From: Pseudomonas sp. 10S4
GTDB lineage: Bacteria > Pseudomonadota > Gammaproteobacteria > Pseudomonadales > Pseudomonadaceae
Length of the DNA stretch: 64,000 nt
Direction of reading: 5' to 3'
Assembly (NCBI RefSeq): GCF_034344865.1
Contig: NZ_CP133774.1
Span: 5,270,001 to 5,334,000, forward strand
In this document: positions 1 through 64,000 of the stretch, one piece after another
How the letters are laid out: the number at the start of each line of letters is the position of its first letter
Numbering within the stretch: position 1 is the first letter of the stretch
Translations under genes and position numbers: made by a program
The notes under the pieces: model-generated
What the model was told of the DNA's origin: nothing
Seen by the model: the letters and a program-made list of their open reading frames with translations, nothing else
Database searches by the model: none

Positions 1-66
1 CGTTATCTGATCGATGTCTACCTGGCGCGGCGCTTAGGCCACGCTGAACCAGTGCTGCCAGGCTAG
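1..66 (+). CDS. Possible 3' end of an upstream gene (partial)
   Basis: Frame 1 is open from the window edge to a TAG at 64-66 and reads as a charged, leucine-rich tail (RYLIDVYLARRLG). It would run into the 3' end of the convergent exporter gene by about 30 bases. Only 21 codons are visible, so no family can be named and the reading may be chance. Confidence 0.25.
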   Translation, partial: RYLIDVYLARRLGHAEPVLPG

Positions 67-813
67 GCGCACGGTCAGGCCCAGCACCACGGTGATGAAC
101 ACCGGGCGAATGAACTTGGCTCCGCCGCTGATGGCGGAGCGTGCGCCGAAGAATGCACCGACCATCACCGAAAGGCCCATGCTCAGGCCGATGATCCAGT
201 CCACTTGACCCGAAAATACGAACACCGACAGCGCCGCAATGTTGCTGACGAAGTTCATGCTGCGGGCTACGCCGCTGGCTTTCACCAGGTCAATGGGGTA
301 CATCAGCATGCTGCTGACGGTCCAGAACGCACCCGTGCCGGGGCCGGCCACACCGTCATAGAAACCGAGGCTGAAGCCTTGGGTCGATTGCCACTTTTTC
401 TTGATCGGAGCGTCGCTGTCCAGCGGCGCTTTTGGCGTGCCACCAAACAACAGGTAGATGCCACAGGCGAAGACAATCACCGGCAGCATCTTGTTCAGCC
501 ATTCCGCCGGCAGATAGTGGGCGACCACCGCACCGGTCAGCGCGCCGACCAGGGTGCCAATAATGGCGTGCACCCACTGTTTGGGGTGAAACAGCTTGCG
601 GCGGTAGAAGGTGAAACTGGCGGTGGCCGAGCCGAAGGTCGAACTCAGTTTGTTGGTGCCCAGCACCAGGTGCGGGGGCAGGCCGGCGGTCAGCAAGGCA
701 GGTGTGGTCAACAGACCGCCGCCGCCGGCAATGGCGTCGATGAAACCGGCAATGAAAGCGACGAAGGCCAGAATGGCCAGAGTGGTGAGGTCAACGCTAA
801 GTTCGAAAGGCAT
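34..813 (-). CDS. TauE/SafE family sulfite/anion exporter
   Basis: A 259-residue integral membrane protein of the TauE/SafE family, which exports sulfite, sulfoacetate or related organosulfur anions across the inner membrane. The N-terminal half begins with a hydrophobic segment running into a glycine-rich turn (DAIAGGGGLLTTPALL, residues about 26-41), the family hallmark. A second copy-like segment with GFYDGVAGPGTGAFW lies near residue 150. Several further hydrophobic stretches follow, giving the usual eight-helix pattern. Length is normal. The gene sits tail to tail with whatever lies left of the window and is followed upstream by a palindromic repeat. Its neighbours handle dimethyl sulfone, so export of sulfite or a sulfinate is a reasonable but unproven role. 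Confidence 0.85.
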   Translation of the reverse strand: MPFELSVDLTTLAILAFVAFIAGFIDAIAGGGGLLTTPALLTAGLPPHLVLGTNKLSSTFGSATASFTFYRRKLFHPKQWVHAIIGTLVGALTGAVVAHYLPAEWLNKMLPVIVFACGIYLLFGGTPKAPLDSDAPIKKKWQSTQGFSLGFYDGVAGPGTGAFWTVSSMLMYPIDLVKASGVARSMNFVSNIAALSVFVFSGQVDWIIGLSMGLSVMVGAFFGARSAISGGAKFIRPVFITVVLGLTVRLAWQHWFSVA

Positions 814-907
814 GGAATCGGCTTATTCGGCGGGGCGCAGAAAGTGGGCTGCGGGGAAGGCCGATATCTTACCTATATCCAACCTTTGCGGCGACCCGTC
901 TGGCCTC

Positions 908-972
908 TTCGCGGGCAAGCCTCGCTCCTACGGGGAACACGATCAACCGTAGGAGCGAGGCTTGCCCGCGAA
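908..972. repeat. REP-type inverted repeat (GCGAGGCTTGCCCGCG class)
   Basis: Two inverted arms of about 25 bases (908-933 and 947-972) carry the core CGCGGGCAAGCCTCGCTCC and its complement around a short loop. The same class recurs at 12119-12184 and 32285-32382. It lies between the exporter and the flavin monooxygenase gene. Confidence 0.85.
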
Positions 973-993
973 GGCATCATCCCAGCCAATACA

Positions 994-2232
994 TCACTTA
1001 ACCTGAGGCCCATTCCCGATCTGCCACACAAACGGCGGCTCAGCCCCGTTAATTTCCCAATCCCCGATAATCCGGGCCTTGTAGATCACCGGGTTATGCG
1101 ACGACACCGTCCGCGCATTGCGCCAATGCCGATCCAGGGATTTACCCTGACGAATATCCGACGCCCCGAGCGCATTGAACAGTTCGCTGGTAGCGCGTTG
1201 AATCAGTTCCGTCACCACCACTTGAGCCTTGGCCGATTCGATCTCTGCTGCAACATTCGCCGCCCGCTCCAACACCTCATCACCAGAGAAACGTGCCTCG
1301 TAAGCGCGCTGTGCCGGTTGTGCGGCTTTTAGCGTGCTGGCCTCGGCGGCATACACCAACGCCGAGATTTCCCCGACCACTTGCTGTACTTGCGAATCCT
1401 GACTGACATGCTGGGCGTTGCCATGGCTGTAGATGCGTTTGCGCTCGCGCACTTGATGCGCCACATCGCGCAACGCCGCGCGGCCGATCCCGGCGAGGGT
1501 CGCCAGCAGCACCAATTGATAGAACGCCGTCTGGTATTTGAAGCGGGTGGCGAAGTCGATGATGTTTTCGGCGTCCACTTCGGCATCGGTAAACCGCGAC
1601 GTACCGCTGCCGGTGGTGCGCTGGCCGAAACCGTCCCAGTCATCGCTCTGCACAATGCCAGGCTGGCGGGTGCGCACCGCAGCAATCACGTCGCCGCCGG
1701 TATCGCTGCGCTGGGCGTAGACGTCGATCCAGTCAGAGAAAATGCTGCCGGTGCTGTAGAACTTCTCGCCGTTGAGCCGCCATTGATCGCCGTGGGGCGA
1801 GACTTTGGTGATCACATCGCCGATGGACACGCTGCCAATTTCGGTCCACGCGCAGCCGACGAAGTCGCCGGCCACGAAGCGCTTGAACCAGACATCCCGA
1901 GCCGGGCCGGGCGCAGCGTTGAGGCGGTCCTCGGCAAACGCGAAATGTCCGCGCAAGGCTTGGGGGACGTTGGAATCGGCTTCGGCCAGTTCGATCAGCA
2001 GTTCAAATAATTGCGGGACCGAAGCACCGCCGCCGCCATATTCCACCGGGACCCGGATGGCACCGAAACCGGCGTCCTTGAGCCATTGGATGGGTTCGTA
2101 AGGCAGGCTGCGGGTTTGTTCGCGTTCAACGGCGCCGGCGGCGATTCGTTCGAAGATCGGCCGGAAGCGTGCGGCCAGGGTTTCGTAGTCGGTGCCGGTG
2201 GATAGGGGGTTGATAACGTGGTGTTCGGTCAT
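994..2232 (-). CDS. Acyl-CoA dehydrogenase-fold flavin monooxygenase (SfnB/DszC-like)
   Basis: A 412-residue protein of the acyl-CoA dehydrogenase superfamily, but of the oxygen-using branch that includes sulfur-acquisition oxidoreductases (SfnB family) and DszC. The N-terminal helical domain (about 1-110) is followed by the beta domain with the motif GEKFYSTGS near 155, then DDWDGFGQRTTGSGT near 200, which is typical of this branch, and a C-terminal helical bundle. The catalytic glutamate motif of true acyl-CoA dehydrogenases (YEGTS) is not seen. I take the ATG at 2232 because GAGGAA stands eight bases ahead; the open frame itself extends to 2289. It is divergent from sfnG, so a role in desulfonating or oxidising an organosulfur compound is likely. 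The exact substrate is unknown. Confidence 0.8.
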   Translation of the reverse strand: MTEHHVINPLSTGTDYETLAARFRPIFERIAAGAVEREQTRSLPYEPIQWLKDAGFGAIRVPVEYGGGGASVPQLFELLIELAEADSNVPQALRGHFAFAEDRLNAAPGPARDVWFKRFVAGDFVGCAWTEIGSVSIGDVITKVSPHGDQWRLNGEKFYSTGSIFSDWIDVYAQRSDTGGDVIAAVRTRQPGIVQSDDWDGFGQRTTGSGTSRFTDAEVDAENIIDFATRFKYQTAFYQLVLLATLAGIGRAALRDVAHQVRERKRIYSHGNAQHVSQDSQVQQVVGEISALVYAAEASTLKAAQPAQRAYEARFSGDEVLERAANVAAEIESAKAQVVVTELIQRATSELFNALGASDIRQGKSLDRHWRNARTVSSHNPVIYKARIIGDWEINGAEPPFVWQIGNGPQVK

Positions 2233-2423
2233 GGGACGGTTCCTCGGGGCGGCAGTAAAAGGCTTTGAGTCTGCCAAGAGCGATTGCATGGTCCATGCCG
2301 AAGTTGTCAGGCCATGGTTTGTTGGAGGATGTAGGTTTTAACGAGGTATGAACTGTTGCTGTACCAACAGCGCAGCAGCAAATTGCCCCTGACACACCCT
2401 CGACCTATGGCAAAAGGCATTCC

Positions 2424-2516
2424 TGTGGAGAGGGAGTTTGCTCCCGCTTGAGTGCGCAGCGCTCACAATATTTTGGGGCCGCTGCGCAGCCCAGCGGGAG
2501 CAAGCTCCCTCGCCAC
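2424..2516. repeat. REP-type inverted repeat (GGGAGCAAGCTCCCTCGCC class)
   Basis: Inverted arms with GAGGGAG(T/C)TTGCTCCCGCT, each flanked by a GCGCAG block, enclose a short AT-rich centre. A related copy lies at 55620-55711. It fills much of the region between the divergent flavin monooxygenase and sfnG genes (2233-2600) and could insulate their promoters. Confidence 0.8.
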
Positions 2517-2545
2517 AAGTGTCATACGCCACAAGGAATCAGTGC

Positions 2546-2561
2546 TGGCACGGTTGCTGCT
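2546..2561 (+). promoter_or_regulatory. Sigma-54 (-24/-12) promoter for sfnG
   Basis: TGGCACGGTTGCTGCT has the invariant GG (2547-2548) and GC (2559-2560) ten bases apart and matches TGGCACG-N4-TTGCW with one mismatch (CTGC for TTGC). It lies about 40 bases ahead of the sfnG ATG. In P. putida the sfn genes are known to depend on sigma-54 with the activator SfnR, which supports the call. The activator gene is not in this window. Confidence 0.7.
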
Positions 2562-2600
2562 CTGGTCCAAGGACTTCCCAAAAGTCCCGAGGACAAGCCT

Positions 2601-3695
2601 ATGAGTCAGCAAGCCGTCAAATTTGCCTATTGGGTGCCGAACGTCAGCGGCGGGCTGGTGGTCAGCAAGATCGAGCAGCGCACCCACTGGGGCATTGATT
2701 ACAACCGCAAACTGGCGCAACTGGCCGAAGAGGCCGGGTTTGAATACGCCTTGACCCAGATTCGTTTCACCGCCGGTTACGGCGCCGAGTTCCAGCATGA
2801 ATCGGTTGCCTTCAGCCACGCGCTGCTGGCGGCCACGACCAAACTCAAGGTGATCGCCGCGATCCTGCCCGGCCCGTGGCAACCAGCGCTGGCGGCCAAG
2901 CAACTGGCGACCATCGATCAACTGACTAACGGCCGGGTGGCGGTGAACATTGTCAGCGGCTGGTTCAAGGGTGAATTCCAGGCAATCGGCGAGCATTGGC
3001 TGGAGCACGACGAGCGTTATCGCCGTTCGGAAGAATTCATCCGCTCGCTCAAGGGCATCTGGAGCCAGGACAACTTCACCTTTCGCGGCGACTTCTACCG
3101 CTTCGACAATTACAGCCTCAAGCCCAAGCCACTGGGTCAACCGGAAATCTTCCAGGGCGGCAGTTCACGCGCCGCACGGGACATGGCGGCGCGGGTGTCG
3201 GACTGGTATTTCACCAACGGCAACACCCCCGAAGGCATCAAGGCTCAGGTCGACGACATTCGAACCAAGGCTGCGGTGAACAATCATTCGGTGAAGGTCG
3301 GGGTGAACGCTTTTGTCATTGCCCGTGACACCGAAGAGGAAGCGCGTGCGGTGTTGGCGCAGATCATCGACCAGGCCGATCCGGAAGCGGTGAATGCCTT
3401 TGGCGACGCAGCGAAACAGGCGGGCAGGGCGTCACCGGAAGGCGAGGGCAATTGGGCCAAGTCGACGTTCGAGGATCTGGTGCAGTACAACGACGGGTTC
3501 AAGACCAACCTGATCGGCACGCCGCAACAGATTGCCGAGCGCATTGTGGCGTTGAAAGCGGTGGGCGTGGATTTGGTGTTGGCGGGGTTCCTGCACTTCC
3601 AGGAAGAAGTGGAGTACTTCGGCAAACGCGTGTTGCCGTTGGTGCGTGAGCTAGAGGCCAAGGCCGGCGTGAAGCAGCAAGCTGCGATCGCCTAA
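2601..3695 (+). CDS. sfnG: Dimethyl sulfone monooxygenase SfnG
   Basis: A 364-residue FMNH2-dependent monooxygenase of the luciferase-like (LLM) family. SfnG converts dimethyl sulfone to methanesulfinate and formaldehyde using reduced flavin from a separate reductase, allowing growth on dimethyl sulfide derivatives as sulfur source. The sequence has the LLM barrel with the conserved segments FAYWVPNVSGGLV (residues 7-19), QIRFTAGYG and NIVSGWFKGEFQAIGEHW, and the phosphate-binding FQGGSSRAARDMAARVSDW region. I start at the ATG at 2601, preceded by GAGGA; the open frame extends back to a TTG at 2448 through the palindromic repeat, which is unlikely to be translated. A sigma-54 promoter lies just upstream. 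No flavin reductase is adjacent. Confidence 0.93.
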   Translation: MSQQAVKFAYWVPNVSGGLVVSKIEQRTHWGIDYNRKLAQLAEEAGFEYALTQIRFTAGYGAEFQHESVAFSHALLAATTKLKVIAAILPGPWQPALAAKQLATIDQLTNGRVAVNIVSGWFKGEFQAIGEHWLEHDERYRRSEEFIRSLKGIWSQDNFTFRGDFYRFDNYSLKPKPLGQPEIFQGGSSRAARDMAARVSDWYFTNGNTPEGIKAQVDDIRTKAAVNNHSVKVGVNAFVIARDTEEEARAVLAQIIDQADPEAVNAFGDAAKQAGRASPEGEGNWAKSTFEDLVQYNDGFKTNLIGTPQQIAERIVALKAVGVDLVLAGFLHFQEEVEYFGKRVLPLVRELEAKAGVKQQAAIA

Positions 3696-3710
3696 ACACC
3701 ACAAAACCCC

Positions 3711-3800
3711 TGCGGGAGCGGGCTTGCTCGCGAAAGCAGTGTGTCAGTCGACATTAATGTCTACTGACACGGCCTCTTCGCGAGCAAGCCCGCTCCCACA
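3711..3800. repeat. REP-type inverted repeat (GCGGGCTTGCTCGCGAA class)
   Basis: Arms of 24 bases (3711-3734 and 3777-3800) with GGGAGCGGGCTTGCTCGCGAA and its complement. Inside is a second, shorter palindrome (TGTGTCAGT...ACTGACAC). It sits between two convergent genes and may also act as a bidirectional terminator. Confidence 0.85.
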
Positions 3801-3816
3801 TTGGAGCTGTGTGGAA

Positions 3817-4296
3817 TTACAGACCGAGGTCCGACAGGCCCGGGTGATCGTCCGGACGACGCCCCAACGGCCAATGGAATTTACGGTCGCTTTCCTTGAT
3901 CGGCAGGTCGTTGATGCAGGCGTAACGGTTGAACATCAGGCCTTGCTCATCGAACTCCCAGTTTTCGTTGCCGTAGGAGCGGAACCAGTTGCCCGAGTCG
4001 TCGTGCCATTCATAGGCGTAGCGCACGGCGATGCGGTTGCCGGTAAAGGCCCAGAGTTCCTTGATCAGTCGGTAATCCAGCTCCTTGGCCCATTTACGGG
4101 TCAGGAACCCCTTGGCTTCTTCGCGGTTGTTGGCGAACTCGGCGCGGTTCCGCCATTTAGTGTCCAGGGTGTATGCCAGGGACACGCGCTGCGGGTCGCG
4201 GGAATTCCAGCCGTCTTCAGCCAGTCGAACTTTTTCGATGGCCGATTCACGGGTGAATGGCGGTAATGGCGGACGAACTTCGGCATTAGATGACAT
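3817..4296 (-). CDS. NTF2-like DUF1348 family protein
   Basis: A 159-residue soluble protein of the DUF1348 / nuclear transport factor 2-like fold. The order of a helix-rich start ([20 protein letters not shown]), [21 protein letters not shown] and the strand motif [20 protein letters not shown] is characteristic of the family. No catalytic role is established for DUF1348. The start ATG at 4296 has a strong AAGGAGA site. It lies 57 bases downstream of a TetR regulator on the same strand and is probably cotranscribed with it, so it is likely controlled by that repressor. Length is typical. Confidence 0.85.
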
Positions 4297-4353
4297 TTAA
4301 ATGTCTCCTTCTCAAAGTAAAGTTCAAGCAAGTTGTCGGGCTTGATTAAGCGG

Positions 4354-4917
4354 TTACAGGTCCAATAACTTTCGCGCCATGCATTGCGCATTATCGGCGG
4401 CACTGTGATCACCCATCACAAGCGCAACGGTAATGGCACCATCGATCAGGATCAGCAGCTGTTGGGCCAGTGCCTGCGGGTCGGTAGCGCCATGTTCGGT
4501 GCAGAGCTCGCGCACGTAGTCGAGCAGCTTTTGTTTATGCTCTTTGGCGACCAGCCGAACCGGGTCTTGCGGGTCGCCGGTTTCGCCGCTGGTGTTAATG
4601 AAGGCGCAGCCGCGAAAGCCTTCCGAGTCGAACCAGGCCTTGAGCACGGTAAACAGGTTAAGGAGCCGGTCGGCCGGGGTCGCGGCTTTGTCGACTTCAG
4701 TCCTGAACCAGAGCATCCAGCGCACATCGCGGCGTTGCAGGGCCGCGACGGTGAGCTCCTCCTTGTTGGCGAAGTAGCGGTAGATACTCTTTCTGGAGAC
4801 GCCGGCAGTTTTCACCAGGAGATCCATGCCGGTGGCTGCGATGCCACTTTTGTAGATCAGCTTTTCGGTGACGTCCAGAATGATGTCGCGTGTGTCGTTG
4901 CTAGTGATTTCGTTCAT
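4354..4917 (-). CDS. TetR family transcriptional regulator
   Basis: A 187-residue TetR-type repressor. The N-terminal helix-turn-helix spans about residues 7-55 (TRDIILDVTEKLIYKSG, then GVSRKSIYRYFANKEEL). The rest is the ligand-binding helical domain with FRGCAFINTSGE near 107-118, a segment common to the TetR subgroup with a C-terminal TetR_C_6-like fold. The ATG at 4917 is chosen because the HTH begins eight residues later; the longer open frame to 5085 would translate a palindromic repeat. A perfect 14-base palindrome lies 13 bases upstream of the start, strongly suggesting autorepression of this gene and the DUF1348 gene behind it. Confidence 0.88.
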   Translation of the reverse strand: MNEITSNDTRDIILDVTEKLIYKSGIAATGMDLLVKTAGVSRKSIYRYFANKEELTVAALQRRDVRWMLWFRTEVDKAATPADRLLNLFTVLKAWFDSEGFRGCAFINTSGETGDPQDPVRLVAKEHKQKLLDYVRELCTEHGATDPQALAQQLLILIDGAITVALVMGDHSAADNAQCMARKLLDL

Positions 4918-4929
4918 GCGACAAACAGT

Positions 4930-4943
4930 AGAACGATCGTTCT
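4930..4943. promoter_or_regulatory. Probable TetR operator palindrome
   Basis: AGAACGATCGTTCT is a perfect 14-base palindrome between the TetR start codon (4917) and an upstream repeat. Its position just ahead of the coding region fits an operator overlapping the promoter of the TetR-DUF1348 pair. Confidence 0.65.
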
Positions 4944-4980
4944 CCTTGGTCAAGCAGGTATTTGCATCGCACATGAAATC

Positions 4981-5052
4981 GCCATCGCGAGCAAGCTCGC
5001 TCCCACATTTAAAATGCATTCCCCCTGTGGGAGCGAGCTTGCTCGCGATGGC
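4981..5052. repeat. REP-type inverted repeat (GCGAGCTTGCTCGCGATGG class)
   Basis: Arms of 27 bases (4981-5007 and 5026-5052), perfectly complementary, with GCCATCGCGAGCAAGCTCGC and its complement around an 18-base loop. The same class is found at 18209-18302, 53922-54011 and in short form at 34979-35006. Confidence 0.85.
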
Positions 5053-5135
5053 GGTATTACTGACACCGAGAAGACCCAAACCCACACATGGTGTAAGCTC
5101 TCGGGTTCTTCGGATTCGACCTTTTTGCGAGCCTT

Positions 5136-6479
5136 ATGCCGTCGCTTTTCAAACGCTCTTTGCTGCCCAAACTGCGCAGTTTTCCGCTGACCGCCGATGC
5201 CGTGACCATTCTGTCCGGCGCCGCCGAGTACCGTCGTTGCCTGCTTGAGAAAATCGCCCAGGCGACCCAGCGCATTTATATCGTCGCGCTGTACTTGCAG
5301 CAGGACGAAGCCGGCCAGGAAATCCTCGATGCCTTGCACGCCGCCAAACTGGCGCGTCCGGAACTGGACGTGGTGGTGGTCGTCGACTGGCTGCGCGCCC
5401 AGCGTGGCTTGATCGGCGCCGGCAAGCAGCCGGGTAACTCGGCCTGGTATCAGGAAATGACCCGCACTCACGCAAGCGAAGTCCCGGTGTACGGCGTGCC
5501 GGTGCAAACCCGCGAGCTGTTCGGTGTGCTGCACTTGAAGGGTTTGGTGATCGACGATTGCGTGATCTACAGCGGCGCGAGCCTGAACAACGTTTACCTG
5601 CACAAATTCGACAAGTACCGCTACGACCGTTATCACCTGCTGCAGAACAGCGCGCTGGCCGATTCCATGCAGCACCTGATCCAGCACGGCCTGATCGCCT
5701 CCAAAGCGGTGCATCGCCTCGACCTGCCGAACCTGCCGACCACCCGCAGCCTGCGCAACGACATCGGCGACCTGCGCAGCCGTCTCAAACACGCGACCTA
5801 CGACACCACCCAAGGCAGCACCGCCAAAGGTGAACTGTCGGTCAGCCCGTTGCTCGGCGTCGGCAAGAACAATCCGCTGAGCCGGGTGATTTGCGAGTTG
5901 ATCGCCAGCGCCCAGCATCAGCTGACCATCTGCACGCCGTACTTCAACCTGCCGTTGGCGGTGACCCGGGAAGTCAACCGGGCCCTGGCACGTGGGGTGA
6001 AGATCGACATCATCGTCGGCGACAAGACCGCCAACGACTTCTACATCCCGCCGAGCGAGCCGTTCAAGGTGATCGCCGCGCTGCCGTACCTCTACGAGAT
6101 CAGCTTGCGCCGCTTTGCCAAGCGTCATCAGCACAACATCGACAGCGGCCAGTTGAACCTGCATTTGTGGCGTGATGGCGACAACACCTATCACCTCAAG
6201 GGCATGTGGGTCGATCAGCGCTACACCTTGCTGACCGGCAACAACCTCAACCCGCGGGCGTTCCGTCTCGATCTGGAAAACGCCTTGCTGATTGATGACC
6301 CGAAAAGCGAGCTGATGGAGCCGCGCCGCAAAGAGCTGGCGGAGATCTTCGAGAACACCCGGCGTATCGAGCGTTACCTGGACCTGGAAACCCTGCCGGA
6401 ATACCCGGGGGCGGTGGCCAAGTTTCTCAAGCGGGTGAGCCGAGTGCGGATCGAGCGATTGCTCTACCGGATGTTGTAA
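5136..6479 (+). CDS. pssA: CDP-diacylglycerol--serine O-phosphatidyltransferase
   Basis: A 447-residue phosphatidylserine synthase of the phospholipase D superfamily. It transfers phosphatidyl from CDP-diacylglycerol to serine at the inner membrane surface, the first committed step to phosphatidylethanolamine. Two HKD motifs are present: HLKGLVID (H133, K135, D140) and HLKGMWVD (H353, K355, D360), each followed by the usual GNNLN/GASLN turn. Length and the basic C-terminus match the gammaproteobacterial enzyme (about 450 residues). It stands alone between two palindromic repeats; the 3' repeat at 6490-6566 likely ends its transcript. Confidence 0.95.
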   Translation: MPSLFKRSLLPKLRSFPLTADAVTILSGAAEYRRCLLEKIAQATQRIYIVALYLQQDEAGQEILDALHAAKLARPELDVVVVVDWLRAQRGLIGAGKQPGNSAWYQEMTRTHASEVPVYGVPVQTRELFGVLHLKGLVIDDCVIYSGASLNNVYLHKFDKYRYDRYHLLQNSALADSMQHLIQHGLIASKAVHRLDLPNLPTTRSLRNDIGDLRSRLKHATYDTTQGSTAKGELSVSPLLGVGKNNPLSRVICELIASAQHQLTICTPYFNLPLAVTREVNRALARGVKIDIIVGDKTANDFYIPPSEPFKVIAALPYLYEISLRRFAKRHQHNIDSGQLNLHLWRDGDNTYHLKGMWVDQRYTLLTGNNLNPRAFRLDLENALLIDDPKSELMEPRRKELAEIFENTRRIERYLDLETLPEYPGAVAKFLKRVSRVRIERLLYRML

Positions 6480-6489
6480 GCCCAAAAGC

Positions 6490-6566
6490 AAAAGATCGCA
6501 GCCTCCGGCAGCTCCTACATTAGAGGGTGTACACCCTGTAGGAGCTGCCGGAGGCTGCGATCTTTT
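6490..6566. repeat. Inverted repeat (GGAGCTGCCGGAGGCTGCGATC class), likely two-way terminator
   Basis: Two perfectly complementary 30-base arms (6490-6519 and 6537-6566) separated by 17 bases. Each outer end is AAAAGATC / GATCTTTT, so the transcript ends in a U-run on both strands. It lies between the convergent genes pssA and the M75 protein and is well placed to terminate both. The class recurs at 17291-17381, 38244-38315 and as a half copy at 30479-30512. Confidence 0.85.
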
Positions 6567-6584
6567 CGCAAACAACGCCGATAT

Positions 6585-7409
6585 TTAGTTCAGACCCAGC
6601 TTGCCACGCAGCGTCGACAAGTCTTCAGCCAAGGTGTTAACCGGGCCAACCAGCGCCTTACGGTCAGCCTCTTTCACTTTGTCATACGTTTCGAAACCGC
6701 CATCCTTGGTTTTGTACTTGGCCAGGATCTTGTTCACAGCAGCGAAGTTCTTGTCGACTTTGGCGACGAAGGCTTTGTCTTGCTGCTCGATCTGCGGACG
6801 GAACAGGTCGACGATTTTCTTCGCGCCGTCGATGTTGCCCTGGAAGTCATACAGGTCGGTGTGGCTGTAACGGTCTTCTTCACCGGAGATCTTGGTGGCA
6901 GCGACTTCTTCCAGCAGTGCAGCAGCACCGCCAACGACTTTTTCAGGCGGGAAGGTCAGGCCGGCAACGCGGGTTTGCAGGTCTTTGACGTCATTGTTCA
7001 GCTTGTCCGCCAGCGCGCCCAGGTCCTTGGTGCTCTTTTCCGAGAACAGGGTGTATTCGATGCGGTGGAAACCGGTGAAGTCATCGGCTTTCACGCCTTT
7101 TTCGTGGTCGTCGACACGGGAGTCGATGGACGCATCCAGGTCACTGAACAGCTCGGCAATCGGCTCGATCGACTCGTAGTAAACGCGGGTCGGTGCGTAG
7201 AGCTTTTGCGCGGTGGCCAGGTCGCCTTTTTTCACTGCATCAGTGAACTGTTGGGTGTGGCTGCCCAGTTGGTCCAGTTGTTCGGTGACGTAGATCTTGT
7301 AGTCCGAGACTGGCCCCACCAGATCCAGCGGCGCCGTCGCCGCGAAAGCCGAAAACGGGGTGTTGAGCAAGCCAAGGGTCAGCAGTAAAGCGAGTGGCGA
7401 CTTTTTCAT
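6585..7409 (-). CDS. Imelysin-like (M75) iron-uptake protein, EfeM/EfeO type
   Basis: A 274-residue exported protein made of one M75/imelysin-like domain. Residues 1-23 form a signal peptide ([23 protein letters not shown], cleaved after AFA). The conserved HxxE metal motif is seen in [10 protein letters not shown], and [17 protein letters not shown] matches the second conserved block of EfeO-type domains. It lacks the cupredoxin domain found at the front of EfeO. It follows efeB by 24 bases and is probably the last gene of the efe operon, so a periplasmic ferrous/ferric iron-binding accessory role is inferred. The downstream efeO carries the same domain, making this a paralogous second copy. 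Confidence 0.85.
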
Positions 7410-7433
7410 GGGACGGTACCGTGTTGGGGGTTG

Positions 7434-8735
7434 TTATGCGTTTGTTGTTGGTTGTGTAGCGTTCAGCAGCGAGCGACCGATAAAGTCCTTGTCGCCCGTC
7501 ACACCCGGCAACGTGAAGAAGTACCCGCCGCCCACTGGCTTGAGGTATTCCTCCAACGGCTCGCCGTTGAGTCGGGTTTGTACGGTGATGAAGCCTTTTT
7601 GCAGGTCAGCCTGGTAGCAGATGAACAGCAGGCCCATTTCGAGCTGGCCGTTCTTGTTCACGCCGTTGGAGTAGTTGAACGGCCGGCGCAGGATCAGGTT
7701 GGCCTGGGTTTCGGCGGTGCGCGGGTTGGCCAGGCGAATGTGCGCGTCGAGCTTGGTTAGCTTGCCTTCAGGGTCCTTGGCGTAGTCCGGGACTTCGGTT
7801 TCGTGCTGGCAGCCCATGGGCGCGCCGGTGCTCTTGACCCGACCGAGGATGCTTTGCTGTTCCTGCAATGGCGTGCGGTCCCAGCGTTCGACGAAGTTGC
7901 GGATGATCCGCACGGCTTGGTAGCTGCCATTCGCGGCCCAGGCCGGTTCATCGCTGTCAGGCTGGACCCAGACGATCGCGTCCATGGCTTTGCCATCGTT
8001 GGAATCGGGGTTGGCCGAGCCATCGCGAAAACCAAGGAAGTTGCGCGCGCTCTGCGCCGGCACACCGGGTTTTGCCGGGGCTTGCGGCGGTACGCTGCCT
8101 TCCTGCTTCCAACGCACCAGCAGCAGGTCCGGCAGGTTTTTCACGATGTCACGCAGGGCGTGGATGTTGGTGTCGGTGGTGTTAGAGCAGAACTGCAAAC
8201 TCAAGTCACCGTGGCAGCAATCGGCTTCCAGGGCATCGTTGGGGAAACCGACCATGCGGATCAGTCGCTTGGGTTTTGCACTGGCCAGGCCGAAGCGCTC
8301 GTCGAACAACGACTCGCCGACCGACACCGTAATAGTCAGGTTGTCCGGGGTGACCACCGGGCCGAGAATCCCCGAATCCACCGGCGGCAGTTTCGGATCA
8401 ACCTGCGTGACTTCGCCGCCCTTCATCAGGAACGCGATGCGCTCGTTGAGGGTGCGGAACAGTCGCTCCAGGTCTTCACGATCGCTGGCCAACACATCGA
8501 ACGACACCAACATGCCCGACGCCGGGCGCGGGGTGGTGATACCGGTCTGGTGCTTGCCATGGAAATCGTGGCGGTCTTCGGTCTTGTCGCTGCTCGGTGC
8601 TTCGGTAACCTGTGCAGGGCTGGCGGCGGCCATCGCCGGGCAGCTCAATGCAGTGCCGGCCAATGCGACACCGGCGGCGCCCATGCCCATTAATACGCGG
8701 CGACGCTGGGCTGAAAACTGTTCTAAATCTTTCAT
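7434..8735 (-). CDS. efeB: Deferrochelatase/peroxidase EfeB (DyP type)
   Basis: A 433-residue dye-decolorizing-type haem peroxidase of the EfeUOB iron uptake system. The N-terminus has a twin-arginine signal ([13 protein letters not shown], residues 10-22, with cleavage near AMAAA), so it is exported folded with haem. The catalytic GxxDG motif is GFRDG at 235-239 (D238), and H332 in AHIRLANPR is the likely proximal haem ligand. Length matches family members. It follows efeO by 18 bases on the same strand. EfeB is thought to oxidise ferrous iron or release iron from haem for EfeU. Confidence 0.93.
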
Positions 8736-8753
8736 GTAAAAGGCGTCTTCTGC

Positions 8754-9952
8754 TTAAAGGCCGGAAAGGCCGAGGGCTGGATCGATTCCATCGAGTACGT
8801 CGGCCAAAGCCTTGGCCTTGTCAGCAATTTGCTTGCGCTGCTCGGCACTGACCGTGTCGTAGCTGGCGTAGCCATCCTTGACCTTGAGTCCGTTGAGTTC
8901 GGCGTCGAAAGCAGTGAGGGCCGCGTCGATTTTCGGCAACAGGTCGGCGGCGGACTTGGTCAGCAATGGCCGCAGCAGGTCGACGACTTTGCGCGCGGCA
9001 TCGAGGTTGGCGGCGAAACCGTTCAGGTCGGTGTGGCTGTAGCGTTCTTCTTCGCCGCTGCTGGCGCGCACTTCGGCGATGCTCTTGAGATTGCGCACCA
9101 CAATGCTCACCAGTTGCTCCGGCGGCAGCGACTGCGCGAGCAGTTGCTGTTTCAACGTGGTGATGTCGATGATCAATTGCATAGCCACCGGCGCCAGGGC
9201 GTCGAGTTTGCGTTGCTGAAACAGTGCGTATTCGAGGCGGTGGAAACCGACGAAGGCCGGGTCCTGTTCGCGTTTCTCGAAGTAATCGGCGCGGGCGTTG
9301 ATTGCATTGTCCAGCTCGGCCAGACGCTGGGCGGCCGGGGCGATCCGTTGATAAGCGGCGCGGGCCGGCACGTAAAGGGCCTGGGCCTGGCTCAGATCGC
9401 CGGCTTCGATGGCTTGTTCAAGGGCGGTCACGGCTTTGATCAGCGCGCTGCTCTGGCTGCTCAGGTACACACGGAATTCCGACAGCGGACCGATAAACGC
9501 GACCATCGATGGACGCGCCTTGGCGGCGGCATCTGAGGCGGCGGTCGGGGTCACGTGCAAGGTGCCGCGCGGGTTGCTCAGCAAACCGCAGGTGATCGCG
9601 TAGTCGCCGGGCGCCAGGTTGGCGTTGATCACCTGGCTCAGGCCGGGCGCAATGTTTTCCCGTTCTTCGAGCACCAGCACGCCGTCGAGGATTTCCCATT
9701 CCACGGCACGGTCGGAGCGGTTGACGATGCGGAAACTGCTGCGCCCGGCCGGGACCGTCAGCGCATTCGGTTCGCAACTTTTAGGGTGAATGTTCACCAC
9801 CACTTCGTCGTGGTTGGTCTGGCGCTTGGCAGCGGCCATTTTCGAGGCGTAGTAGAACAGGCCACCGGCGGCAATCATCACGATCACCGAACCGGCCACC
9901 GCCCAGCGCAACGCGCGGGGAGGGAAGCCACGGGAGGAGTAGGCGTTGACAT
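8754..9952 (-). pseudogene. efeO: EfeO iron uptake protein (cupredoxin + M75), frameshifted near its start as sequenced
   Basis: Most of the gene is open from a TTG at 9911 (385 codons). It has a membrane-anchoring N-terminal helix, a cupredoxin-like domain with the CEPNALTVPAG and ITCGLLSNPRGTL segments, then an M75 domain with HxxE in GFHRLEYALF and GEEERYSHTDLNGF. The TTG has no ribosome site. An ATG at 9952 with AAGGG six bases ahead opens another frame (MSTPTPPVASLP) that would join the main frame if one C were added in the CCCC run at about 9919-9922, giving 399 residues. This is read as a one-base loss. EfeO binds iron in the periplasm for transfer to EfeU. It follows efeU within eight bases. 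Confidence 0.8.
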
Positions 9953-9960
9953 GAAAGCCC

Positions 9961-10800
9961 TTACTGGCTGGAAACGGAAGTTGCTTGCTTGGTGGGCTCG
10001 GCAGCCGGGAGGAAGAACATCACCAGCGCCACCACCAGATAAATCAGATACGCCCCGAGGGTGCTGACGGTCGGCGCGTCCTGGTAACCGAACATGCCGG
10101 CCAGCACCGAGCCCAGCGGGCCGTCCATCGGCAGCGTGGCGCTAAAGTCGAAGAGCACGGTTTGCAGGTGATTCCAGACGCCCGCTTCATGCAGCGCTTG
10201 CACCGAGTTGGAGAGGATGCCGGCGGCGACGACCAGGATGAACAAACCGGTCCAGCGGAAGAACGCGCCGAGGTTGAGGCGCATGCTGCCGGTGTAGATC
10301 AGGAAACCAACGATGATCGCCAGAATCAGGCCGAGCAGGGCGCCGATCGGTGCGGCGGGGCCTTCACTCTGCTGAAACACCGCGAGCAGGAAGAACACCG
10401 TTTCCAGACCTTCCCGGGCCACGGCGAAAAACACCATAGCGATCAGCGCGGTGACCTGATGCTTGGAGCCGGCCAAGGCGTGATCGAGGGAGACATGCAG
10501 GGAATGCTTGATCGAACGCGCAACTTTGCGCATCCAGAACACCATGGAACTGAGGATGCCGACAGCCACCAAACCGACGATGCCTTCGAACAGTTCCTGT
10601 TGTTTCTGCGGGAATTCGGCGCTCATGAGTTCCAGGCCACCACCGACCAGCAAGGCCAGTGCAGCGGCGAGGAACACGCCGATCCACACGGCAGGCATCC
10701 ACTGGCCGCGGCCGGTTTGCTTGAGGTAGCTGGCGATGATGCCAACGATCAGCGCGGCTTCAATGCCTTCGCGCAGCATGATCAGAAAGGGAACAAGCAT
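9961..10800 (-). CDS. efeU: Iron permease EfeU (FTR1 family)
   Basis: A 279-residue inner-membrane iron permease of the FTR1/OFeT family with seven predicted helices. The two iron-channel motifs REGIE (residues 10-14) and REGLE (about 131-135) are both intact; a third conserved helix has the GILSNSVQALHEAG segment. It heads the efeU-efeO-efeB-M75 operon and has a Fur-type box about 40 bases upstream, so iron-repressed expression is expected. Length agrees with E. coli EfeU. Confidence 0.93.
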   Translation of the reverse strand: MLVPFLIMLREGIEAALIVGIIASYLKQTGRGQWMPAVWIGVFLAAALALLVGGGLELMSAEFPQKQQELFEGIVGLVAVGILSSMVFWMRKVARSIKHSLHVSLDHALAGSKHQVTALIAMVFFAVAREGLETVFFLLAVFQQSEGPAAPIGALLGLILAIIVGFLIYTGSMRLNLGAFFRWTGLFILVVAAGILSNSVQALHEAGVWNHLQTVLFDFSATLPMDGPLGSVLAGMFGYQDAPTVSTLGAYLIYLVVALVMFFLPAAEPTKQATSVSSQ

Positions 10801-10840
10801 TCAGCACCGTGGTGTCGTTAGAGAGGATGCTAATTTGTAA

Positions 10841-10859
10841 CATAATGACACTCATTCTC
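10841..10859 (-). promoter_or_regulatory. Fur box upstream of efeU
   Basis: Read on the minus strand, GAGAATGAGTGTCATTATG matches the 19-base Fur consensus GATAATGATAATCATTATC at about 14 positions. It sits 41-59 bases upstream of the efeU start, where a Fur repressor would cover the promoter. Confidence 0.7.
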
Positions 10860-10924
10860 AAACAAGTCTGATTGACTTTTATCTGAACCTAAGCTGAACG
10901 GCTCAAAAGATCACCTCCGTCCTT

Positions 10925-11014
10925 TGTGGGAGCGGGCTTGCTCGCGAAGGGGTTGTGTCAGTCGGCATTGATGTTGGCTGACACTCCGTCTTCGCGAGCA
11001 AGCCCGCTCCCACA
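10925..11014. repeat. REP-type inverted repeat (GCGGGCTTGCTCGCGAA class)
   Basis: Arms of 25 bases (10925-10949 and 10990-11014) with TGTGGGAGCGGGCTTGCTCG and its complement, plus an inner TGTGTCAG / CTGACAC palindrome. It separates the divergent efe operon and AraC gene. Confidence 0.85.
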
Positions 11015-11071
11015 GGGATCTGCGCTGGGCTAATATGCCCACCACTCCAAGAACAAGGCTCACCCCGCTAA

Positions 11072-12088
11072 ATGTCGGAAAAAGACACCATCGCCATTCA
11101 ACTGGTGCGTGAAGCCCTGTTGCAAAGTTGCGCCCCGGGGGCTGCCACCGAAGAGGTGTTGCACAAAGTCGGTATCGATCCGGCGCTGTTAAACTCGCCC
11201 GACGCCCGAGTCCCGGCCACCGCGTATGCACGGTTGTGGCGTCTGCTGGCCCGGCGCGGGGACGATGAGTTTTTCGGCATGGACCCGCGCCAGCTCAAAT
11301 CCGGCAGCCTTGAGTTCTTGTGCCGCTGCGCCATGGTCCAACCGAACCTCGCCGCTGGGCTCACCTCGGGCCTGAGCTTTTTGTCGTTGATGCTCGAACA
11401 CCTGCCCGCGCAACTGGTGCACCAGCAAAGCCTGGCCGAAATCGTCTTGCTGGAAGATGAGCAGGACCCGCGCCGGGCCTTTACCTATTTCACTTATTGG
11501 ATGATCGTCCACGGCGTCGCCTGTTGGTTGGCGGGGCGGCGGATTCCGATTCTGGCCATCGAACTGCGCTGCCCGGCGCCGGATTTCTGCGATGACTATC
11601 AGGTGATGTTTTCCGAGAACCTGCGCTTCGACCGTCCCCGCACGCGGATGATTTTCGCCGCCGATTGCCTGGACCTGCCGATCAAGCGCAGCCCGGAAGA
11701 ACTCAAACGGTTCCTGGCCCACGCACCGGCCAATATCCTGGTCAAATACCGCGACCCGGAAAGCCTGGCCAGCCGGATCAAACACGATCTGCGACAACTG
11801 CCCGCCGAGCAATGGCCGGAAACCGAGGCTTTGGCCCAGCAACTATGTATGTCGGCCTCGACCCTGAGGCGGCGTCTGGCTGAAGAAGGGCAGACTTGGC
11901 AGGGCCTGAAGGACAGCGTGCGCAAGGAATTGGCCATCGTCTGGCTGGCAGAACCTTCGATCAGCTTTGCCGAGATTGCGGCGCGGTTAGGGTTTGCCGA
12001 TACGAGTTCGTTTTATAAGGCGTTTCGCAAGTGGTCAGGGTCGAATCCGGGGCATTACCGGAGTTTGATTCTTAACGAAGCGAGCTGA
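11072..12088 (+). CDS. AraC family transcriptional regulator
   Basis: A 338-residue regulator. Residues about 20-200 match the arabinose-binding-like N-terminal domain common in pseudomonad regulators of fatty-acid and amino-acid catabolism. The C-terminal 100 residues hold the two helix-turn-helix units: LAQQLCMSASTLRRRLAEEG and ISFAEIAARLGFADTSSFYK, ending in FRKWSGSNPGHYR. It lies directly upstream of, and on the same strand as, the acyl-CoA synthetase cluster, with a palindromic repeat between. That position makes it the likely activator of the cluster, an inference from context. Confidence 0.9.
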   Translation: MSEKDTIAIQLVREALLQSCAPGAATEEVLHKVGIDPALLNSPDARVPATAYARLWRLLARRGDDEFFGMDPRQLKSGSLEFLCRCAMVQPNLAAGLTSGLSFLSLMLEHLPAQLVHQQSLAEIVLLEDEQDPRRAFTYFTYWMIVHGVACWLAGRRIPILAIELRCPAPDFCDDYQVMFSENLRFDRPRTRMIFAADCLDLPIKRSPEELKRFLAHAPANILVKYRDPESLASRIKHDLRQLPAEQWPETEALAQQLCMSASTLRRRLAEEGQTWQGLKDSVRKELAIVWLAEPSISFAEIAARLGFADTSSFYKAFRKWSGSNPGHYRSLILNEAS

Positions 12089-12118
12089 GCCAGCACTTGC
12101 GTTGATGGAGCCGGCCTC

Positions 12119-12184
12119 TTCGCGGGCAAGCCTCGCTCCTACAGGGATCGCGTAAACCCTGTAGGAGCGAGGCTTGCCCGCGAA
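12119..12184. repeat. REP-type inverted repeat (GCGAGGCTTGCCCGCG class)
   Basis: Arms of about 28 bases are perfectly complementary (TTCGCGGGCAAGCCTCGCTC... and its complement) with a ten-base centre. It lies between the AraC gene and the acyl-CoA synthetase gene and could separate their transcripts. Confidence 0.85.
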
Positions 12185-12338
12185 GGCGCCTGACCAGACA
12201 ACACACCTCTCAAATTTTGGCCAAACCAGTCACGCAACTTGATAGCTTTGACCATTGCCCCACACCCCGCGCAGCGCGAGTATTCCTGTGTTAATTACGG
12301 TTCCCCCAACCTAATAAAAATACAGAGGGATTCTGGCA

Positions 12339-14004
12339 ATGCGCGATTACTTGTCTGCTACATCACCGTTCGATTACCAGCACACTGTGGAGGCCGCACT
12401 TGCCGGCGATTTGACTGCGCTTAACGCCTGCGTCGAGTGTTGCGACCGTCACGCGTTGCCAGGTCGCATCGCGCTGTTCTGGGAGGGTCGTGACGGCGCA
12501 AGCGCGACGTACACCTTCAGCGATTTGCAGGACAAGGCTGCGCGTTTCGCCAATTTCCTTCTCACACAGGGCGTGCAGAAGGGTGACAAGGTCGCCGGCC
12601 TGCTGCCACGCAACATTGAATTGCTGATCACTGTATTCGCCACCTGGCGCATCGGCGCGGTCTATCAGCCGCTGTTTACCGCGTTCGGCCCGAAAGCCAT
12701 CGAACATCGCTTGAACAGCTCCGGTGCCAAAGTGGTCGTGACTGACGCGGTCAATCGGCCGAAACTCGCTGAAGTCGCCGATTGCCCAACCATCGTTACC
12801 GTTGGCGGCGCTAAAGGGCAGGGGATTGTCCGTGGCGATTACAGTTTCTGGGCCGAACAAGCCAATTATTCCCCCGAGTGCGAACCGGTACTGATGACCG
12901 GCGAAGACCCATTCCTGCTGATGTTCACCTCGGGCACCACCGCGCCCGTCGAAAGCGCTGTCGGTACCGCTTAAAGCCATCGTCGCTTTCCAGAGTTACA
13001 CCCGCGACGCCGTGGACTTGCGCCCGGAAGACGCGTTCTGGAACGTTGCCGATCCGGGCTGGGCTTATGGCATTTACTTCGGCGTGACCGGGCCGATGTC
13101 GATGGGGCACCCGATCACCTTCTACGATGGCCCGTTCACCCTCGAAAGCACCTGCCGGGTGATCAACAAATACAACATCACCAACCTGACCGGCTCGCCG
13201 ACCGCTTACCGTCTGCTGATTGCCGGTGGCAACGAATTCGCTCGTTCGATCAAAGGCAAGTTGCGCATCGTCAGCAGCGCCGGCGAGCCGCTGAACCCGG
13301 AAGTGATCCGCTGGTTCGCCGACAACCTCGATGTGGTTATCCACGACCACTACGGCCAGACCGAGCTCGGCATGGTCCTGTGCAACCACCACGGCCTGGA
13401 GCACCCGATCCACATGGGCGCCGCCGGTTTTGCTTCGCCTGGCCATCGGATTGTGGTGCTTGATGACGACTACAACGAACTGAGCGTCGGCCAGCCGGGC
13501 ATTCTGGCCATCGACCGTACCCAGTCGCCGATGTGCTGGTTCAACGGCTACGAAGGCGCCCCGACCAAGGCCTTCGTCGGCAACTATTACCTGAGCGGCG
13601 ACACCGTCGAGTGGAACCCGGACGGCAGCATCAGCTTCGTCGGCCGTAGCGACGACGTGATCACCACCTCCGGCTACCGCGTCGGCCCGTTCGACGTCGA
13701 AAGCGCGTTGATCGAACACCCGGCCGTGATCGAAGCCGCAGTGGTCGGCAAACCCGATCCGGAACGCACCGAACTGGTCAAAGCCTTCGTGGTGATTGGC
13801 GAGCAATACCGCGCCACGCCGGAACTGGCCGAAGAACTGCGCCAACACGTGCGCAAGCGCCTGGCCGCGCACTCGTACCCCCGTGAAATTGAATTTGTCA
13901 GCGAGTTGCCGAAAACCCCAAGCGGAAAATTGCAGCGCTTTATCTTGCGCAACCAGGAAATCGCCAAGGCTCAAGAGGCCGCGGCTCACAAAGCTTCTGC
14001 TTGA
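12339..14004 (+). pseudogene. AMP-binding acyl-CoA synthetase, frameshifted as sequenced
   Basis: An acyl-CoA ligase of the ANL superfamily that activates a carboxylic acid to its CoA thioester using ATP. The first frame (12339-12974) carries the N-terminal domain and the AMP-binding P-loop LMFTSGTT; the second (to 14004) carries DHYGQTELG, the YLSGDTVEWNPDGSISFVGRSDD hinge region and the C-terminal lysine motif TPSGKLQR. They join if one base is removed in CCACCGCGCCCG (12941-12946), giving FTSGTTG and a 554-residue protein. It is an apparent one-base insertion, not a homopolymer loss. GAGGGA stands ahead of the ATG. It is first in a run of beta-oxidation genes, so a short or branched acid is the likely substrate. 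Confidence 0.85.
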
Positions 14005-14017
14005 ATCGAAGGAAACA

Positions 14018-14782
14018 ATGATGCAGATCGAAAACAAGGTTTTTCTCGTCACCGGCGGCGCATCTGGCCTCGGTGCCGCCACCGCTGAAATGCTGGTGGC
14101 TGCCGGCGCTAAGGTGATGCTGGTGGACATGAACGCCGAAGCCGTTGCGGCCCAGGCTGAGCGTCTCGGCGCACACAGCGTCGTGGCCGACATCAGCAAC
14201 GAAGCCGCTGCCGAAGCCGCCGTCGCCGCGACGGTGAAAGCCTTCGGTGGCCTGCACGGTCTAGTGAACTGCGCCGGCATCGTCCGTGGCGAGAAGATTC
14301 TCGGCAAAACCGGCCCGCACGCCTTGGTCAGTTTCAGCCAGGTGATCAACGTCAATTTGATCGGCAGCTTCAACATGCTGCGCCTGGCCGCAGCAGCCAT
14401 CGCCGAAACCGAAGCGGACGCTGATGGCGAACGCGGCGTGATCATCAACACTGCTTCGGCAGCAGCTTACGACGGCCAGATCGGCCAGGCGGCGTATGCC
14501 GCGTCCAAAGGCGCGATTGTCAGTCTGACCTTACCCGCCGCCCGTGAACTGGCGCGCTTCGGCATCCGTGTGATGACCATCGCGCCGGGCATCTTCGAAA
14601 CCCCGATGATGGCCGGCATGACCCCGGAAGTCCGCGCGTCCCTGGCCGCTGGGGTACCGTTCCCGCCGCGTCTGGGCAAGCCGGGCGAGTATGCCGCGCT
14701 GGTCAGGCATATCATTGAAAACAGCATGCTCAACGGCGAGGTGATCCGTCTCGACGGTGCCTTGCGTATGGCCGCCAAGTAA
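14018..14782 (+). CDS. SDR 3-hydroxyacyl-CoA dehydrogenase (HSD10-like)
   Basis: A 254-residue short-chain dehydrogenase. The NAD-binding motif TGGASGLG is at residues 11-18, the NAG-type motif is NCAGIVRG, and the catalytic Ser-Tyr-Lys is seen as [10 protein letters not shown] and YAASKG. The inserted loop [18 protein letters not shown] and overall pattern resemble type II 3-hydroxyacyl-CoA dehydrogenase (2-methyl-3-hydroxybutyryl-CoA dehydrogenase), the isoleucine pathway enzyme. Two ATGs stand in tandem (14018 and 14021), both behind GAAGGA. It follows the synthetase by 13 bases and precedes a thiolase by 12. Confidence 0.88.
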
Positions 14783-14794
14783 GGAGGATTTTTC

Positions 14795-15988
14795 ATGAGC
14801 CTTTCCAACGATCCGATTGTTATTGTCAGCGCCGTCCGCACCCCGATGGGCGGCTTTCAGGGCGAACTGAAAAGCCTGACCGCGCCGCAGCTCGGCGCCG
14901 CCGCGATCAAGGCTGCGGTTGAACGCGCCGGTGTCGCCTCAGATGCCGTCGACGAAGTCCTGTTCGGTTGCGTGTTGCCCGCCGGCCTCGGCCAGGCGCC
15001 TGCGCGTCAGGCAGCACTGGGCGCCGGGCTGGATAAATCGACCCGTTGCACCACCGTAAACAAAATGTGCGGTTCCGGCATGGAGACCACCATCCTCGCC
15101 CATGACATGCTCGTCGCCGGCAGTGCCGACGTGGTGATCTCCGGCGGCATGGAAAGTATGTCCAACGCGCCATACCTGCTGGACCGCGCCCGTAGCGGTT
15201 ATCGCATGGGTCATGGCCGGGTGCTGGATTCGATGTTCCTTGATGGTCTGGAGGATGCCTACGACAAGGGCCGCCTGATGGGGACCTTCGCCGAAGATTG
15301 CGCCGAGGCCAACGGTTTCACCCGTGAAGCCCAGGATACGTTTGCCATCGCTTCGACGACTCGCGCCCAACAAGCGATCAAGGACGGCAGCTTCAAGGCT
15401 GAAATCGTGCCGCTGACCGTCACCGTCGGCAAAGAACAAGTGCTGATCAGCCACGACGAACAGCCACCGAAAGCCAAACTCGACAAGATCGCCTCGCTGA
15501 AACCGGCGTTCCGCGAGGGCGGTACGGTGACAGCGGCCAACTCCAGCTCGATCTCCGACGGCGCGGCGGCACTGGTGTTGATGCGTCGATCCGAAGCGCA
15601 GAAACGCGGCCTCAAGCCATTGGCGGTGATTCACGGCCACGCGGCGTTTGCCGATACACCGGGCCTGTTCCCGGTGGCGCCGGTGGGGGCGATCAAGAAA
15701 CTGATGAAGAAAACTGGCTGGTCCCTGGACGAAGTCGAGTTGTTTGAGGTGAACGAAGCGTTCGCCGTGGTCAGTCTGGTGACCATGTCCAAACTGGAAA
15801 TCCCCCATGAGAAGGTCAACGTTCACGGCGGCGCTTGCGCCTTGGGCCACCCGATTGGTGCGTCCGGCGCGAGAATTCTCGTGACCTTGCTCTCGGCCCT
15901 GCGCCAGAAAGGCCAGAAGCGCGGCGTTGCAGCGATCTGCATTGGCGGCGGTGAAGCGACGGCCATGGCCGTGGAATGCCTGTATTGA
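14795..15988 (+). CDS. Acetyl-CoA acetyltransferase (thiolase)
   Basis: A 397-residue thiolase that cleaves 3-ketoacyl-CoA (or 2-methylacetoacetyl-CoA) with CoA. The nucleophilic cysteine lies in NKMCGSGM near residue 91, the catalytic His regions are NEAFAVV and GGACALGHPIGASGAR, and the second cysteine is in CIGGGEATA near the C-terminus. AAGGAGGA precedes the ATG. It is embedded between the SDR and acyl-CoA dehydrogenase genes; together they supply the last two steps of a beta-oxidation spiral. Length is typical. Confidence 0.92.
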   Translation: MSLSNDPIVIVSAVRTPMGGFQGELKSLTAPQLGAAAIKAAVERAGVASDAVDEVLFGCVLPAGLGQAPARQAALGAGLDKSTRCTTVNKMCGSGMETTILAHDMLVAGSADVVISGGMESMSNAPYLLDRARSGYRMGHGRVLDSMFLDGLEDAYDKGRLMGTFAEDCAEANGFTREAQDTFAIASTTRAQQAIKDGSFKAEIVPLTVTVGKEQVLISHDEQPPKAKLDKIASLKPAFREGGTVTAANSSSISDGAAALVLMRRSEAQKRGLKPLAVIHGHAAFADTPGLFPVAPVGAIKKLMKKTGWSLDEVELFEVNEAFAVVSLVTMSKLEIPHEKVNVHGGACALGHPIGASGARILVTLLSALRQKGQKRGVAAICIGGGEATAMAVECLY

Positions 15989-16005
15989 GACTGACGCTAT
16001 CCCCA

Positions 16006-16095
16006 TGTGGGAGCGGGCTTGCTCGCGAAGAGGCCGTGTCAGTCGACTTAAATGCTGAATGACACACCGCATTCGCGAGCAAGCCCGCCCCCACA
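16006..16095. repeat. REP-type inverted repeat (GCGGGCTTGCTCGCGAA class)
   Basis: Arms with TGTGGGAGCGGGCTTGCTCG and its complement (one C/T change in the right arm) at both ends and an inner GTGTCAGT...AATGACAC palindrome. It interrupts the catabolic gene row between the thiolase and acyl-CoA dehydrogenase genes. Confidence 0.85.
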
Positions 16096-16151
16096 GGTCC
16101 GGCGTTTCAACCAGGCATTTTGTGCGAAAGGCTCATATTTAAGGATTTGCC

Positions 16152-17279
16152 ATGATTCCCAATGACGAACAACTGCAGATCAGCGAAGCGGCCCGGCAAT
16201 TCGCCCAGGAACGGCTGAAACCGTTCGCCGCCGAATGGGACCGCGAGCATCGCTTCCCGAAAGAAGCCATCGGCGAAATGGCCGAGCTGGGCTTCTTCGG
16301 CATGTTGGTGCCGGAAGAGTGGGGCGGTTGCGACACCGGTTACCTGGCCTACGCCATGGCCCTGGAAGAAATCGCCGCGGGCGACGGCGCGTGCTCGACG
16401 ATCATGAGCGTGCACAACTCGGTGGGTTGCGTGCCGATCCTCAAGTACGGCACCGACGATCAGAAAGAACGCTTCCTCAAACCACTGGCCAGCGGTTCGA
16501 TGCTCGGCGCCTTTGCCTTGACCGAACCGCAAGCAGGTTCCGACGCCAGCGGCCTGAAAACCCGCGCCCGGCTGGAAGGCGATCACTACGTACTCAACGG
16601 CTGCAAACAGTTCATCACCTCCGGGCAGAACGCCGGGGTGGTGATTGTCTTCGCCGTAACTGACCCGAGCGCCGGTAAACGCGGGATCACCGCGCTGATC
16701 GTGCCCACTGATTCGCCGGGCTACAAAGTCGCGCGGGTCGAGGACAAACTCGGGCAGCACGCCTCCGACACTTGCCAGATCCTCTTTGAAGACGTGAAGG
16801 TCCCAGTGGCCAACCGCTTGGGCGAGGAGGGCGAAGGTTACCGAATCGCCCTGGCCAACCTCGAAGGCGGACGCGTAGGCATCGCTTCGCAATCGGTGGG
16901 CATGGCCCGCGCCGCGTTTGAAGCGGCCCGTGACTACGCCCGCGAGCGCGAGAGTTTCGGCAAGCCGATCATCGAACACCAAGCTGTCGCGTTCCGTCTG
17001 GCGGACATGGCGACCCAAATCGCCGTCGCCCGGCAGATGGTGCATTACGCTGCCGCGCTGCGTGACAGCGGCAAACCGGCCTTGGTCGAAGCTTCGATGG
17101 CCAAGCTGTTTGCCTCGGAAATGGCCGAGAAGGTTTGCTCCGCCGCGTTGCAAACCCTCGGCGGTTACGGTTACCTGAACGACTTCCCGCTGGAGCGGAT
17201 CTACCGCGACGTACGGGTGTGCCAGATCTACGAAGGCACCAGCGATATTCAGCGCATGGTTATTTCGCGCAATCTTTGA
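16152..17279 (+). CDS. Acyl-CoA dehydrogenase (short/branched chain)
   Basis: A 375-residue FAD-dependent acyl-CoA dehydrogenase. The FAD/substrate motifs [15 protein letters not shown] (near 120) and KQFITSG are present, with the C-terminal signature [17 protein letters not shown] and the catalytic glutamate in [10 protein letters not shown]. This glutamate position near the C-terminus is that of short-chain and 2-methyl branched-chain enzymes. With SDR, thiolase and hydratase neighbours it likely oxidises 2-methylbutyryl- or butyryl-CoA, passing electrons to ETF. Length is normal. Confidence 0.92.
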
Positions 17280-17290
17280 GAAGACCCCCC

Positions 17291-17381
17291 GTAGGAGCTG
17301 CCGCAGGCTGCGATCTTTTGACGTTGATTTTAAAAAGCGAGATCAAAAGATCGCAGCCTCGTTTCACTCGGCAGCTCCTAC
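17291..17381. repeat. Inverted repeat (GGAGCTGCCG-GGCTGCGATC class)
   Basis: Left arm GTAGGAGCTGCCGCAGGCTG... and right arm ...CAGCCTCGTTTCACTCGGCA... are complementary but the right arm carries a short insertion (TCGTTTCACT). A central GATCTTTTG/ CAAAAGATC pair completes the palindrome. It separates the dehydrogenase and hydratase genes. Confidence 0.8.
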
Positions 17382-17416
17382 AGGGGATCGAGCCTTATGC
17401 AAAACAGGAGTTATTT

Positions 17417-18189
17417 ATGAGTTACGAAACGATTTTGCTGGAAACCCACGGTCGTGTAGGCCTGATTACCCTCAACCGTCCGCAAGCCTTGAACGCGTTG
17501 AACGCGCAGATTGTCAGCGAGCTGAACCACGCCCTCGATGGCCTGGAAGCTGATTCGAACATCGGCTGCATCGTGCTGACCGGCTCGAAAAAGCCTTCGC
17601 CGCTGGTGCCGACATCAAGGAAATGGCCGAGCTGACCTACCCGCAGATCTATCTCGACGACCTGTTCAGCGACAGCGATCGTGTGGCTAACCGCCGCAAG
17701 CCGATCATCGCCGCCGTCAACGGCTTCGCCCTCGGTGGTGGCTGTGAACTGGCGCTGATGTGCGACTTCATCCTGGCCGGCGATAACGCCAGATTTGGCC
17801 AACCGGAAATCAACCTCGGCGTGCTGCCGGGCATGGGCGGCACCCAGCGCCTGACCCGCGCCGTGGGCAAAGCCAAGGCCATGGAAATGTGCCTCAGCGG
17901 CCGCTTGATCGATGCGGTGGAAGCGGAGCGTTGCGGGATTGTCGCGCGGATCGTGCCGGCGGATGAGTTGCTGGAAGAAGCGCTGAAAGTCGCGACGCTG
18001 ATTGCCAAGAAGTCGCTGCCGATTGCGATGATGGTCAAGGAAAGCGTGAACCGGGCGTTTGAAGTCAGCCTGTCAGAAGGTGTGCGCTTTGAGCGTCGGG
18101 TGTTCCATGCGGCATTTGCGACGCAGGATCAGAAGGAAGGGATGGCGGCGTTTATTGCCAAGCGTGAGGCGGAGTTCGTCGGAAAGTAG
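17417..18189 (+). pseudogene. Enoyl-CoA hydratase, frameshifted as sequenced
   Basis: A crotonase-family hydratase that adds water to 2-enoyl-CoA. The N-terminal frame (from ATG 17417, behind AGGAG) reads HGRVGLITLNRPQALNALN and runs to VLTGSKK; the rest of the gene continues in another frame with [16 protein letters not shown] (oxyanion hole) and [17 protein letters not shown] (catalytic glutamate). Adding one A to the five-A run at 17588-17592 restores [20 protein letters not shown] and a 257-residue protein, the usual size. I therefore read it as an intact gene with a one-base homopolymer loss. It closes the plus-strand catabolic row. Confidence 0.88.
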
Positions 18190-18208
18190 TTCGGCGTATC
18201 CAATGACG

Positions 18209-18302
18209 CCATCGCGAGCAAGCTCGCTCCCACATTTGGTCTCTGGTGGACACAGCATTTGTGAACACCAGAGAACCCTGTGGGAGCGAGCTTGCTCGCG
18301 AT
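18209..18302. repeat. REP-type inverted repeat (GCGAGCTTGCTCGCGATGG class)
   Basis: Outer arms CCATCGCGAGCAAGCTCGCT and complement; inside is a second palindrome CTCTGGTG...CACCAGAG. It lies between the convergent hydratase and acyl-CoA dehydrogenase genes. Confidence 0.85.
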
Positions 18303-18314
18303 GTTTTTAGGGCT

Positions 18315-19465
18315 TCACACCAAGTAGTTTTTCAACTCCCGGGCAATCACCATCCGCTGTATCTCGCTCGACCCTTCATAAATCTGCGTAATCCGCGCAT
18401 CCCGGTAGTAACGCTCCACCGGGTAATCCTCCAAATATCCATATCCGCCATGAATCTGCATCGCCGAAGAACAGACTTTCTCGGCCATTTCCGATGCAAA
18501 CAATTTGGCCTGTGAGGCCTCCGACAGACACGGTTTGCCGGCACTGCGCAACCGCGCAGCGTGCAGGATCAGCAAGCGTGCGGCGTTCAACCGCGTGTGC
18601 ATGTCCGCCAGCATATTGGCGATGCTCTGGTGCTCGTTGATCGGTTTGCCGAACTGCACCCGATCCCGGGAGTAGGCCAGCGCCGCTTCAAATGCTGCAC
18701 GGGCGATGCCCAACGCTTGCGCGGCGATGCCGATGCGGCCGCCTTCGAGGTTGGAGAGGGCGATGGCCAGGCCTTTGCCGCGATCACCCAGCAGGTTGGC
18801 TTCTGGGATGGTGCAGTTGCTCAGGGTTACTGCGCAGGTATCGGAAGCGCGAATGCCCATTTTGTGTTCGGTGCGATCAACGATAAAACCAGCGGTGTCG
18901 GTCGGCACGAGGAACGCCGAGATGCCTTTCTTGCCCAGGTCCGGATCAGTCACCGCAAACACAATCGCCAGTTTCGCCCGCTTGCCATTGCTGACGAACT
19001 GCTTGGCGCCATTGATCACCCACTGGCCATCCCGCAGTTCGGCGCGGGTGCGCAGGTTGTGGGCTTCGGAACCGGCTTGCGGTTCGGTGAGGCAGAAGCA
19101 GCCGATGGCTTGACCGCTGGCCAGGTCCGGCAGCCAGGTTTTTTCTGTGCTTCAGTGCCGTAATTCAGCACCGGCCCGCAACCCACCGAGTTGTGAATGC
19201 TCATCAACGCGCCAGTAGCGCCGTCGCCAGCCGAAATCTCTTCCACGGCCAAGGCGTAGGCGACGTAATCGACATAGGTGCCGCCCCATTCCTCGGGCAC
19301 GACCATGCCCAGTAGACCCAGCTCCCCCATCTTCGCCACCAGACCGTCATCGATCCAGCCAGCCTTTTCCCAGGCTTGTGCGTGGGGCGCGATTTCGCCA
19401 CGGGCAAAGTCCCGGGCCATATCGCGGATCATCACTTGCTCTTCGCTCAATTCAATATCGTGCAT
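18315..19465 (-). pseudogene. Acyl-CoA dehydrogenase (isobutyryl-CoA type), frameshifted as sequenced
   Basis: A second acyl-CoA dehydrogenase, 383 residues once repaired. The N-terminal part (from ATG 19465) reads to NYGTEAQKK, then leaves frame; the remainder has [11 protein letters not shown], the [17 protein letters not shown] signature and catalytic glutamate in [10 protein letters not shown]. Adding one base to the six-T run at 19139-19144 (A-run on the coding strand) restores the [14 protein letters not shown] motif. It starts three bases after the hydrolase gene upstream, with GGAG inside that gene's end, so the two are cotranscribed. Pairing with a 3-hydroxyisobutyryl-CoA hydrolase suggests isobutyryl-CoA (valine) as substrate. 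Confidence 0.87.
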
Positions 19466-19468
19466 GGC

Positions 19469-20575
19469 TCAGCTCCCGCTCTGCTCAAAACCTGTGAAGA
19501 AACTCTCGACGTGCTCGGCGTGCAGCGCCTGCAGGGTCGGCGGGTTCCAGCGCGGGTTCTTGTCTTTGTCGATCAACAAGGCGCGCACGCCTTCGATCAG
19601 GTCGCCACGCTCGAACCACTGGCGGTCCAGGTGCAGTTCAAGGGCGAAGCATTGTTCAAGGCTCAAGTGGCGGCCGCGACGGAGCATTTCCAGGGTCACG
19701 CCCATGGCCAGCGGCGAACGGCTTTCCAGAAGATCGGCGGTGGTTTTCGCCCATTCGTGACTGTCGGCGACGGTCACTTCGCGTAGTTGTTCCACCATAC
19801 TCGCCACGTCCGGCAGGGCGAAGAAGTGGTCGATGGCCGGGCGCAGCGCAATCAATGGCGCGTCAGGCAGTTGCTGCGCGGCGAGCTTGGCCAGCACACC
19901 TTGCAGGTCCTTGAGCGGTGTTTCGTGCCATTCGAGATGATCGAGTTGTTCGTCCAGGGTGCCGAGTTTATCGCTTTCCAGGTGCCAGTCGGCCAAGCCG
20001 CAATACAGCGCATCGGCGGCGCGGATCTGCACGCCGCTGACACCGAGGTATATCCCCAGTTCGCCAGGAATGCGGGGCAGGAAGTAGCTGCCGCCAACGT
20101 CCGGGAAGTAACCGATGGCCACTTCCGGCATCGCCAGGCGACTGCGCTCGGTCACCACCCGCATATCCGCGCCTTGCACCAGGCCCATGCCGCCGCCCAG
20201 TACAAAGCCGTCCATCAAGGCCAGGACCGGTTTGCAATAGTTGTGGATAGCGAGGTCGAGGGCGTATTCCTCGACGAAGAAGTCTTCGTGCAGGCTGTCG
20301 CCGTTTTTGTAGCTGTCGTACAGCGAGCGGATATCGCCGCCGGCGCAGAAGGCTTTCTCCCCGGCGCCGCGCAGCACCACCGCGTTGACCTGTGAATCCT
20401 CGGCCCAGGCGTCGAGCTGATTCTGCAGGCGGCGGACCATGTCCAGGGTGAGGGCGTTGAGGCCGGCGGGGCGATTGAGGGTCAGGTGACCGATGTGGTT
20501 GCGAACCTCGGCCAGCACTTCGTTTGCCGTGGCGTCCCTGGCTTGAGCCTGCGGAGATGGAACCTGAGCAGTCAT
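19469..20575 (-). CDS. 3-hydroxyisobutyryl-CoA hydrolase-like enoyl-CoA hydratase family protein
   Basis: A 368-residue crotonase-fold protein. Its length, and the motif AMPEVAIGYFPDVGGSYFL, mark it as the 3-hydroxyisobutyryl-CoA hydrolase group (HIBCH) more than a simple hydratase, which would be about 260 residues. Other crotonase signs are EKAFCAGGDIRSLY (residues about 73-86) and the oxyanion-hole GFVLGGGMGLVQ. HIBCH releases free 3-hydroxyisobutyrate in valine breakdown. GGAGT precedes the ATG at 20575. It leads the two-gene minus-strand operon with the acyl-CoA dehydrogenase. Confidence 0.87.
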   Translation of the reverse strand: MTAQVPSPQAQARDATANEVLAEVRNHIGHLTLNRPAGLNALTLDMVRRLQNQLDAWAEDSQVNAVVLRGAGEKAFCAGGDIRSLYDSYKNGDSLHEDFFVEEYALDLAIHNYCKPVLALMDGFVLGGGMGLVQGADMRVVTERSRLAMPEVAIGYFPDVGGSYFLPRIPGELGIYLGVSGVQIRAADALYCGLADWHLESDKLGTLDEQLDHLEWHETPLKDLQGVLAKLAAQQLPDAPLIALRPAIDHFFALPDVASMVEQLREVTVADSHEWAKTTADLLESRSPLAMGVTLEMLRRGRHLSLEQCFALELHLDRQWFERGDLIEGVRALLIDKDKNPRWNPPTLQALHAEHVESFFTGFEQSGS

Positions 20576-21022
20576 CGATAACTCCCTGCTTTTATTGTTC
20601 TTTATAGAGAAGCTCGCGCGCGAGCGATGCTGGATCGTATCAGTGCAAATTTGTGATGTACAACCGGCATACGTGCAGGTCCCGTCTGCATTTTTGCAAT
20701 GCCGGTGATGAATGTGCGCGCCAATACGCCCGCCGGTGACCTTCGCGACCGAATCGGCTGTGTGAACAGCTCAAACAGCGCAAGCGGGGTGTCTGCGCCG
20801 GCCCTTACGACACCAGCAGCCAATCGTCTGTTGGCATTCTGGCTGCGGGTTTGAAGCCGTCTGTGCCGAGGGTTTCAGGCCGGGTGCCGGCTGCGGGGCA
20901 CCCTGTGCAAAACAATAAGAACGCTGTTGCGGTGCGAGCCGCATCGACTCTCTGTTCCTGCCCATAAAGGTAGCCGGGTTCGCCAGGCTGCGATAACTCC
21001 AAACAAATCGGGACTCAAGAAG
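20576..21022. other. Divergent intergenic region with stem-loops
   Basis: No gene is visible in these 447 bases. Near 20663-20706 there is a nested stem-loop: ACCGGCAT pairs with ATGCCGGT around an inner TGCAG / CTGCA stem. At 20882-20903 GGGTGCC pairs with GGCACCC around eight bases, without a T-run. The region must carry promoters for the minus-strand valine genes and the plus-strand transporter operon; I could not pick convincing -35/-10 boxes. Confidence 0.5.
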
Positions 21023-21802
21023 ATGAAAACTGGATGGCTGACCTTATCGGTATTGGCTTTGCTGTGCTGCACCACCGGCGCCAACGCCAAAGAATGGAAA
21101 GAGCTGCGCTTCGGCGTCAACCCAAGCTACCCACCGTTTGAATCGACCACCGCTGATGGCGGCGTGCAAGGCTTTGGCGTGGATCTGGGCAATGCAATCT
21201 GCGCCGAACTTAAGTTGACCTGCGTCTGGGTCAGCAATGACTTCGACGGGCTGATCCCGGCACTGAAGGCCGGCAAGTTCGACGCCATCGAATCGTCAAT
21301 GACCGTCACCGAAGCGCGCAAGAAACAGATCGACTTCACCGATCGTCTGTACGCCGGCCCGACCGCCATCGTCACCCGCAAGGATTCCGGCTTGCTGCCG
21401 ACCGCCGAGTCGCTGCACGGCAAAACCATTGGTTACATGCAAGGCACCATCCAGGAAACCTACGCCCGAGCCAAACTGGCGCCTGGCGGCGTGAAACTGC
21501 GCGCTTATCAGAATCAGGATCAGGTCTACGCCGACCTGGTGTTCGGGCGCCTAGACGCGTCGATCCAGGACAAGATGCAAGCGCAAATGAGCTTCCTGAA
21601 TTCACCTCAAGGCGCTGACTTCAAGAACAGTGAAGGCATCAGCGATCCGCTGGTGCCGTCGGACATCGCCATTGGCATCCGCAAGGACAACGAAGAACTC
21701 AAAGGCATGCTCAATGCCGCCATCAAGGCCCTGCACGAAAAGGGCATCTACGCACAGATCCAGCAGAAGCACTTCGGCGATCTGGACCTCTACAACAACT
21801 GA
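21023..21802 (+). CDS. ABC transporter substrate-binding protein (basic amino acid type)
   Basis: A 259-residue periplasmic solute-binding protein of family 3 (lysine/arginine/ornithine/histidine type). Residues 1-22 are a signal peptide ending ANA, although a Cys-Cys pair at 14-15 precedes it. The family blocks LRFGVNPSYPPFEST, GFGVDLGNAICAELKL, KFDAIESSMTVTEARKKQIDFTD and DIAIGIRKDNEELKGMLN are all present. The ATG at 21023 follows AAGAAG. It leads a four-gene transporter operon, and the downstream citrulline/arginine genes suggest arginine, citrulline or ornithine as ligand. Confidence 0.92.
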   Translation: MKTGWLTLSVLALLCCTTGANAKEWKELRFGVNPSYPPFESTTADGGVQGFGVDLGNAICAELKLTCVWVSNDFDGLIPALKAGKFDAIESSMTVTEARKKQIDFTDRLYAGPTAIVTRKDSGLLPTAESLHGKTIGYMQGTIQETYARAKLAPGGVKLRAYQNQDQVYADLVFGRLDASIQDKMQAQMSFLNSPQGADFKNSEGISDPLVPSDIAIGIRKDNEELKGMLNAAIKALHEKGIYAQIQQKHFGDLDLYNN

Positions 21803-21878
21803 TCCTCGCGCCCCGAGCGCTGTGCCGCGGTAACCGGCACAGCGTTTCAACGTGGGCGCCTCAAGACAGGTGACTGGC

Positions 21879-22604
21879 GTGAATTCCTTCCTGAATCTGA
21901 TCGGGCTCGATGTTTCGGCCCTGCAAGGCTATGGCCCATTGTTGCTGCACGGCACCTGGGTCACCCTGAAATTATCGGCGCTGTCGCTGTTGGTGAGCAT
22001 GGCGCTGGGCCTGCTCGGCGCGGCGGCCAAGCTGTCGCCGCTCAAGCTGTTGAACCTGCCGGCGACGTTCTACACGACGCTGATCCGTGGCGTGCCTGAC
22101 CTGGTACTGATGCTGTTGATTTTCTACAGCCTGCAAGGCTGGCTGAGCAGCCTGACCGAAGCGATGGGCTGGCCGTACATGGAAATCGACCCGTTCGTGG
22201 CCGGGATCGTCACCCTCGGTTTTATCTACGGCGCGTATTTTACCGAGACCTTTCGCGGCGCAATCCTCAGCGTGCCTCGTGGCCAGCAGGAGGCTGCGGC
22301 GTGTTTCGGTTTGAACCGCTGGCAGCGTTTCCGCTTTGTGGTGTTCCCGCAAATGATGCGGTTCGCCTTGCCGAGCCTGGGCAACAACTGGCTGGTACTG
22401 CTCAAAGCCACCGCGCTGGTGTCTATCATCGGTTTGTCGGACCTGGTCAAAGTCGCCCAAGAGGCGGGCAAGAGCACCTTCAACATGCTCGATTTCCTGC
22501 TGCTGGCGGCGGCGCTGTACTTGCTGATCACCAGCGCCTCGAACTATGTCCTGCGGGTGCTGGAGCGCCGCTATAACCAAGGCGTGCGGGGGATGGCGCG
22601 ATGA
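21879..22604 (+). CDS. ABC transporter permease (HisQ type)
   Basis: A 241-residue inner-membrane permease of the polar amino acid family (HisQ/ArtQ). Five hydrophobic segments are seen, with the EAA-type cytoplasmic loop EAAACFGLNRWQRFRFVVFP (near residues 148-167) that docks the ATPase. I choose the GTG at 21879, since AGGTGA lies five bases ahead; a longer frame begins at 21852. Its end overlaps the next permease start in an ATGA, a sign of translational coupling. Confidence 0.9.
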   Translation: MNSFLNLIGLDVSALQGYGPLLLHGTWVTLKLSALSLLVSMALGLLGAAAKLSPLKLLNLPATFYTTLIRGVPDLVLMLLIFYSLQGWLSSLTEAMGWPYMEIDPFVAGIVTLGFIYGAYFTETFRGAILSVPRGQQEAAACFGLNRWQRFRFVVFPQMMRFALPSLGNNWLVLLKATALVSIIGLSDLVKVAQEAGKSTFNMLDFLLLAAALYLLITSASNYVLRVLERRYNQGVRGMAR

Positions 22605-23311
22605 TCGAATTGATTGCCGAATACTGGAAACCCTTCCTGTTCAGCGATGGCTACAGCCTGACCGGGTTGGCCATGACCTTGTGGTTGCTGGTGGCGAGCA
22701 TCGTGATGGGGTTCTTCCTGTCGTTGCCGCTGGCGATTCTGCGCACCTCGCGCTGGGGCCTGTTGCGCTGGCCGGTTCAACTGTTCACTTACGTGTTTCG
22801 CGGCACGCCGCTGTATATCCAGTTGCTGATTTGCTACAGCGGGATCTACGGCATCGCGGTGGTGCGTTCGCAACCGTTGCTCGAAGCGTTTTTCCGCGAC
22901 GCGATGAATTGCACTTTGCTGGCGTTCACCCTCAACACCTGCGCCTACACCGTGGAGATTTTCGCCGGGGCGATCCGCAGCATTCCCTACGGTGAAATCG
23001 AGGCCGCCCACGCCTATGGCTTGAGTGGCTGGCGCTTGTATCTGCGGCTGATCCTGCCCTCGGCGTTGCGTCGGGCGCTGCCGTATTACAGCAACGAAGT
23101 GATCCTGATGTTGCACGCTACGTCGGTGGCGTTCACCGCGACCATCCCGGACATCCTCAAAATCGCTCGGGATGCAAATGCCGCGACCTTCATGACCTTT
23201 CAGGCATTCGGCATCGCCGGGTTGCTGTACCTCGCGATGTCGTTCGGCCTGGTCGGGGCGTTTCGCCTGGCGGAAAAGCGCTGGCTGAACTTCCTCGGTC
23301 CCGCTCACTAA
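22601..23311 (+). CDS. ABC transporter permease (HisM type)
   Basis: A 236-residue permease forming the heterodimeric channel with the HisQ-type partner. The coupling loop EIEAAHAYGLSGWRLYLRLI is intact, and the early FRGTPLYIQLLICYSG block is typical of HisM/ArtM proteins. Its ATG lies within the last codons of the upstream permease. About five transmembrane helices are apparent. Length is normal for the family. Confidence 0.91.
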   Translation: MIELIAEYWKPFLFSDGYSLTGLAMTLWLLVASIVMGFFLSLPLAILRTSRWGLLRWPVQLFTYVFRGTPLYIQLLICYSGIYGIAVVRSQPLLEAFFRDAMNCTLLAFTLNTCAYTVEIFAGAIRSIPYGEIEAAHAYGLSGWRLYLRLILPSALRRALPYYSNEVILMLHATSVAFTATIPDILKIARDANAATFMTFQAFGIAGLLYLAMSFGLVGAFRLAEKRWLNFLGPAH

Positions 23312-23363
23312 TTTATTTGTCCAGAGCTGCGCCGTAACAGGCGCGGTGGCAGGAGAGGTTTGC

Positions 23364-24125
23364 ATGAACAAATTGACGGTCGAAAACCTGTTTAAACGCT
23401 TCGGTGACAATGAAGTGCTCAAGGGCGTCTCGTTGAAGGCCAAGGCAGGGGACGTGGTGAGCATGATCGGCGCCAGCGGTTCGGGCAAAAGCACCATGCT
23501 GCGCTGCATCAACTTTCTGGAGCGGGCGGACGAAGGCGCCATCGAACTCGACGGCGAACGCATCGTTACTCGCCCCGGCATCGGTGGCATGCGCGTCGCC
23601 AATCCGGCACAGTTGCAGCGCTTGCGCACGCGTCTGGCCATGGTGTTCCAGCATTTCAATTTGTGGAGCCACCTGACCGTGCTGGAGAACATCATCCTGG
23701 CGCCGTGCCGGGTGCTCGGGATCAGCCGCAAAGCCGCCGAAGAAAGTGCCCGGGCCTATCTGGACAAGGTTGGCTTGCCGCAACGAGTCGCCGATCAATA
23801 CCCGGCGTTTCTCTCCGGCGGCCAGCAGCAACGGGTGGCGATTGCCCGCGCGCTGGCGGTGGAACCGGAGATTCTATTGTTCGACGAGCCGACCTCGGCA
23901 CTCGACCCGGAACTGGTGGGCGAAGTGCTCAAGGTGATTCAGGCGCTGGCCGAAGAAGGCCGGACGATGTTGATGGTGACCCACGAAATGGGCTTTGCCC
24001 GGCAGGTGTCCACCCAAGTGTTGTTCTTGCACCAGGGACGGGTTGAAGAGCAGGGTGATGCGACTATCCTCGATCAACCCAGCAGCGAACGTTTACAGCA
24101 ATTTTTATCAGGCCGTTTGAAGTGA
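23364..24125 (+). CDS. ABC transporter ATP-binding protein (HisP type)
   Basis: A 253-residue ATPase of the polar amino acid importer. Walker A is GASGSGKS, the Q-loop follows in VFQHFNLWSHLTVLEN, the ABC signature is LSGGQQQR, Walker B is [14 protein letters not shown] and the switch His is in VTHEMGFAR. The start ATG at 23364 has AGGAGAGG ahead; the open frame extends six codons further without support. Last of the four transport genes, nine bases before the Lrp-type regulator. Confidence 0.92.
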   Translation: MNKLTVENLFKRFGDNEVLKGVSLKAKAGDVVSMIGASGSGKSTMLRCINFLERADEGAIELDGERIVTRPGIGGMRVANPAQLQRLRTRLAMVFQHFNLWSHLTVLENIILAPCRVLGISRKAAEESARAYLDKVGLPQRVADQYPAFLSGGQQQRVAIARALAVEPEILLFDEPTSALDPELVGEVLKVIQALAEEGRTMLMVTHEMGFARQVSTQVLFLHQGRVEEQGDATILDQPSSERLQQFLSGRLK

Positions 24126-24134
24126 GAGACGTAC

Positions 24135-24614
24135 ATGGCGGATATCCGCGATCTGTCGATCGTGCTTGATCGTATCGATCAAGCCATTATCGAAGTGCTG
24201 CGCCACGAAGGGCGCATCACCTATCAAAAGCTTTCCGAGCGCGTGCACCTGACCCCCAGGCCTTGCCTGGAACGGGTGCGCAAACTTGAACAGCTCGGGG
24301 TTATTCGCGGGTACGGGGCGATTCTCGACGAAAAGAAGCTGACACCGGGGCTGTCGCTGCTGGTGTTGGTGGCGTTGTCGAACCAGAGCGGGCGGGCAGC
24401 GCAAAAGGCTTTTGAAGCCAAGGTTCGTGCGTGTCCGCAAGTGCTGGAGTGTCGGTTGATCAGCGGCGCGTTTGATTACAGCCTGCGCATGCGCTGCCGG
24501 GACATGGAGCATTACCGGGTGCTGACCGAGGTCTGGTTTGATGATCCGGATCTGCACATCGACAAGTTGGTGAGCCATCCGGAATTGGCGATGGTCAAGA
24601 CCACGATGGAGTAA
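24135..24614 (+). CDS. Lrp/AsnC family transcriptional regulator
   Basis: A 159-residue regulator with an N-terminal winged helix (LDRIDQAIIEVLRHEGRITYQ then VHLTPRPCLERVRKLEQLGVIRGY, residues about 11-57) and a C-terminal RAM ligand-binding domain (SLLVLVALSNQ, VLECRLISGAFDYSLRM). These regulators sense an amino acid. It lies nine bases after the ATPase and before ctlX, so it probably controls this uptake-and-catabolism set in response to arginine, citrulline or ornithine. Confidence 0.9.
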   Translation: MADIRDLSIVLDRIDQAIIEVLRHEGRITYQKLSERVHLTPRPCLERVRKLEQLGVIRGYGAILDEKKLTPGLSLLVLVALSNQSGRAAQKAFEAKVRACPQVLECRLISGAFDYSLRMRCRDMEHYRVLTEVWFDDPDLHIDKLVSHPELAMVKTTME

Positions 24615-24634
24615 GCACCAAACGACACACAACC

Positions 24635-24724
24635 TGTGGGAGCGGGCTTGCTCGCGAAGGCGTCATGTCAGTCAACATTGATGTTGGATGACACACCGCT
24701 TTCGCGAGCAAGCCCGCTCCCACA
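24635..24724. repeat. REP-type inverted repeat (GCGGGCTTGCTCGCGAA class)
   Basis: Arms TGTGGGAGCGGGCTTGCTCG and complement with an inner TGTCAGTCAACAT...ATGTTGGATGACA palindrome. It divides the regulator from ctlX. Between it and the ctlX ATG (24725-24900) there is no gene; a promoter is presumed. Confidence 0.85.
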
Positions 24725-24900
24725 TTGGTTTGGTGGGGTTCCGGATACCCGTATTTTCAGGATTCCCGACCCTCGCCGAATCGGCTGCCCCATCCAAAAT
24801 CTTCAGCCGTTTCCATCACCCGCAACCCCCTTATCAACCGGGTTTTCCCGCCTCCGAAACAGACAATGAGCCTCTCTCAACCCTCATTGAATCTGTGCCC

Positions 24901-25839
24901 ATGCAAACCACCAATACCGTTTTGATGATTCGCCCGACACGTTTCTCCTTCAATCAGGACACGGCGGCGAACAACCGTTTCCAGCGCCCGGCGGCAGTGG
25001 CCGAAGACGTCCAGCTCAAGGCCCTGCAAGAATTCGATGGCTATGTCGCCGCACTGCGCGGGCACGGCGTTGAAGTGTTGGTGCACAACGACGCCGAAGC
25101 GCCGCACACCCCGGATTCGATCTTCCCCAACAATTGGTGGAGCAGCCACCCCGACGGCACGCTGGTGCTGTACCCGATGCAGGGCCACAACCGGCGGCTG
25201 GAGCGGGACAAAGGTGTGCTCGACTGGTTGCGGGATGAGTACCGGGTGGAACAGCTCCTCGACTTGTCCAGCCTTGAACAGCAGGAAGTGTTCCTCGAAG
25301 GCACCGGCAGCATGGTGCTGGATCGTCAGCAACGGATTTGCTACGCCGGTTACTCCACCCGCACCCACGCCAAAGCGTTGGATCAGGTAGTCAGTCATCT
25401 GGGTTACGAGCTGTGCGCGTTCAACGCGATGGACCGTCAGGGCGTCGCGATTTACCACACCAACGTGATGATGAGCGTCGGCACACGCCTGGCCATCGCC
25501 TGCCTGGCGTCGGTCACCAATCCCGGCGAACGCCTGGCCCTGCGTAAACGTCTGGAAGACAGCGGCAAGCAAGTCATCGCTCTCGATTGGGCGCAGCTGG
25601 AATCCTTCGCCGGCAACATGCTGGAAGTCCACAACGCGGCGGGCGAGCCGGTGCTGGTGATGTCGCGCACCGCCTGGCAGTCGCTGGATAGCGCTCAACA
25701 GCGTTTGATCGAAACCCACACCACGCCGCTACCGGTAAACATCGACACCATCGAACGCATCGGTGGCGGCAGTGCGCGCTGCATGTTGGCCGAGGTTTTC
25801 CTGCCCAAACAACGAGCACTCAAGGAGCACCAGCGATGA
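24901..25839 (+). CDS. ctlX: Citrulline utilization hydrolase CtlX
   Basis: A 312-residue guanidino/ureido-group hydrolase of the amidinotransferase (pentein) superfamily, related to dimethylargininase and arginine deiminase. CtlX hydrolyses citrulline to ornithine with release of carbon dioxide and ammonia. The early block MIRPTRFSFN, the catalytic acid region IFPNNWWSSHPDG, the EGTGSMVLD block, and the His/Cys end region GGGSARCMLAEVFLP are present, with the nucleophilic Cys in the last. The ATG at 24901 is preferred because homologous sequence begins there, although no clear ribosome site stands before it. It overlaps the next gene by ATGA. Confidence 0.88.
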   Translation: MQTTNTVLMIRPTRFSFNQDTAANNRFQRPAAVAEDVQLKALQEFDGYVAALRGHGVEVLVHNDAEAPHTPDSIFPNNWWSSHPDGTLVLYPMQGHNRRLERDKGVLDWLRDEYRVEQLLDLSSLEQQEVFLEGTGSMVLDRQQRICYAGYSTRTHAKALDQVVSHLGYELCAFNAMDRQGVAIYHTNVMMSVGTRLAIACLASVTNPGERLALRKRLEDSGKQVIALDWAQLESFAGNMLEVHNAAGEPVLVMSRTAWQSLDSAQQRLIETHTTPLPVNIDTIERIGGGSARCMLAEVFLPKQRALKEHQR

Positions 25840-26869
25840 TCGTCCGTCCCGCCACACCTAACGATTTACCGGAACTCCTGGCGCTGGCCCATAGCGCCGG
25901 CACTGGTTTGACCACGTTGCCCGCCGACGCCGCACGCTTGCGCCAACGCCTGGAATGGGCGGCGAAAACCTTTGCCGGCGACGCTGAGCGCGCCGATGCC
26001 GATTACCTGTTTGTGCTGGAAAACGATGCGCACGAAGCGATCGGCATCTGCGCCCTGGCCGGTGCCGTCGGGCTGCGCGAGCCTTGGTACAACTATCGTC
26101 TGGGGTTGTTTGTGGCGGCCTCGAAAAACTCGGGATCAATCAGCAGATGCCGACGCTGTTCCTGGGCAACGACATGACCGGCCATTCGGAACTGTGTTCG
26201 CTGTTCCTGCACGCCGATCATCGCAGCGGACTCAATGGCCGTTTGCTGTCCAAGGCGCGGTTTCTGTTTCTGGCGGAGTTTCGTGAGAAGTTTGGCGACA
26301 AGGTCATCGCCGAGATGCGCGGTTACTCGGACGACGAGGGCGTTTCACCGTTCTGGGAAGGCTTGGGGCGGCACTTTTTCAAGATGGATTTTGCCGACGC
26401 CGACTACCTGACCGGGCTGGGTAACAAGACCTTTATCGCTGAGCTGATGCCCAAGTTCCCGTTGCCGACCTGTCTGCTGCCGGAAGAGGCGCGCTCGGTG
26501 ATTGGTCGGGTGCATCCGAACACCGAACCGGCGCTGGGCATGCTCAAGGCCGAAGGGTTTGAGCATCGGGACTACATCGACATCTTTGACGGCGGGCCGT
26601 TGATTGAATGCGCCACCGGGGATATTCGGGCGGTGCGCGATAGCCAGGTGCTGCAACTGAGCATCGGCACGCCGGGGGAGCAAGCGGCGACTTATTTGAT
26701 TCACAATCGCCAGTTTGCTGACTGCCGGATTACTGCGGCTGCGGCGCGGGTGGCGGCAGGGACGTTGATTGTGGATGCGCAGACGGCTAAGGCGCTGGGG
26801 TTGGGTGTGGGAAGTTCGGTGCGGGCGGTGAGTCTGGCGGTGCCGGTGCAGCAACAATCGGCAGCCTGA
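25836..26869 (+). pseudogene. astA: Arginine N-succinyltransferase, frameshifted as sequenced
   Basis: An AstA-family acyltransferase (GNAT-like fold) that moves succinyl from succinyl-CoA to the alpha-amino group of arginine or ornithine. The first frame covers MIVRPATPNDLPELLALA to FVAASK; the second continues with LGINQQMPTLFLGNDMTGHS, LCSLFLHADHR and GVSPFWEGLGRHFFKMDF. Adding one A to the run at 26124-26128 joins them and gives 344 residues, exactly the size of AstA. It overlaps ctlX by four bases, so the two products are made together. It is a lone copy, not part of an astCADBE operon, so ornithine made by CtlX may be its substrate. Confidence 0.87.
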
Positions 26870-26895
26870 CCGGTTTTTTGGCCCGACACCGTACA

Positions 26896-26985
26896 TGTGG
26901 GAGCGGGCTTGCTCGCGAAGGGGCCGTGTCAGTCAACAATGATGCAACATGACACACCGCTTTCGCGAGCAAGCCCGCTCCCACA
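26896..26985. repeat. REP-type inverted repeat (GCGGGCTTGCTCGCGAA class)
   Basis: Arms TGTGGGAGCGGGCTTGCTCG and complement, with inner GTGTCAGT...CATGACAC. It lies between the convergent succinyltransferase and HPP-family genes. Confidence 0.85.
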
Positions 26986-27002
26986 TGGGGTTCTGTGTTG
27001 TG

Positions 27003-27698
27003 TCAGGTTCTGCTGCTGAGCACTTCACCAATGCTGCGCCGCTTGGCATGCAGCTCACTGGCATGGATCAGCTGTTCAAGGTCTTGTGGCGTGACGTCGA
27101 TGAAGGCCTCCATCTCCGCCAACGCCCGTTGTAAATCCTCGGCGGTGATGGCCTGGCTGTCGGCCGACGGCATGACCGGTTCAGGCTCGGCGGGTCGTTT
27201 GGGATAGCGAATGAGCGTCAAGTTGTTGTACGCCAGCGCGCTGAGCAGCATCGCCGAGGCGCCGAGCATCACCGGGCCGAGGGCTTTCCAGTCCAGGGCG
27301 ATGGTTGCCGGGTCGGCCAACACCAACAGCAGCGCCAACGCTCCGGCCGGGGGATGCAGGCAACGCAGCCAACACATCAACATCAACGCCATACCCGCTG
27401 CCAGGCACGCGCTGCCCAAAGTTCGCCCGAGCACATGAGCGACCAGCAGTGAAATCACCCCGGCGCTCAAGTAACCACCCAAAATCGACCAGGGCTGGGC
27501 GAGGGCGCCGGAAGATACGGCGAACAACAACACCGCCGACGCACCCAACGGACCGACCAAGTGCTGCGCCACTTCAATGCCGAATACCTGGCTGCACAGC
27601 CAGACGCTGAACAGCGTGCCCAGGGACATACCGATGGCTGCGCGGCTCCATTCCGAGGGGCGGGTGTTGATGGCGGCGGGTAACCAGCGAGCAAGCAT
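27003..27698 (-). CDS. HPP family membrane protein
   Basis: A 231-residue membrane protein of the HPP family, some members of which transport nitrite. Four hydrophobic segments fill residues about 20-165, and the name-giving motif LHPPAGALAL lies near residue 114. After the membrane part there is a soluble tail (about 175-231) rich in charged residues with AITAEDLQRALAEMEAFID and TPQDLEQLI, seen in many pseudomonad members. It stands alone between a repeat and the MFS gene. Substrate cannot be told from the sequence. Confidence 0.87.
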   Translation of the reverse strand: MLARWLPAAINTRPSEWSRAAIGMSLGTLFSVWLCSQVFGIEVAQHLVGPLGASAVLLFAVSSGALAQPWSILGGYLSAGVISLLVAHVLGRTLGSACLAAGMALMLMCWLRCLHPPAGALALLLVLADPATIALDWKALGPVMLGASAMLLSALAYNNLTLIRYPKRPAEPEPVMPSADSQAITAEDLQRALAEMEAFIDVTPQDLEQLIHASELHAKRRSIGEVLSSRT

Positions 27699-27871
27699 GA
27701 TGACAATCGATCCGTTGACAAAACCCTTGGCCCAAAAACATGAGCCAAAAAAGGCTTAGCTGGGAAACCCAGAAAGCCCTTGAAGTTGTTCCAACTATTG
27801 GGGGAGGAACGGGCACAGTGTGCCGTTCATTCCTGATGCTGACAAATTCATATTAATGCAGCTTCAGTGCA

Positions 27872-29050
27872 TTATTTTTGCAGTATTGCCACCCGCCGGC
27901 CCGCCATGAAGCACAGGGTTCCGCCCATCGCGGTCAATGCGCAGAGGGCGTAGAACATTGTCGGCGCCGGGGTGTGCATTAACAGGTAGCCACAAATCAC
28001 CGGGCTCAAGGCACCGCCCAACGCCGCGAGGTTTTGCGCGCCGTAGTAACTGCCGCGCAGTTCTTCCGGGGCCAGGGTGTCGACGAAGAGGAATTCCGCC
28101 GGGTAAATGATCATTTCACCGAGGGTGAAAATGAACATCGCCACACACCAGCTCACCAGACCGTCGGCCAGGCTGAAACCGATCAAACCCAAAATGAACA
28201 AGCCGGTGCCGCCAGCAATCCAGTAGCGCAGTTGCTCACGTTTGAGGAAGCGGCCGATCTGGTATTGCAGCAGGATCACGCTGATAGCGTTGCAGGCGAG
28301 CAGGGCGGCCATGGTTTCCAGGGCGCGCTTGGAGTCATGGGTCACCAGCAGGTATTGCGACAGGTACAAGGTGAAACGGCCATGGACCACGGTGCTGAAC
28401 AGGCAGCCGCAGGTGAACATGATCAAGGTGCGGTCGTTTTTGAGGGTGGTCAGGGTCTTGAGAAAGCTCTGGGGCTGGCCGAGGGTAGTTGTCTGCGCCG
28501 GGTCTTTCGGAATCCCGCTCATCAAGAAGATACTGAAGAACGCGATGCCGCCAGCAATCAGGAACGGTGCAATCGGATACACCCCGGCGATCACCACACC
28601 GAGCATCGGCCCGGTGGCGTAGCCGATATTGGTCAAGGTGTAGCGCAGGGAAAACGCCTTGGCCCGTTGGCCCATGGGCAGGTTTTCGCTGAGGATCGCT
28701 TTTGAGCCGATCAGAAATAATGCGGAGGCGGTTTCGGTGATCACCAGGGTCGCGGTGGTCAGGTACAGGTTCTGGGCGAAGGTCAGCAGCACGAAGCCGA
28801 TGGCGCTGGAGAGCATGGCCAGGATCAACAGCCGACGCTTTTCCAGACGGTCGATAATGTAACCGCCGTAAAGGGCGAGCAGGGTGGCGATGAACACCGC
28901 GATGCCCAGCAGCAGACCAACGTCCTGTTGGTTGAGACCGAGTTTGTTGCTCAGAAATAGTGTGAGCAACGGGCTGGTGATGGCGCGGCTGACGACGATG
29001 GTCAGCGAGCAAATCATCAACCGGCGGATAACGAGCGAGTAAGTGGCCAC
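27872..29050 (-). CDS. MFS transporter
   Basis: A 392-residue major facilitator with twelve predicted helices. The loop 2-3 signature is YGGYIIDRLEKRRLL and the loop 5 region reads ETASALFLIGSKAILSEN and NIGYATGPMLG, like MdtH-type drug exporters. The start is a GTG at 29050 with AAGGAC about eleven bases ahead. It is 76 bases downstream of the MmgE/PrpD gene on the same strand, so it may be the last gene of that operon and export or import a related compound. Length is typical of the family. Confidence 0.88.
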   Translation of the reverse strand: MATYSLVIRRLMICSLTIVVSRAITSPLLTLFLSNKLGLNQQDVGLLLGIAVFIATLLALYGGYIIDRLEKRRLLILAMLSSAIGFVLLTFAQNLYLTTATLVITETASALFLIGSKAILSENLPMGQRAKAFSLRYTLTNIGYATGPMLGVVIAGVYPIAPFLIAGGIAFFSIFLMSGIPKDPAQTTTLGQPQSFLKTLTTLKNDRTLIMFTCGCLFSTVVHGRFTLYLSQYLLVTHDSKRALETMAALLACNAISVILLQYQIGRFLKREQLRYWIAGGTGLFILGLIGFSLADGLVSWCVAMFIFTLGEMIIYPAEFLFVDTLAPEELRGSYYGAQNLAALGGALSPVICGYLLMHTPAPTMFYALCALTAMGGTLCFMAGRRVAILQK

Positions 29051-29126
29051 GGTGGTGCAAATGTCCTTATTCAGATGTTAACGAGGTGTCGCCGCCAATC
29101 GCGAGCAGGTTCAAGCAACGCCTTTC

Positions 29127-30464
29127 TCATGTCAGCCACCGATCAAGCAGGCAAACCGATTCCAACTCTTCAACCCGCCACAACTGCTCAAGCAATTCTT
29201 CAGCCTGGTGCCGCGACATCACTCGCTCAGCCAGACTGAAAAACTTCTCCTCCAGCGCCCCATCACTCAACGGATTCCCCGGCGCCCCCAACGGCACCTC
29301 AACACACAGGCTCGCCTGCCGACCGTCCACGGTCCGCACGCTCACGACGGGCTCGCCATCCTCTGACAGTTGCGAGTCCACTTCAAGCCGGATACGCGAC
29401 ATCCAGTGCGCCATTCGTGGGTCGCTGCGTTGAGCCTCGTCATACGCTTCCAACCGGCAATGCCCCAGGACCAGCCGCGCCGCAAGCGCATACCGCAAAC
29501 TCATCTGCGCTGCCGCCAGACTGGCGACTTCCTGCCCGCCGCACATGTCCTGCAAAAACCCGCACAGCGACACCTGAATGTCTTCGACTTGATCAGCGCT
29601 GACCTGCAACTGCGCCAGCAACAGCCCCAGCGCATCAATCGCCGAGTGCGTCCCGCGGCACGCCGCGTAAGGCTTGATCGAGCAGCGGGCGAGTTTCCAT
29701 ACCCGGCCCAAGTCAGCGTCCAGCGCCTCAGGCACGGCGGTATTACCCGCTAGCGTCTTGAGAAATCCACCCCAGACGTCTTCAAACAACTTCGTCGGCC
29801 CGGTGATGCCGCACTGGGCAAAGCGTGCGGCCAGCAAACCACCTTCGGCCGCTCGACCACTGTGGAGTTTTTTGCTTTGCGAGCCGTCATGAATGAACGC
29901 CCAAAGTCCGCCGCTGAAGCTGCCGGCGATACCAAGTGCTGACAAGGTTTGTGCCGCATCGAGGCCGAGAATCCGTGCACTCGCCGCCGCTGCACCGAAC
30001 ACGCCGCAGGTTGCTGTGGAGTGCCAGCCAGCGCCGTTATGCGCCGAGTAGCTGCCGCAGGCTTCCAGCACCCGACGGCCGATTTCATAGCCAATGACCA
30101 CGGCGGTGATGAACTCCCGGCCGCTGACGATTCTTTCCGACATCGACACTGCTGCCATGATTGCCGGCAGCACGACGGCGCCGGAATGATCGCAGCCACC
30201 GGTATCGTCCAGTTCCAGGGCATGGGCGGCGATGCCATTGAGCATCGCCGCCTGCGCAGCACCGACCCGCCAATCGGTGCCCCAGACCGGCGTGTTGCCG
30301 GTTTCACCTTCAAACACTGCCCGTGCCTGTTTCGCCACTTCACTGCCAGCCCCGGCCAGGGTCGCGCCGAAGGTATCGAGAATATGCCGCTTGGCTCGCT
30401 CCACCAGCGCCACCGGCAAATCCTCAAATCGCGTATCGACACAAAACTGCGCCAGGTGCTCCAT
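29127..30464 (-). CDS. MmgE/PrpD family protein
   Basis: A 445-residue MmgE/PrpD-fold protein. Family members include 2-methylcitrate dehydratase, cis-aconitate decarboxylase and iminodisuccinate epimerase. The conserved blocks LVERAKRHILDTFGATLAG, NGIAAHALELDDTGG, GYEIGRRVLEACG and FGAAAASARILGLD are present, with the active-site region HSGRAAEGGLLAARFA and KPYAACRGTHSAID. I prefer the ATG at 30464, where family homology begins. A further ATG at 30524, overlapping the upstream gene by ATGA, would add 20 residues that translate half of a palindromic repeat. The neighbours (C-N lyase, amino acid transporter) favour a role on a substituted dicarboxylate, but the reaction is unknown. Confidence 0.88.
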   Translation of the reverse strand: MEHLAQFCVDTRFEDLPVALVERAKRHILDTFGATLAGAGSEVAKQARAVFEGETGNTPVWGTDWRVGAAQAAMLNGIAAHALELDDTGGCDHSGAVVLPAIMAAVSMSERIVSGREFITAVVIGYEIGRRVLEACGSYSAHNGAGWHSTATCGVFGAAAASARILGLDAAQTLSALGIAGSFSGGLWAFIHDGSQSKKLHSGRAAEGGLLAARFAQCGITGPTKLFEDVWGGFLKTLAGNTAVPEALDADLGRVWKLARCSIKPYAACRGTHSAIDALGLLLAQLQVSADQVEDIQVSLCGFLQDMCGGQEVASLAAAQMSLRYALAARLVLGHCRLEAYDEAQRSDPRMAHWMSRIRLEVDSQLSEDGEPVVSVRTVDGRQASLCVEVPLGAPGNPLSDGALEEKFFSLAERVMSRHQAEELLEQLWRVEELESVCLLDRWLT

Positions 30465-30478
30465 TCGAAGCACCCCAC

Positions 30479-30512
30479 TGTAGGAGCTGCCGAAGGCTGC
30501 GATCTCTTGATC
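30479..30512. repeat. Half copy of the GGAGCTGCCG-GGCTGCGATC repeat
   Basis: TGTAGGAGCTGCCGAAGGCT through GATCTCTTGATC is one arm of the palindrome seen at 6490-6566 and 38244-38315, without its inverted partner. It lies at the 5' edge of the MmgE/PrpD gene, between its two candidate start codons. Confidence 0.75.
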
Positions 30513-30520
30513 TTGCTCGC

Positions 30521-31408
30521 TCATACCCCGTAATCCCGATAATGCCGCTCGTAAACAGCCGCCGGGTGATCTTCGGCCACAGCCGCCGCCGAATCCGCCC
30601 ACCACTTCGATACTTCGCCCGCCGTGGCGATCCAAACGTCGTTGTGCTGCTGAATCCCTTCCAGCAACTCGCGCAACACGCCGATGCGTCCTGGCGTTGC
30701 GATGATTTCCGGGTGCAGTCGCAGTACGTAACACAGGCCGAATCGGTGAAACCCGGCGAAGTCCATTTGCAGGTTGCCCAGGGTATGGCTGTAGGAGGCG
30801 ATTCGCGATTGCGCCGGTGGCACGGCCGGGCTGAGGTTGAAGGCGAAGTAAGGTTCGTCTTCCAGTTCGTAATGCAGCGGCAACTCGATCACCTCGGGCG
30901 CCGTAGGGTGAGAGAACGGCAAATCATCGCCTCGCCACGACGAAGACCAGCGGATACCTTGATCCCGCAACGCCTCGATAAACCCCGGCGCACCGTTGCC
31001 GGCCGGGATGCGAAACCCGGTCGGCCGTTGGCCGGTCAGCGTGGTCAAGGCTTCGCAGCCCTTGGCGATCTCGGCGCTTTGCTCGGCCAGGGAAAGATTG
31101 TCGTAGTTCTGATGGCGATACCCGGCACAGGCAATCTCATGTCCACCGGCCTGGATCGCCCGAATATGCTCGGGGTTTTCCTCGGCGACGATGCCGGGAA
31201 TGCACCAGCTACTGGTGACGCCGAGTTCTGCGAACAACCCGAGCAAACGGTCGACGCCGCGTTGGCTGCCGTACCGCCAGACGGACAGGGTCTTGTCACG
31301 CCCGGCGACCTCCGGAGCCTGGGTCAGGATGCCGTGGATGTCGTTGTAATCGACGGTCAATACGACGGCGCAGCGATAGCCGTCGGGCCAGGCTGTGGAA
31401 TCAACCAT
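30521..31408 (-). CDS. Polysaccharide deacetylase-fold protein with altered metal site
   Basis: A 295-residue NodB-type (carbohydrate esterase 4) fold protein of the HpPgdA / cyclic-imide-hydrolase branch. The first aspartate motif is LTVDYND (D20), and the C-terminal LHPEIIATPGR block with its His is kept. In the HxxxH metal motif, however, the first His is replaced: the paralog next door reads AYHGYKH, whereas here it reads ACAGYRH (A95, H99). The protein may therefore be inactive alone, or bind its metal differently. It overlaps the upstream paralog by eight bases and the MmgE/PrpD frame downstream by ATGA. No peptidoglycan-related gene is near, so a small-molecule amide substrate is more likely than a polysaccharide. 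Confidence 0.82.
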   Translation of the reverse strand: MVDSTAWPDGYRCAVVLTVDYNDIHGILTQAPEVAGRDKTLSVWRYGSQRGVDRLLGLFAELGVTSSWCIPGIVAEENPEHIRAIQAGGHEIACAGYRHQNYDNLSLAEQSAEIAKGCEALTTLTGQRPTGFRIPAGNGAPGFIEALRDQGIRWSSSWRGDDLPFSHPTAPEVIELPLHYELEDEPYFAFNLSPAVPPAQSRIASYSHTLGNLQMDFAGFHRFGLCYVLRLHPEIIATPGRIGVLRELLEGIQQHNDVWIATAGEVSKWWADSAAAVAEDHPAAVYERHYRDYGV

Positions 31409-32249
31409 GGTGATGCTCCTTCAGCCACCACTGGGCGACATCGCGGCAGGTGGCGAACCACACGTCATCGCGCTGGCGCATGTGGTCGAAGAGTTTTTCC
31501 AGCAACAGGATGCGTCCCGGTTTGCCGGTGATTTTGGGGTGGAACAGGGTGGTCAGGCACAGCCCTTCGTTCATGGCGCCGTCGTATTCGCGGCGCCAGT
31601 TGTCCAGGGTCAGCTCGTAGCTTGCGGTGCGGTCCAGCCCGGAAGGGAAGTCCGGCGCACGGGTGTAGGCGAGGGAGGCGTAGTCGTCCATTTCCCAACG
31701 GCCGGGGATTTCCACCAGCGGTGTGTCGAAGCCGGGAACATTGACGAGGTACGGGCGGTCATCGCCGCGCATGCTGCTGGAATAGGTCACGCCGGCCTCC
31801 ACCAGCATCGCCGGGGTTTCGGCGCGCCAGTCGCCGGACGGCGTGCGAAAACCTTCGGCGCGGATGTTCAGGTGCTTCCAGAACACCTCGCGGGATTTCT
31901 TCATCACGTCCTTTTGCTGATCCAGCGTCAGGGCGTAAAAGGATTCGTGTTTGTAGCCGTGGTACGCCACCTCATGCCCGCGCTCGACAATCGCCTGGCA
32001 CTGTTTCGGCCAGTTCTCCACGACCCAGGCCGGGACGAAGAACGTTGTCGGGATCTGGAACGCGTCGAGCAAATCGAGGATTCGCGGCAGGGCGCGGTAG
32101 GGCCCGTACCCGCCGAAGCCAAAGTACTCGGGCTTGTGCCAGATCGAGCCGTTAAGCATCGCATCGCCGGTGGGGCCATCGAGGTCGAAGGCCAGGGCGA
32201 GACAGGCTTTGTGCTGGTCGGGCCAGGTGGGTTGGGGTGAGGAGGACAT
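31401..32249 (-). CDS. Polysaccharide deacetylase-fold hydrolase (HpPgdA/imidase type)
   Basis: A 282-residue NodB-fold metal hydrolase. Motif 1 is AFDLDGPTGD (D22), the metal-binding HxxxH is YHGYKH (H97, H101), motif 3 is GFRTPSGDWR, and the end block is LFHPKITGKPGR. There is no signal peptide, so it acts in the cytoplasm, which argues against wall polysaccharide as substrate. Cyclic imide hydrolases of pseudomonads have this fold and size. It leads a tight group with a second paralog and the MmgE/PrpD gene (overlapping starts and stops), downstream of an amino acid ABC transporter. Confidence 0.85.
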   Translation of the reverse strand: MSSSPQPTWPDQHKACLALAFDLDGPTGDAMLNGSIWHKPEYFGFGGYGPYRALPRILDLLDAFQIPTTFFVPAWVVENWPKQCQAIVERGHEVAYHGYKHESFYALTLDQQKDVMKKSREVFWKHLNIRAEGFRTPSGDWRAETPAMLVEAGVTYSSSMRGDDRPYLVNVPGFDTPLVEIPGRWEMDDYASLAYTRAPDFPSGLDRTASYELTLDNWRREYDGAMNEGLCLTTLFHPKITGKPGRILLLEKLFDHMRQRDDVWFATCRDVAQWWLKEHHHG

Positions 32250-32284
32250 CTTTGCGCTCCAACAATTTATAAGTAAACGACGAA

Positions 32285-32382
32285 CCCTGTGGGAGCGAGG
32301 CTTGCCCGCGAAGGCGGTGTGTCAGTCAACGGCGATGTTGGATGTGACGGCCTCTTCGCGGGCAAGCCTCGCTCCTACAGGG
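32285..32382. repeat. REP-type inverted repeat (GCGAGGCTTGCCCGCG class)
   Basis: Outer arms CCCTGTGGGAGCGAGGCTTG and complement with an inner palindrome around TGTCAGTCAAC. It separates the solute-binding protein gene from the deacetylase-fold genes, and could mark an operon boundary or lower downstream expression. Confidence 0.85.
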
Positions 32383-32404
32383 CAAGCATCCATCCCTTGC
32401 AGGT

Positions 32405-33229
32405 TTATTTGCCGGCGTTGATGGTCACCGTTTTGATCGCACCCAGTTCCAGGTCCCATTTCTTCAGGATGGTCTGGTAGCTGCCGTCATCGATCATGCT
32501 CTGCAACGCCACTTTCACCGCTTCACTCAGCTCAGGCTTTTTCTTGCTCAAACCCATGCCGGAGAACTGCACGGAAATCGGTTGGCCTACGGTTTTGTAG
32601 GTGTCCTTTTCCTGAGTCTTCAGGTACGACAAGGTCTCGCTACCCTGCATCGCCGCATCGATCCGGCTCTGACGCAGTTGCGCACGGGCATCCGCCGAGC
32701 CCTCAGTGCCGACCACCACAATCGCCGGTTTGCCGGCTGCTTCACAGTGAGCCTTGCTGTATTCAGCAATCTCCGCCGGGAAGGTGGTGCGTCGGCTGGT
32801 GCCGACTTTCTTGCCACACAGGTCGGTGATCTCGTTGGTGTCCTTGTTTTTCTGCAAGGTGTAGAACTGCGGGCCGCTGGTGAAGTAGTCGACGAAGGTC
32901 ACGCTGGCCTGACGTTCGACAGTGTCGGTCATCCCCGACAGGACCATGTCGACGCGGTCAGTGGTCAGCGCGTTGATCATTTGCTCGAAGCCGGTTTCCT
33001 GCCATTTGATCTTCACGCCCAGGCGCTCGGCCAGGGCGTTGCCCAGGTCGTAGTCCAAACCGGTCAGGGTGTTGGTGGCCGGGTCTTTGAAATCCATCGG
33101 CGGATAGTTCGGCATGATCGCTACGACGATCTCGCCCTTGGCCTTGATGCTGGCCGGCAACTCGGCGGCAAACGTGACGCTGGAAGCCATCAGGCCGGCG
33201 AGTACTGCTGGAATAACGAAATTCTTCAT
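32405..33229 (-). CDS. ABC transporter substrate-binding protein (polar amino acid type)
   Basis: A 274-residue family 3 solute-binding protein. Residues 1-21 form a signal peptide (MKNFVIPAVLAGLMASSVTFA). Core blocks include IVVAIMPNYPPMDFKDPA, LTGLDYDLGNALAERLGV, DRVDMVLSGMTDTVERQASV and QLRQSRIDAAMQG. The start ATG at 33229 agrees with the signal peptide; the open frame runs 16 codons further. Its genes for permease, ATPase and a C-N lyase lie upstream on the same strand. The ligand is probably an acidic or polar amino-acid-like compound handled by the lyase and hydrolases. Confidence 0.9.
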   Translation of the reverse strand: MKNFVIPAVLAGLMASSVTFAAELPASIKAKGEIVVAIMPNYPPMDFKDPATNTLTGLDYDLGNALAERLGVKIKWQETGFEQMINALTTDRVDMVLSGMTDTVERQASVTFVDYFTSGPQFYTLQKNKDTNEITDLCGKKVGTSRRTTFPAEIAEYSKAHCEAAGKPAIVVVGTEGSADARAQLRQSRIDAAMQGSETLSYLKTQEKDTYKTVGQPISVQFSGMGLSKKKPELSEAVKVALQSMIDDGSYQTILKKWDLELGAIKTVTINAGK

Positions 33230-33282
33230 GGTCGTTCTCTTATGAGTGTTGTGAGGCGGCTCTTGTTTTCCAAGCACGGCAC

Positions 33283-34047
33283 CTAGGTTCGAACGGCAGA
33301 AATGAAGCTTTGGGTGCGCGGGTTTTGTGGGCTTATTAGTATTTCTTCGGGGCTTCCAGCCTCCACGATCTGCCCGCCGTCCATAAACACCATGCGGTTG
33401 GAAACCTCGCGAGCGAAGCCCAGTTCATGGGTGACGACGATCATGGTCATGCCGGTTTGCGCCAGATCGCGCATCACCGACAGCACCTCACCGACCAGTT
33501 CCGGGTCGAGTGCCGAAGTGGGTTCATCGAACAGCATCAGCTTGGGCCGCATCGCCAGGGCGCGGGCAATCGCCACCCGTTGCTGCTGGCCGCCAGAGAG
33601 TTCAATCGGGTAGCTGTTGCGTTTGTCGGCCAGGCCGACGCGGGCCAGTAATTCCAAAGCTTCTTCGTGCGCTTCTTTGGGCGAGCGCTTGAGCACCTGG
33701 CACGGGCCTTCGATGATGTTTTGCAGCACAGTCATGTGCGGGAACAGGTTGAAGCGCTGGAACACCATGCCGGTGGCCAGGCGTTGCCGGGCGATCTGCG
33801 ATTCGTTGAGCTCGTGCAGTTTGTTGCCGACCACGCGGTAACCCACCAGCTCGCCGTCGACCCAGAGGCCGCCCTTATCAATTTTCTCAAGCTGATTGAC
33901 GCAGCGCAGCAAGGTGCTTTTGCCCGAGCCGGACGGGCCGATGATGCACAGCACTTCGCCTTGCTCGACTTCGATGTTGATGTCCTTGAGCGCGTGGTAC
34001 TGGTCGTAATATTTGTTCAGGCTCACAGCCTTGACGATGCTTCTCAT
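33283..34047 (-). CDS. ABC transporter ATP-binding protein (polar amino acid type)
   Basis: A 254-residue GlnQ/HisP-like ATPase. Walker A is GPSGSGKS, the Q-loop region [16 protein letters not shown], the signature LSGGQQQR, Walker [15 protein letters not shown] and the switch His in VTHELGFAR. The ATG at 34047 has GAGGAA eight bases ahead. It lies between the permease and substrate-binding genes and completes one import system. Confidence 0.92.
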
Positions 34048-34057
34048 GTCGGATTCC

Positions 34058-34936
34058 TCAAGAACGCTTGCCGGCGCCGCGAGCGAAACGACGCTCCAGA
34101 CGGCTTTGACCAAAGGACAGAACGGTGACGGCGGCCAGGTACCAGATACCGGCGACGATCAGCAACTCCATGACCCGGGCGTTGGCGTAGTAGATGTTCT
34201 GGGCGTTGTAGAGCAGTTCCGAGTACTGGATGACGCTCGCCAGCGAGGTCATTTTCACCATGCCGATGAACTCGTTGCCGACTGGCGGAATGATGATCCG
34301 CATGGCTTGCGGCAAGATGATCCGGCGTAGCGCCTGCAAGCGCGGCATGCCGATCGACTTGGCGGCTTCGTACTGGCCGGTGTCCACCGACAACAGGCCG
34401 GCGCGCACCACTTCAGCGGTGTAGGCGCCCTGGTTGATGCTCAAGCCGAGCAGGGCGGCCACGAACGGCGTCATCAGGCTCACGGTGTCGAGTTCAAACA
34501 GGCCAGGGATTCCGATGGTAGGAAAAATCAGCGCCAGGTTGAACCACAACAGCAGTTGCAGGATCAGCGGCGTACCGCGGAACAGCCAGGTGTAGGTCAC
34601 CGCCACGTAGCGCAGGATCGGGTTGGCCGACATGCGCATAATCGCAGTAATCACCCCGAAGACGATGCCCAGCGCCATTGCCAACACTGCCATGACGATG
34701 GTGTTGAACAAACCCCACATAATCGCCTGCGAGGTGACGAACTGGCCGATGTAGGACCATTCGATCTTGCCTTCGGCAAAGGCGCGGACCAGGCCGAGAA
34801 TGGCGATGACGATCACGGTGGCGAAGAAAATCCGCCCGTAATAGCGCCGTGGCACATGGTGGTACTGGGTGATATCGAACTGGTTGTCCGCCAGTTTGCG
34901 CTCCGCCTGGAGTCGTTCTGCCTGAGTCTGGCTCAT
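34058..34936 (-). CDS. ABC transporter permease (polar amino acid type, single)
   Basis: A 292-residue permease, longer than the usual 220-240 because of a cytoplasmic N-terminal extension (residues 1-30, rich in charged residues) and an extra first helix. The channel blocks [20 protein letters not shown] and [20 protein letters not shown] (ATPase-docking loop) are clear. Only one permease gene is present, so a homodimer is expected. GGAGAAACATC precedes the ATG. It follows the C-N lyase gene across a short REP-like hairpin. Confidence 0.9.
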
Positions 34937-34978
34937 GATGTTTCTCCGTACACTGGTATTTCAGATCGGCACGATCAC

Positions 34979-35006
34979 TGTGGGAGCGAGCAAGCTCGCT
35001 CCCACA
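34979..35006. repeat. Compact REP-like hairpin inside an operon
   Basis: TGTGGGAGCGAG-CAAG-CTCGCTCCCACA is a perfect 12-base stem with a four-base loop. It looks like a REP pair of the GCGAGCTTGCTCGCGATGG class collapsed by deletion of the centre. It lies between the C-N lyase stop (35023) and the permease start (34936), where it would form a very stable RNA hairpin within the transcript. Confidence 0.75.
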
Positions 35007-35022
35007 GGTGCTTCGTCTTGGC

Positions 35023-36450
35023 TTAAAGACGAAAGCCCTGATAGCTCTCGGTCCACTGCTGCTGGGCGGCGAGGGCGGTTTTCAAGCGACCGATCTGCTC
35101 GCGCACCTGTTGCGGCGCGGTGCCGCCCCAGCCACTGCGTGCAGCGATGGCGGCTTCCAGCGTCAGGCTGTCGCGCACTTCCGGGGTCAGGCGTGGATCA
35201 ATCTCGGCCAGCAGCGCCGGGGAGGCTTCCCACAATTCGATGTCGTGTTTCTCACAGGCCTGGACCAGCGCGCCGGTGATTTCATGGGCTTCCTTGAACG
35301 GCACGCCGCGCATGGCCAGCCAGTCGGCGACTTCGGTAGCGAGGGTGAAGCCCAATGGCGCCTGGCGCCGCAGTTCTTCAACGTTGACCTTCATGGTCGC
35401 GACCATCCCCGCCATGGCCGGCAGTACCAGCAGCAGGGTGTCGACGCTGTCGAGCACACCGTTTTTGTCCTCCTGCAGGTCGCGGTTGTACGCGAGCGGG
35501 AGACCCTTGAGGGTCGTGAGCAGGCCGGTGAGGTTGCCGATCATGCGACCGGACTTGCCGCGGGCGAGTTCGGCGATGTCGGGGTTCTTCTTCTGCGGCA
35601 TGATCGAACTGCCCGTGGCGTAGGCATCGTCCAGTGCGACCCAGCGAAATTGCCGTGACGACCACAGGCAAAACTCTTCGGCGAGGCGGGAAATGTTGAT
35701 CCCGAGCATGCTGGCGATAAACAGGAATTCCGCGACGTGGTCACGACTGGCTACAGCGTCGATGGAGTTTTCGCACACGCCGCTGTAGCCCATTTCCTTC
35801 GCGGACTGCTGCGGCAGGCGAGCGATGGCGGAACCGGCCATGGCCGCCGCGCCGAGTGGCGACAGCGAGGTGCGCACGTCCCAGTCCACCAGGCGTTGTA
35901 CGTCACGCAGCATCGATTGGGCGTGAGCCAGCAAGTGGTGAGCGAAAACGATCGGTTGCGCCTGCTGCAAGTGGGTGAAACCCGGGCAGATGCTTTCGAT
36001 GTGTTGTTCTGCCTGATCCACCAGCGCTTGCTGCAAGGCCAACACTTCAACGGCCAGGGTGCGGACGTGATCACGCAGAAACAGGCGCAGGTCGTTGGCG
36101 GTCTGGTCGTTACGCGAGCGGCCAGCACGCAGCTTGCCGCCAAGGGCGCCGAGGCGTTCGGTCAGCAGGCGTTCGATGAAGGTGTGGACGTCTTCATCGT
36201 CCAGGGTCGGGGCGATGCTGCCGGCGCGGAAGTCAGCGCCGATCTGATCCAGAGCGCCAAGCATGGTCTGGGTTTCTTGCTCGCTCAACAGACCGGCGCG
36301 TTGCAGTTCCCCGGCATGCGCCTTGGAACCGGCCAGGTCGTATGGGGTGAGGCGAAAGTAGCGCTCAGGACAACGGGACAGGGCCGCCAGGGCTTCGGAC
36401 GGGCCGCTTTTGAAGCGAGCACCCCAGAGACGGTCGGTGGTTTGAGACAT
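35023..36450 (-). CDS. Argininosuccinate lyase family C-N lyase
   Basis: A 475-residue member of the fumarase/aspartase superfamily closest to argininosuccinate lyase. These enzymes split a C-N bond to release fumarate and an amine. The signature GSSIMPQKKNPD is at 280-291 with the catalytic serine, the substrate blocks are RSRNDQ (111-116) and GFTHLQQAQP (H160). The start (LWGARF) is the usual ArgH entry, but much of the remaining sequence is what one sees in paralogs of housekeeping ArgH. It is first in a catabolic-looking operon with a transporter, two amidohydrolase-like proteins and an MmgE/PrpD protein, not with arginine synthesis genes. EDDS lyase belongs to this same family, so an N-substituted aspartate is a plausible substrate. 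Confidence 0.85.
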   Translation of the reverse strand: MSQTTDRLWGARFKSGPSEALAALSRCPERYFRLTPYDLAGSKAHAGELQRAGLLSEQETQTMLGALDQIGADFRAGSIAPTLDDEDVHTFIERLLTERLGALGGKLRAGRSRNDQTANDLRLFLRDHVRTLAVEVLALQQALVDQAEQHIESICPGFTHLQQAQPIVFAHHLLAHAQSMLRDVQRLVDWDVRTSLSPLGAAAMAGSAIARLPQQSAKEMGYSGVCENSIDAVASRDHVAEFLFIASMLGINISRLAEEFCLWSSRQFRWVALDDAYATGSSIMPQKKNPDIAELARGKSGRMIGNLTGLLTTLKGLPLAYNRDLQEDKNGVLDSVDTLLLVLPAMAGMVATMKVNVEELRRQAPLGFTLATEVADWLAMRGVPFKEAHEITGALVQACEKHDIELWEASPALLAEIDPRLTPEVRDSLTLEAAIAARSGWGGTAPQQVREQIGRLKTALAAQQQWTESYQGFRL

Positions 36451-36746
36451 TGTTATTTTCCTCGTCGGTAAAGCGAACTGAATACGGTCTGTAAAGCCCT
36501 GAACACTCGCCGGAAATTATTCGGGCGTGGTTAGGCCAAAGCAGTTTTCAAGAGGGCAGTTTCATCGTTACGAGAGCTGATCGAAGTGTCAGCTTTTAAT
36601 GGTGCGGAATCAGTGAGTTGGCACTCAGGTACGGAATTTATTAGCGGTTGCCAAGCCTGGTTTTCTGTGTTCATTATTATTAGCCAGCGTTATTTTTGTT
36701 GTTGGACACAGAGTGTTGAATAGGGCGTCAGAGGTAAATAAGCATT

Positions 36747-37712
36747 ATGGAAACCCCACTTTCCAATTCCGGAAACCCGCCGCCAAAACCGCCTCATCGG
36801 GCACCGTTGGCGCTCAGTGGTCTGGACTTTAAATTGCTCAAAGTGTTTAAGGCCGTGGTCGAGGCCGGCGGCTTCAGCGCCGCCCAGAACGAGCTGAATG
36901 TGGGCCTGGCAGCCATCAGCAAACAGATCTCCGACCTTGAGATTCGCATCGGCATGCGCCTTTGCACCCGCGGTCGAGAGGGGTTTCACCTGACCGAAGA
37001 AGGGCGTCTGGTGTATCAGGCGTCAATTGATTTATTTGCCTCGGTCGATAACTTTCGTGATCGCCTTAGTTCTGCGCAGAATGAACTGATTGGCGACTTT
37101 GGTGTAGGGGTTATTGATAACACCATCTCCGATCCTAATTCGCCGTTAGTTGCAGCGCTTAGACGAATTAATGAGGAGTCGCCGAGAGTAAGGTTTCAAA
37201 TTCAAGCTTCGCAACTGGATGAAGTTGAACGTGGCGTAGTGGAGGGAAGACTAGTCGCGGGGATCGTGCCGGTTTATCAACGACGGGAGGAGTTCGATTA
37301 CTACGCGCTGTATGAAGAACGCTCCGAGGTTTACTGCGCGGTCGGGCATCCGTTGTTCTCAGTGCCAGAGGCGGAGATCGGCACCAATGTGCTCAAGGAC
37401 TACGAGTGCATCAACCACCGTTACGCGATACACCGCGACAAACTGAATTTCGCCCACTACGACAGCTTTTCAGCCTCGGCGACCCAGGTGGAAGCTGTAG
37501 CGCTGCTGGTCAAGACCGGCCGTTTTGTGGGCTTCTTGCCGCAACATTACGCTCTAAACCTGGTGGCCCAAGGACAGTTTCGGGCGGTCCGCCCGGACCT
37601 GATCAGCATCGTGACGCCGTTCAATCTGATCCTGCGGCACAACACTGTACGCAGCCCGCTGGTCAAGGCGTTTGCCCTGGCGCTGGGGGTCGATTTAAAG
37701 GTGCCGGCCTGA
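36747..37712 (+). CDS. LysR family transcriptional regulator
   Basis: A 321-residue LysR-type regulator. The winged helix covers about residues 27-85 (LKVFKAVVEAGGFSAAQNEL, GLAAISKQISDLEIRIG) and the effector domain follows from about 115 to the end (GDFGVGVIDNTISD, CAVGHPLFS, GFLPQHYALNLVAQG). A proline-rich 25-residue extension precedes the helix. AGAGG stands eleven bases before the ATG. It is divergent from the C-N lyase operon across 296 bases of comparatively AT-rich sequence, the classic LysR layout, so it very likely controls that operon. Confidence 0.9.
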   Translation: METPLSNSGNPPPKPPHRAPLALSGLDFKLLKVFKAVVEAGGFSAAQNELNVGLAAISKQISDLEIRIGMRLCTRGREGFHLTEEGRLVYQASIDLFASVDNFRDRLSSAQNELIGDFGVGVIDNTISDPNSPLVAALRRINEESPRVRFQIQASQLDEVERGVVEGRLVAGIVPVYQRREEFDYYALYEERSEVYCAVGHPLFSVPEAEIGTNVLKDYECINHRYAIHRDKLNFAHYDSFSASATQVEAVALLVKTGRFVGFLPQHYALNLVAQGQFRAVRPDLISIVTPFNLILRHNTVRSPLVKAFALALGVDLKVPA

Positions 37713-38226
37713 GGATTAAACACATTGCGCAACGCCGTTCGGCAGGCAAATCGTGGGCGACTTCGTTGCTCAATACCGCCGTTAAACGTGAGTCCAGATA
37801 TGCGTGGCTTAGTGTTTCAAAGCCCAAGCGTTGATAAAACGCTTCATTCCACGGCAGGTCGCGAAACGTGGTCAGGGTCAGACCGTAGAGTTCTCGTTTT
37901 CGCGAACATTCAATCGCCGTCAGAAGTAACTTTCGACCAATACCCTGGCCCTGAAAGTGTTGGCTGACAGACAGTTCCTGAATATGCAGTTGGTTGTCGA
38001 CTTCAATGGCGCTGAGAAACCCCGTAAGTGCGCCATCGGCGGATTGCGCGACCCAAACATCTGCGGTTTCTATGGCGTGCAGGTGTTGTTGTGTGTCTGT
38101 GACCGAAGCGTCGGCTAACCAGGCGAGTGCAGGGTCGGCGCGAAACAACGCCGCTGCCGAACGCTCGATGGCGGGGAGGGAGTCTGCGTCGGTGGGTTGG
38201 GCACGGCGGAGGGTGATGATGTTCAT
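37663..38226 (-). CDS. GNAT family N-acetyltransferase
   Basis: A 187-residue GNAT acyltransferase. The acetyl-CoA-binding motif is QHFQGQGIGRKLL near residues 89-101, preceded by the strand LHIQELSV and followed by FYQRLGFE. The last 17 codons overlap the 3' end of the convergent LysR gene by 50 bases. The substrate is unknown. An acetyltransferase next to this locus could modify an amine, but there is no firm link. Confidence 0.85.
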   Translation of the reverse strand: MNIITLRRAQPTDADSLPAIERSAAALFRADPALAWLADASVTDTQQHLHAIETADVWVAQSADGALTGFLSAIEVDNQLHIQELSVSQHFQGQGIGRKLLLTAIECSRKRELYGLTLTTFRDLPWNEAFYQRLGFETLSHAYLDSRLTAVLSNEVAHDLPAERRCAMCLILRPAPLNRPPAPGQTP

Positions 38227-38243
38227 GCGGGCATGATAAATGC

Positions 38244-38315
38244 GTAGGAGTTGCCGAAGGCTGCGATCTTTTGATCTTAAAAGGTCAAAAGATCGCAGCC
38301 TGCGGTAGCTCCTAC
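38244..38315. repeat. Inverted repeat (GGAGCTGCCG-GGCTGCGATC class)
   Basis: Arms GTAGGAGTTGCCGAAGGCTG... and ...CAGCCTGCGGTAGCTCCTAC with GATCTTTTGATC / GATCAAAAG-like centre. It lies between the GNAT gene and the end of the lipid A operon. Confidence 0.8.
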
Positions 38316-38325
38316 ATGGATCGCG

Positions 38326-39903
38326 TCAGGGTTTGAGATGCAGCAAGACGTAATCGTTTTTATCAAAACGTCCAGTTAGCGCGGGTTCCAACATTCCCAA
38401 CGACGTGCCTTTCAAGGCCTTGTAGTCGTTCTGATCCATGATCACCCAGGCAGGCGCCGCGATACTGTCCAAGTCCTGAGCCGATTCGGTGAAGACCGGT
38501 TGCAGGTCTTGTTCGATATTGACCATAAACTTGATCGCCTTGGCATCTTTACCCATGCCAAACAACACCAGCGGAGCGGGTTCCTGCTGAACCTGTGCAA
38601 AAGCCGCACGGCTGAAGCTGCGCGAATCGTAGAGCTGACGCTCCACTGGTTCGAACACCAGGATGTAAACCGACCACAGCCCCAGTACTGCGCAAAACGC
38701 CAGTGCTTGCGCCCGCCATGCAGGCCGGAACAGCGCGGCGATGGCTATCGCTTGCAGCACGCCGAGCACGATCAATACCGGCGCCAGGCCAGTGAGCTGT
38801 TCGGGGAAGCGCCGCTGGCCAATCACCAATGCGACGATCAACAAGCCCGGGATCAGCAGCCACAACCCTTGCATCACACCACGCAAGGCGCTGAACAAAC
38901 GGCCCCGAGTCGCCTGAAACGGATACGCCGCGATGATCGCTGCCATTGGCAGCATCGGCAGCACGTAACGGGCTTTTTTCGCCAGGGGAATCGACAGGCC
39001 GACCATCACGATCAACCCGGCGGCCGCGCAGTACAGCACCAGGCGCAGTTGCGGCCCGGCTTCGCGTGGTGTGGTCAGGCAAATGGCGGCCAGCGCCAAC
39101 AAGCCCAATGGATAGGCCAGCGCATAGTTGCCCATTGAACTGGTGAAGTAATACAGCGAATCGCTGGCGCCCTCACTGCCATCCATGCGCCCCATGAACT
39201 GCATGCGAATGACATCCTGCATGAAGGCTGGACCACCGCTGATCTTGGCCAGCAGCAACAGCAAACCGACACACACCACCAGCAGTCCGGCCGCGAGTAG
39301 TCCGAAGCCGAACAACCGTTGCCACTGACGATTGAGCAGGAAGTAGCTGCACAACATGCCGGTAGGCACTACCAGGCCAATCGGCCCACGGATCCCGAAG
39401 CCCAGCAGCAGCAAGGCAAAAATCAGCAACCAGCGACGGGGAGCACCGAATTGATCTGCGGCATAACCGAGGTAGAACACGGAAAACGCCACCGCGGCGA
39501 GCATCAGGTCCAGGGACACTGCCCGTGTTTCGGTGACAAACGTGTTGGTCAGCAACAGCAGGGCGATGCTCAGCAACGCCCAGCGAGTGGAGTAGGGCGC
39601 CAGCAGCCGGTACATCAACGTAACGATTACGGAACCTGCAATCGCACTCGGCAGCCAGGCACTAAACGCATTCACCTGTCCGAATGGCAGCGATAGCAAC
39701 CAGATGAACAAGGTGGTCACCGCCGAATAGTCAGCGTAAGGCTGACCATAGGTGGTCGGGAAAAACGTCGGTCCGTGGCGCAGCATTTCCTGGGCAAACA
39801 ACACGAACCGCGAATCAAAGCCGATTGCCGTCTGCTGATAAACCCCGACCATGAACAACAGCAGTGCCAACAGCCCCAGAACCAGGGACTGTCGGCGGAT
39901 CAT
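38326..39903 (-). CDS. GT39-type membrane glycosyltransferase (ArnT-like)
   Basis: A 525-residue integral membrane protein of the GT-C (PMT/ArnT) fold with about twelve hydrophobic segments. The first periplasmic loop begins GFDSRFVLFAQEMLRHGPTFFP, the place where ArnT has its DETRY motif, so the acidic catalytic residue is probably D in FDSRF. A soluble C-terminal domain closes the protein. The ATG at 39903 follows the end of ugd by 23 bases; a longer frame to 39954 overlaps ugd. As the last gene of the arn operon it likely adds a sugar from a polyprenyl-phosphate donor to lipid A or another envelope glycan. The sugar is not known. Confidence 0.85.
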   Translation of the reverse strand: MIRRQSLVLGLLALLLFMVGVYQQTAIGFDSRFVLFAQEMLRHGPTFFPTTYGQPYADYSAVTTLFIWLLSLPFGQVNAFSAWLPSAIAGSVIVTLMYRLLAPYSTRWALLSIALLLLTNTFVTETRAVSLDLMLAAVAFSVFYLGYAADQFGAPRRWLLIFALLLLGFGIRGPIGLVVPTGMLCSYFLLNRQWQRLFGFGLLAAGLLVVCVGLLLLLAKISGGPAFMQDVIRMQFMGRMDGSEGASDSLYYFTSSMGNYALAYPLGLLALAAICLTTPREAGPQLRLVLYCAAAGLIVMVGLSIPLAKKARYVLPMLPMAAIIAAYPFQATRGRLFSALRGVMQGLWLLIPGLLIVALVIGQRRFPEQLTGLAPVLIVLGVLQAIAIAALFRPAWRAQALAFCAVLGLWSVYILVFEPVERQLYDSRSFSRAAFAQVQQEPAPLVLFGMGKDAKAIKFMVNIEQDLQPVFTESAQDLDSIAAPAWVIMDQNDYKALKGTSLGMLEPALTGRFDKNDYVLLHLKP

Positions 39904-39926
39904 GTCGGTTGGTTGAACCACCACCG

Positions 39927-41300
39927 TCAGGCAACCACAGGTGCGGAAGGCCATTGCTGATGAGGAATCGGCAGTTTGCGAGATTCACCGCGACCCATCG
40001 GGAAGTACAGGAAGCCGCTGCGCGCCAGGCGCTCTGCGTCATACAGGTTGCGGCCATCGAAAATCACTGGTGCTGCGAGGCGCTCACGGATCAGGTCGAA
40101 ATCCGGCGCCTTGAATTGTTGCCACTCGGTGCAGATGATCAGCGCATCGGCGCCGGTCAGTACCGATTCCGGTGTGCCCATGAGCGCCAGCTTCGATTCG
40201 TGCGGATACAAATGCTGGGTTTCCTGCATCGCTTCCGGGTCGAACGCGCGTACATTGGCGCCCGCCGCCCACAGCGACTCCATCAGTACGCGGCTAGGTG
40301 CGTCGCGCATGTCATCGGTGTTCGGCTTGAACGCCAGGCCCCACAAGGCGAAGGTCTTGCCAGCCAGATCACCCTTGTAGAACGCATTGACGCGCTCGAA
40401 CAGCTTGTGTTTCTGGCGCTCGTTGATTGCTTCCACCGCTTGCAGCAGGTCGCTGGAGCAGTTCGCTTCCTCGGCGCTGTGAATCAGTGCGCGCATGTCT
40501 TTCGGGAAGCACGAACCGCCGTAACCGCAGCCCGGATAGATGAAGTGATAGCCGATGCGCTGATCGGCACCGATGCCCAGACGCACGGATTCGATGTCGC
40601 AACCCAGGTGCTCGGCCAGCTCGGCGATCTGGTTGATGAAGCTGATTTTCGTCGCCAGCATGCAGTTGGCGGCGTACTTGGTCAGCTCGGCGCTGCGCAG
40701 GTCCATGAACATGATGCGGTCATGGTTGCGGTTGAACGGCGCGTAGAGCTCGCGCATCACTTCACGTACTTCGTCACGCTCGCAGCCGACGATGATGCGG
40801 TCCGGACGGCGGCAGTCGGCAACGGCGGTGCCTTCCTTGAGGAATTCCGGGTTGGAGACGATATCGAACTCCAGTTCGCGGCCGTCCAGTTTGCCCAGGA
40901 TATGTGCGCGCAGGGTGTCGCCGGTGCCAACCGGAACGGTGGATTTTTCCACCAGGATCACTGGCTGCACGCGGTGGCGGGCTACCGCATCACCGACCGA
41001 CAACACGTAGCTCAGGTCTGCCGAACCGTCTTCACTGGACGGTGTACCAACGGCGATGAACAACACTTCGCCATGTTGCACGGCAAGTTTTTCATCGGTG
41101 GTGAACTGCAGGCGCTTGGCCTCCAGGCTTTCCTTGACCAGACTGGCCAGCCCCGGTTCAAAAATGCTGACATGGCCTTGCTTGAGCAATTCCACCTTTT
41201 TGGCATCGATGTCCATGCAGATCACATCGTGGCCGACTTCGGCCAGAACGGCAGCCTGAACGAGGCCAACGTAACCACTACCAAATACACTGATTTTCAT
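39927..41300 (-). CDS. ugd: UDP-glucose 6-dehydrogenase
   Basis: A 457-residue NAD-dependent enzyme that oxidises UDP-glucose to UDP-glucuronate, the first precursor for aminoarabinose. The Rossmann motif [11 protein letters not shown] opens the protein; the catalytic Cys is in [11 protein letters not shown] near 268; and a C-terminal nucleotide-binding domain includes [17 protein letters not shown]. It overlaps arnF by ATGA (41297-41300). In pseudomonads ugd commonly closes the arn operon, as here. Confidence 0.95.
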
Positions 41301-41710
41301 GGGGCATTCCTAAGAACAGGTGCGCGAGCAGGTCGAGAGTTGATGGTGATGACCCCGAGGATGACAAGGGCCACCCCGAGGCTTTTTGCAAGACTGAAAT
41401 GTTCGTTAAATGCCGGCAGACTAGCGGCCAGCAGGTACACCAGCGCATAGCTGATGCTGAGCAGCGAATAGGCCCGTCCCAGTGGCACGTCCCGCAGAGC
41501 GAGCAGCCAACTGAGCATCGACAGCGCGTAGGCAAGGATCGCCGCCAGCACCACGCCGATGGCGGTCAGGTCGACGCTGCCATTGCTCAGAGCTGTCAGC
41601 CATTGATCGGGGTGCGGCAGGCGGCTCATGCTCCAGCGCATGCCAAGCTGGGCGGCGCTGGCCAACATGACGCTGCCCAGGGCAAAGGTAATTCCACGGC
41701 GCAGGTTCAT
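41297..41710 (-). CDS. arnF: 4-amino-4-deoxy-L-arabinose-phosphoundecaprenol flippase subunit ArnF
   Basis: A 137-residue small membrane protein with four helices of the drug/metabolite (EamA/SMR-like) type. The end of the protein reads [17 protein letters not shown], matching ArnF. It forms the heterodimer with ArnE that flips undecaprenyl-phosphate-aminoarabinose to the periplasmic face. The ATG at 41710 overlaps the arnE stop by ATGA; the longer open frame to 41929 lies inside arnE and is spurious. Confidence 0.92.
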
Positions 41711-42051
41711 GTTTGTTGCCCCAGCAAAACCACGCCACCGATTACCAGTACGACGCCCAGCCAATGGCGACGGTCGACGGTTTCGTGAAAGACGAAGCGG
41801 GCGACCAGGGTAATGAGTACGAAATTGAGGCTGAGCATCGGATAGGCGACACCGACTTCCAGGCGCTGCAACACCAGCAGCCAGACCAGAAGGCCAAAAC
41901 CGAGCGAGAACAACGCCAGCCACAGCCACGGCGAGCGAAGTTTCTCGCCCAAGCCGGTCGTTTTACCGCGCCAGCTTTCCACTGCGCACTTCTGGGCCAC
42001 CTGGCCCAGGCAGGTCAGCAGGCACGCGGTCAGCAACAGAATCAGGCTCAT
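41707..42051 (-). CDS. arnE: 4-amino-4-deoxy-L-arabinose-phosphoundecaprenol flippase subunit ArnE
   Basis: A 114-residue SMR-like membrane protein with four helices (for example [17 protein letters not shown] and [15 protein letters not shown]). It is the partner of ArnF in the flippase. It overlaps arnT upstream by four bases (ATGA at 42048-42051) and arnF downstream by four, showing tight coupling. Length matches the family. Confidence 0.93.
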
Positions 42052-43696
42052 GACGCATCCTGAGGGATGATCAGAATCACCAGATTGCCTTGCTCATAGC
42101 GCTTGCCATCTTTAGGCAGCAATTCGAGTTCTTGCAGTTCGTCGTCACCCTTGACCCGCATGACCACGCCGACCGAACCGGTCTTGCGAGCTTCTTGCAT
42201 CCACTGTTGCACCTGATCCGTGGTGATCCGTCGATTGCCGGTGTCAGGAAAGTCCAGGCCGTATTTAAGCTCGCCGACCGTGTTGTACAGCGCCACTTGT
42301 GGACGTCCCAGGCGCCAGGACAGTGCTGCCGCTGCGCCCAGATCATTGCTCAGCAGTTGGCCGGTCTGACCCAGTTCCTGAACGTGTTCGAGGATGAACT
42401 GGTCAGGCATCTTGTTGGAGACCACCGAGTTGGGCAGTCCTGCGGGTATCAGTCCGATCAGGATGAGACTGCCAAACGCCGGTGCTGCCCAGCATTGCAG
42501 GGGCCGGAAGGCTTGCAGCAAATTGGCCATGATCCAGCCGATCAGCGCGATAAACACCAGAATCAGATGATGCAGCTCAAGTTCGTACACCGGCTTCTTC
42601 AGTTGCACGTAGACCAGCGCGAGCAATACGACGACGCCCATCACCAGGTTCAGCAAACCGTTGATTCCCAGCGCCCGACCTTGTTCAAGCTTCAAACGGT
42701 CCGCCAGCGCGTTGCCGAGCAACAGCGCCAAGGGCAACAGGCAGGGCAGGATGTAGGCCGGCAATTTGCCCTTGCTCAGGCTGAAGAAAATCAGCGGCAT
42801 AACCATCCACAACAATAGAAAGCCGATGCTCGCCTGGCGACGGCTCTGCCAGGCTTGTTTCAACGCCGTTGGCAGCAACACCGCCCAAGGCAGGCTGAAC
42901 GCGACCAGCAGCGGCAGGTAATACCACCAAGGCGCGTCATGCTGGGCGTCTTCGCCAGCGAAGCGCTGAATGTGTTCGTGCCAGAAGAAGAACCGCCAGA
43001 AGTCGGGCTCCTGAGAGTGCACGGCCAAGACCCACGGCAGGCTGATTACGATGGCCACGACCACAGCAACCGGGCCGTAGACCAGCAGTTCACGCCAGCG
43101 TTTTTGCCAGATCATCCACGGCAAGGCGATCAGCACCGGCAGCAGCCAGGCCAAAAACCCTTGGTCATGAACCCCATGCCGCAGGCCAGCCCCAACGCGG
43201 CCCAGCCCAACAGGCGCTGACCACGGCTCTTGCTGTCCAGTGCAAACCACAGGGCAACCAGGCTTGCGTTGACCCAGAAGGTGAATTGCGGATCGAGGTT
43301 GGCATAACCGGCCTGGCCGGCGATGACGGTGAAACTCATGTACAGCAAAGCGCAGGCAAAACTTTTGCGCGGGTCGTTCCACAGGCGTCGGGCGATCAAA
43401 TAGCACAGCAACACGCTCAGCCCGGTGGTCAGGGCTGAGGCGAAACGTACGCCGAACAGATTGTGGCCAAACAACGACTGGCCGATGGCAATCATCCAGT
43501 AGCCAGCCACCGGTTTTTCAAAGTAGCGCAAGCCCATGAAATGCGGCGACACCCAGTTGCCGCTCAGGAGCATGTCCTGGCTGATCTGGGCGTAGCGGGT
43601 TTCGTCGGGAATCCACAAACCGTGGGTACCCAACGGCAACAGATAGGCAAGCAGCATAACGACCAGCAACACCGGTAATGCCCAGCGTTTACTCAT
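42048..43696 (-). pseudogene. arnT: Lipid A aminoarabinose transferase ArnT, frameshifted as sequenced
   Basis: ArnT moves 4-amino-4-deoxy-L-arabinose from undecaprenyl phosphate to lipid A on the periplasmic face, giving resistance to polymyxin and cationic peptides. The N-terminal part has the catalytic loop [18 protein letters not shown] and [16 protein letters not shown]; it reads to GFMTKGF and then shifts. The rest ([36 protein letters not shown] and the soluble end domain) continues in another frame. Adding one base to the A-run at 43153-43157 (T-run on the coding strand) gives [14 protein letters not shown] and 549 residues. A second, intact ArnT lies at 55752-57476. Confidence 0.9.
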
Positions 43697-44577
43697 GCGC
43701 CTTGCACTCCCAGCCAGCCTTCACGGCCTTCAAGGGCGCCGCGAACTACGCGGCCGGCCGGCAGGGTAGCGAGTGACTCGGGCAACAAGTCGCCCAAGGG
43801 TTGGAAATGAATGTCGCGCTGGCGTGCATCGGCCAGCAGCTGACGAAAATCGTTGGCCATCAGAATCCCTTCTACCTCGGCATGGATCGTGTAGACGTTC
43901 AGTTTTTCGGGGGTAAAGCGGTCCAGGATGAAAGCGTTGAAATCTTTGGCAACCACGGTCGGACCGACCACCTCGTCAAAGGTAGGCAGGTCCACCGGGA
44001 TTTGTGGCGCACCGAGGCGGCCATCGGCCAATGTCGGCTGGAACAGGCTCTGGCCCCGGCAATCGCTGTTATAGCGAAAGCCGAAACCTTGCTTGGCTTC
44101 GATCACACGCTCGTCAGCCCGCCAACCGGCAGAAGCCGAGCAGTCGACTTTTTGCCCGAGGATATCGCTGAGGCAATCAACGCCCCGGCGAATCTGCTCG
44201 ATCAATTGCGCATCGCTCCAGCGCCCGGCGTTGGCTTGCCAGCCATGGTGATCCCAGGCGTGCAGGCCGACTTCATGACCGGCGTCCCGGGCCTGACGCA
44301 TCAGGTGCCCGAGGTCGCGACCAATGGGTTTGCCTGGCCAGGCAGTGCCGGCCAGCAAAATATCCCAGCCATACAGGCCGGCGGCGTTGGAACGCAGCAT
44401 CTTCCAGAGGAATTGTGGGCGGATGAGGCGCCACAAGTGGCGCCCCATGTTGTCCGGCCCGACGCTGAAGAAAAACGTCGCCTTGACCTGAGCCTCATCG
44501 AGCATTTCCAGCAACCGGGGCACCCCTTCACGGGTGCCTCGGTAGGTGTCGACATCGATACGAAGGCCTGCCTGCAT
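43693..44577 (-). CDS. arnD: 4-deoxy-4-formamido-L-arabinose-phosphoundecaprenol deformylase ArnD
   Basis: A 294-residue NodB-fold hydrolase that removes the formyl group after ArnC, making the transfer step irreversible. The metal motifs are RIDVDTYRG at residues 5-13 and [14 protein letters not shown] near 96-109. It overlaps arnA and arnT by a few bases at each end. Length and order agree with the pseudomonad operon. Confidence 0.94.
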
Positions 44578-46568
44578 TAGCGCTTGTCCGCGATTTCGAG
44601 CATGGCTTCGCGCAGGAAGAAGTCCAGCGTGTTGCCGATGGTTTCGCTCATTTCAACGGTAGGCTCCCAGTCCAGCAGGCGCTTGGCGTTGGCAATGCTT
44701 GGCTTGCGGTGTTCCACGTCCTGGTAACCGGCACCGTAGAACGCCTTGCTTTCCACGTCGCGGAAACCGGCGAACGGAGGGAAGTTGGCACGCAGTGGGT
44801 GCGCTTCGAACTGACGCAGCAGCTCTTCGCCCAACTGACGGATGCTGGCTTCGTTTTCCGGGTTGCCGATGTTGATGATCTGACCGTTGCACGCGTCGTT
44901 TTCGTTGTCGACGATGCGTGCCAGGGCTTCGATGCCGTCAGCGATGTCAGTGAAGCAGCGCTTCTGCTCGCCACCGTCGAACAGACGGATCGGAGTACCT
45001 TCCACCAGGTTCAGGATCAACTGGGTGATGGCACGGGAGCTGCCGATACGGGCCGAATCCAGACGGTCCAGACGCGGGCCCATCCAGTTGAATGGACGGA
45101 ACAGGGTGAAGTTCAGGCCCTTGGCGCCGTAAGCCCAGATCACGCGGTCCAGCAGTTGCTTGGAGACCGAGTAGATCCAGCGCTGCTTGTTGATCGGACC
45201 AACGATCAGGTTCGAGGTGTCTTCGTCGAAGTTCTTGTCCTGGCACATGCCATAGACTTCGGAGGTCGACGGGAAAATCACGCGCTTGTTGTACTTGACG
45301 CAGTAGCGAACCAGTTTCAGGTTCTCTTCGAAGTCCAGTTCGAATACGCGCAGCGGGTTGCGGGTGTATTCGATTGGCGTTGCGATGGCTACCAGCGGCA
45401 GGACCACGTCGCACTTCTTGATGTGATATTCGATCCACTCGGAGTGAATGCTGATATCGCCTTCCACGAAGTGGAAGTTCGGGTGGCTGCGCAGGCGCTC
45501 GATGGCGTCGGAACCGATGTCCAGGCCGTAGACGTCGTACTTGTCGTCACGCAGCAGGCGCTCGGACAAGTGGTTACCGATGAAGCCGTTGACGCCCAGG
45601 ATCAGTACGCGAGTACGACGTGGAGCACGGCCGGATTCGGCACCGCGCAATACTGAACCGTCTACCAGGCCCAGTTCAGCAGCCAGTTGCGGGCCGCTGA
45701 GGTACAGGCCGTTATCGTTACGCTGACCGGAAGTGATGACCAGCGAGTCTTCGCCGCAAGCGATGCGCAGCGGATCAACACTGATTACACGGCCAGGTGC
45801 TTGACCTTCGTTGCCCTTGGCGACTTCAGCGCTCCAGACAATCAGTTTGTGCTCGCCCACTGCGCAGAACGCGCCCGGGTATGGCTGAGTAACAGCGCGA
45901 ACCAGGTTGAACAGCTCTTCAGCCGGTTTCTTCCAGACCAGTTTGCCGTCGGCCGGAGTGCGGCGACCAAACACGGTAGCTTTGGATTCGTCCTGGGCGG
46001 TCTCGGTGACTTTGCCTTGCAGCAGGGCTGGCAGGGTGTCACGCAGCAGGGAAGCGGCGGCTTCGCGCAGTTTGCCATGCAGGCTCAGGGCGGTATCGGC
46101 ACGGTCGATGGCGACCTTGTGCTGAGCGATGATTGCGCCAGCATCGGCACGTTTGACCATGCGGTGCAGGGTCACGCCGGTTTCGGTTTCGCCGTTGACC
46201 AGCACCCAGTTGGCCGGTGCGCGACCACGGTAGGTTGGCAGCAGCGAGCCGTGCAGGTTGAACGCGCCTTTGCTGGCGGTGGCCAGCAGTGGCTCGCTCA
46301 GCAGATTGCGGTAGTAGAAAGAGAAAATGTACTCAGGGTTGAGCTTGGCGATGCGCTCGATCCACAGCGGGTGGTTGACATCTTCCGGCGCATGAACCGG
46401 GATGCCTTTGCGAGCGCACAGTTGCGCAACGGAGCCGTAGAAGGCGTTTTCCTTCGGATCATCGGCGTGGGTGAATACCGCGCCGATTTCAAAACCTGCG
46501 TTTAACAGGGCTTCAATGCCGGCACAGCCGATATCGTGGTAGGCGAAGACAACAGCTTTTGCGCTCAT
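44577..46568 (-). CDS. arnA: Bifunctional UDP-4-amino-4-deoxy-L-arabinose formyltransferase / UDP-glucuronate decarboxylase ArnA
   Basis: A 663-residue two-domain cytoplasmic enzyme. Residues 1 to about 300 are the formyltransferase ([20 protein letters not shown], then [17 protein letters not shown]). Residues about 315 to the end are the SDR-type UDP-glucuronate oxidative decarboxylase: [15 protein letters not shown] Rossmann motif, [11 protein letters not shown], and the catalytic Tyr-Lys in [10 protein letters not shown]. Length equals that of other ArnA proteins. It overlaps arnC by ATGA (46565-46568). Confidence 0.95.
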
Positions 46569-47585
46569 GAGTGAACCTGATCTGAAGAAGTGGAAGTGAG
46601 ACCGTCAACGGTAACAACGGGAGCAGGGGAAGCGGGTTCGTTACGCAGGACCTTCTCGATGAAGAACCGTGGACGCGCCCGAACATCGCTGTACATGCGG
46701 CCCAGGTATTCACCCAGAAGGCCCATGCCGATGAATTGGCCGCCGGTGAAGACGAACAGCACGGCGAACAGCACGAAGGTACCGCCGCCAGCCCAACCAG
46801 AGCCGAAGGCCAGGCGCAAGACGATCAGCGCAATGGCAAACAGTACGCCAAGGCCCGCCATGCAGAAGCCGACGATGCTGAGCAGACGTAGAGGGGTGGT
46901 GGTCATGCAGGTGATCAGGTCGAACATCAAGTTGACCAGACGCATCGGGCTGTACTTGGATTCGCCGTGTTCACGTTCGGCGTGGGTCACCAGGATTTCC
47001 GTGGTGTGCCGGGCGAAACTGTTGGCAAGGATTGGAATGAAGGTGCTGCGTTCGCGGCAGGCGAGCATTGCGTCGACGATGGTGCGGCGGTAAGCACGCA
47101 GCATGCAGCCGTAGTCGCTCATGGCCACGCCGGTGGAACGTTGCACGGCCAGGTTGATCAACTTCGATGGCCAGCGGCGCAAGGCCGAGTCCTGACGGTT
47201 GTTGCGCACGGTGGCGACCACGTCATAACCGAGTTCGGCCTGGGCCACCAGTCGCGGGATTTCTTCGGGCGGGTTCTGCAGGTCAGCGTCGAGGGTGATG
47301 ACCACATCGCCCTTGCACTGTTCGAAACCGGCCATGATCGCCGCGTCGCTGACCGTAGTTGCGGTTGAGAATGACCGCCACGACGTGGCTGCCTTGACGA
47401 TTGGCAGCATCTTCGAGCAGTTGCGCCGAATTGTCGCGACTGCCGTCGTCCACCAGCACGATTTCGTACTCGTGGGTCAGTTGCGCGCAGGCTGCTTCGG
47501 TGCGACGCAACAATTCGGGCAGGCTTTCTTCTTCGTTGTAGACCGGAATAACGATCGACACGCAGTTGATTGGATAAGGTCTCAA
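46565..47585 (-). pseudogene. arnC: Undecaprenyl-phosphate 4-deoxy-4-formamido-L-arabinose transferase ArnC, frameshifted as sequenced
   Basis: A GT2 membrane glycosyltransferase that attaches formamido-arabinose to undecaprenyl phosphate. The N-terminal part starts with a TTG at 47585 that overlaps the arnB stop (TTGA) and reads [18 protein letters not shown] and [12 protein letters not shown] to LNRNYGQ. The rest, with [23 protein letters not shown] (as two ends) and two C-terminal helices, lies in another frame. Removing one base in the CAGCGACGCGG coding stretch (plus strand about 47341-47351) joins them at NYGQHAAIMAGF and yields 339 residues. It is an apparent one-base insertion, not a homopolymer loss. 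Confidence 0.9.
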
Positions 47586-48730
47586 AGGCTTCTGTCCATA
47601 ATGTTTTCGATGGCACCAACAACGCGATCAACGTCGTCGGTGGTCATGTCGGGGAACAAGGGAATCGAACACAGCCGCGCCGAGTTCCATTCGGTATTGG
47701 GCAGATAGATGTCCGGGAAACGTTGACGATAATAGGTGTGCAGGTGCGTGGCAATAAAGTGAATGCCTGTTCCGATATTTTGTTCCTGCAAAGCCTTCAT
47801 GAACGCTTCACGATCCAGCCCGCAACGTTCGGCGTCGATACGCAGAATGAACAGGTGCCAGGCGTGTTGTTGCGGATACGTCGGAATGGTCAACGGCTGC
47901 ACGGGCAGGCCTTCCAGGCGCTGCAAGTAGGTCTGGGCCAGTTGCGTGCGTTTGGCGTTGATTTCGTCCAGTCGCTCCAGTTGCACCAGGGCGATGGCGG
48001 CATTGATGTCGGCCAGGTTGTACTTGAAGCCTGGCTCGATAACCTGGGCCTGCGGCTTGCGCCCGCCAGTCAGTCGATCGTAGGCGTCAACGCCCAGACC
48101 GTGGAACTTGAGCATACGCACACGAGTGGCGAGGGCTTCATCGTCGGTGACGAACATCGCGCCTTCGGCGCAGGTCATGTTCTTGATCGCGTGGAACGAG
48201 AAGATCGCCGTGCCTTGGGAACCGACGTGACGACCTTTGTAGAAAGTGCCGGCCGCGTGGGCCGCGTCTTCGATGACGGCGATCCCGTGCTTGTCAGCCA
48301 GGGCATAGAGCGGATCGAGGTCGAACGCCGCGCCGGCGTAATGCACCGGAATGATCGCCTTGGTACGGGGCGTGATCGCCGCTTCAATGCTTTGCAGGTC
48401 GGTCATCAGGGTGTCGCGATCGACATCGACAAAAACCGGTGTTGCCCCCAACAGGCAGATCATGTTGGCGGTGGACACCCACGTCTGGGACGGGGTAATG
48501 ACTTCATCCCCGGGGCCGATGCCCAGGGCCAGCAAGGTGATGTGCATGCCACCGGTAGCGGACGACAATGCCACGGCATGCTTGCAACCGACGTAGTTGG
48601 CGAAGTGTTCTTCCAGTGCCTGGTTTTTTGGCCCGGTTGTGATCCAGCCGGAGCGTAATACTTGCTCGACGGCCGCAATTTCTTCATCGCCGATACTGGG
48701 GCGAGAGAAGGGGAGAAAAGCCTGACTCAT
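47582..48730 (-). CDS. arnB: UDP-4-amino-4-deoxy-L-arabinose aminotransferase ArnB
   Basis: A 382-residue PLP-dependent sugar aminotransferase of the DegT/DnrJ/EryC1 family, transferring the amino group from glutamate to UDP-4-keto-arabinose. The PLP lysine is in [14 protein letters not shown] near residue 183, and the cofactor-binding blocks [19 protein letters not shown] and [13 protein letters not shown] are present. It heads the arn operon; the operon promoter should lie in the 352 bases upstream, which also hold a direct repeat (48976-49000). Confidence 0.95.
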
Positions 48731-49082
48731 GGGGACCTCGGGTCTGAAGCGTCAACGGAATTTCAGCTGTAAAAGTTTGGATCCACTCAAAGCGTAGACG
48801 CTAAAACGAAAGCTGCATCAATTAGTTACCGCGGAAATGTGACAAATTACGTGGTTGACTTTCGGCTCCTTGCTCGTCAGGTTGGAATTGAGAATCGATG
48901 GCTATCCGATCCGTTCAGATTAAGCGCGAAAATGTGAAAGGGACATGAAAAACCGGTCGGTGAATCGTTTTTCTGAAGTTCAGACAGCCAAAGTTCAGAC
49001 TTCTACCGTTTATCGCGCCTTATCAGTGGCTTGCGTTCGGAGCGCAACCCCTTACAGCAAGTAGTAAAACTCATTAGTTGTT
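48731..49082. other. Intergenic region between arnB and a recombinase gene
   Basis: These 352 bases hold no gene I can support. They separate divergent arnB and the tyrosine recombinase gene and are more AT-rich than the surroundings. The one clear structure is the direct repeat at 48976-49000. I could not identify a classical PmrA or PhoP box with confidence. Confidence 0.5.
48976..49000. promoter_or_regulatory. Ten-base direct repeat upstream of arnB (possible regulator site)
   Basis: AAGTTCAGAC-AGCCA-AAGTTCAGAC is a perfect ten-base direct repeat with a five-base spacer. Tandem half-sites are typical of OmpR-type response regulators, which are known to control arn operons. The centre-to-centre distance of 15 bases is longer than the usual ten or eleven, so the call is tentative. 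Confidence 0.4.
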
Positions 49083-50054
49083 GTGTTGAACCGTTTTCAT
49101 TCAAGGTTTTTTCGTTTGATTGACTTATCTGCTACCGACTCCATAGCTACCAAAGCCAACCCGCTGGCCCTATATCTGACCCGCCTTGCGCAGTCCAGTC
49201 AACTAACCATGCGGTATGTTTTGCAAGACGCGGCGGATCGACTGGGTTTTGAAGACATGAACATAGAGGAAATTCCCTGGCACGAACTCCAGCCTGAGGA
49301 CGTCGTGGCGTTAGTGGCTGCTTTGCGCACTGATGGTTACGCGCCTAATACGTCTTCGCTGTATGTGAACGCGGTGCGCGGGGTCATGAACGAAGCCTGG
49401 CGCATGAGCCTGATCAGCCAGGAGCACTTACTGAAAATGCGCTCAGTCAAAGGCATTGCCGGCACGCGGCTCGCCCAAGGGCGCAACCTCAAGCGCTCGC
49501 TGATCAAAGAACTAATGGAGGTCTGTGCCGCCGATCCGCGGCCACAAGGGCTGCGGGACGCGGCGATCATTGCGGTGCTGTATGGTTCGGGGATGCGCAA
49601 ATCGGAGTCGGTGAACCTGGACCTGAACCAAGTGGATTTCACCGAGCGCAGCTTGCGGGTCACCGCCAAGGGCAACAAACAGTTGATCAAGTACGCGCCG
49701 GCCTGGGCGTTCGCCAAACTGGAGGCGTGGCTGGAGTTACGCCGTTCGCAATTAGGGGAAGGCCAGGAGGACGATCCATTCCTGTTCAACCGCATCCGCC
49801 GCGGCAGCCACATTACCCGCGAGCGCATCACCAAACATGCGATCTATTACATCGCCAGGCAGCGCGGCGCCCAGGTCGGGGTGAAGATTATGCCCCACGA
49901 CTTCCGGCGCTCATTCATCACCCGAGTGATCGAAGAGCACGATCTGTCGATAGCCCAGAAACTGGCCCACCACAGCAATATCCAGACCACCGCCAACTAT
50001 GACGTGCGCGATGACAATGAGCGCCGCCGGGCGGTGGACCGCTTTGACCTGTGA
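49083..50054 (+). CDS. Tyrosine-type site-specific recombinase (integrase)
   Basis: A 323-residue tyrosine recombinase of the XerC/phage integrase family. The core-binding SAM-like domain covers about 25-120; the catalytic residues are R172 (SGMRKSES), K197, H272 and R275 (PHDFRRSF), H297 and the nucleophile Y306 (TTANYD). The frame opens with a GTG at 49083 that has no evident ribosome site, and the first 25 residues look unlike the rest, so the true start is uncertain. No excisionase, transposase, tRNA or repeated end sequence is near, so it may be a resident chromosomal recombinase and not the end of a mobile island. Confidence 0.87.
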   Translation: MLNRFHSRFFRLIDLSATDSIATKANPLALYLTRLAQSSQLTMRYVLQDAADRLGFEDMNIEEIPWHELQPEDVVALVAALRTDGYAPNTSSLYVNAVRGVMNEAWRMSLISQEHLLKMRSVKGIAGTRLAQGRNLKRSLIKELMEVCAADPRPQGLRDAAIIAVLYGSGMRKSESVNLDLNQVDFTERSLRVTAKGNKQLIKYAPAWAFAKLEAWLELRRSQLGEGQEDDPFLFNRIRRGSHITRERITKHAIYYIARQRGAQVGVKIMPHDFRRSFITRVIEEHDLSIAQKLAHHSNIQTTANYDVRDDNERRRAVDRFDL

Positions 50055-50060
50055 GCGATG

Positions 50061-51113
50061 TCAGCCAGTCAGCACATGGGCATTACCGAGCGTTGTGACA
50101 TGAACGGCACTGCCAGCCGGCGGGGCGTGCATGCCGGAGCTGCGAACCAGTAATGATCGGCCCGGCTCGGATTTACCGGGCAGCAACTCCACCGTCAAAG
50201 TGCAGGTGTTGCCACCGAAGTCGCGATCGGTGACCACGCCAGGACAGCCAAGGGAATCTGTTGGCGAGCTGTTGATCTGTAATTGCTCGGGTCGAAGCAT
50301 GATCTGCGCCGAGCCGTTGCGGTCCGGGCTATTGACCGGAATACGGCCAAGGTCGCAATGGGCCCAGCCGGCCTCGATCCGCGCAGGCATGACCACCGCA
50401 TCGCCGAGAAACAGCGCGGTTTGCTCGTCGTCCGGGTAGCGGTACAAATCCATCGGATGGCCTGATTGCACCAGCCGGCCCTGACGCATCACCGCCAACT
50501 GATCAGCAAACGACAACGCTTCGCTTTGATCGTGGGTCACCAGAATGGTGGTCACGCCGGCATCTGCGAGTAGGCGGGCGACCATTTTGCGCATGGCTGC
50601 GCGCAACCCGGTGTCGAGCGCCGAGAATGGTTCATCCAGCAGCATCAGTCGTGGCTGCTGGGCCAATGCCCTGGCCAGGGCAACCCGTTGTTGCTGACCG
50701 CCAGACAGTTCATGGGGCCAACGCTTGGCCATGTTCGAATCCAGGGCGACGCTGTCCATCAGTTCGGCGATACGATCCTGCCGGGTCGGGCCCTTGTCCG
50801 CCAGGCCGAAACCGATGTTGGCGGCGACGGTCATGTGCGGGAACAAGGCGCCGTCCTGGGGCACATAACCGATCAAACGCTGGTGCGCCGGTACCGAATG
50901 CGTGCCGTCGACCAGTATCTGGCCGTTGAGCGAGAGGCTGCCCGAGTCCGGGAATTCGAAGCCGGCAATCATCCGCAGCAAGGTGGTTTTGCCTGAACCG
51001 GACGGCCCGACGATCACCGTTCGACTACCAGTTGGCACCGACAGGTTGATGTTTTCCAGGGCGCGCTGAGTGCCAAAGGATTTGTGGATCGAGTTCAGTT
51101 CGAGGGCGTTCAT
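50061..51113 (-). CDS. Ferric iron ABC transporter ATP-binding protein (FbpC type)
   Basis: A 350-residue ATPase of the FbpC/PotA group with a C-terminal TOBE-like regulatory domain (residues about 240-350). Walker [10 protein letters not shown], signature LSGGQQQR, Walker [13 protein letters not shown] and the switch His in VTHDQSEAL are visible. It overlaps the permease gene by ATGA (51110-51113) and is the last gene of the import operon, just tail to tail with the recombinase gene (six bases between). Confidence 0.9.
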
Positions 51114-52708
51114 CGGCCAGCCGTGCGTTTGGATTGGTGATAAAGAAGGCCGGTCAGTGGCAACGACAGCAAGATCATGATCAACGCGTAGGGCGCTGCC
51201 GCCGCGTAGTCGATTTCACTGGTCATGGCCCAGAATCCGGTGGCCAGGGTGCGTGTGCCGTTCGGTGCCAACAGCAGGGTGGCGGTCAACTCGTTGGTGA
51301 TCGCCAGGAACACCAGCGCGGCGCCGGCAGCAGCACCCGGAGCCGCGAGGCGCAAGGTGATCAGCCAAAGAGCCCGGCCGGGGGATCGACCGAGGCTGCG
51401 GGCCATGTTCTCCAGTTCCACCGGTGCCTGAGCGATGCCGGCACGCAAACTCACCAGTGCCCGGGGCAGAAACATCAGCAGATAAGCCAGCAGCACGGTG
51501 ATGGTGGTCTGGTAGATCGGCCGGGCAAAGTGAATCGTCACCGTCACCAAGGCCAGGGCAACCACAATGCCGGGCAACGAACTGGTGATGTAGTTGCAGC
51601 TTTCCAATACTCGTTGCAGACGGCCCGGCGAGCGGATCGACAACCAGGCAATCGGGATCGCCGCACAGGTGGTGAGGGCTGCGCCAGCGACACCCAGCAG
51701 CAGAGTCTGTTGCAGGGCCGGCAGCAAATCAGCCGCCTGCCAGACTTCACTGCCCCCGGCGATCAGCCATTTGCTCAGAGTGATCAATGGAACGCCCAAC
51801 GCCAGAGCGCAAGTCACGATTTGCAGCGTGAGGGCGAGCAGGGTGGTGTTGGCATCCAGACGCACGATGCGCTGATCCCGAGCACTGCCTGAGCCAACCC
51901 TGGCGTAACGAGCGCTGCCGCGCGCAGCCGATTCGGCGGTCAGCATGGCCAGGCAACACAGCGCCAGAACCCCGGCCAGCATGTTCGCGGCAGGGCCGTT
52001 GAAGGTGGATTTGAATTGATCGAAAATCGCGGTCGTAAAGGTATCGAAGCGAATCATCGCGTACAGACCGTATTCAGCCAGCAGGTGCAGGCCCACCAGC
52101 AACGCTCCGCCGCAGATGGCCAGGCGCAATTGCGGCAGCACCACCCGGAAAAACACGGCCCAGGGCTTGAGTCCGAGGGATTCGGCGACGTCTTCGATGG
52201 CCGGGTCGAGCCGGCGCAAGGTCGCGGCAACCGGTAGATAAAGAAACGGGAAGTAAGCGATCACCGACACCAGCACGCCGGCCGGTAACCCATGAATCGA
52301 CGGCACCAGGCTGACCCACGCGTAACTGTGAACGAACGCCGGCACGGCCAGTGGCGCAGTGGCCAGTAGCGACCACCAACGCCGTCCCGGCAGGTTGGTG
52401 CGTTCGGTCAGCCACGCCAGCGCAACGCCCAATACGACACACAAGGGCAGGGTGATCACCACCAGCATCACGGTGTTGATCAGTAATTCGGCTACCCGCG
52501 GCCGAAATACCAACGTCTCGATGGCGGCCCAGCCGGTTTGCCAGGACACGCCCATCACGAAAATAATCGGCAGCAGCGACAACAGCGACACCAGTACCGA
52601 TAAACCAGTCACCCACGCGCCTCCGCGACCAATAAACAGGCCACGGGAGCGTCTTAGTGAGTTCGCGGGTATCGCCGAAGCGATACCCGACGGCAGTGTT
52701 TCAGGCAT
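51110..52708 (-). CDS. Ferric iron ABC transporter permease (FbpB/HitB type)
   Basis: A 532-residue permease with about twelve helices: two fused permease units, as in FbpB/HitB. Each half has its coupling loop: [20 protein letters not shown] and [21 protein letters not shown] take the ATG at 52708, three bases after the substrate-binding gene stop; a TTG one codon earlier opens the frame. It forms the channel for periplasmic ferric iron. Confidence 0.9.
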
Positions 52709-52711
52709 CAA

Positions 52712-53728
52712 TTAGAGCAGTCCGGCCTGGGTCATGAGTTCCACCGCTTTTTTGCTGTCGAGCTTGGAGGCATCGACGGCCGGTGCGTCAAGTTGCGAAA
52801 GCGGCGTCAGTTTCGGGTTCGATTCAGCGTTCTGGCCCACAGCGTATTCAAACGAGTTGCCGTTTTTCAGAATCGCCTGGCCGTCCTTGCCGGTAATCCA
52901 CTTCAGGAAAGCCTGGGCTTGTTCCTTGTGTTTGCTGGAAGCCAGAACACCGCCACCGGAGATGCTGACAAACGCACCCGGGTCTTTGTGCTTGAAGTAG
53001 TGCAGGCTGGTGTCTTTGCTGTTTTCGCCGGTCTTGGCCTGATCGACGAAGCGGTAGTAGTGGTAGATCACGCCGCTGTCGATTTGCCCGGCATTCACGG
53101 CTTTCAGCACCGCGCTGTTGCCACGGTAAGCCGTGGAGTTGACTTTCATCGCTTTCAGCCAGTCCAGCGTTGCGGCTTCACCCTTGAGTTCAAGCACGGC
53201 AGCGACGATCGCCTGGAAGTCGGCGCCACTTGGCGACGCGGCCCAGCGGCCTTTCCAGCTCGGCGAGGCGAGGTCCATCAGCGATTTTGGCAGATCTGCT
53301 TCAGTCAGCTTGGCTGGGTTGTAGACAAACACCGTGGAGCGCGCGGCGATGCCAACCCATTTACCGTGGGCCGGACGATAAGGTGAGCCAATTTGTTCCA
53401 GGGTGGTTGGCGCAACCGGGGCGAACAGCCCTGCGTTCTCTACAAGGACCATGGCCGGGGAGTTCTCGGTCAGGAATACGTCTGCCGGGGAGGCAGCGCC
53501 TTCCTGGACGATCTGGTTACCCATTTCGGTGTCGTCGCCGTTGCGCACGGTGACTTTGATCCCGGTTTCCTTGGTGAAACCCTCGACCCAGGATTTGGTC
53601 AGGCTTTCGTGCTGCGCGTTGTAGACCACGATGCCGTCAGCCTCGGTGGCGGCGTAGACGTGCCCAGCGCTGACCAATGCAGTCGCCAGCAGTGCTTTTT
53701 TCAGAAAAGAAGGAATACGGGTAGTCAT
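52712..53728 (-). CDS. Ferric iron ABC transporter substrate-binding protein (FbpA/HitA type)
   Basis: A 338-residue periplasmic ferric-binding protein. Residues 1-26 are the signal peptide, cleaved after VYA. The opening strand IVVYNAQHESLTKSWVEGF, the VTVRNGDDTEMGNQIVQEG block and the iron-tyrosine pair region DSGVIYHYYRFVD (two adjacent tyrosines) identify the FbpA/HitA family. It heads a three-gene operon and has a Fur-type box 48-66 bases upstream, indicating iron repression. Confidence 0.92.
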   Translation of the reverse strand: MTTRIPSFLKKALLATALVSAGHVYAATEADGIVVYNAQHESLTKSWVEGFTKETGIKVTVRNGDDTEMGNQIVQEGAASPADVFLTENSPAMVLVENAGLFAPVAPTTLEQIGSPYRPAHGKWVGIAARSTVFVYNPAKLTEADLPKSLMDLASPSWKGRWAASPSGADFQAIVAAVLELKGEAATLDWLKAMKVNSTAYRGNSAVLKAVNAGQIDSGVIYHYYRFVDQAKTGENSKDTSLHYFKHKDPGAFVSISGGGVLASSKHKEQAQAFLKWITGKDGQAILKNGNSFEYAVGQNAESNPKLTPLSQLDAPAVDASKLDSKKAVELMTQAGLL

Positions 53729-53775
53729 GCTGAGCCAGCTCCGGATTTTTTTGATTTTTACATGCGCAATGCTTG

Positions 53776-53794
53776 CAGAGAGATTCTCATTAAC
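53776..53794 (-). promoter_or_regulatory. Fur-type box upstream of the ferric importer
   Basis: On the minus strand GTTAATGAGAATCTCTCTG matches the 19-base Fur consensus at about 13 positions. A second, weaker match (ATGCAAATGATTCCTATTGA, 53801-53820) lies just beside it, as often found for tandem Fur sites. Confidence 0.6.
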
Positions 53795-53921
53795 TCTAGA
53801 TCAATAGGAATCATTTGCATGTTTGAGGCGCGGCGAATGTAGATCCGAGAATGTGAAAAAAATGTCAAAAAAAACGTTAATCCGTGTGATGACGCAATCG
53901 GGAAGGTGTCTGGAAACGAAC

Positions 53922-54011
53922 TGTGGGAGCGAGCCTGCTCGCGATGGCGGCATGACAGTCAACGATGATGTTGAATGTAATGCCCTCATCGCGAGCAAGC
54001 TCGCTCCCACA
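53922..54011. repeat. REP-type inverted repeat (GCGAGCTTGCTCGCGATGG class)
   Basis: Arms TGTGGGAGCGAG(C/G)CTGCTCGCGATGG and complement (one mismatch) with an inner CATGACAGTCAAC region. It lies between the importer promoter and the end of the second GT39 gene. Confidence 0.85.
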
Positions 54012-54027
54012 GGGTTATCGGTACAGG

Positions 54028-55554
54028 TCAGGATTGGGGAATAAACGCCACACTCTGGTCTTCACGACCATGGAACATTCGCTCACCGTTGGTGGGCGTG
54101 GTGGTGATGACCTGATGGTCGGCACTCAGGTAGTTCAGGGGTAGGTCACCGCCATTGCGGTATTGCGCCACAATGATGGTGCGCTGAGGATCCCAATGCT
54201 GGCCGCTGGTGGTCTCAAGCCAAGCCATCAACGCAGCGCTGTCGCCGGTGCGGGGGAAGTCCTGGTTTTCCTGCACGTAATAGAACGGCGCGCCCCCGGT
54301 TTGCAGGTACATCGGTACTTTGTTATCGACTTCGATCATAACCATGCGCCACTCGTTCAACGGCGCACGCTTGCTGGCCTCGAGCTTGACCGTCTCACCG
54401 AACTGGACCACGCCGCCACCGCCGTTGGTCCATGGGTAGAGCACACCCAGCACCGCAAGCATCAGCACCGTGGCCGCGCCAACGCCGATCTTCATCCTGC
54501 GACTGCCAAACCGACCCGCCGCGTTGCGTTCCGCCATTCGCTTGGTAATCCACCAGGCGCCAAGCAATTGCGCGAATGGCACCAGTGGCAACACGTAATA
54601 ACTGCGGCGACTTCCGCTGGCGGTGAAGAACAGCATCAGCAGACCCAGGCCCCAGATCAGCCAGCGGGTATTGGGTTCGACATTGCGCCAGTGACGTATG
54701 GCGACCCACAATCCGATGATCCAGCACGGCGCCCAGGGCAGGGTGTAGACCGGCAGGTAAATCAGATAAGTGTAAATCGGGCCAATGTTGTCGAACGGCT
54801 GGAAAAACCGCACGACGTTTTCCCGCAGTACCAGGCCCAGGCCACTTTCGCCGTAGGTCGGCGCGCCGTAGAAGTGGGACAGGATGAATGGCGTCATGTA
54901 GAACACGCCGGCAATCACCAGGGCCAGACAGAGCCGCAGGTTGAGGTGGCGCTTCCAGCGACCTTCCTGCAACAGATGAGGCAACAGCACCAGGCCCGGC
55001 AAGATGAAGCCGATCAAACCCTTGAACAGCGAGGTCAGCGACAACAGCAGGAAAAACACCAGGTAGCGACCCAGGCGCGTGTCGTCCGGTCCACGCCAGT
55101 ACCACCAGACCGCCGCGAGTACGCCGCACACGGTCAAGATGTCGGCCGTGGCAACCCTCGCCCAGAATATGAAGTAGAAAGTCGTCGCCAGCATCCAGCC
55201 AGCGATCAGGCCGGTGCCTTTGCGAAACAATTGTTCGCCGATCAGGTACACCAGCCAGACGCTCAGCCACGCCGATATCACCGACGACAGACGCAGCGAC
55301 CAGTGACCCAGGCCGCCGGTCAGCCACGCCGTGGCGGTGATCAGCCAATAGGACGGCAGCGGTTTATCGTAATACGGCCCGCCCTTGAGATAAGGGTCGA
55401 AGTAGTCACCACTCTGGAGCATCTGCAGGGCGATGTTGGCCCAGCGGGTTTCCGCGCCCCACAACTCCCGAGTGCCCAAACCCAACAACAACATCAGCGC
55501 AGTCGCGCCCAGCAGGAGCCACAGCGCGCCCCTGTCACTTGCCCAAAACTTCAT
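54028..55554 (-). CDS. GT39 family membrane glycosyltransferase
   Basis: A 508-residue GT-C fold protein with about eleven hydrophobic segments. The catalytic first loop reads LWGAETRWANIALQMLQSGDYF, parallel to the PDETRY loop of ArnT, and GGPYYDKPLPSYWL follows. The C-terminal soluble domain is about 130 residues. It stands downstream of the second ArnT on the same strand across a repeat of about 200 bases. The donor is expected to be a polyprenyl-phosphate sugar; acceptor unknown. Confidence 0.88.
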   Translation of the reverse strand: MKFWASDRGALWLLLGATALMLLLGLGTRELWGAETRWANIALQMLQSGDYFDPYLKGGPYYDKPLPSYWLITATAWLTGGLGHWSLRLSSVISAWLSVWLVYLIGEQLFRKGTGLIAGWMLATTFYFIFWARVATADILTVCGVLAAVWWYWRGPDDTRLGRYLVFFLLLSLTSLFKGLIGFILPGLVLLPHLLQEGRWKRHLNLRLCLALVIAGVFYMTPFILSHFYGAPTYGESGLGLVLRENVVRFFQPFDNIGPIYTYLIYLPVYTLPWAPCWIIGLWVAIRHWRNVEPNTRWLIWGLGLLMLFFTASGSRRSYYVLPLVPFAQLLGAWWITKRMAERNAAGRFGSRRMKIGVGAATVLMLAVLGVLYPWTNGGGGVVQFGETVKLEASKRAPLNEWRMVMIEVDNKVPMYLQTGGAPFYYVQENQDFPRTGDSAALMAWLETTSGQHWDPQRTIIVAQYRNGGDLPLNYLSADHQVITTTPTNGERMFHGREDQSVAFIPQS

Positions 55555-55619
55555 TGAGGGTTTCCCTGTAGAACTTTAAGTAGTTGCATACATTGGTAGA
55601 GGTGGCGAACACCGCATTT

Positions 55620-55711
55620 GTGGCGAGCGAGCTTGCTCGCGCCGGGCTGCGAAGCGGCCCCAAAATCCTGCGAGCGCTGCGCACTCGAGCGGGAGCAAGC
55701 TCCCTCGCCAC
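55620..55711. repeat. Chimeric REP-type inverted repeat
   Basis: The left end TGTGGCGAGCGAGCTTGCTCGCG and the right end GAGCGGGAGCAAGCTCCCTCGCCACA match different REP classes; a GGCTGCGAAGCGGCCCC / GCGCTGCGC centre joins them. It appears to be a hybrid of the 2424-2516 class with the GCTTGCTCGC class. It lies between the second ArnT and its GT39 neighbour. Confidence 0.7.
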
Positions 55712-55751
55712 AGGCAGCCGCTCCCACAGGTTTAATTTTTGTTGTTACAAC

Positions 55752-57476
55752 TCAGGGCTGGGTTTGCGGGAAGATCAGAATTTCCAGGTTGCCGCGCTGG
55801 TAGCGTTTGCCGTCCACGGGCAACAAGGCGACTTCCTGAACTTCCTGAACACTGTTGACCCGCATCACCACCCCGACCGAGCCTTTCTTGCGCGCTTCGG
55901 TCATCCATTGGCCGACGTTATCCATGGTGACTTTGCGCGAAGCCATGGCTGGGTCGTCGAGACCATATTTCAGCTCACCGATAGTGTTGAACAGATCGAC
56001 TTGCGGACGCTTCAACCGCCAGGACAACGCCGACGCCGCGCCCAGGTCGTTACTGAGTAATGAGCTCGTTTGACCCAAGGCATCCAGGTGTTCGGCGATA
56101 AACTGGTCAGGCATCTTGCTGTTGACGATCTTGCCGGGCATCGCGGCCGGCAGCAGCGCCACCAGCAGAAAGATCCCCAGCGCCGGCGCCGCCCAGAGCG
56201 TCAATGGCCGCGAGACTTGCACTGCGTTGGCGATGATCCAGCCGGCCAGCACGATGTAGCCAAGGGACAGGCTGAACATCTCCGTGTTTTCGAAAATTTC
56301 CCGGGTCGCTTGTACGTAAACCAAGCCGATCAGCGCAGCGCTGGCCAGCACCACATTGAGTACACCGTTAATACGCAGGGCCCGGCCTTTCGCCTGTTCA
56401 ATCAGACCCACCACGGTATGCCCCATCAGCAACGCCAGCGGCAGCAGGCACGGCATGATGTAGGTCGGCAACTTGCCCTTGCTCAGGCTGAAAAACGCCA
56501 GCGGCAACAGCATCCACAGCAGCAGAAAGCCAATCGCCGGTTGGCGCTTGTTCTTCCAGGCCTGGATAAAGGTCGATGGCAGCAACGCGGCCCACGGCAG
56601 GCTCGATACCACCAGCATTGGCAGATAGAACCACCACGGACGGGTGTGTTGTGCATCTTCGGCGGCGAACCGGCGAATGTGTTCGTGCCAGAAGAAAAAC
56701 CGCCAGAAGTCCGGTTCCCGATAGTGAATGGCAAGCACCCACGGCAAGCAGACCACGGCCGCCACGACGACCGCTATCGGCCCGTAGCGCAACAATTCGC
56801 CCAAACGTCGCTGCCACAGCATGTAGGGCAGGGCGATCAACACCGGCAACAGCCAGGCGAGGAATCCCTTGGTCATGAAGCCCATGCCACACGCGGCGCC
56901 CAATACGGCCCACGCACCAATTCGTTCTTTGGACGATGAGCTATCGATGGCAAACCACAACGCAACCAGGCTCAGATTGACCCAGAGCGTGAACTGCGGA
57001 TCGAGATTCGCATAACCGGCTTGCCCGGCGATCAACCCAAAACTCATGTAGAGCAACGCACAGGCGCCACTTTTACGCGGGTCGTTCCAAAGGCGACGGG
57101 CAATCAGGTAAGTCAGCCAGACGCTCAGCCCGGTGCTCAACGCCGAGGCGATTCGTACACCAAACAGGTTATCGCCGAACACGGCCTGGCCGATGGCGAT
57201 CATCCAGTAGCCGGCGATGGGTTTTTCGAAATAGCGGATGCCCATGAAGTGCGGGGACACCCAATTGCCGCTCAGGAGCATCTCCTGGCTGATCTGGCCG
57301 TAGCGGGTTTCGTCGGGGATCCACAAACCGTGGGTGACCAGTGGCACTAAATAGAACACCACGAAGGCCAGTAGCAAGCCGGGAACGATCCAGCGTTCGG
57401 CGGCTGTGGGTTCTGGCGTAGGGCGGCGGGACGCATGCGCCGCAGGATGTTGCAACAGATTGTTATGGGACGTCAT
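55752..57476 (-). CDS. ArnT family lipid A aminoarabinose transferase (second copy)
   Basis: A 574-residue intact ArnT paralog. It has the same landmarks as the operon copy: [70 protein letters not shown] and a soluble C-terminal domain with [10 protein letters not shown]. It differs by a 30-residue cytoplasmic N-terminal extension and many scattered changes, so it is an old duplication. It is about 12 kb from the first copy and not part of the arn operon. It could use the same donor on a different acceptor, or under a different signal. Confidence 0.9.
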
Positions 57477-57798
57477 GAATCGACCTTAACGCAGGGACGT
57501 TGCTTGGTTCAGCGAGGAGCTCGGCGCAATCCTGCGCAGGCACAACGCTGGTTTGAGTGAATGCAGGCATATCGGCAGCTGAATGTGCGTGTTTTCCCTG
57601 AATCCAGAGAACTATCAACCTTCCCGGCTGAACGGTTCCTGAAGGAATTCAAGCTTGGAATCCGCCAATGTCCAGTTATTCAAGTAAAAGACAAACTTTC
57701 TTACATAGATCTGTCAATGAGCAGCAAACTAATTAGCTTGCTACTCATTGCCGTTGATTATTTTGACCTTGTATTACGTTTGGCATCTAACAAGTGAT
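57477..57798. other. AT-rich intergenic region upstream of the second ArnT
   Basis: These 322 bases, much richer in A and T than the neighbourhood, hold no gene I can support. A 78-codon plus-strand frame (57561-57797) has no ribosome site and no recognisable family. The promoter of the second ArnT gene should lie here, and the histidine phosphatase gene ends at its right edge. Confidence 0.5.
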
Positions 57799-58491
57799 TC
57801 ACTGCGCGTTCGTTACTTCAGCGTTTTTTTCGCGCAACAGCGAATGCCAATCACCGTCATTCAGTATACCCAGCACCTGAAGTTGTCCGTTAGCGTCAAT
57901 GCTGACAAACAAGGAGCTGCTGTATTCGCTGGCGGCAGCGTGCTTGAAACCGGTCTGCTTTTCAAAATCACCGATGCAGCCGCTGTGTGTGACCAGTACC
58001 GAATTGCGATGGGGAACCTTATGCGCGACGACATCGTTACGCAGGGTACTGCCACAACTGGCCAGCCATTCCTGAGTTACCGCTGCTTTACCAAACATGG
58101 CGTGTGCCGATTGCTCGGTGCGGGTCACCGGGCTGACGAAGACATCAGTCTGTGCCATGCCCAGGCTCACAAAGCCTTGGCCTACCGCCGCGGAAGCCTG
58201 GCTGCCGAGTTGGGTAATGCCGTCGGCCGGACCCAGGCACGGGTTACTGGAACGGTCGCAACGTTCGGCGTGGCGAACCAGCACCACCACGTCACCGGCC
58301 TGCCAATGCTTGATCAGTTCGGCCTGGACCTTGGAGCTTGCACTGCCAAGATCTGTCGGGGATCGATGCCACCACATGAAGCCCGTCACCAGGACGGCCA
58401 CCGTCAATAAGGCTGACACACTGATGATTTTGGTGAGTCGCGATGGCGATCCTCGACGGGACGGCATTGCGGATGTCACTGATTCGACCAC
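57799..58491 (-). CDS. Membrane-anchored histidine phosphatase family protein (Ais-like)
   Basis: A 230-residue protein of the histidine phosphatase (phosphoglycerate mutase-like) superfamily. The catalytic RHG-type motif is LVRHAERCD, and the second catalytic His is in VLVTHSGCIGDF. Residues about 20-42 form one membrane anchor (IISVSALLTVAVLVTGFMWW), placing the domain outside the cytoplasm. In E. coli, Ais of this superfamily removes heptose phosphate from LPS and lies beside arn. The start is a GTG at 58491 behind AAAGGGG; an ATG at 58467 is the alternative. Its position between ArnT and a two-component system supports an LPS role, but that is inference. Confidence 0.82.
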   Translation of the reverse strand: MVESVTSAMPSRRGSPSRLTKIISVSALLTVAVLVTGFMWWHRSPTDLGSASSKVQAELIKHWQAGDVVVLVRHAERCDRSSNPCLGPADGITQLGSQASAAVGQGFVSLGMAQTDVFVSPVTRTEQSAHAMFGKAAVTQEWLASCGSTLRNDVVAHKVPHRNSVLVTHSGCIGDFEKQTGFKHAAASEYSSSLFVSIDANGQLQVLGILNDGDWHSLLREKNAEVTNAQ

Positions 58492-58733
58492 GGTCTTGCC
58501 CCTTTGAATAACCCGAAAACTGCACGCAACGCAGCCTTGGCCGGGAAAGTTTCGACGAAAATTGAAGTTGCTTAGTCGTACTTCTAACGATGAGCAACAC
58601 ACTAAGGGGCGGGGCGTATGAGCGCGGTGAAACGAATGTGAAAAATTTGCGGAAATTCATTGTTATTCAAGAAACCCTCTCCCTTTAGTTTCAGTGACAG
58701 CAGCGTAGTCCATTGACGAGTAATGATACGGAG

Positions 58734-58758
58734 TATTTGAAAATCACTATCAAATACG
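58734..58758. terminator. AT-rich hairpin after the histidine kinase gene
   Basis: GTATTTGA and TCAAATAC form a perfect eight-base stem around nine bases, about 15 bases beyond the kinase stop. Its low GC content makes it a weak terminator; it might instead be an operator ahead of the phosphatase gene. Confidence 0.35.
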
Positions 58759-58772
58759 CCGTGTAGATTATT

Positions 58773-60146
58773 TCAAGTTGTTTCCGTGGAGGGTCTGCCA
58801 AGCAAATCGACTCGGCAGCCAGGCGCCGCATCACTGACGGCCAGCTCCATGTCGTGCAGGCGCGCCACCGCTGAGACCATGCTCAGTCCAAGGCCGTTAC
58901 CCGGCGTATGCCGGCTGGATTCGGCGCGGTACAGCCTGCGCAATACCGCTTCGCGCTCAGCCGGCGCAATACCCGGTCCGTTATCCGTCACGCGAATCCC
59001 CACAGCAATCTGGTCAGCGATCACCGTCAGGTGAATGTCGCTATGGTCCGGTGAAAACTTGATCGCGTTGTCCAGCAAGTTGCAGACAGCATCGAACAAC
59101 AGTTGCGCATCACCGGCTATAACGGCCGGCATCTGGCTGCTATTGAATGTCAGGCTGATGCCGCGTTCCTCGGCCAGCGGTTCATAGAGCTCCGCAGCAT
59201 CGGCCGCTATTACATTCAAATCCAGCGGCGCAAAGTGACTGCGGCGCGCGCTGTTTTCGATTTCCGAAATGCGCAGCAAGGCTTTGAACGTTAACAGCAG
59301 GCCCTTGGCTTCGGTGAGTGCCGCGTCAATGCTGGTGGCATATTGGGCTTCATCCAGACCACGCCGCTGGGCGCGCTCAAGGCCTGCGATCAGCCGGGTC
59401 AGCGGAGTGCGCAGGTCATGGGCGATGTCATCGCAGACACCTTTGACTTCGCTCATCAACCGTTCCAGCTCATCCAGCATGCCGTTGACCACGCCAGCCA
59501 GACGGTCGATATCGTCGTTGTTACCAAGGATCGGCAGCCGACCGGTCAAGTCACCCTCGATGATGCCTTTGATTGAACGACTCAGTTTATCCAGGCGCCG
59601 GTGGGCCGAGTAACCCAGCAGCACCGCACCGAACAGACCGACTACCAGCAACAGAACACCGCCGGAATACAAAGCATTGATCAGCAGTTCATCGAACTCG
59701 CGAATATCGTGCATATCCTGGGCGACCAGCAACGTCTTGCCGTCGGGCAGGCGATGCACCATGAACCGTACCGGACGATGGTGGCCATTATCCTTGAGCC
59801 AGCGAAACTCCTGCGGTTTGTCGTATTCGGCGAACGGCGGCAGGCGATGAATCGCTCCGGCGATAAACTTGCCTTGTTCGTCGAACAGGCTATGAGGCAG
59901 TCGGCCTTCGACATCCTGCACGGCATGCTTGCGAATCTCGGCCAACTGCAACTCCGGTGATTGCAGGCTGCGGTTTTCGACTTGCCGATAGAGCGCCGTA
60001 TCGGCTTCGGTTTTCAGGTAGAACGCCGTTTGCCAATAGATGTAGCCGAACAGCGCCAGGAACGAGCAACCGAATAGCCCAAGAAACAGCAGGCCGGTGC
60101 GAAAACTGATGGTGCGCGGTATTTCACTCAGGTGAACGGAGTACAT
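58773..60146 (-). CDS. Two-component sensor histidine kinase
   Basis: A 457-residue inner-membrane sensor kinase. Two membrane helices (about residues 15-38 and 160-182) bracket a periplasmic sensor region of about 120 residues; a HAMP domain follows (about 185-240). The phosphoacceptor is the His of DDIAHDLRTPLTRL (about residue 243), then N-box LLDNAIKF, G1 DNGPGIAP and G2 GNGLGLSMV. The start ATG at 60146 overlaps the regulator gene by 23 bases, with GGAG six bases ahead inside it. It is paired with the response regulator upstream. The signal is unknown; the LPS-modifying neighbours suggest envelope stress or cations. Confidence 0.92.
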   Translation of the reverse strand: MYSVHLSEIPRTISFRTGLLFLGLFGCSFLALFGYIYWQTAFYLKTEADTALYRQVENRSLQSPELQLAEIRKHAVQDVEGRLPHSLFDEQGKFIAGAIHRLPPFAEYDKPQEFRWLKDNGHHRPVRFMVHRLPDGKTLLVAQDMHDIREFDELLINALYSGGVLLLVVGLFGAVLLGYSAHRRLDKLSRSIKGIIEGDLTGRLPILGNNDDIDRLAGVVNGMLDELERLMSEVKGVCDDIAHDLRTPLTRLIAGLERAQRRGLDEAQYATSIDAALTEAKGLLLTFKALLRISEIENSARRSHFAPLDLNVIAADAAELYEPLAEERGISLTFNSSQMPAVIAGDAQLLFDAVCNLLDNAIKFSPDHSDIHLTVIADQIAVGIRVTDNGPGIAPAEREAVLRRLYRAESSRHTPGNGLGLSMVSAVARLHDMELAVSDAAPGCRVDLLGRPSTETT

Positions 60147-60816
60147 AGCCGGCTCCACGAATGGTGTGAATCATCGGCAGATCGCCTTCGCCATCAACCT
60201 TGCGTCGCAAGCGGCTGATGTGGACCTCGATCACATTCGTGCGCTCGTCGTAGGCGTAACTCCACACCGCTTCAAACAACATGGTACGCGTGATGACTTG
60301 CCCGGCATTGCGCATCAGATGCTCGAGCAAGGCGTACTCGCGAGGCACCAGTTCGATGACCCGTTCACCACGGCGTACTGTTCGCCGCAACAAATCGATT
60401 TCCAGGTTGGCGACTCGCAGTCGGGGTTCCTGAGTCGTCGCGGGCGGCTCTGCACGGCGCCGGCACAAGGCATCGAGGCGTGCTGTCAGCTCGATGAACT
60501 CAAACGGTTTGGTCAGGTAGTCGTCACCCCCGGCGCGCAAGCCGCGAACCCGCTCGTCCAGCGCACTCAAGGCGCTGAGAATCAGCACCGGAGTGCTCAC
60601 GCTGGCCGCTCGCAATGCGGTGAGCACACCTAAACCATCCAGGCCGCCAGGCAACATGCGGTCCAGGACGATCAGGTCGAAGGGTTCACTCAAGGCTTTC
60701 AACAGGCCTTCGCGGCCATTGTCGACACAGCTCACCGTGAAGCCGTGATCACACAGGGCCGCTTCGATTTCGCGGGCAGTAGGCAAGTCGTCTTCGACGA
60801 CCAAAACATGGGTCAT
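60124..60816 (-). CDS. OmpR-family response regulator
   Basis: A 230-residue DNA-binding response regulator. The receiver has acidic residues E8, D9, D10, phosphoacceptor D52 (LIVLDRMLPGG) and the K in YLTKPFEF. The winged helix follows (ELVPREYALLEHLMRNAG and VIEVHISRLRRKV). I take the ATG at 60816 because MTHVLVVEDD is the typical entry; a GTG at 60834 is also possible. It is partnered with the downstream kinase, and is divergent from another OmpR-type regulator across about 120 bases. Confidence 0.92.
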   Translation of the reverse strand: MTHVLVVEDDLPTAREIEAALCDHGFTVSCVDNGREGLLKALSEPFDLIVLDRMLPGGLDGLGVLTALRAASVSTPVLILSALSALDERVRGLRAGGDDYLTKPFEFIELTARLDALCRRRAEPPATTQEPRLRVANLEIDLLRRTVRRGERVIELVPREYALLEHLMRNAGQVITRTMLFEAVWSYAYDERTNVIEVHISRLRRKVDGEGDLPMIHTIRGAGYVLRSPE

Positions 60817-60895
60817 GGCAGTTGAACCGGTCACGTAGTCGGGACAGAGGTGGCATAGTGTGTCAAAGCCTTGGGCGAAGCTACGTTCCCGCCGG

Positions 60896-60910
60896 TTAAA
60901 TAAAAGTTTA
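60896..60910. promoter_or_regulatory. 15-base motif ahead of the efflux-linked response regulator
   Basis: TTAAATAAAAGTTTA lies 25 bases upstream of the TTG start of the regulator at 60936. The identical 15 bases occur at 61622-61636, ahead of the efflux operon. It has TAAA and TTTA ends, resembling a two-half-site target for an OmpR-type regulator. Confidence 0.55.
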
Positions 60911-60935
60911 GGTTGGATTTCATGGAGACCGTTCC

Positions 60936-61625
60936 TTGCGCATTCTTGTGGTTGAAGACGATGCCCAGACCGCCGCGTACCTGCTGCGCGGGTTGACGGA
61001 AAGTGGCCATGTCGTCGATATCGCCAGCGACGGCAACAGTGGCCTGGACATGGCCCTGGAAGCGATTCACGACGCGTTGATTGTCGATCGACGCTTACCC
61101 GGGCTCAACGGCATCGAGTTGATCAAGGCCTTGCGAAGTCGTGGCCAGCGGGTGCCGATCCTGATGCTCAGCGCCCAGGCGTCCACCGCGCAAAAGGTCG
61201 AAGGCCTGCAAGCCGGTTGTGACGATTACCTGGCCAAACCTTATGCATTCGCCGAAGTGCTGGCGCGTCTGGATGCCTTGATGCGCGGCCGCGATCAATC
61301 GAACGGGCCGGTACGTCAGCTAGAGGTCGGAGAGTTGCGACTCGACTGCGCCACGCGTACCGCCGTGCGCCAGGGACGGGTTATTGCCTTGCAGCATCGC
61401 GAAGCCCTGTTGCTGGAAAAACTCATGCGCCACAGCGGCCAGGTGGTGACCCGCGACATGCTGCTCGACAGCGCCTGGGACTACGCTTTCGACCCCAACG
61501 ACAACGTGATCGACAAACACATCCATCGCCTGCGGCGAAAACTCGATGAAGGTTTTGATGACTCGCTGATCAAGACTGTGCCCGGCGTCGGCTACAGCTT
61601 TCAGGTCAACACGCCGCAAGATTAA
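60936..61625 (+). CDS. OmpR-family response regulator (efflux-linked)
   Basis: A 229-residue response regulator. Receiver acidic residues E7, D8, D9, phosphoacceptor D51 (ALIVDRRLPGLNG) and K in YLAKPYAF; C-terminal winged helix with HREALLLEKLMRHSGQVVTR and NVIDKHIHRLRRKL. The start is a TTG at 60936 with GGAG eight bases ahead. No kinase gene adjoins it in the window; one may lie beyond the efflux genes. The shared upstream motif suggests that it controls itself and the efflux operon. Confidence 0.92.
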   Translation: MRILVVEDDAQTAAYLLRGLTESGHVVDIASDGNSGLDMALEAIHDALIVDRRLPGLNGIELIKALRSRGQRVPILMLSAQASTAQKVEGLQAGCDDYLAKPYAFAEVLARLDALMRGRDQSNGPVRQLEVGELRLDCATRTAVRQGRVIALQHREALLLEKLMRHSGQVVTRDMLLDSAWDYAFDPNDNVIDKHIHRLRRKLDEGFDDSLIKTVPGVGYSFQVNTPQD

Positions 61626-61636
61626 ATAAAAGTTTA
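61622..61636. promoter_or_regulatory. Second copy of the 15-base motif, ahead of the efflux operon
   Basis: TTAAATAAAAGTTTA, identical to 60896-60910, overlaps the stop codon of the response regulator gene and lies about 92 bases upstream of the outer-membrane factor ATG. Its identity to the first copy in an otherwise GC-rich region is unlikely to be chance. Confidence 0.55.
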
Positions 61637-61728
61637 TCTACCGACGAACGCTCTGGCAGGCACTCCTCGCTATCTTCGCCTCATTCGTGGACTAGTCCAC
61701 AGAGGCTCAAGCGGGAGATAGCTAGCCC

Positions 61729-63146
61729 ATGTCCGTTGCAACCTTGGCGGTGCGCACCTTACGTTCCGCGCGTTATTCACCGATGTCTTTGATGTTGCTC
61801 GGCGTGCTGGCGCTGAGCGGCTGCTCGATGGTGCCCGAGTATCGGCAACCCGAGTTGCCCGTGGCCGCACAGTGGGATGGCACGCCAGACAGCCAATCAG
61901 CGCCGGGCGGGCAGTGGTGGCGCGAGTTTCACAGCACCGAACTCGACTCGCTGATCACCCGTGGCCTGGCCTCCAATTACACCCTCAAGGCTGCGGTCAG
62001 TCGGATTGACGAGGCGCGTGCTTCAGCACAAGTCGTGGGCGCCGGCCAATACCCGGCGCTGAATCTGGGGGCAATTTCCAGCGTCAGAACAACTACGGCA
62101 CCACGGCAAAACGCAGCGTCTTTGCCGAAGCCACCTACGAGGTGGATTTCTGGGGCAAACAGCGTGCGGCAGCCGATTCCGCCGACGCCCTGGCCAACGC
62201 CAGTGTGTTCGACGCCCATACATTGCGTATGACTCTGGGCGCGAGCATTGCTGACAGTTACTTCCAGGTGCTGTCGCTGGAAGAACGCCTGCGTCTGGCC
62301 CAGTCGATTGCTGACGATGCCCGGCAAGTGCTCGACCTGGTGGAAGTCCAGGCCAGCCAGGGCGCGGTGTCGAATCTCGAAGTCGCTCAGCAACGCAATG
62401 CCATGCAGACCTTTGAAGCGGCGATGCCAGGGTTGCGTCAGCAACGGGATTTGGCGCTGTACCAATTGGCGGTACTGGTCGGCGCGCCACCCCAAGGCTT
62501 TCATCTGCAAGGTAACGGGCTCGACACCTTGCAAGTGCCGCAGCCTTCGACCGGCCTGCCGATTGGCTTGTTGCGTCAGCGTCCAGACATTCAAGCAGCC
62601 GAGGCGAGGCTGACGTCGGCGAACTTCGATGTCGGTGTGGCCCGTGCCGCGTTTCTGCCCAACCTCTCACTGGACCTGCTGGGCGGTATCGATACGATCG
62701 CCGGCGGACAGATCTGGAGCGCTATCGGCACCCTAAGTCAGCCGCTGTTCGCCGGTGGCCAGCTCAAGGGCCAGCTGCATTTCGACGAGGCTCATGTGCA
62801 GGAGCTGACCGCCAATTACCGTGAGTCGATCATCGAGGCGCTGCAAGACGTCCAAACCCAGGTCAGCGCCGCCCGTGAGCTGGACAAGAGTTACGCCTTG
62901 AACCAATCGGCCGTCGATTCGGCCCGCGAAGCCGCGCGGCTGGCACAGGTTCGCTACCGGCTGGGCTCTACCGATTTCCAGACCTTACTGATCGTTGAGC
63001 GCACCCAGTACCAGGCCGAAGACACGCTGTTGCAGGTGCGCCTGCAACACCTTCAGGCCGCTGTCGGTTTGTTTCGCGCCTTAGGCGGGGATTTTTCCGC
63101 CGCCACCATCGCTTCCAATTCTCCTTCCCAGGTGGCTCACCCATGA
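61729..63146 (+). pseudogene. RND efflux outer-membrane factor (OprM/NodT family), frameshifted as sequenced
   Basis: An outer-membrane channel lipoprotein. The lipobox is LALSGCS (lipidated Cys near residue 28), followed by the WWREFHSTELDSLITRGL and RIDEARASAQVVGAGQYPALNL segments. The frame then breaks; the rest (YEVDFWGKQRAA, LLRQRPDIQAAEARLTSANF, VGVARAAFLPNLSLD, and the long tunnel helices) continues in another frame. Adding one G to the G-run at 62067-62071 restores NLGGNFQRQNNYG and gives 472 residues, the normal size. GGGAGA precedes the ATG. Its stop overlaps the adaptor start by ATGA. Confidence 0.89.
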
Positions 63147-64000
63147 ATGTTCTACACCCACGTCGTCGCGTTGCTCTCTGGGGCCTGGTGATTGTGTCGC
63201 TCGGCGCAGCCCTCGGCGGTTTTCAATGGATCAAGCGGGCCCAGGCAGCGCCGGCGAAGTCTGAAGCAGCGGCGGTGCCGGTGCAGATGACCCAAGTCAG
63301 TCGTCAGGACTTGCCGGTCTGGATCAGTGCCATCGGCAATGTGCAGGCCCTCAACAGTGTGAATGTGCGGGTGAGGGTGGACGGCGAGCTGCAAAAAATC
63401 CTGTTCAATGAGGGACAAACCGTCACCGCCGGCAGCCTGTTGGCGGTGATCGACCCGAGGGTTTATCAGGCCCAGGTTGCTCAAGCCCAAGCCTTGGTCG
63501 CCAAGGATCAGGCGCAGTTGGCCAATCTGAGGGTCAGCCTGGACCGAGCCAGCAAACTGGCCGCTGCCAAGGCCGGCCCGACCCAGGACGTTGACACTTT
63601 CCGCGCTAATCTGGCGGCCCAGCAAGCTACCGTGCAGGCGGATCAAGCAGCACTGGATACCGCGCGCCTGCAATTGGAATTCACCCAGGTCAAGGCGCCG
63701 TTGACCGGCCGCACCGGCCAGCGCCTGCTCGACGTCGGTTCCATTGCCCATGGTGCTGAGGCTACGGGGCTGGTGACGATTACCCAGATGAATCCGATCT
63801 CCGTGGCTTTCGCGGTGTCCCAGGATGATCTGGCAGAAATCCTCGAAGAAAACGCCAAAGGCGCGTTACAGGTTGTCGCGATGACGCGCGACGGTCACCA
63901 GGAAATCGCCCATGGCCAACTGAGTTTCATCGACAGCCAGGTGGCCGCTGCCAGTGGGCAGATCCAGCTCAAGGCCCAATTCGACAATGCCGCCGGTCAA
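63143..64000 (+). CDS. RND efflux periplasmic adaptor subunit (MdtA type, partial)
   Basis: A membrane-fusion protein cut off by the window edge after 286 codons. An N-terminal membrane anchor (residues about 10-30) is followed by the first half of the lipoyl domain (VRVRVDGELQKILFNEGQTV), an alpha-hairpin (VYQAQVAQAQALVAKDQAQL), the second half of the lipoyl domain (VKAPLTGRTGQRLLDVGSI) and a beta-barrel start. It bridges the outer-membrane factor to an inner-membrane RND pump, whose gene is expected just beyond the window. The MdtA-like pattern, and not a CzcB-like one, suggests an organic rather than metal substrate. Confidence 0.9.
   Translation, partial: MNVLHPRRRVALWGLVIVSLGAALGGFQWIKRAQAAPAKSEAAAVPVQMTQVSRQDLPVWISAIGNVQALNSVNVRVRVDGELQKILFNEGQTVTAGSLLAVIDPRVYQAQVAQAQALVAKDQAQLANLRVSLDRASKLAAAKAGPTQDVDTFRANLAAQQATVQADQAALDTARLQLEFTQVKAPLTGRTGQRLLDVGSIAHGAEATGLVTITQMNPISVAFAVSQDDLAEILEENAKGALQVVAMTRDGHQEIAHGQLSFIDSQVAAASGQIQLKAQFDNAAGQ

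Follow-up and report, generated by a model that had tools for sequence, protein, structure and literature searches.

An ArgH-family lyase operon of Pseudomonas as a possible scavenging system for argininosuccinate-type compounds

In the window, i.e., the whole stretch of 64,000 nucleotides from Pseudomonas sp. 10S4 that was analysed, an operon on the minus strand starts with the gene for a C-N lyase of the ArgH family (ASL, "type A", 475 aa, 35023..36450), assigned on the basis of TIGR00838, solved relatives, a phylogenetic tree and residue comparison. It is followed by the genes for an ABC importer, namely a single permease of the amino acid type (34058..34936; PF00528, TIGR01726), an ATPase (33283..34113; PF00005; the start given is that of the mechanically listed reading frame, which overlaps the permease frame) and a solute-binding protein whose QG.E motif is specific to the cluster (32405..33277; PF00497). 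Then come two genes for NodB-fold proteins (PF01522), the hydrolase NodB2 with an intact Asp/His/His metal site (31401..32249) and NodB1 with an eroded one (30521..31408), and those for an epimerase-like MmgE/PrpD protein (29127..30524; PF03972 and PF19305) and an MFS transporter (27872..29050; PF07690). The gene for a LysR-type regulator is oriented divergently on the plus strand (36747..37712; PF00126 and PF03466). Coding regions overlap by 8 bases for NodB2/NodB1 and by 4 bases for NodB1/MmgE. For MmgE/PrpD, the most likely start is 30524, which overlaps the NodB1 stop and gives 465 residues, rather than that of the mechanically listed frame of 535 residues. All named genes are open reading frames free of internal stops at these coordinates, their translations were checked, and the family assignments hold in Pfam and NCBIfam, confirming the gene content listed in the first-pass annotation.

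A genome scan yielded 259 loci, the best 80 of which were analysed. In all 80, the genes found show identical order and orientation. The genes for lyase, permease, ATPase, binding protein, NodB2 and NodB1 are present together in 74 of these best 80 loci, and in the other six, genes are absent only toward the end of the stretch or contig. MmgE is missing from 16 of the 80, and the LysR gene is divergent in 72, the remaining eight loci ending short of its position. The cluster is shared by bacteria of soil and plants: it occurs in Pseudomonas, Enterobacterales and Burkholderiaceae and, rearranged, in rhizobia and Paracoccaceae; in the more distant bacteria, protein identities range from about 32 to 80%. 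The MFS gene accompanies it solely in Pseudomonas copies, some of which lack it. Random genome draws contained copies in 1 of 369 and 7 of 397 cases, with the genome of the window counted in each. Given the common order in all 80 loci and the occurrence of the same genes together in unrelated bacteria, the set is a conserved unit beyond chance, as the reading in the first-pass annotation requires. The accompanying statement that no pathway with exactly this set has been described also stands, as far as the open-licence PMC literature is concerned, in which no published description of this gene set was found.

Among 194 relatives, gene loss proved strictly nested: 37 genomes contain the lyase, 27 of these 37 also NodB2, and 20 of these 27 also MmgE (19 plus one degenerate copy in fragments), which has been lost repeatedly. 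The permease is retained in the reduced clusters, and importer and lyase occur without NodB genes in seven relatives and two second modules. Importer and lyase are the core of the system, with the hydrolases and then MmgE as added layers. The situation in Bosea, where the fetched stretch holds importer and MmgE but neither lyase nor NodB, counts against strict nesting outside Pseudomonas.

The lyase scores 534 bits against TIGR00838, far over the curated cut-off of 279.5, and its best match among solved proteins is true ArgH with 507 bits, while EDDS lyase (6g3d), albeit from the same ArgH family, reaches 206 bits. The link to EDDS drawn in the first-pass annotation is not supported by these scores. 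In contrast, the view that the protein is not the housekeeping ArgH was corroborated, since a separate housekeeping ArgH is encoded in the same genome and the cluster lyase lies far from it in a tree that includes 29 type-A and 4 type-B lyases. Types A and B are two separate ArgH lineages found with the same operon type; type A is exemplified by P. fluorescens FW300-N2E3, whose copy of the cluster is locus L082, and type B by Rhizobium sp. 11515TR. T161, H162, S283, K289, N291, R115 and N116 (duck numbering), which we take to be catalytic residues of ArgH, are invariant in all 29 type-A and all 4 type-B lyases. Unlike ArgH, however, the type-A proteins form a clade of their own, their genes sit with those for an importer and hydrolases, and they carry replacements at two positions that are presumably on the amine side of the bound substrate in ArgH: D33 is exchanged for Tyr or Phe in 29 of 29, and Q328 for Ser, Ala, Gly or Ile in 28 of 29 type-A lyases of the tree. 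Both residues are retained in all 24 other proteins compared (17 housekeeping ArgH, 3 solved ArgH/delta-crystallin and 4 type-B proteins). When the lyase entries from all fetched loci are considered, with overlapping copies counted, Q328 is absent from 132 of 134, the remaining two being those of the window. The window lyase keeps Q328, but inside an odd sequence patch in the region 35440-35517. The ArgH gene of the same genome was ruled out as the donor of this patch by comparison; in a plasmid collection, the first-listed match came from Arthrobacter, with 83% identity across 114 bases. Type-B lyases also differ from ArgH, at positions 29, 290, 323 and 330. The loss of D33 and Q328 suggests that the amine released by type-A lyases may not be plain arginine.

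For NodB2, 3rxz is the nearest solved protein, followed by HP0310 and PuuE-type proteins, and the same structures are closest to NodB1. D24, H97 and H101 of NodB2, presumably the metal ligands, are invariant in the alignments and conform to the Asp/His/His site of metal-dependent CE4/NodB hydrolases; the His pair is not conserved in NodB1, which lacks such a site. Inspection by eye revealed no export signal on either protein. The NodB fold is shared with PuuE allantoinase and its kin (3cl6, 3s6o, 3rxz), yet with 89 and 85 bits both cluster proteins fall far short of the curated cut-off of 424.6 bits set for the PuuE model TIGR03212. PuuE is reported as not metal-dependent, which resembles NodB1 without its metal site but differs from NodB2, where the site is intact. 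PuuE is described as a NodB-fold enzyme that acts on allantoin, a small cyclic imide (PMC3084791, PMC10967932), and by analogy it is plausible that the NodB pair opens a small ring.

The nearest solved relative of the MmgE/PrpD protein is iminodisuccinate (IDS) epimerase (2hp0/2hp3; 197 bits by profile, 123 by single sequence). The two systems have in common the protein family and the combination of an epimerase with a C-N lyase, which we assume to be the partner of IDS epimerase; they differ in that the cluster contains an ArgH-type lyase and additional NodB hydrolases. IDS degradation is reportedly carried out by Agrobacterium BY6. His99 and Tyr145 have been proposed as the two bases of IDS epimerase (PMC7347537). 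In an alignment read by eye, the His is kept (H113 in the window), but Asn (N163) takes the place of the Tyr, and both H113 and N163 are invariant across the aligned cluster proteins. With only one of the two proposed bases retained, the link to iminodisuccinate drawn in the first-pass annotation is not supported either. An Asp/Glu/hydantoin racemase was considered as a stand-in for MmgE and rejected: one such gene lies near the Chelatococcus copy, but MmgE is present there too.

Within the importer, the ATPase is closest to the NCBIfam models GlnQ and EhuA, all scores being under the model cut-offs. Q211, G212 and E214 of the binding protein are invariant across 24 aligned sequences, and the cluster proteins have Gly where three of seven other family-3 binding proteins have Asp.

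Several copies have neighbours connected with arginine breakdown. Genes for arginase and ornithine cyclodeaminase adjoin the cluster on a Paracoccus plasmid, on which no lyase was detected at E ≤ 1e-60. In Prodigiosinella, astCADBE is complete, lies on the strand of the cluster and begins 100 bases past the MmgE stop. Agmatinase-family ureohydrolases are encoded close to the copies of Gemmobacter, Erwinia, Pantoea and genome G879. Markers of arginine or guanidino compound catabolism with at least 38% identity were present at 7 of 26 non-Pseudomonas loci versus none of 40 stretches of 20 kb picked at random from related records, a comparison that is soft, as the cut was introduced in the same analysis that gave 8 of 26 versus 6 of 40 without it, and as the markers were drawn from the window and three of the tested non-Pseudomonas loci, leaving 4 of 23 when those three are removed, of which three represent one Erwinia/Pantoea-like context and one marker is a fragment. 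By these markers, 19 of the 26 loci have no arginine-catabolic neighbour; CtlX is absent from 47 of 60 Pseudomonas loci over 20 kb. An opine oxidase was also considered and rejected. Two genes for FAD-oxidoreductases lie upstream of the Burkholderia copy, but a porin and a LysR gene lie between, and the annotated neighbours of the copies in G764 and G826 belong to other families.

On pSymB of Sinorhizobium meliloti (L176), the genes for a lyase with 63% identity, the ABC proteins and MmgE occur in the order seen in the cluster. Because the fetched record carries no annotation, we infer that this stretch is probably argH2/SMb21094-97 of strain 1021 and the counterpart of the operon. It differs by a single, different NodB-family gene and by MmgE being in two frames in that record. 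In a tolC mutant of S. meliloti, argH2 and SMb21095-97 were down 10- to 21-fold by microarray; the authors describe the transporter as of "unknown function" and state that reduced NtrC expression probably explains the lower expression of genes for transport of nitrogen-rich compounds (PMC2912261). In view of these expression data, a crude scan for a sigma-54 promoter 5' of the lyase gene was performed on the window and 26 other upstream regions, in which every site had three or more mismatches.

We propose, at a probability of roughly 40%, that the operon serves the scavenging of argininosuccinate-type compounds, perhaps of their cyclic anhydrides. Because two ArgH lineages have been recruited and because neighbours of some copies function in arginine breakdown, the amine is probably arginine and the substrate of the argininosuccinate type. 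The exchanges at D33 and Q328 in type-A lyases, the departures of type-B lyases from ArgH, the eroded metal site of NodB1, the missing second base in MmgE and the many copies lacking arginine-catabolic neighbours count against this proposal. We infer the ligand, all reactions and the order of the steps as follows. The ABC system would import a compound in which arginine or a near relative bears a dicarboxyethyl (aspartate-derived) group on its guanidino nitrogen, with LysR as the substrate sensor. The metal-dependent NodB2 would hydrolyse the cyclic form, an imidazolone or lactam "anhydride", to the open acid, and NodB1 would be its partner or a PuuE-like second enzyme in ring hydrolysis. MmgE/PrpD would invert the dicarboxyethyl stereocentre such that material of the wrong configuration is accepted by the lyase, which would cleave the open form to yield fumarate plus arginine or the near relative. 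Two different anhydrides of argininosuccinate exist; we know of no enzyme that opens them, and no literature on an argininosuccinic acid anhydride hydrolase was found in the open-licence PMC collection. Argininosuccinate has been described to lose water and close into a ring anhydride (PMC6918381). It is conceivable, albeit rather unlikely, that the operon salvages argininosuccinate after spontaneous cyclisation, with the NodB pair as the first known anhydride openers, MmgE as an epimerase rescuing a racemised stereocentre, and arginine and fumarate being recovered.

The same chemistry could release another guanidino amine, i.e., 4-guanidinobutyrate, agmatine or a modified or N-acylated arginine. 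We regard this as a real, if somewhat unlikely, possibility, to which the altered positions 33 and 328 of type-A lyases, the agmatinase-family neighbours and the Gly in the binding proteins point. However, type-B lyases keep D33 and Q328 and accompany the same NodB2/NodB1/MmgE set, and the arginase/ornithine cyclodeaminase and astCADBE neighbours are arginine-specific. A route for N-(dicarboxyethyl) amines without a guanidino group, for example iminodisuccinate, EDDS or natural products of the aspartyl type, had been put forward in the first-pass annotation. Its outline of one probable catabolic unit, in which import, ring opening by NodB, an epimerase-like MmgE and a C-N lyase would lead to fumarate and an amine, is maintained here. 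Its choice of compounds appears improbable, even though IDS epimerase is the closest solved relative of MmgE and EDDS lyase is a member of the ArgH family: it was dropped as the main reading on the bit scores of the lyase and the loss of the second base in MmgE, and the arginine-linked neighbours and the presence of two ring hydrolases, not evidently needed for iminodisuccinate, also speak against it.

The similarity of NodB2 and NodB1 to 3rxz and PuuE-type proteins would also fit an operon for cyclic imides or hydantoin-type compounds with an unrelated or merely arginine-supplying lyase, but this is very unlikely given that importer and lyase persist where the dispensable NodB genes are lacking. 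Hardly credible is a spare lyase of arginine biosynthesis that came to lie next to a transporter by chance. The high TIGR00838 score would suit it, as would genomes G020, G068 and G085, where the lyase is present while importer and NodB are absent from the fetched stretch; the housekeeping ArgH of the same genome, the tight and conserved operon with importer and LysR, and the exchanges at residues 33 and 328 all contradict it.

Scavenging of argininosuccinate-type compounds would provide a testable function for the argH2-type operon that model soil bacteria carry, among them the P. fluorescens group and, on pSymB, S. meliloti, and likewise for the FDLDGPTGD-type NodB and GGCDHSGAVV-type MmgE/PrpD subfamilies, for which we found no assigned activity. 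If it is true, a biosynthetic lyase has been recruited into catabolism twice.

On the minus strand of the window, from 36450 to 27872, ORFs and family searches define an operon for an ArgH-family lyase, one ABC permease, an ATPase, a family-3 solute-binding protein, two NodB-fold proteins (NodB2 and NodB1), an MmgE/PrpD protein and an MFS protein, with a LysR regulator gene (36747-37712) divergent from it. The NodB2, NodB1 and MmgE ORFs overlap by a few bases, and the genome holding the window is a single contig of 7.27 Mb. Conservation of the genes as a unit, whose absence would have counted against the first-pass annotation, is borne out by a scan of a genome collection with a NodB2 alignment: in the best 80 of 259 relatives (71 Pseudomonas and 9 Enterobacterales), the genes found have a single order and orientation in 80 of 80 loci. 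In these best 80 loci, the set from lyase to MFS with divergent LysR is complete in 47, lacks MmgE in 16, and in nine runs from lyase to MmgE with LysR and no MFS within the stretch; the contig ends before LysR in eight, six of which are also without the lyase or more. In the Pseudomonas sp. ERMR1:02 locus (L059), four genes (LysR, lyase, permease and NodB1) have their matches spread over two frames, possibly through sequencing errors.

Seven plasmid records, from Burkholderia, Caballeronia, Paraburkholderia, Ensifer, Paracoccus, Rhizobium and Ochrobactrum, also contain NodB2-NodB1-MmgE and importer genes, with identities of about 39-73%. Lyase, importer and MmgE are present in Sinorhizobium, Gemmobacter and Chelatococcus with one NodB protein, placed after MmgE in the first two and before LysR in Chelatococcus; this single protein is of another type with the metal motif kept, and reads in two pieces in S. 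medicae. The MFS gene was seen with Pseudomonas copies only and is absent from those of genomes G115, G050 and G022. A diverged binding-protein copy directly follows MmgE in four loci (L040:12268-13062, L041:12242-13030, L140:9998-10789 and L142:5395-6198). With the window's own genome counted, NodB2 occurred in 1 of 369 genomes drawn at random from the class and in 7 of 397 from the phylum, and the operon is thus widespread but sparse. It is real and conserved, and uncharacterised within reach of our literature searches; among open-licence PMC papers, none combined all terms of the gene set.

The cluster lyase is neither the sole nor the housekeeping ArgH of its genome, as the first-pass annotation required: a separate ArgH (G000:C1:1498343-1499722) is 44% identical to it, and the two fall apart in a tree of 53 lyases hand-picked from the fetched loci, for which the program warned of long branches. 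Here, 29 lyases from full or reduced clusters, including the window copy, form one clade (type A, support 100/99) beside the ArgH of M. tuberculosis, and a second clade (type B, 100/100) groups four cluster lyases of alphaproteobacteria among proteobacterial ArgH rows. From these two separate clades we infer that ArgH was probably recruited at least twice. The catalytic residues do not vary among the 33 cluster lyases (29 type-A, 4 type-B). D33 (duck numbering) is replaced by Y or F in 29/29 type-A lyases and Q328 by S, A, G or I in 28 of 29, while both are invariant in 24/24 others (17 housekeeping, three solved and the four type-B sequences). Across all fetched loci, overlapping copies included, Q328 is missing from 132 of 134 entries. 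Type-B lyases depart from ArgH at 29, 290, 323 and 330. We take positions 33 and 328 to line the arginine side of the pocket.

The window copy is the one type-A lyase of the tree with Q328. At 35440-35517, inside the lyase gene, it carries GLPLAYNRDLQEDK, which corresponds to canonical ArgH residues, while other lyases of the clade carry SLPLSYNRDLSEDK or similar. Around codons 312-327, DNA identity to three relatives falls to 0.73-0.78 (60-base window); most other 60-base windows of the gene reach 0.83-0.98, one giving 0.75, against genome G100 alone, and an incomplete window accounts for the low value at the end. In the plasmid collection, an Arthrobacter record heads the list of matches, with 83% over 114 bases. 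These data point to a short recombination tract, with an assembly error as a possible alternative.

By profile, the nearest solved proteins to MmgE are iminodisuccinate (IDS) epimerase, at 197 bits, and IRG1/CAD proteins of bacteria and animals, at 162-184 bits. Two bases, His99 and Tyr145, are proposed for IDS epimerase in the portion of PMC7347537 consulted. In the cluster protein the His is kept, whereas Tyr145 is an invariant Asn (positions by eye from the alignment). Since only one of the two bases is kept, epimerisation by MmgE would be an analogy rather than family membership. NodB2 and NodB1 both resemble 3rxz, HP0310 and PuuE-type proteins, and both stay far under the cut-off of the PuuE model. 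D24, H97 and H101 of NodB2 are kept in the aligned sequences, and the His pair of NodB1 is not conserved. PuuE is described in excerpts of PMC10967932 and PMC3084791 as not metal-dependent and acting on a small cyclic imide; NodB1 could be a PuuE-like enzyme or else serve NodB2 as a structural partner. R122 is kept in 24/24 aligned binding proteins, all of which have Gly-x-Glu (G212, E214) in the second pocket motif; Asp stands at the G212-equivalent position in three of seven other family-3 binding proteins. Judged from sequence, the motif would fit a ligand with a substituted nitrogen, and also other ligands.

Gene loss is layered. Among 194 relatives, type-A lyase (E <= 1e-150) is present in 37, NodB2 (E <= 1e-90) in 27 and cluster-type MmgE (at least 58% identity) in 19, plus a copy in two fragments in G087; the MmgE set lies inside the NodB2 set and this inside the lyase set, with no exceptions. 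Seven of the ten genomes with the lyase and without NodB2 retain LysR, lyase, importer and MFS (G004 and six others), and three have no importer in the fetched stretch (L200, L204, L205). L195, L199, L201, L202, L203, L206 and L207 are reduced Pseudomonas clusters that have neither NodB nor MmgE and consist of LysR, lyase, importer and MFS. In L200, L204 and L205 the lyase adjoins mmsA/mmsB-like genes (printed N-termini, by eye), and an aldehyde dehydrogenase and a 3-hydroxyisobutyrate-dehydrogenase-type gene lie near the G115 cluster (L138). All seven genomes with NodB2 and without MmgE retain lyase, importer, NodB2 and NodB1. In the 16 MmgE-less loci among the best 80 of 259, 50-277 bases separate NodB1 from MFS; MmgE is in fragments in two further loci of the 80 (L074, L075) and in two frames in L095. 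When MmgE loss (18 of 81 rows) is mapped on a quick-method tree of concatenated NodB2 and NodB1 proteins, it needs 11 changes, at least five of them forced by well-supported branches. Caballeronia and G764 have second lyase-importer modules (L193, L194) that lack NodB and MmgE in their vicinity. We infer that importer and lyase are the core and MmgE the most dispensable conversion. Counter-examples outside Pseudomonas are a Bosea plasmid (L135) with importer and MmgE and no lyase or NodB in the fetched stretch, and a Paracoccus plasmid with no lyase at E <= 1e-60. Upstream in L135 lie a gene for an M20 hydrolase and a match covering part of an ornithine cyclodeaminase.

Several clusters adjoin arginine-catabolic genes. 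In Prodigiosinella, astC, astA, astD, astB and astE follow on the cluster strand from 100 bases past the MmgE stop, all five products exceeding the cut-off of their own family models. Arginase and ornithine cyclodeaminase lie upstream of the Paracoccus cluster, and agmatinase-family genes within about 3 kb in Gemmobacter, Erwinia, Pantoea and G879. A citrulline hydrolase (CtlX) gene is near 13 of 60 Pseudomonas loci (those over 20 kb among L046-L115), 12 of them also with an arginine succinyltransferase gene. The window itself carries at 20927-26869 an amino-acid ABC importer, an Lrp-type regulator, CtlX and an arginine succinyltransferase ORF in which roughly the first 96 positions of the family model have no counterpart. 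Markers at >= 38% identity occurred in 7/26 non-Pseudomonas loci versus 0/40 random 20-kb stretches from related records (Fisher p = 0.0008), but in 8/26 versus 6/40 without the identity cut; they were derived from three of the seven positive loci and the window. Leaving out those three loci gives 4/23, of which three share a single context and the fourth is a fragment. The enrichment is supporting, not decisive.

By sequence, S. meliloti 1021 argH2 (SMb21094) and SMb21095-97 may be equated with an unannotated pSymB stretch (L176), in which the MmgE orthologue (9627-10930) is in two frames. According to the part of PMC2912261 consulted, in a tolC mutant these genes were 10- to 21-fold lower by microarray, and argH2 was 4.5-fold lower by RT-PCR; the authors give the SMb21095-97 transporter system as of "unknown function" and suggest that decreased NtrC expression lowers expression of nitrogen-rich compound transport genes.

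The first-pass annotation had proposed import of a cyclic imide or N-(dicarboxyethyl) amino acid, its opening, epimerisation and splitting. This outline remains plausible; its closest models were wrong. Of all results, replacement of D33 and Q328 speaks most strongly against plain argininosuccinate as the type-A substrate. The main rival, rather unlikely in our estimate, is a substrate that releases another guanidino compound. An excerpt of PMC6918381 states that argininosuccinic acid loses water to form a five-membered-ring anhydride. We tentatively favour, with a probability of roughly 0.4, an argininosuccinate-type compound as the substrate of the cluster, which would be imported and converted by the reactions predicted for its enzymes.
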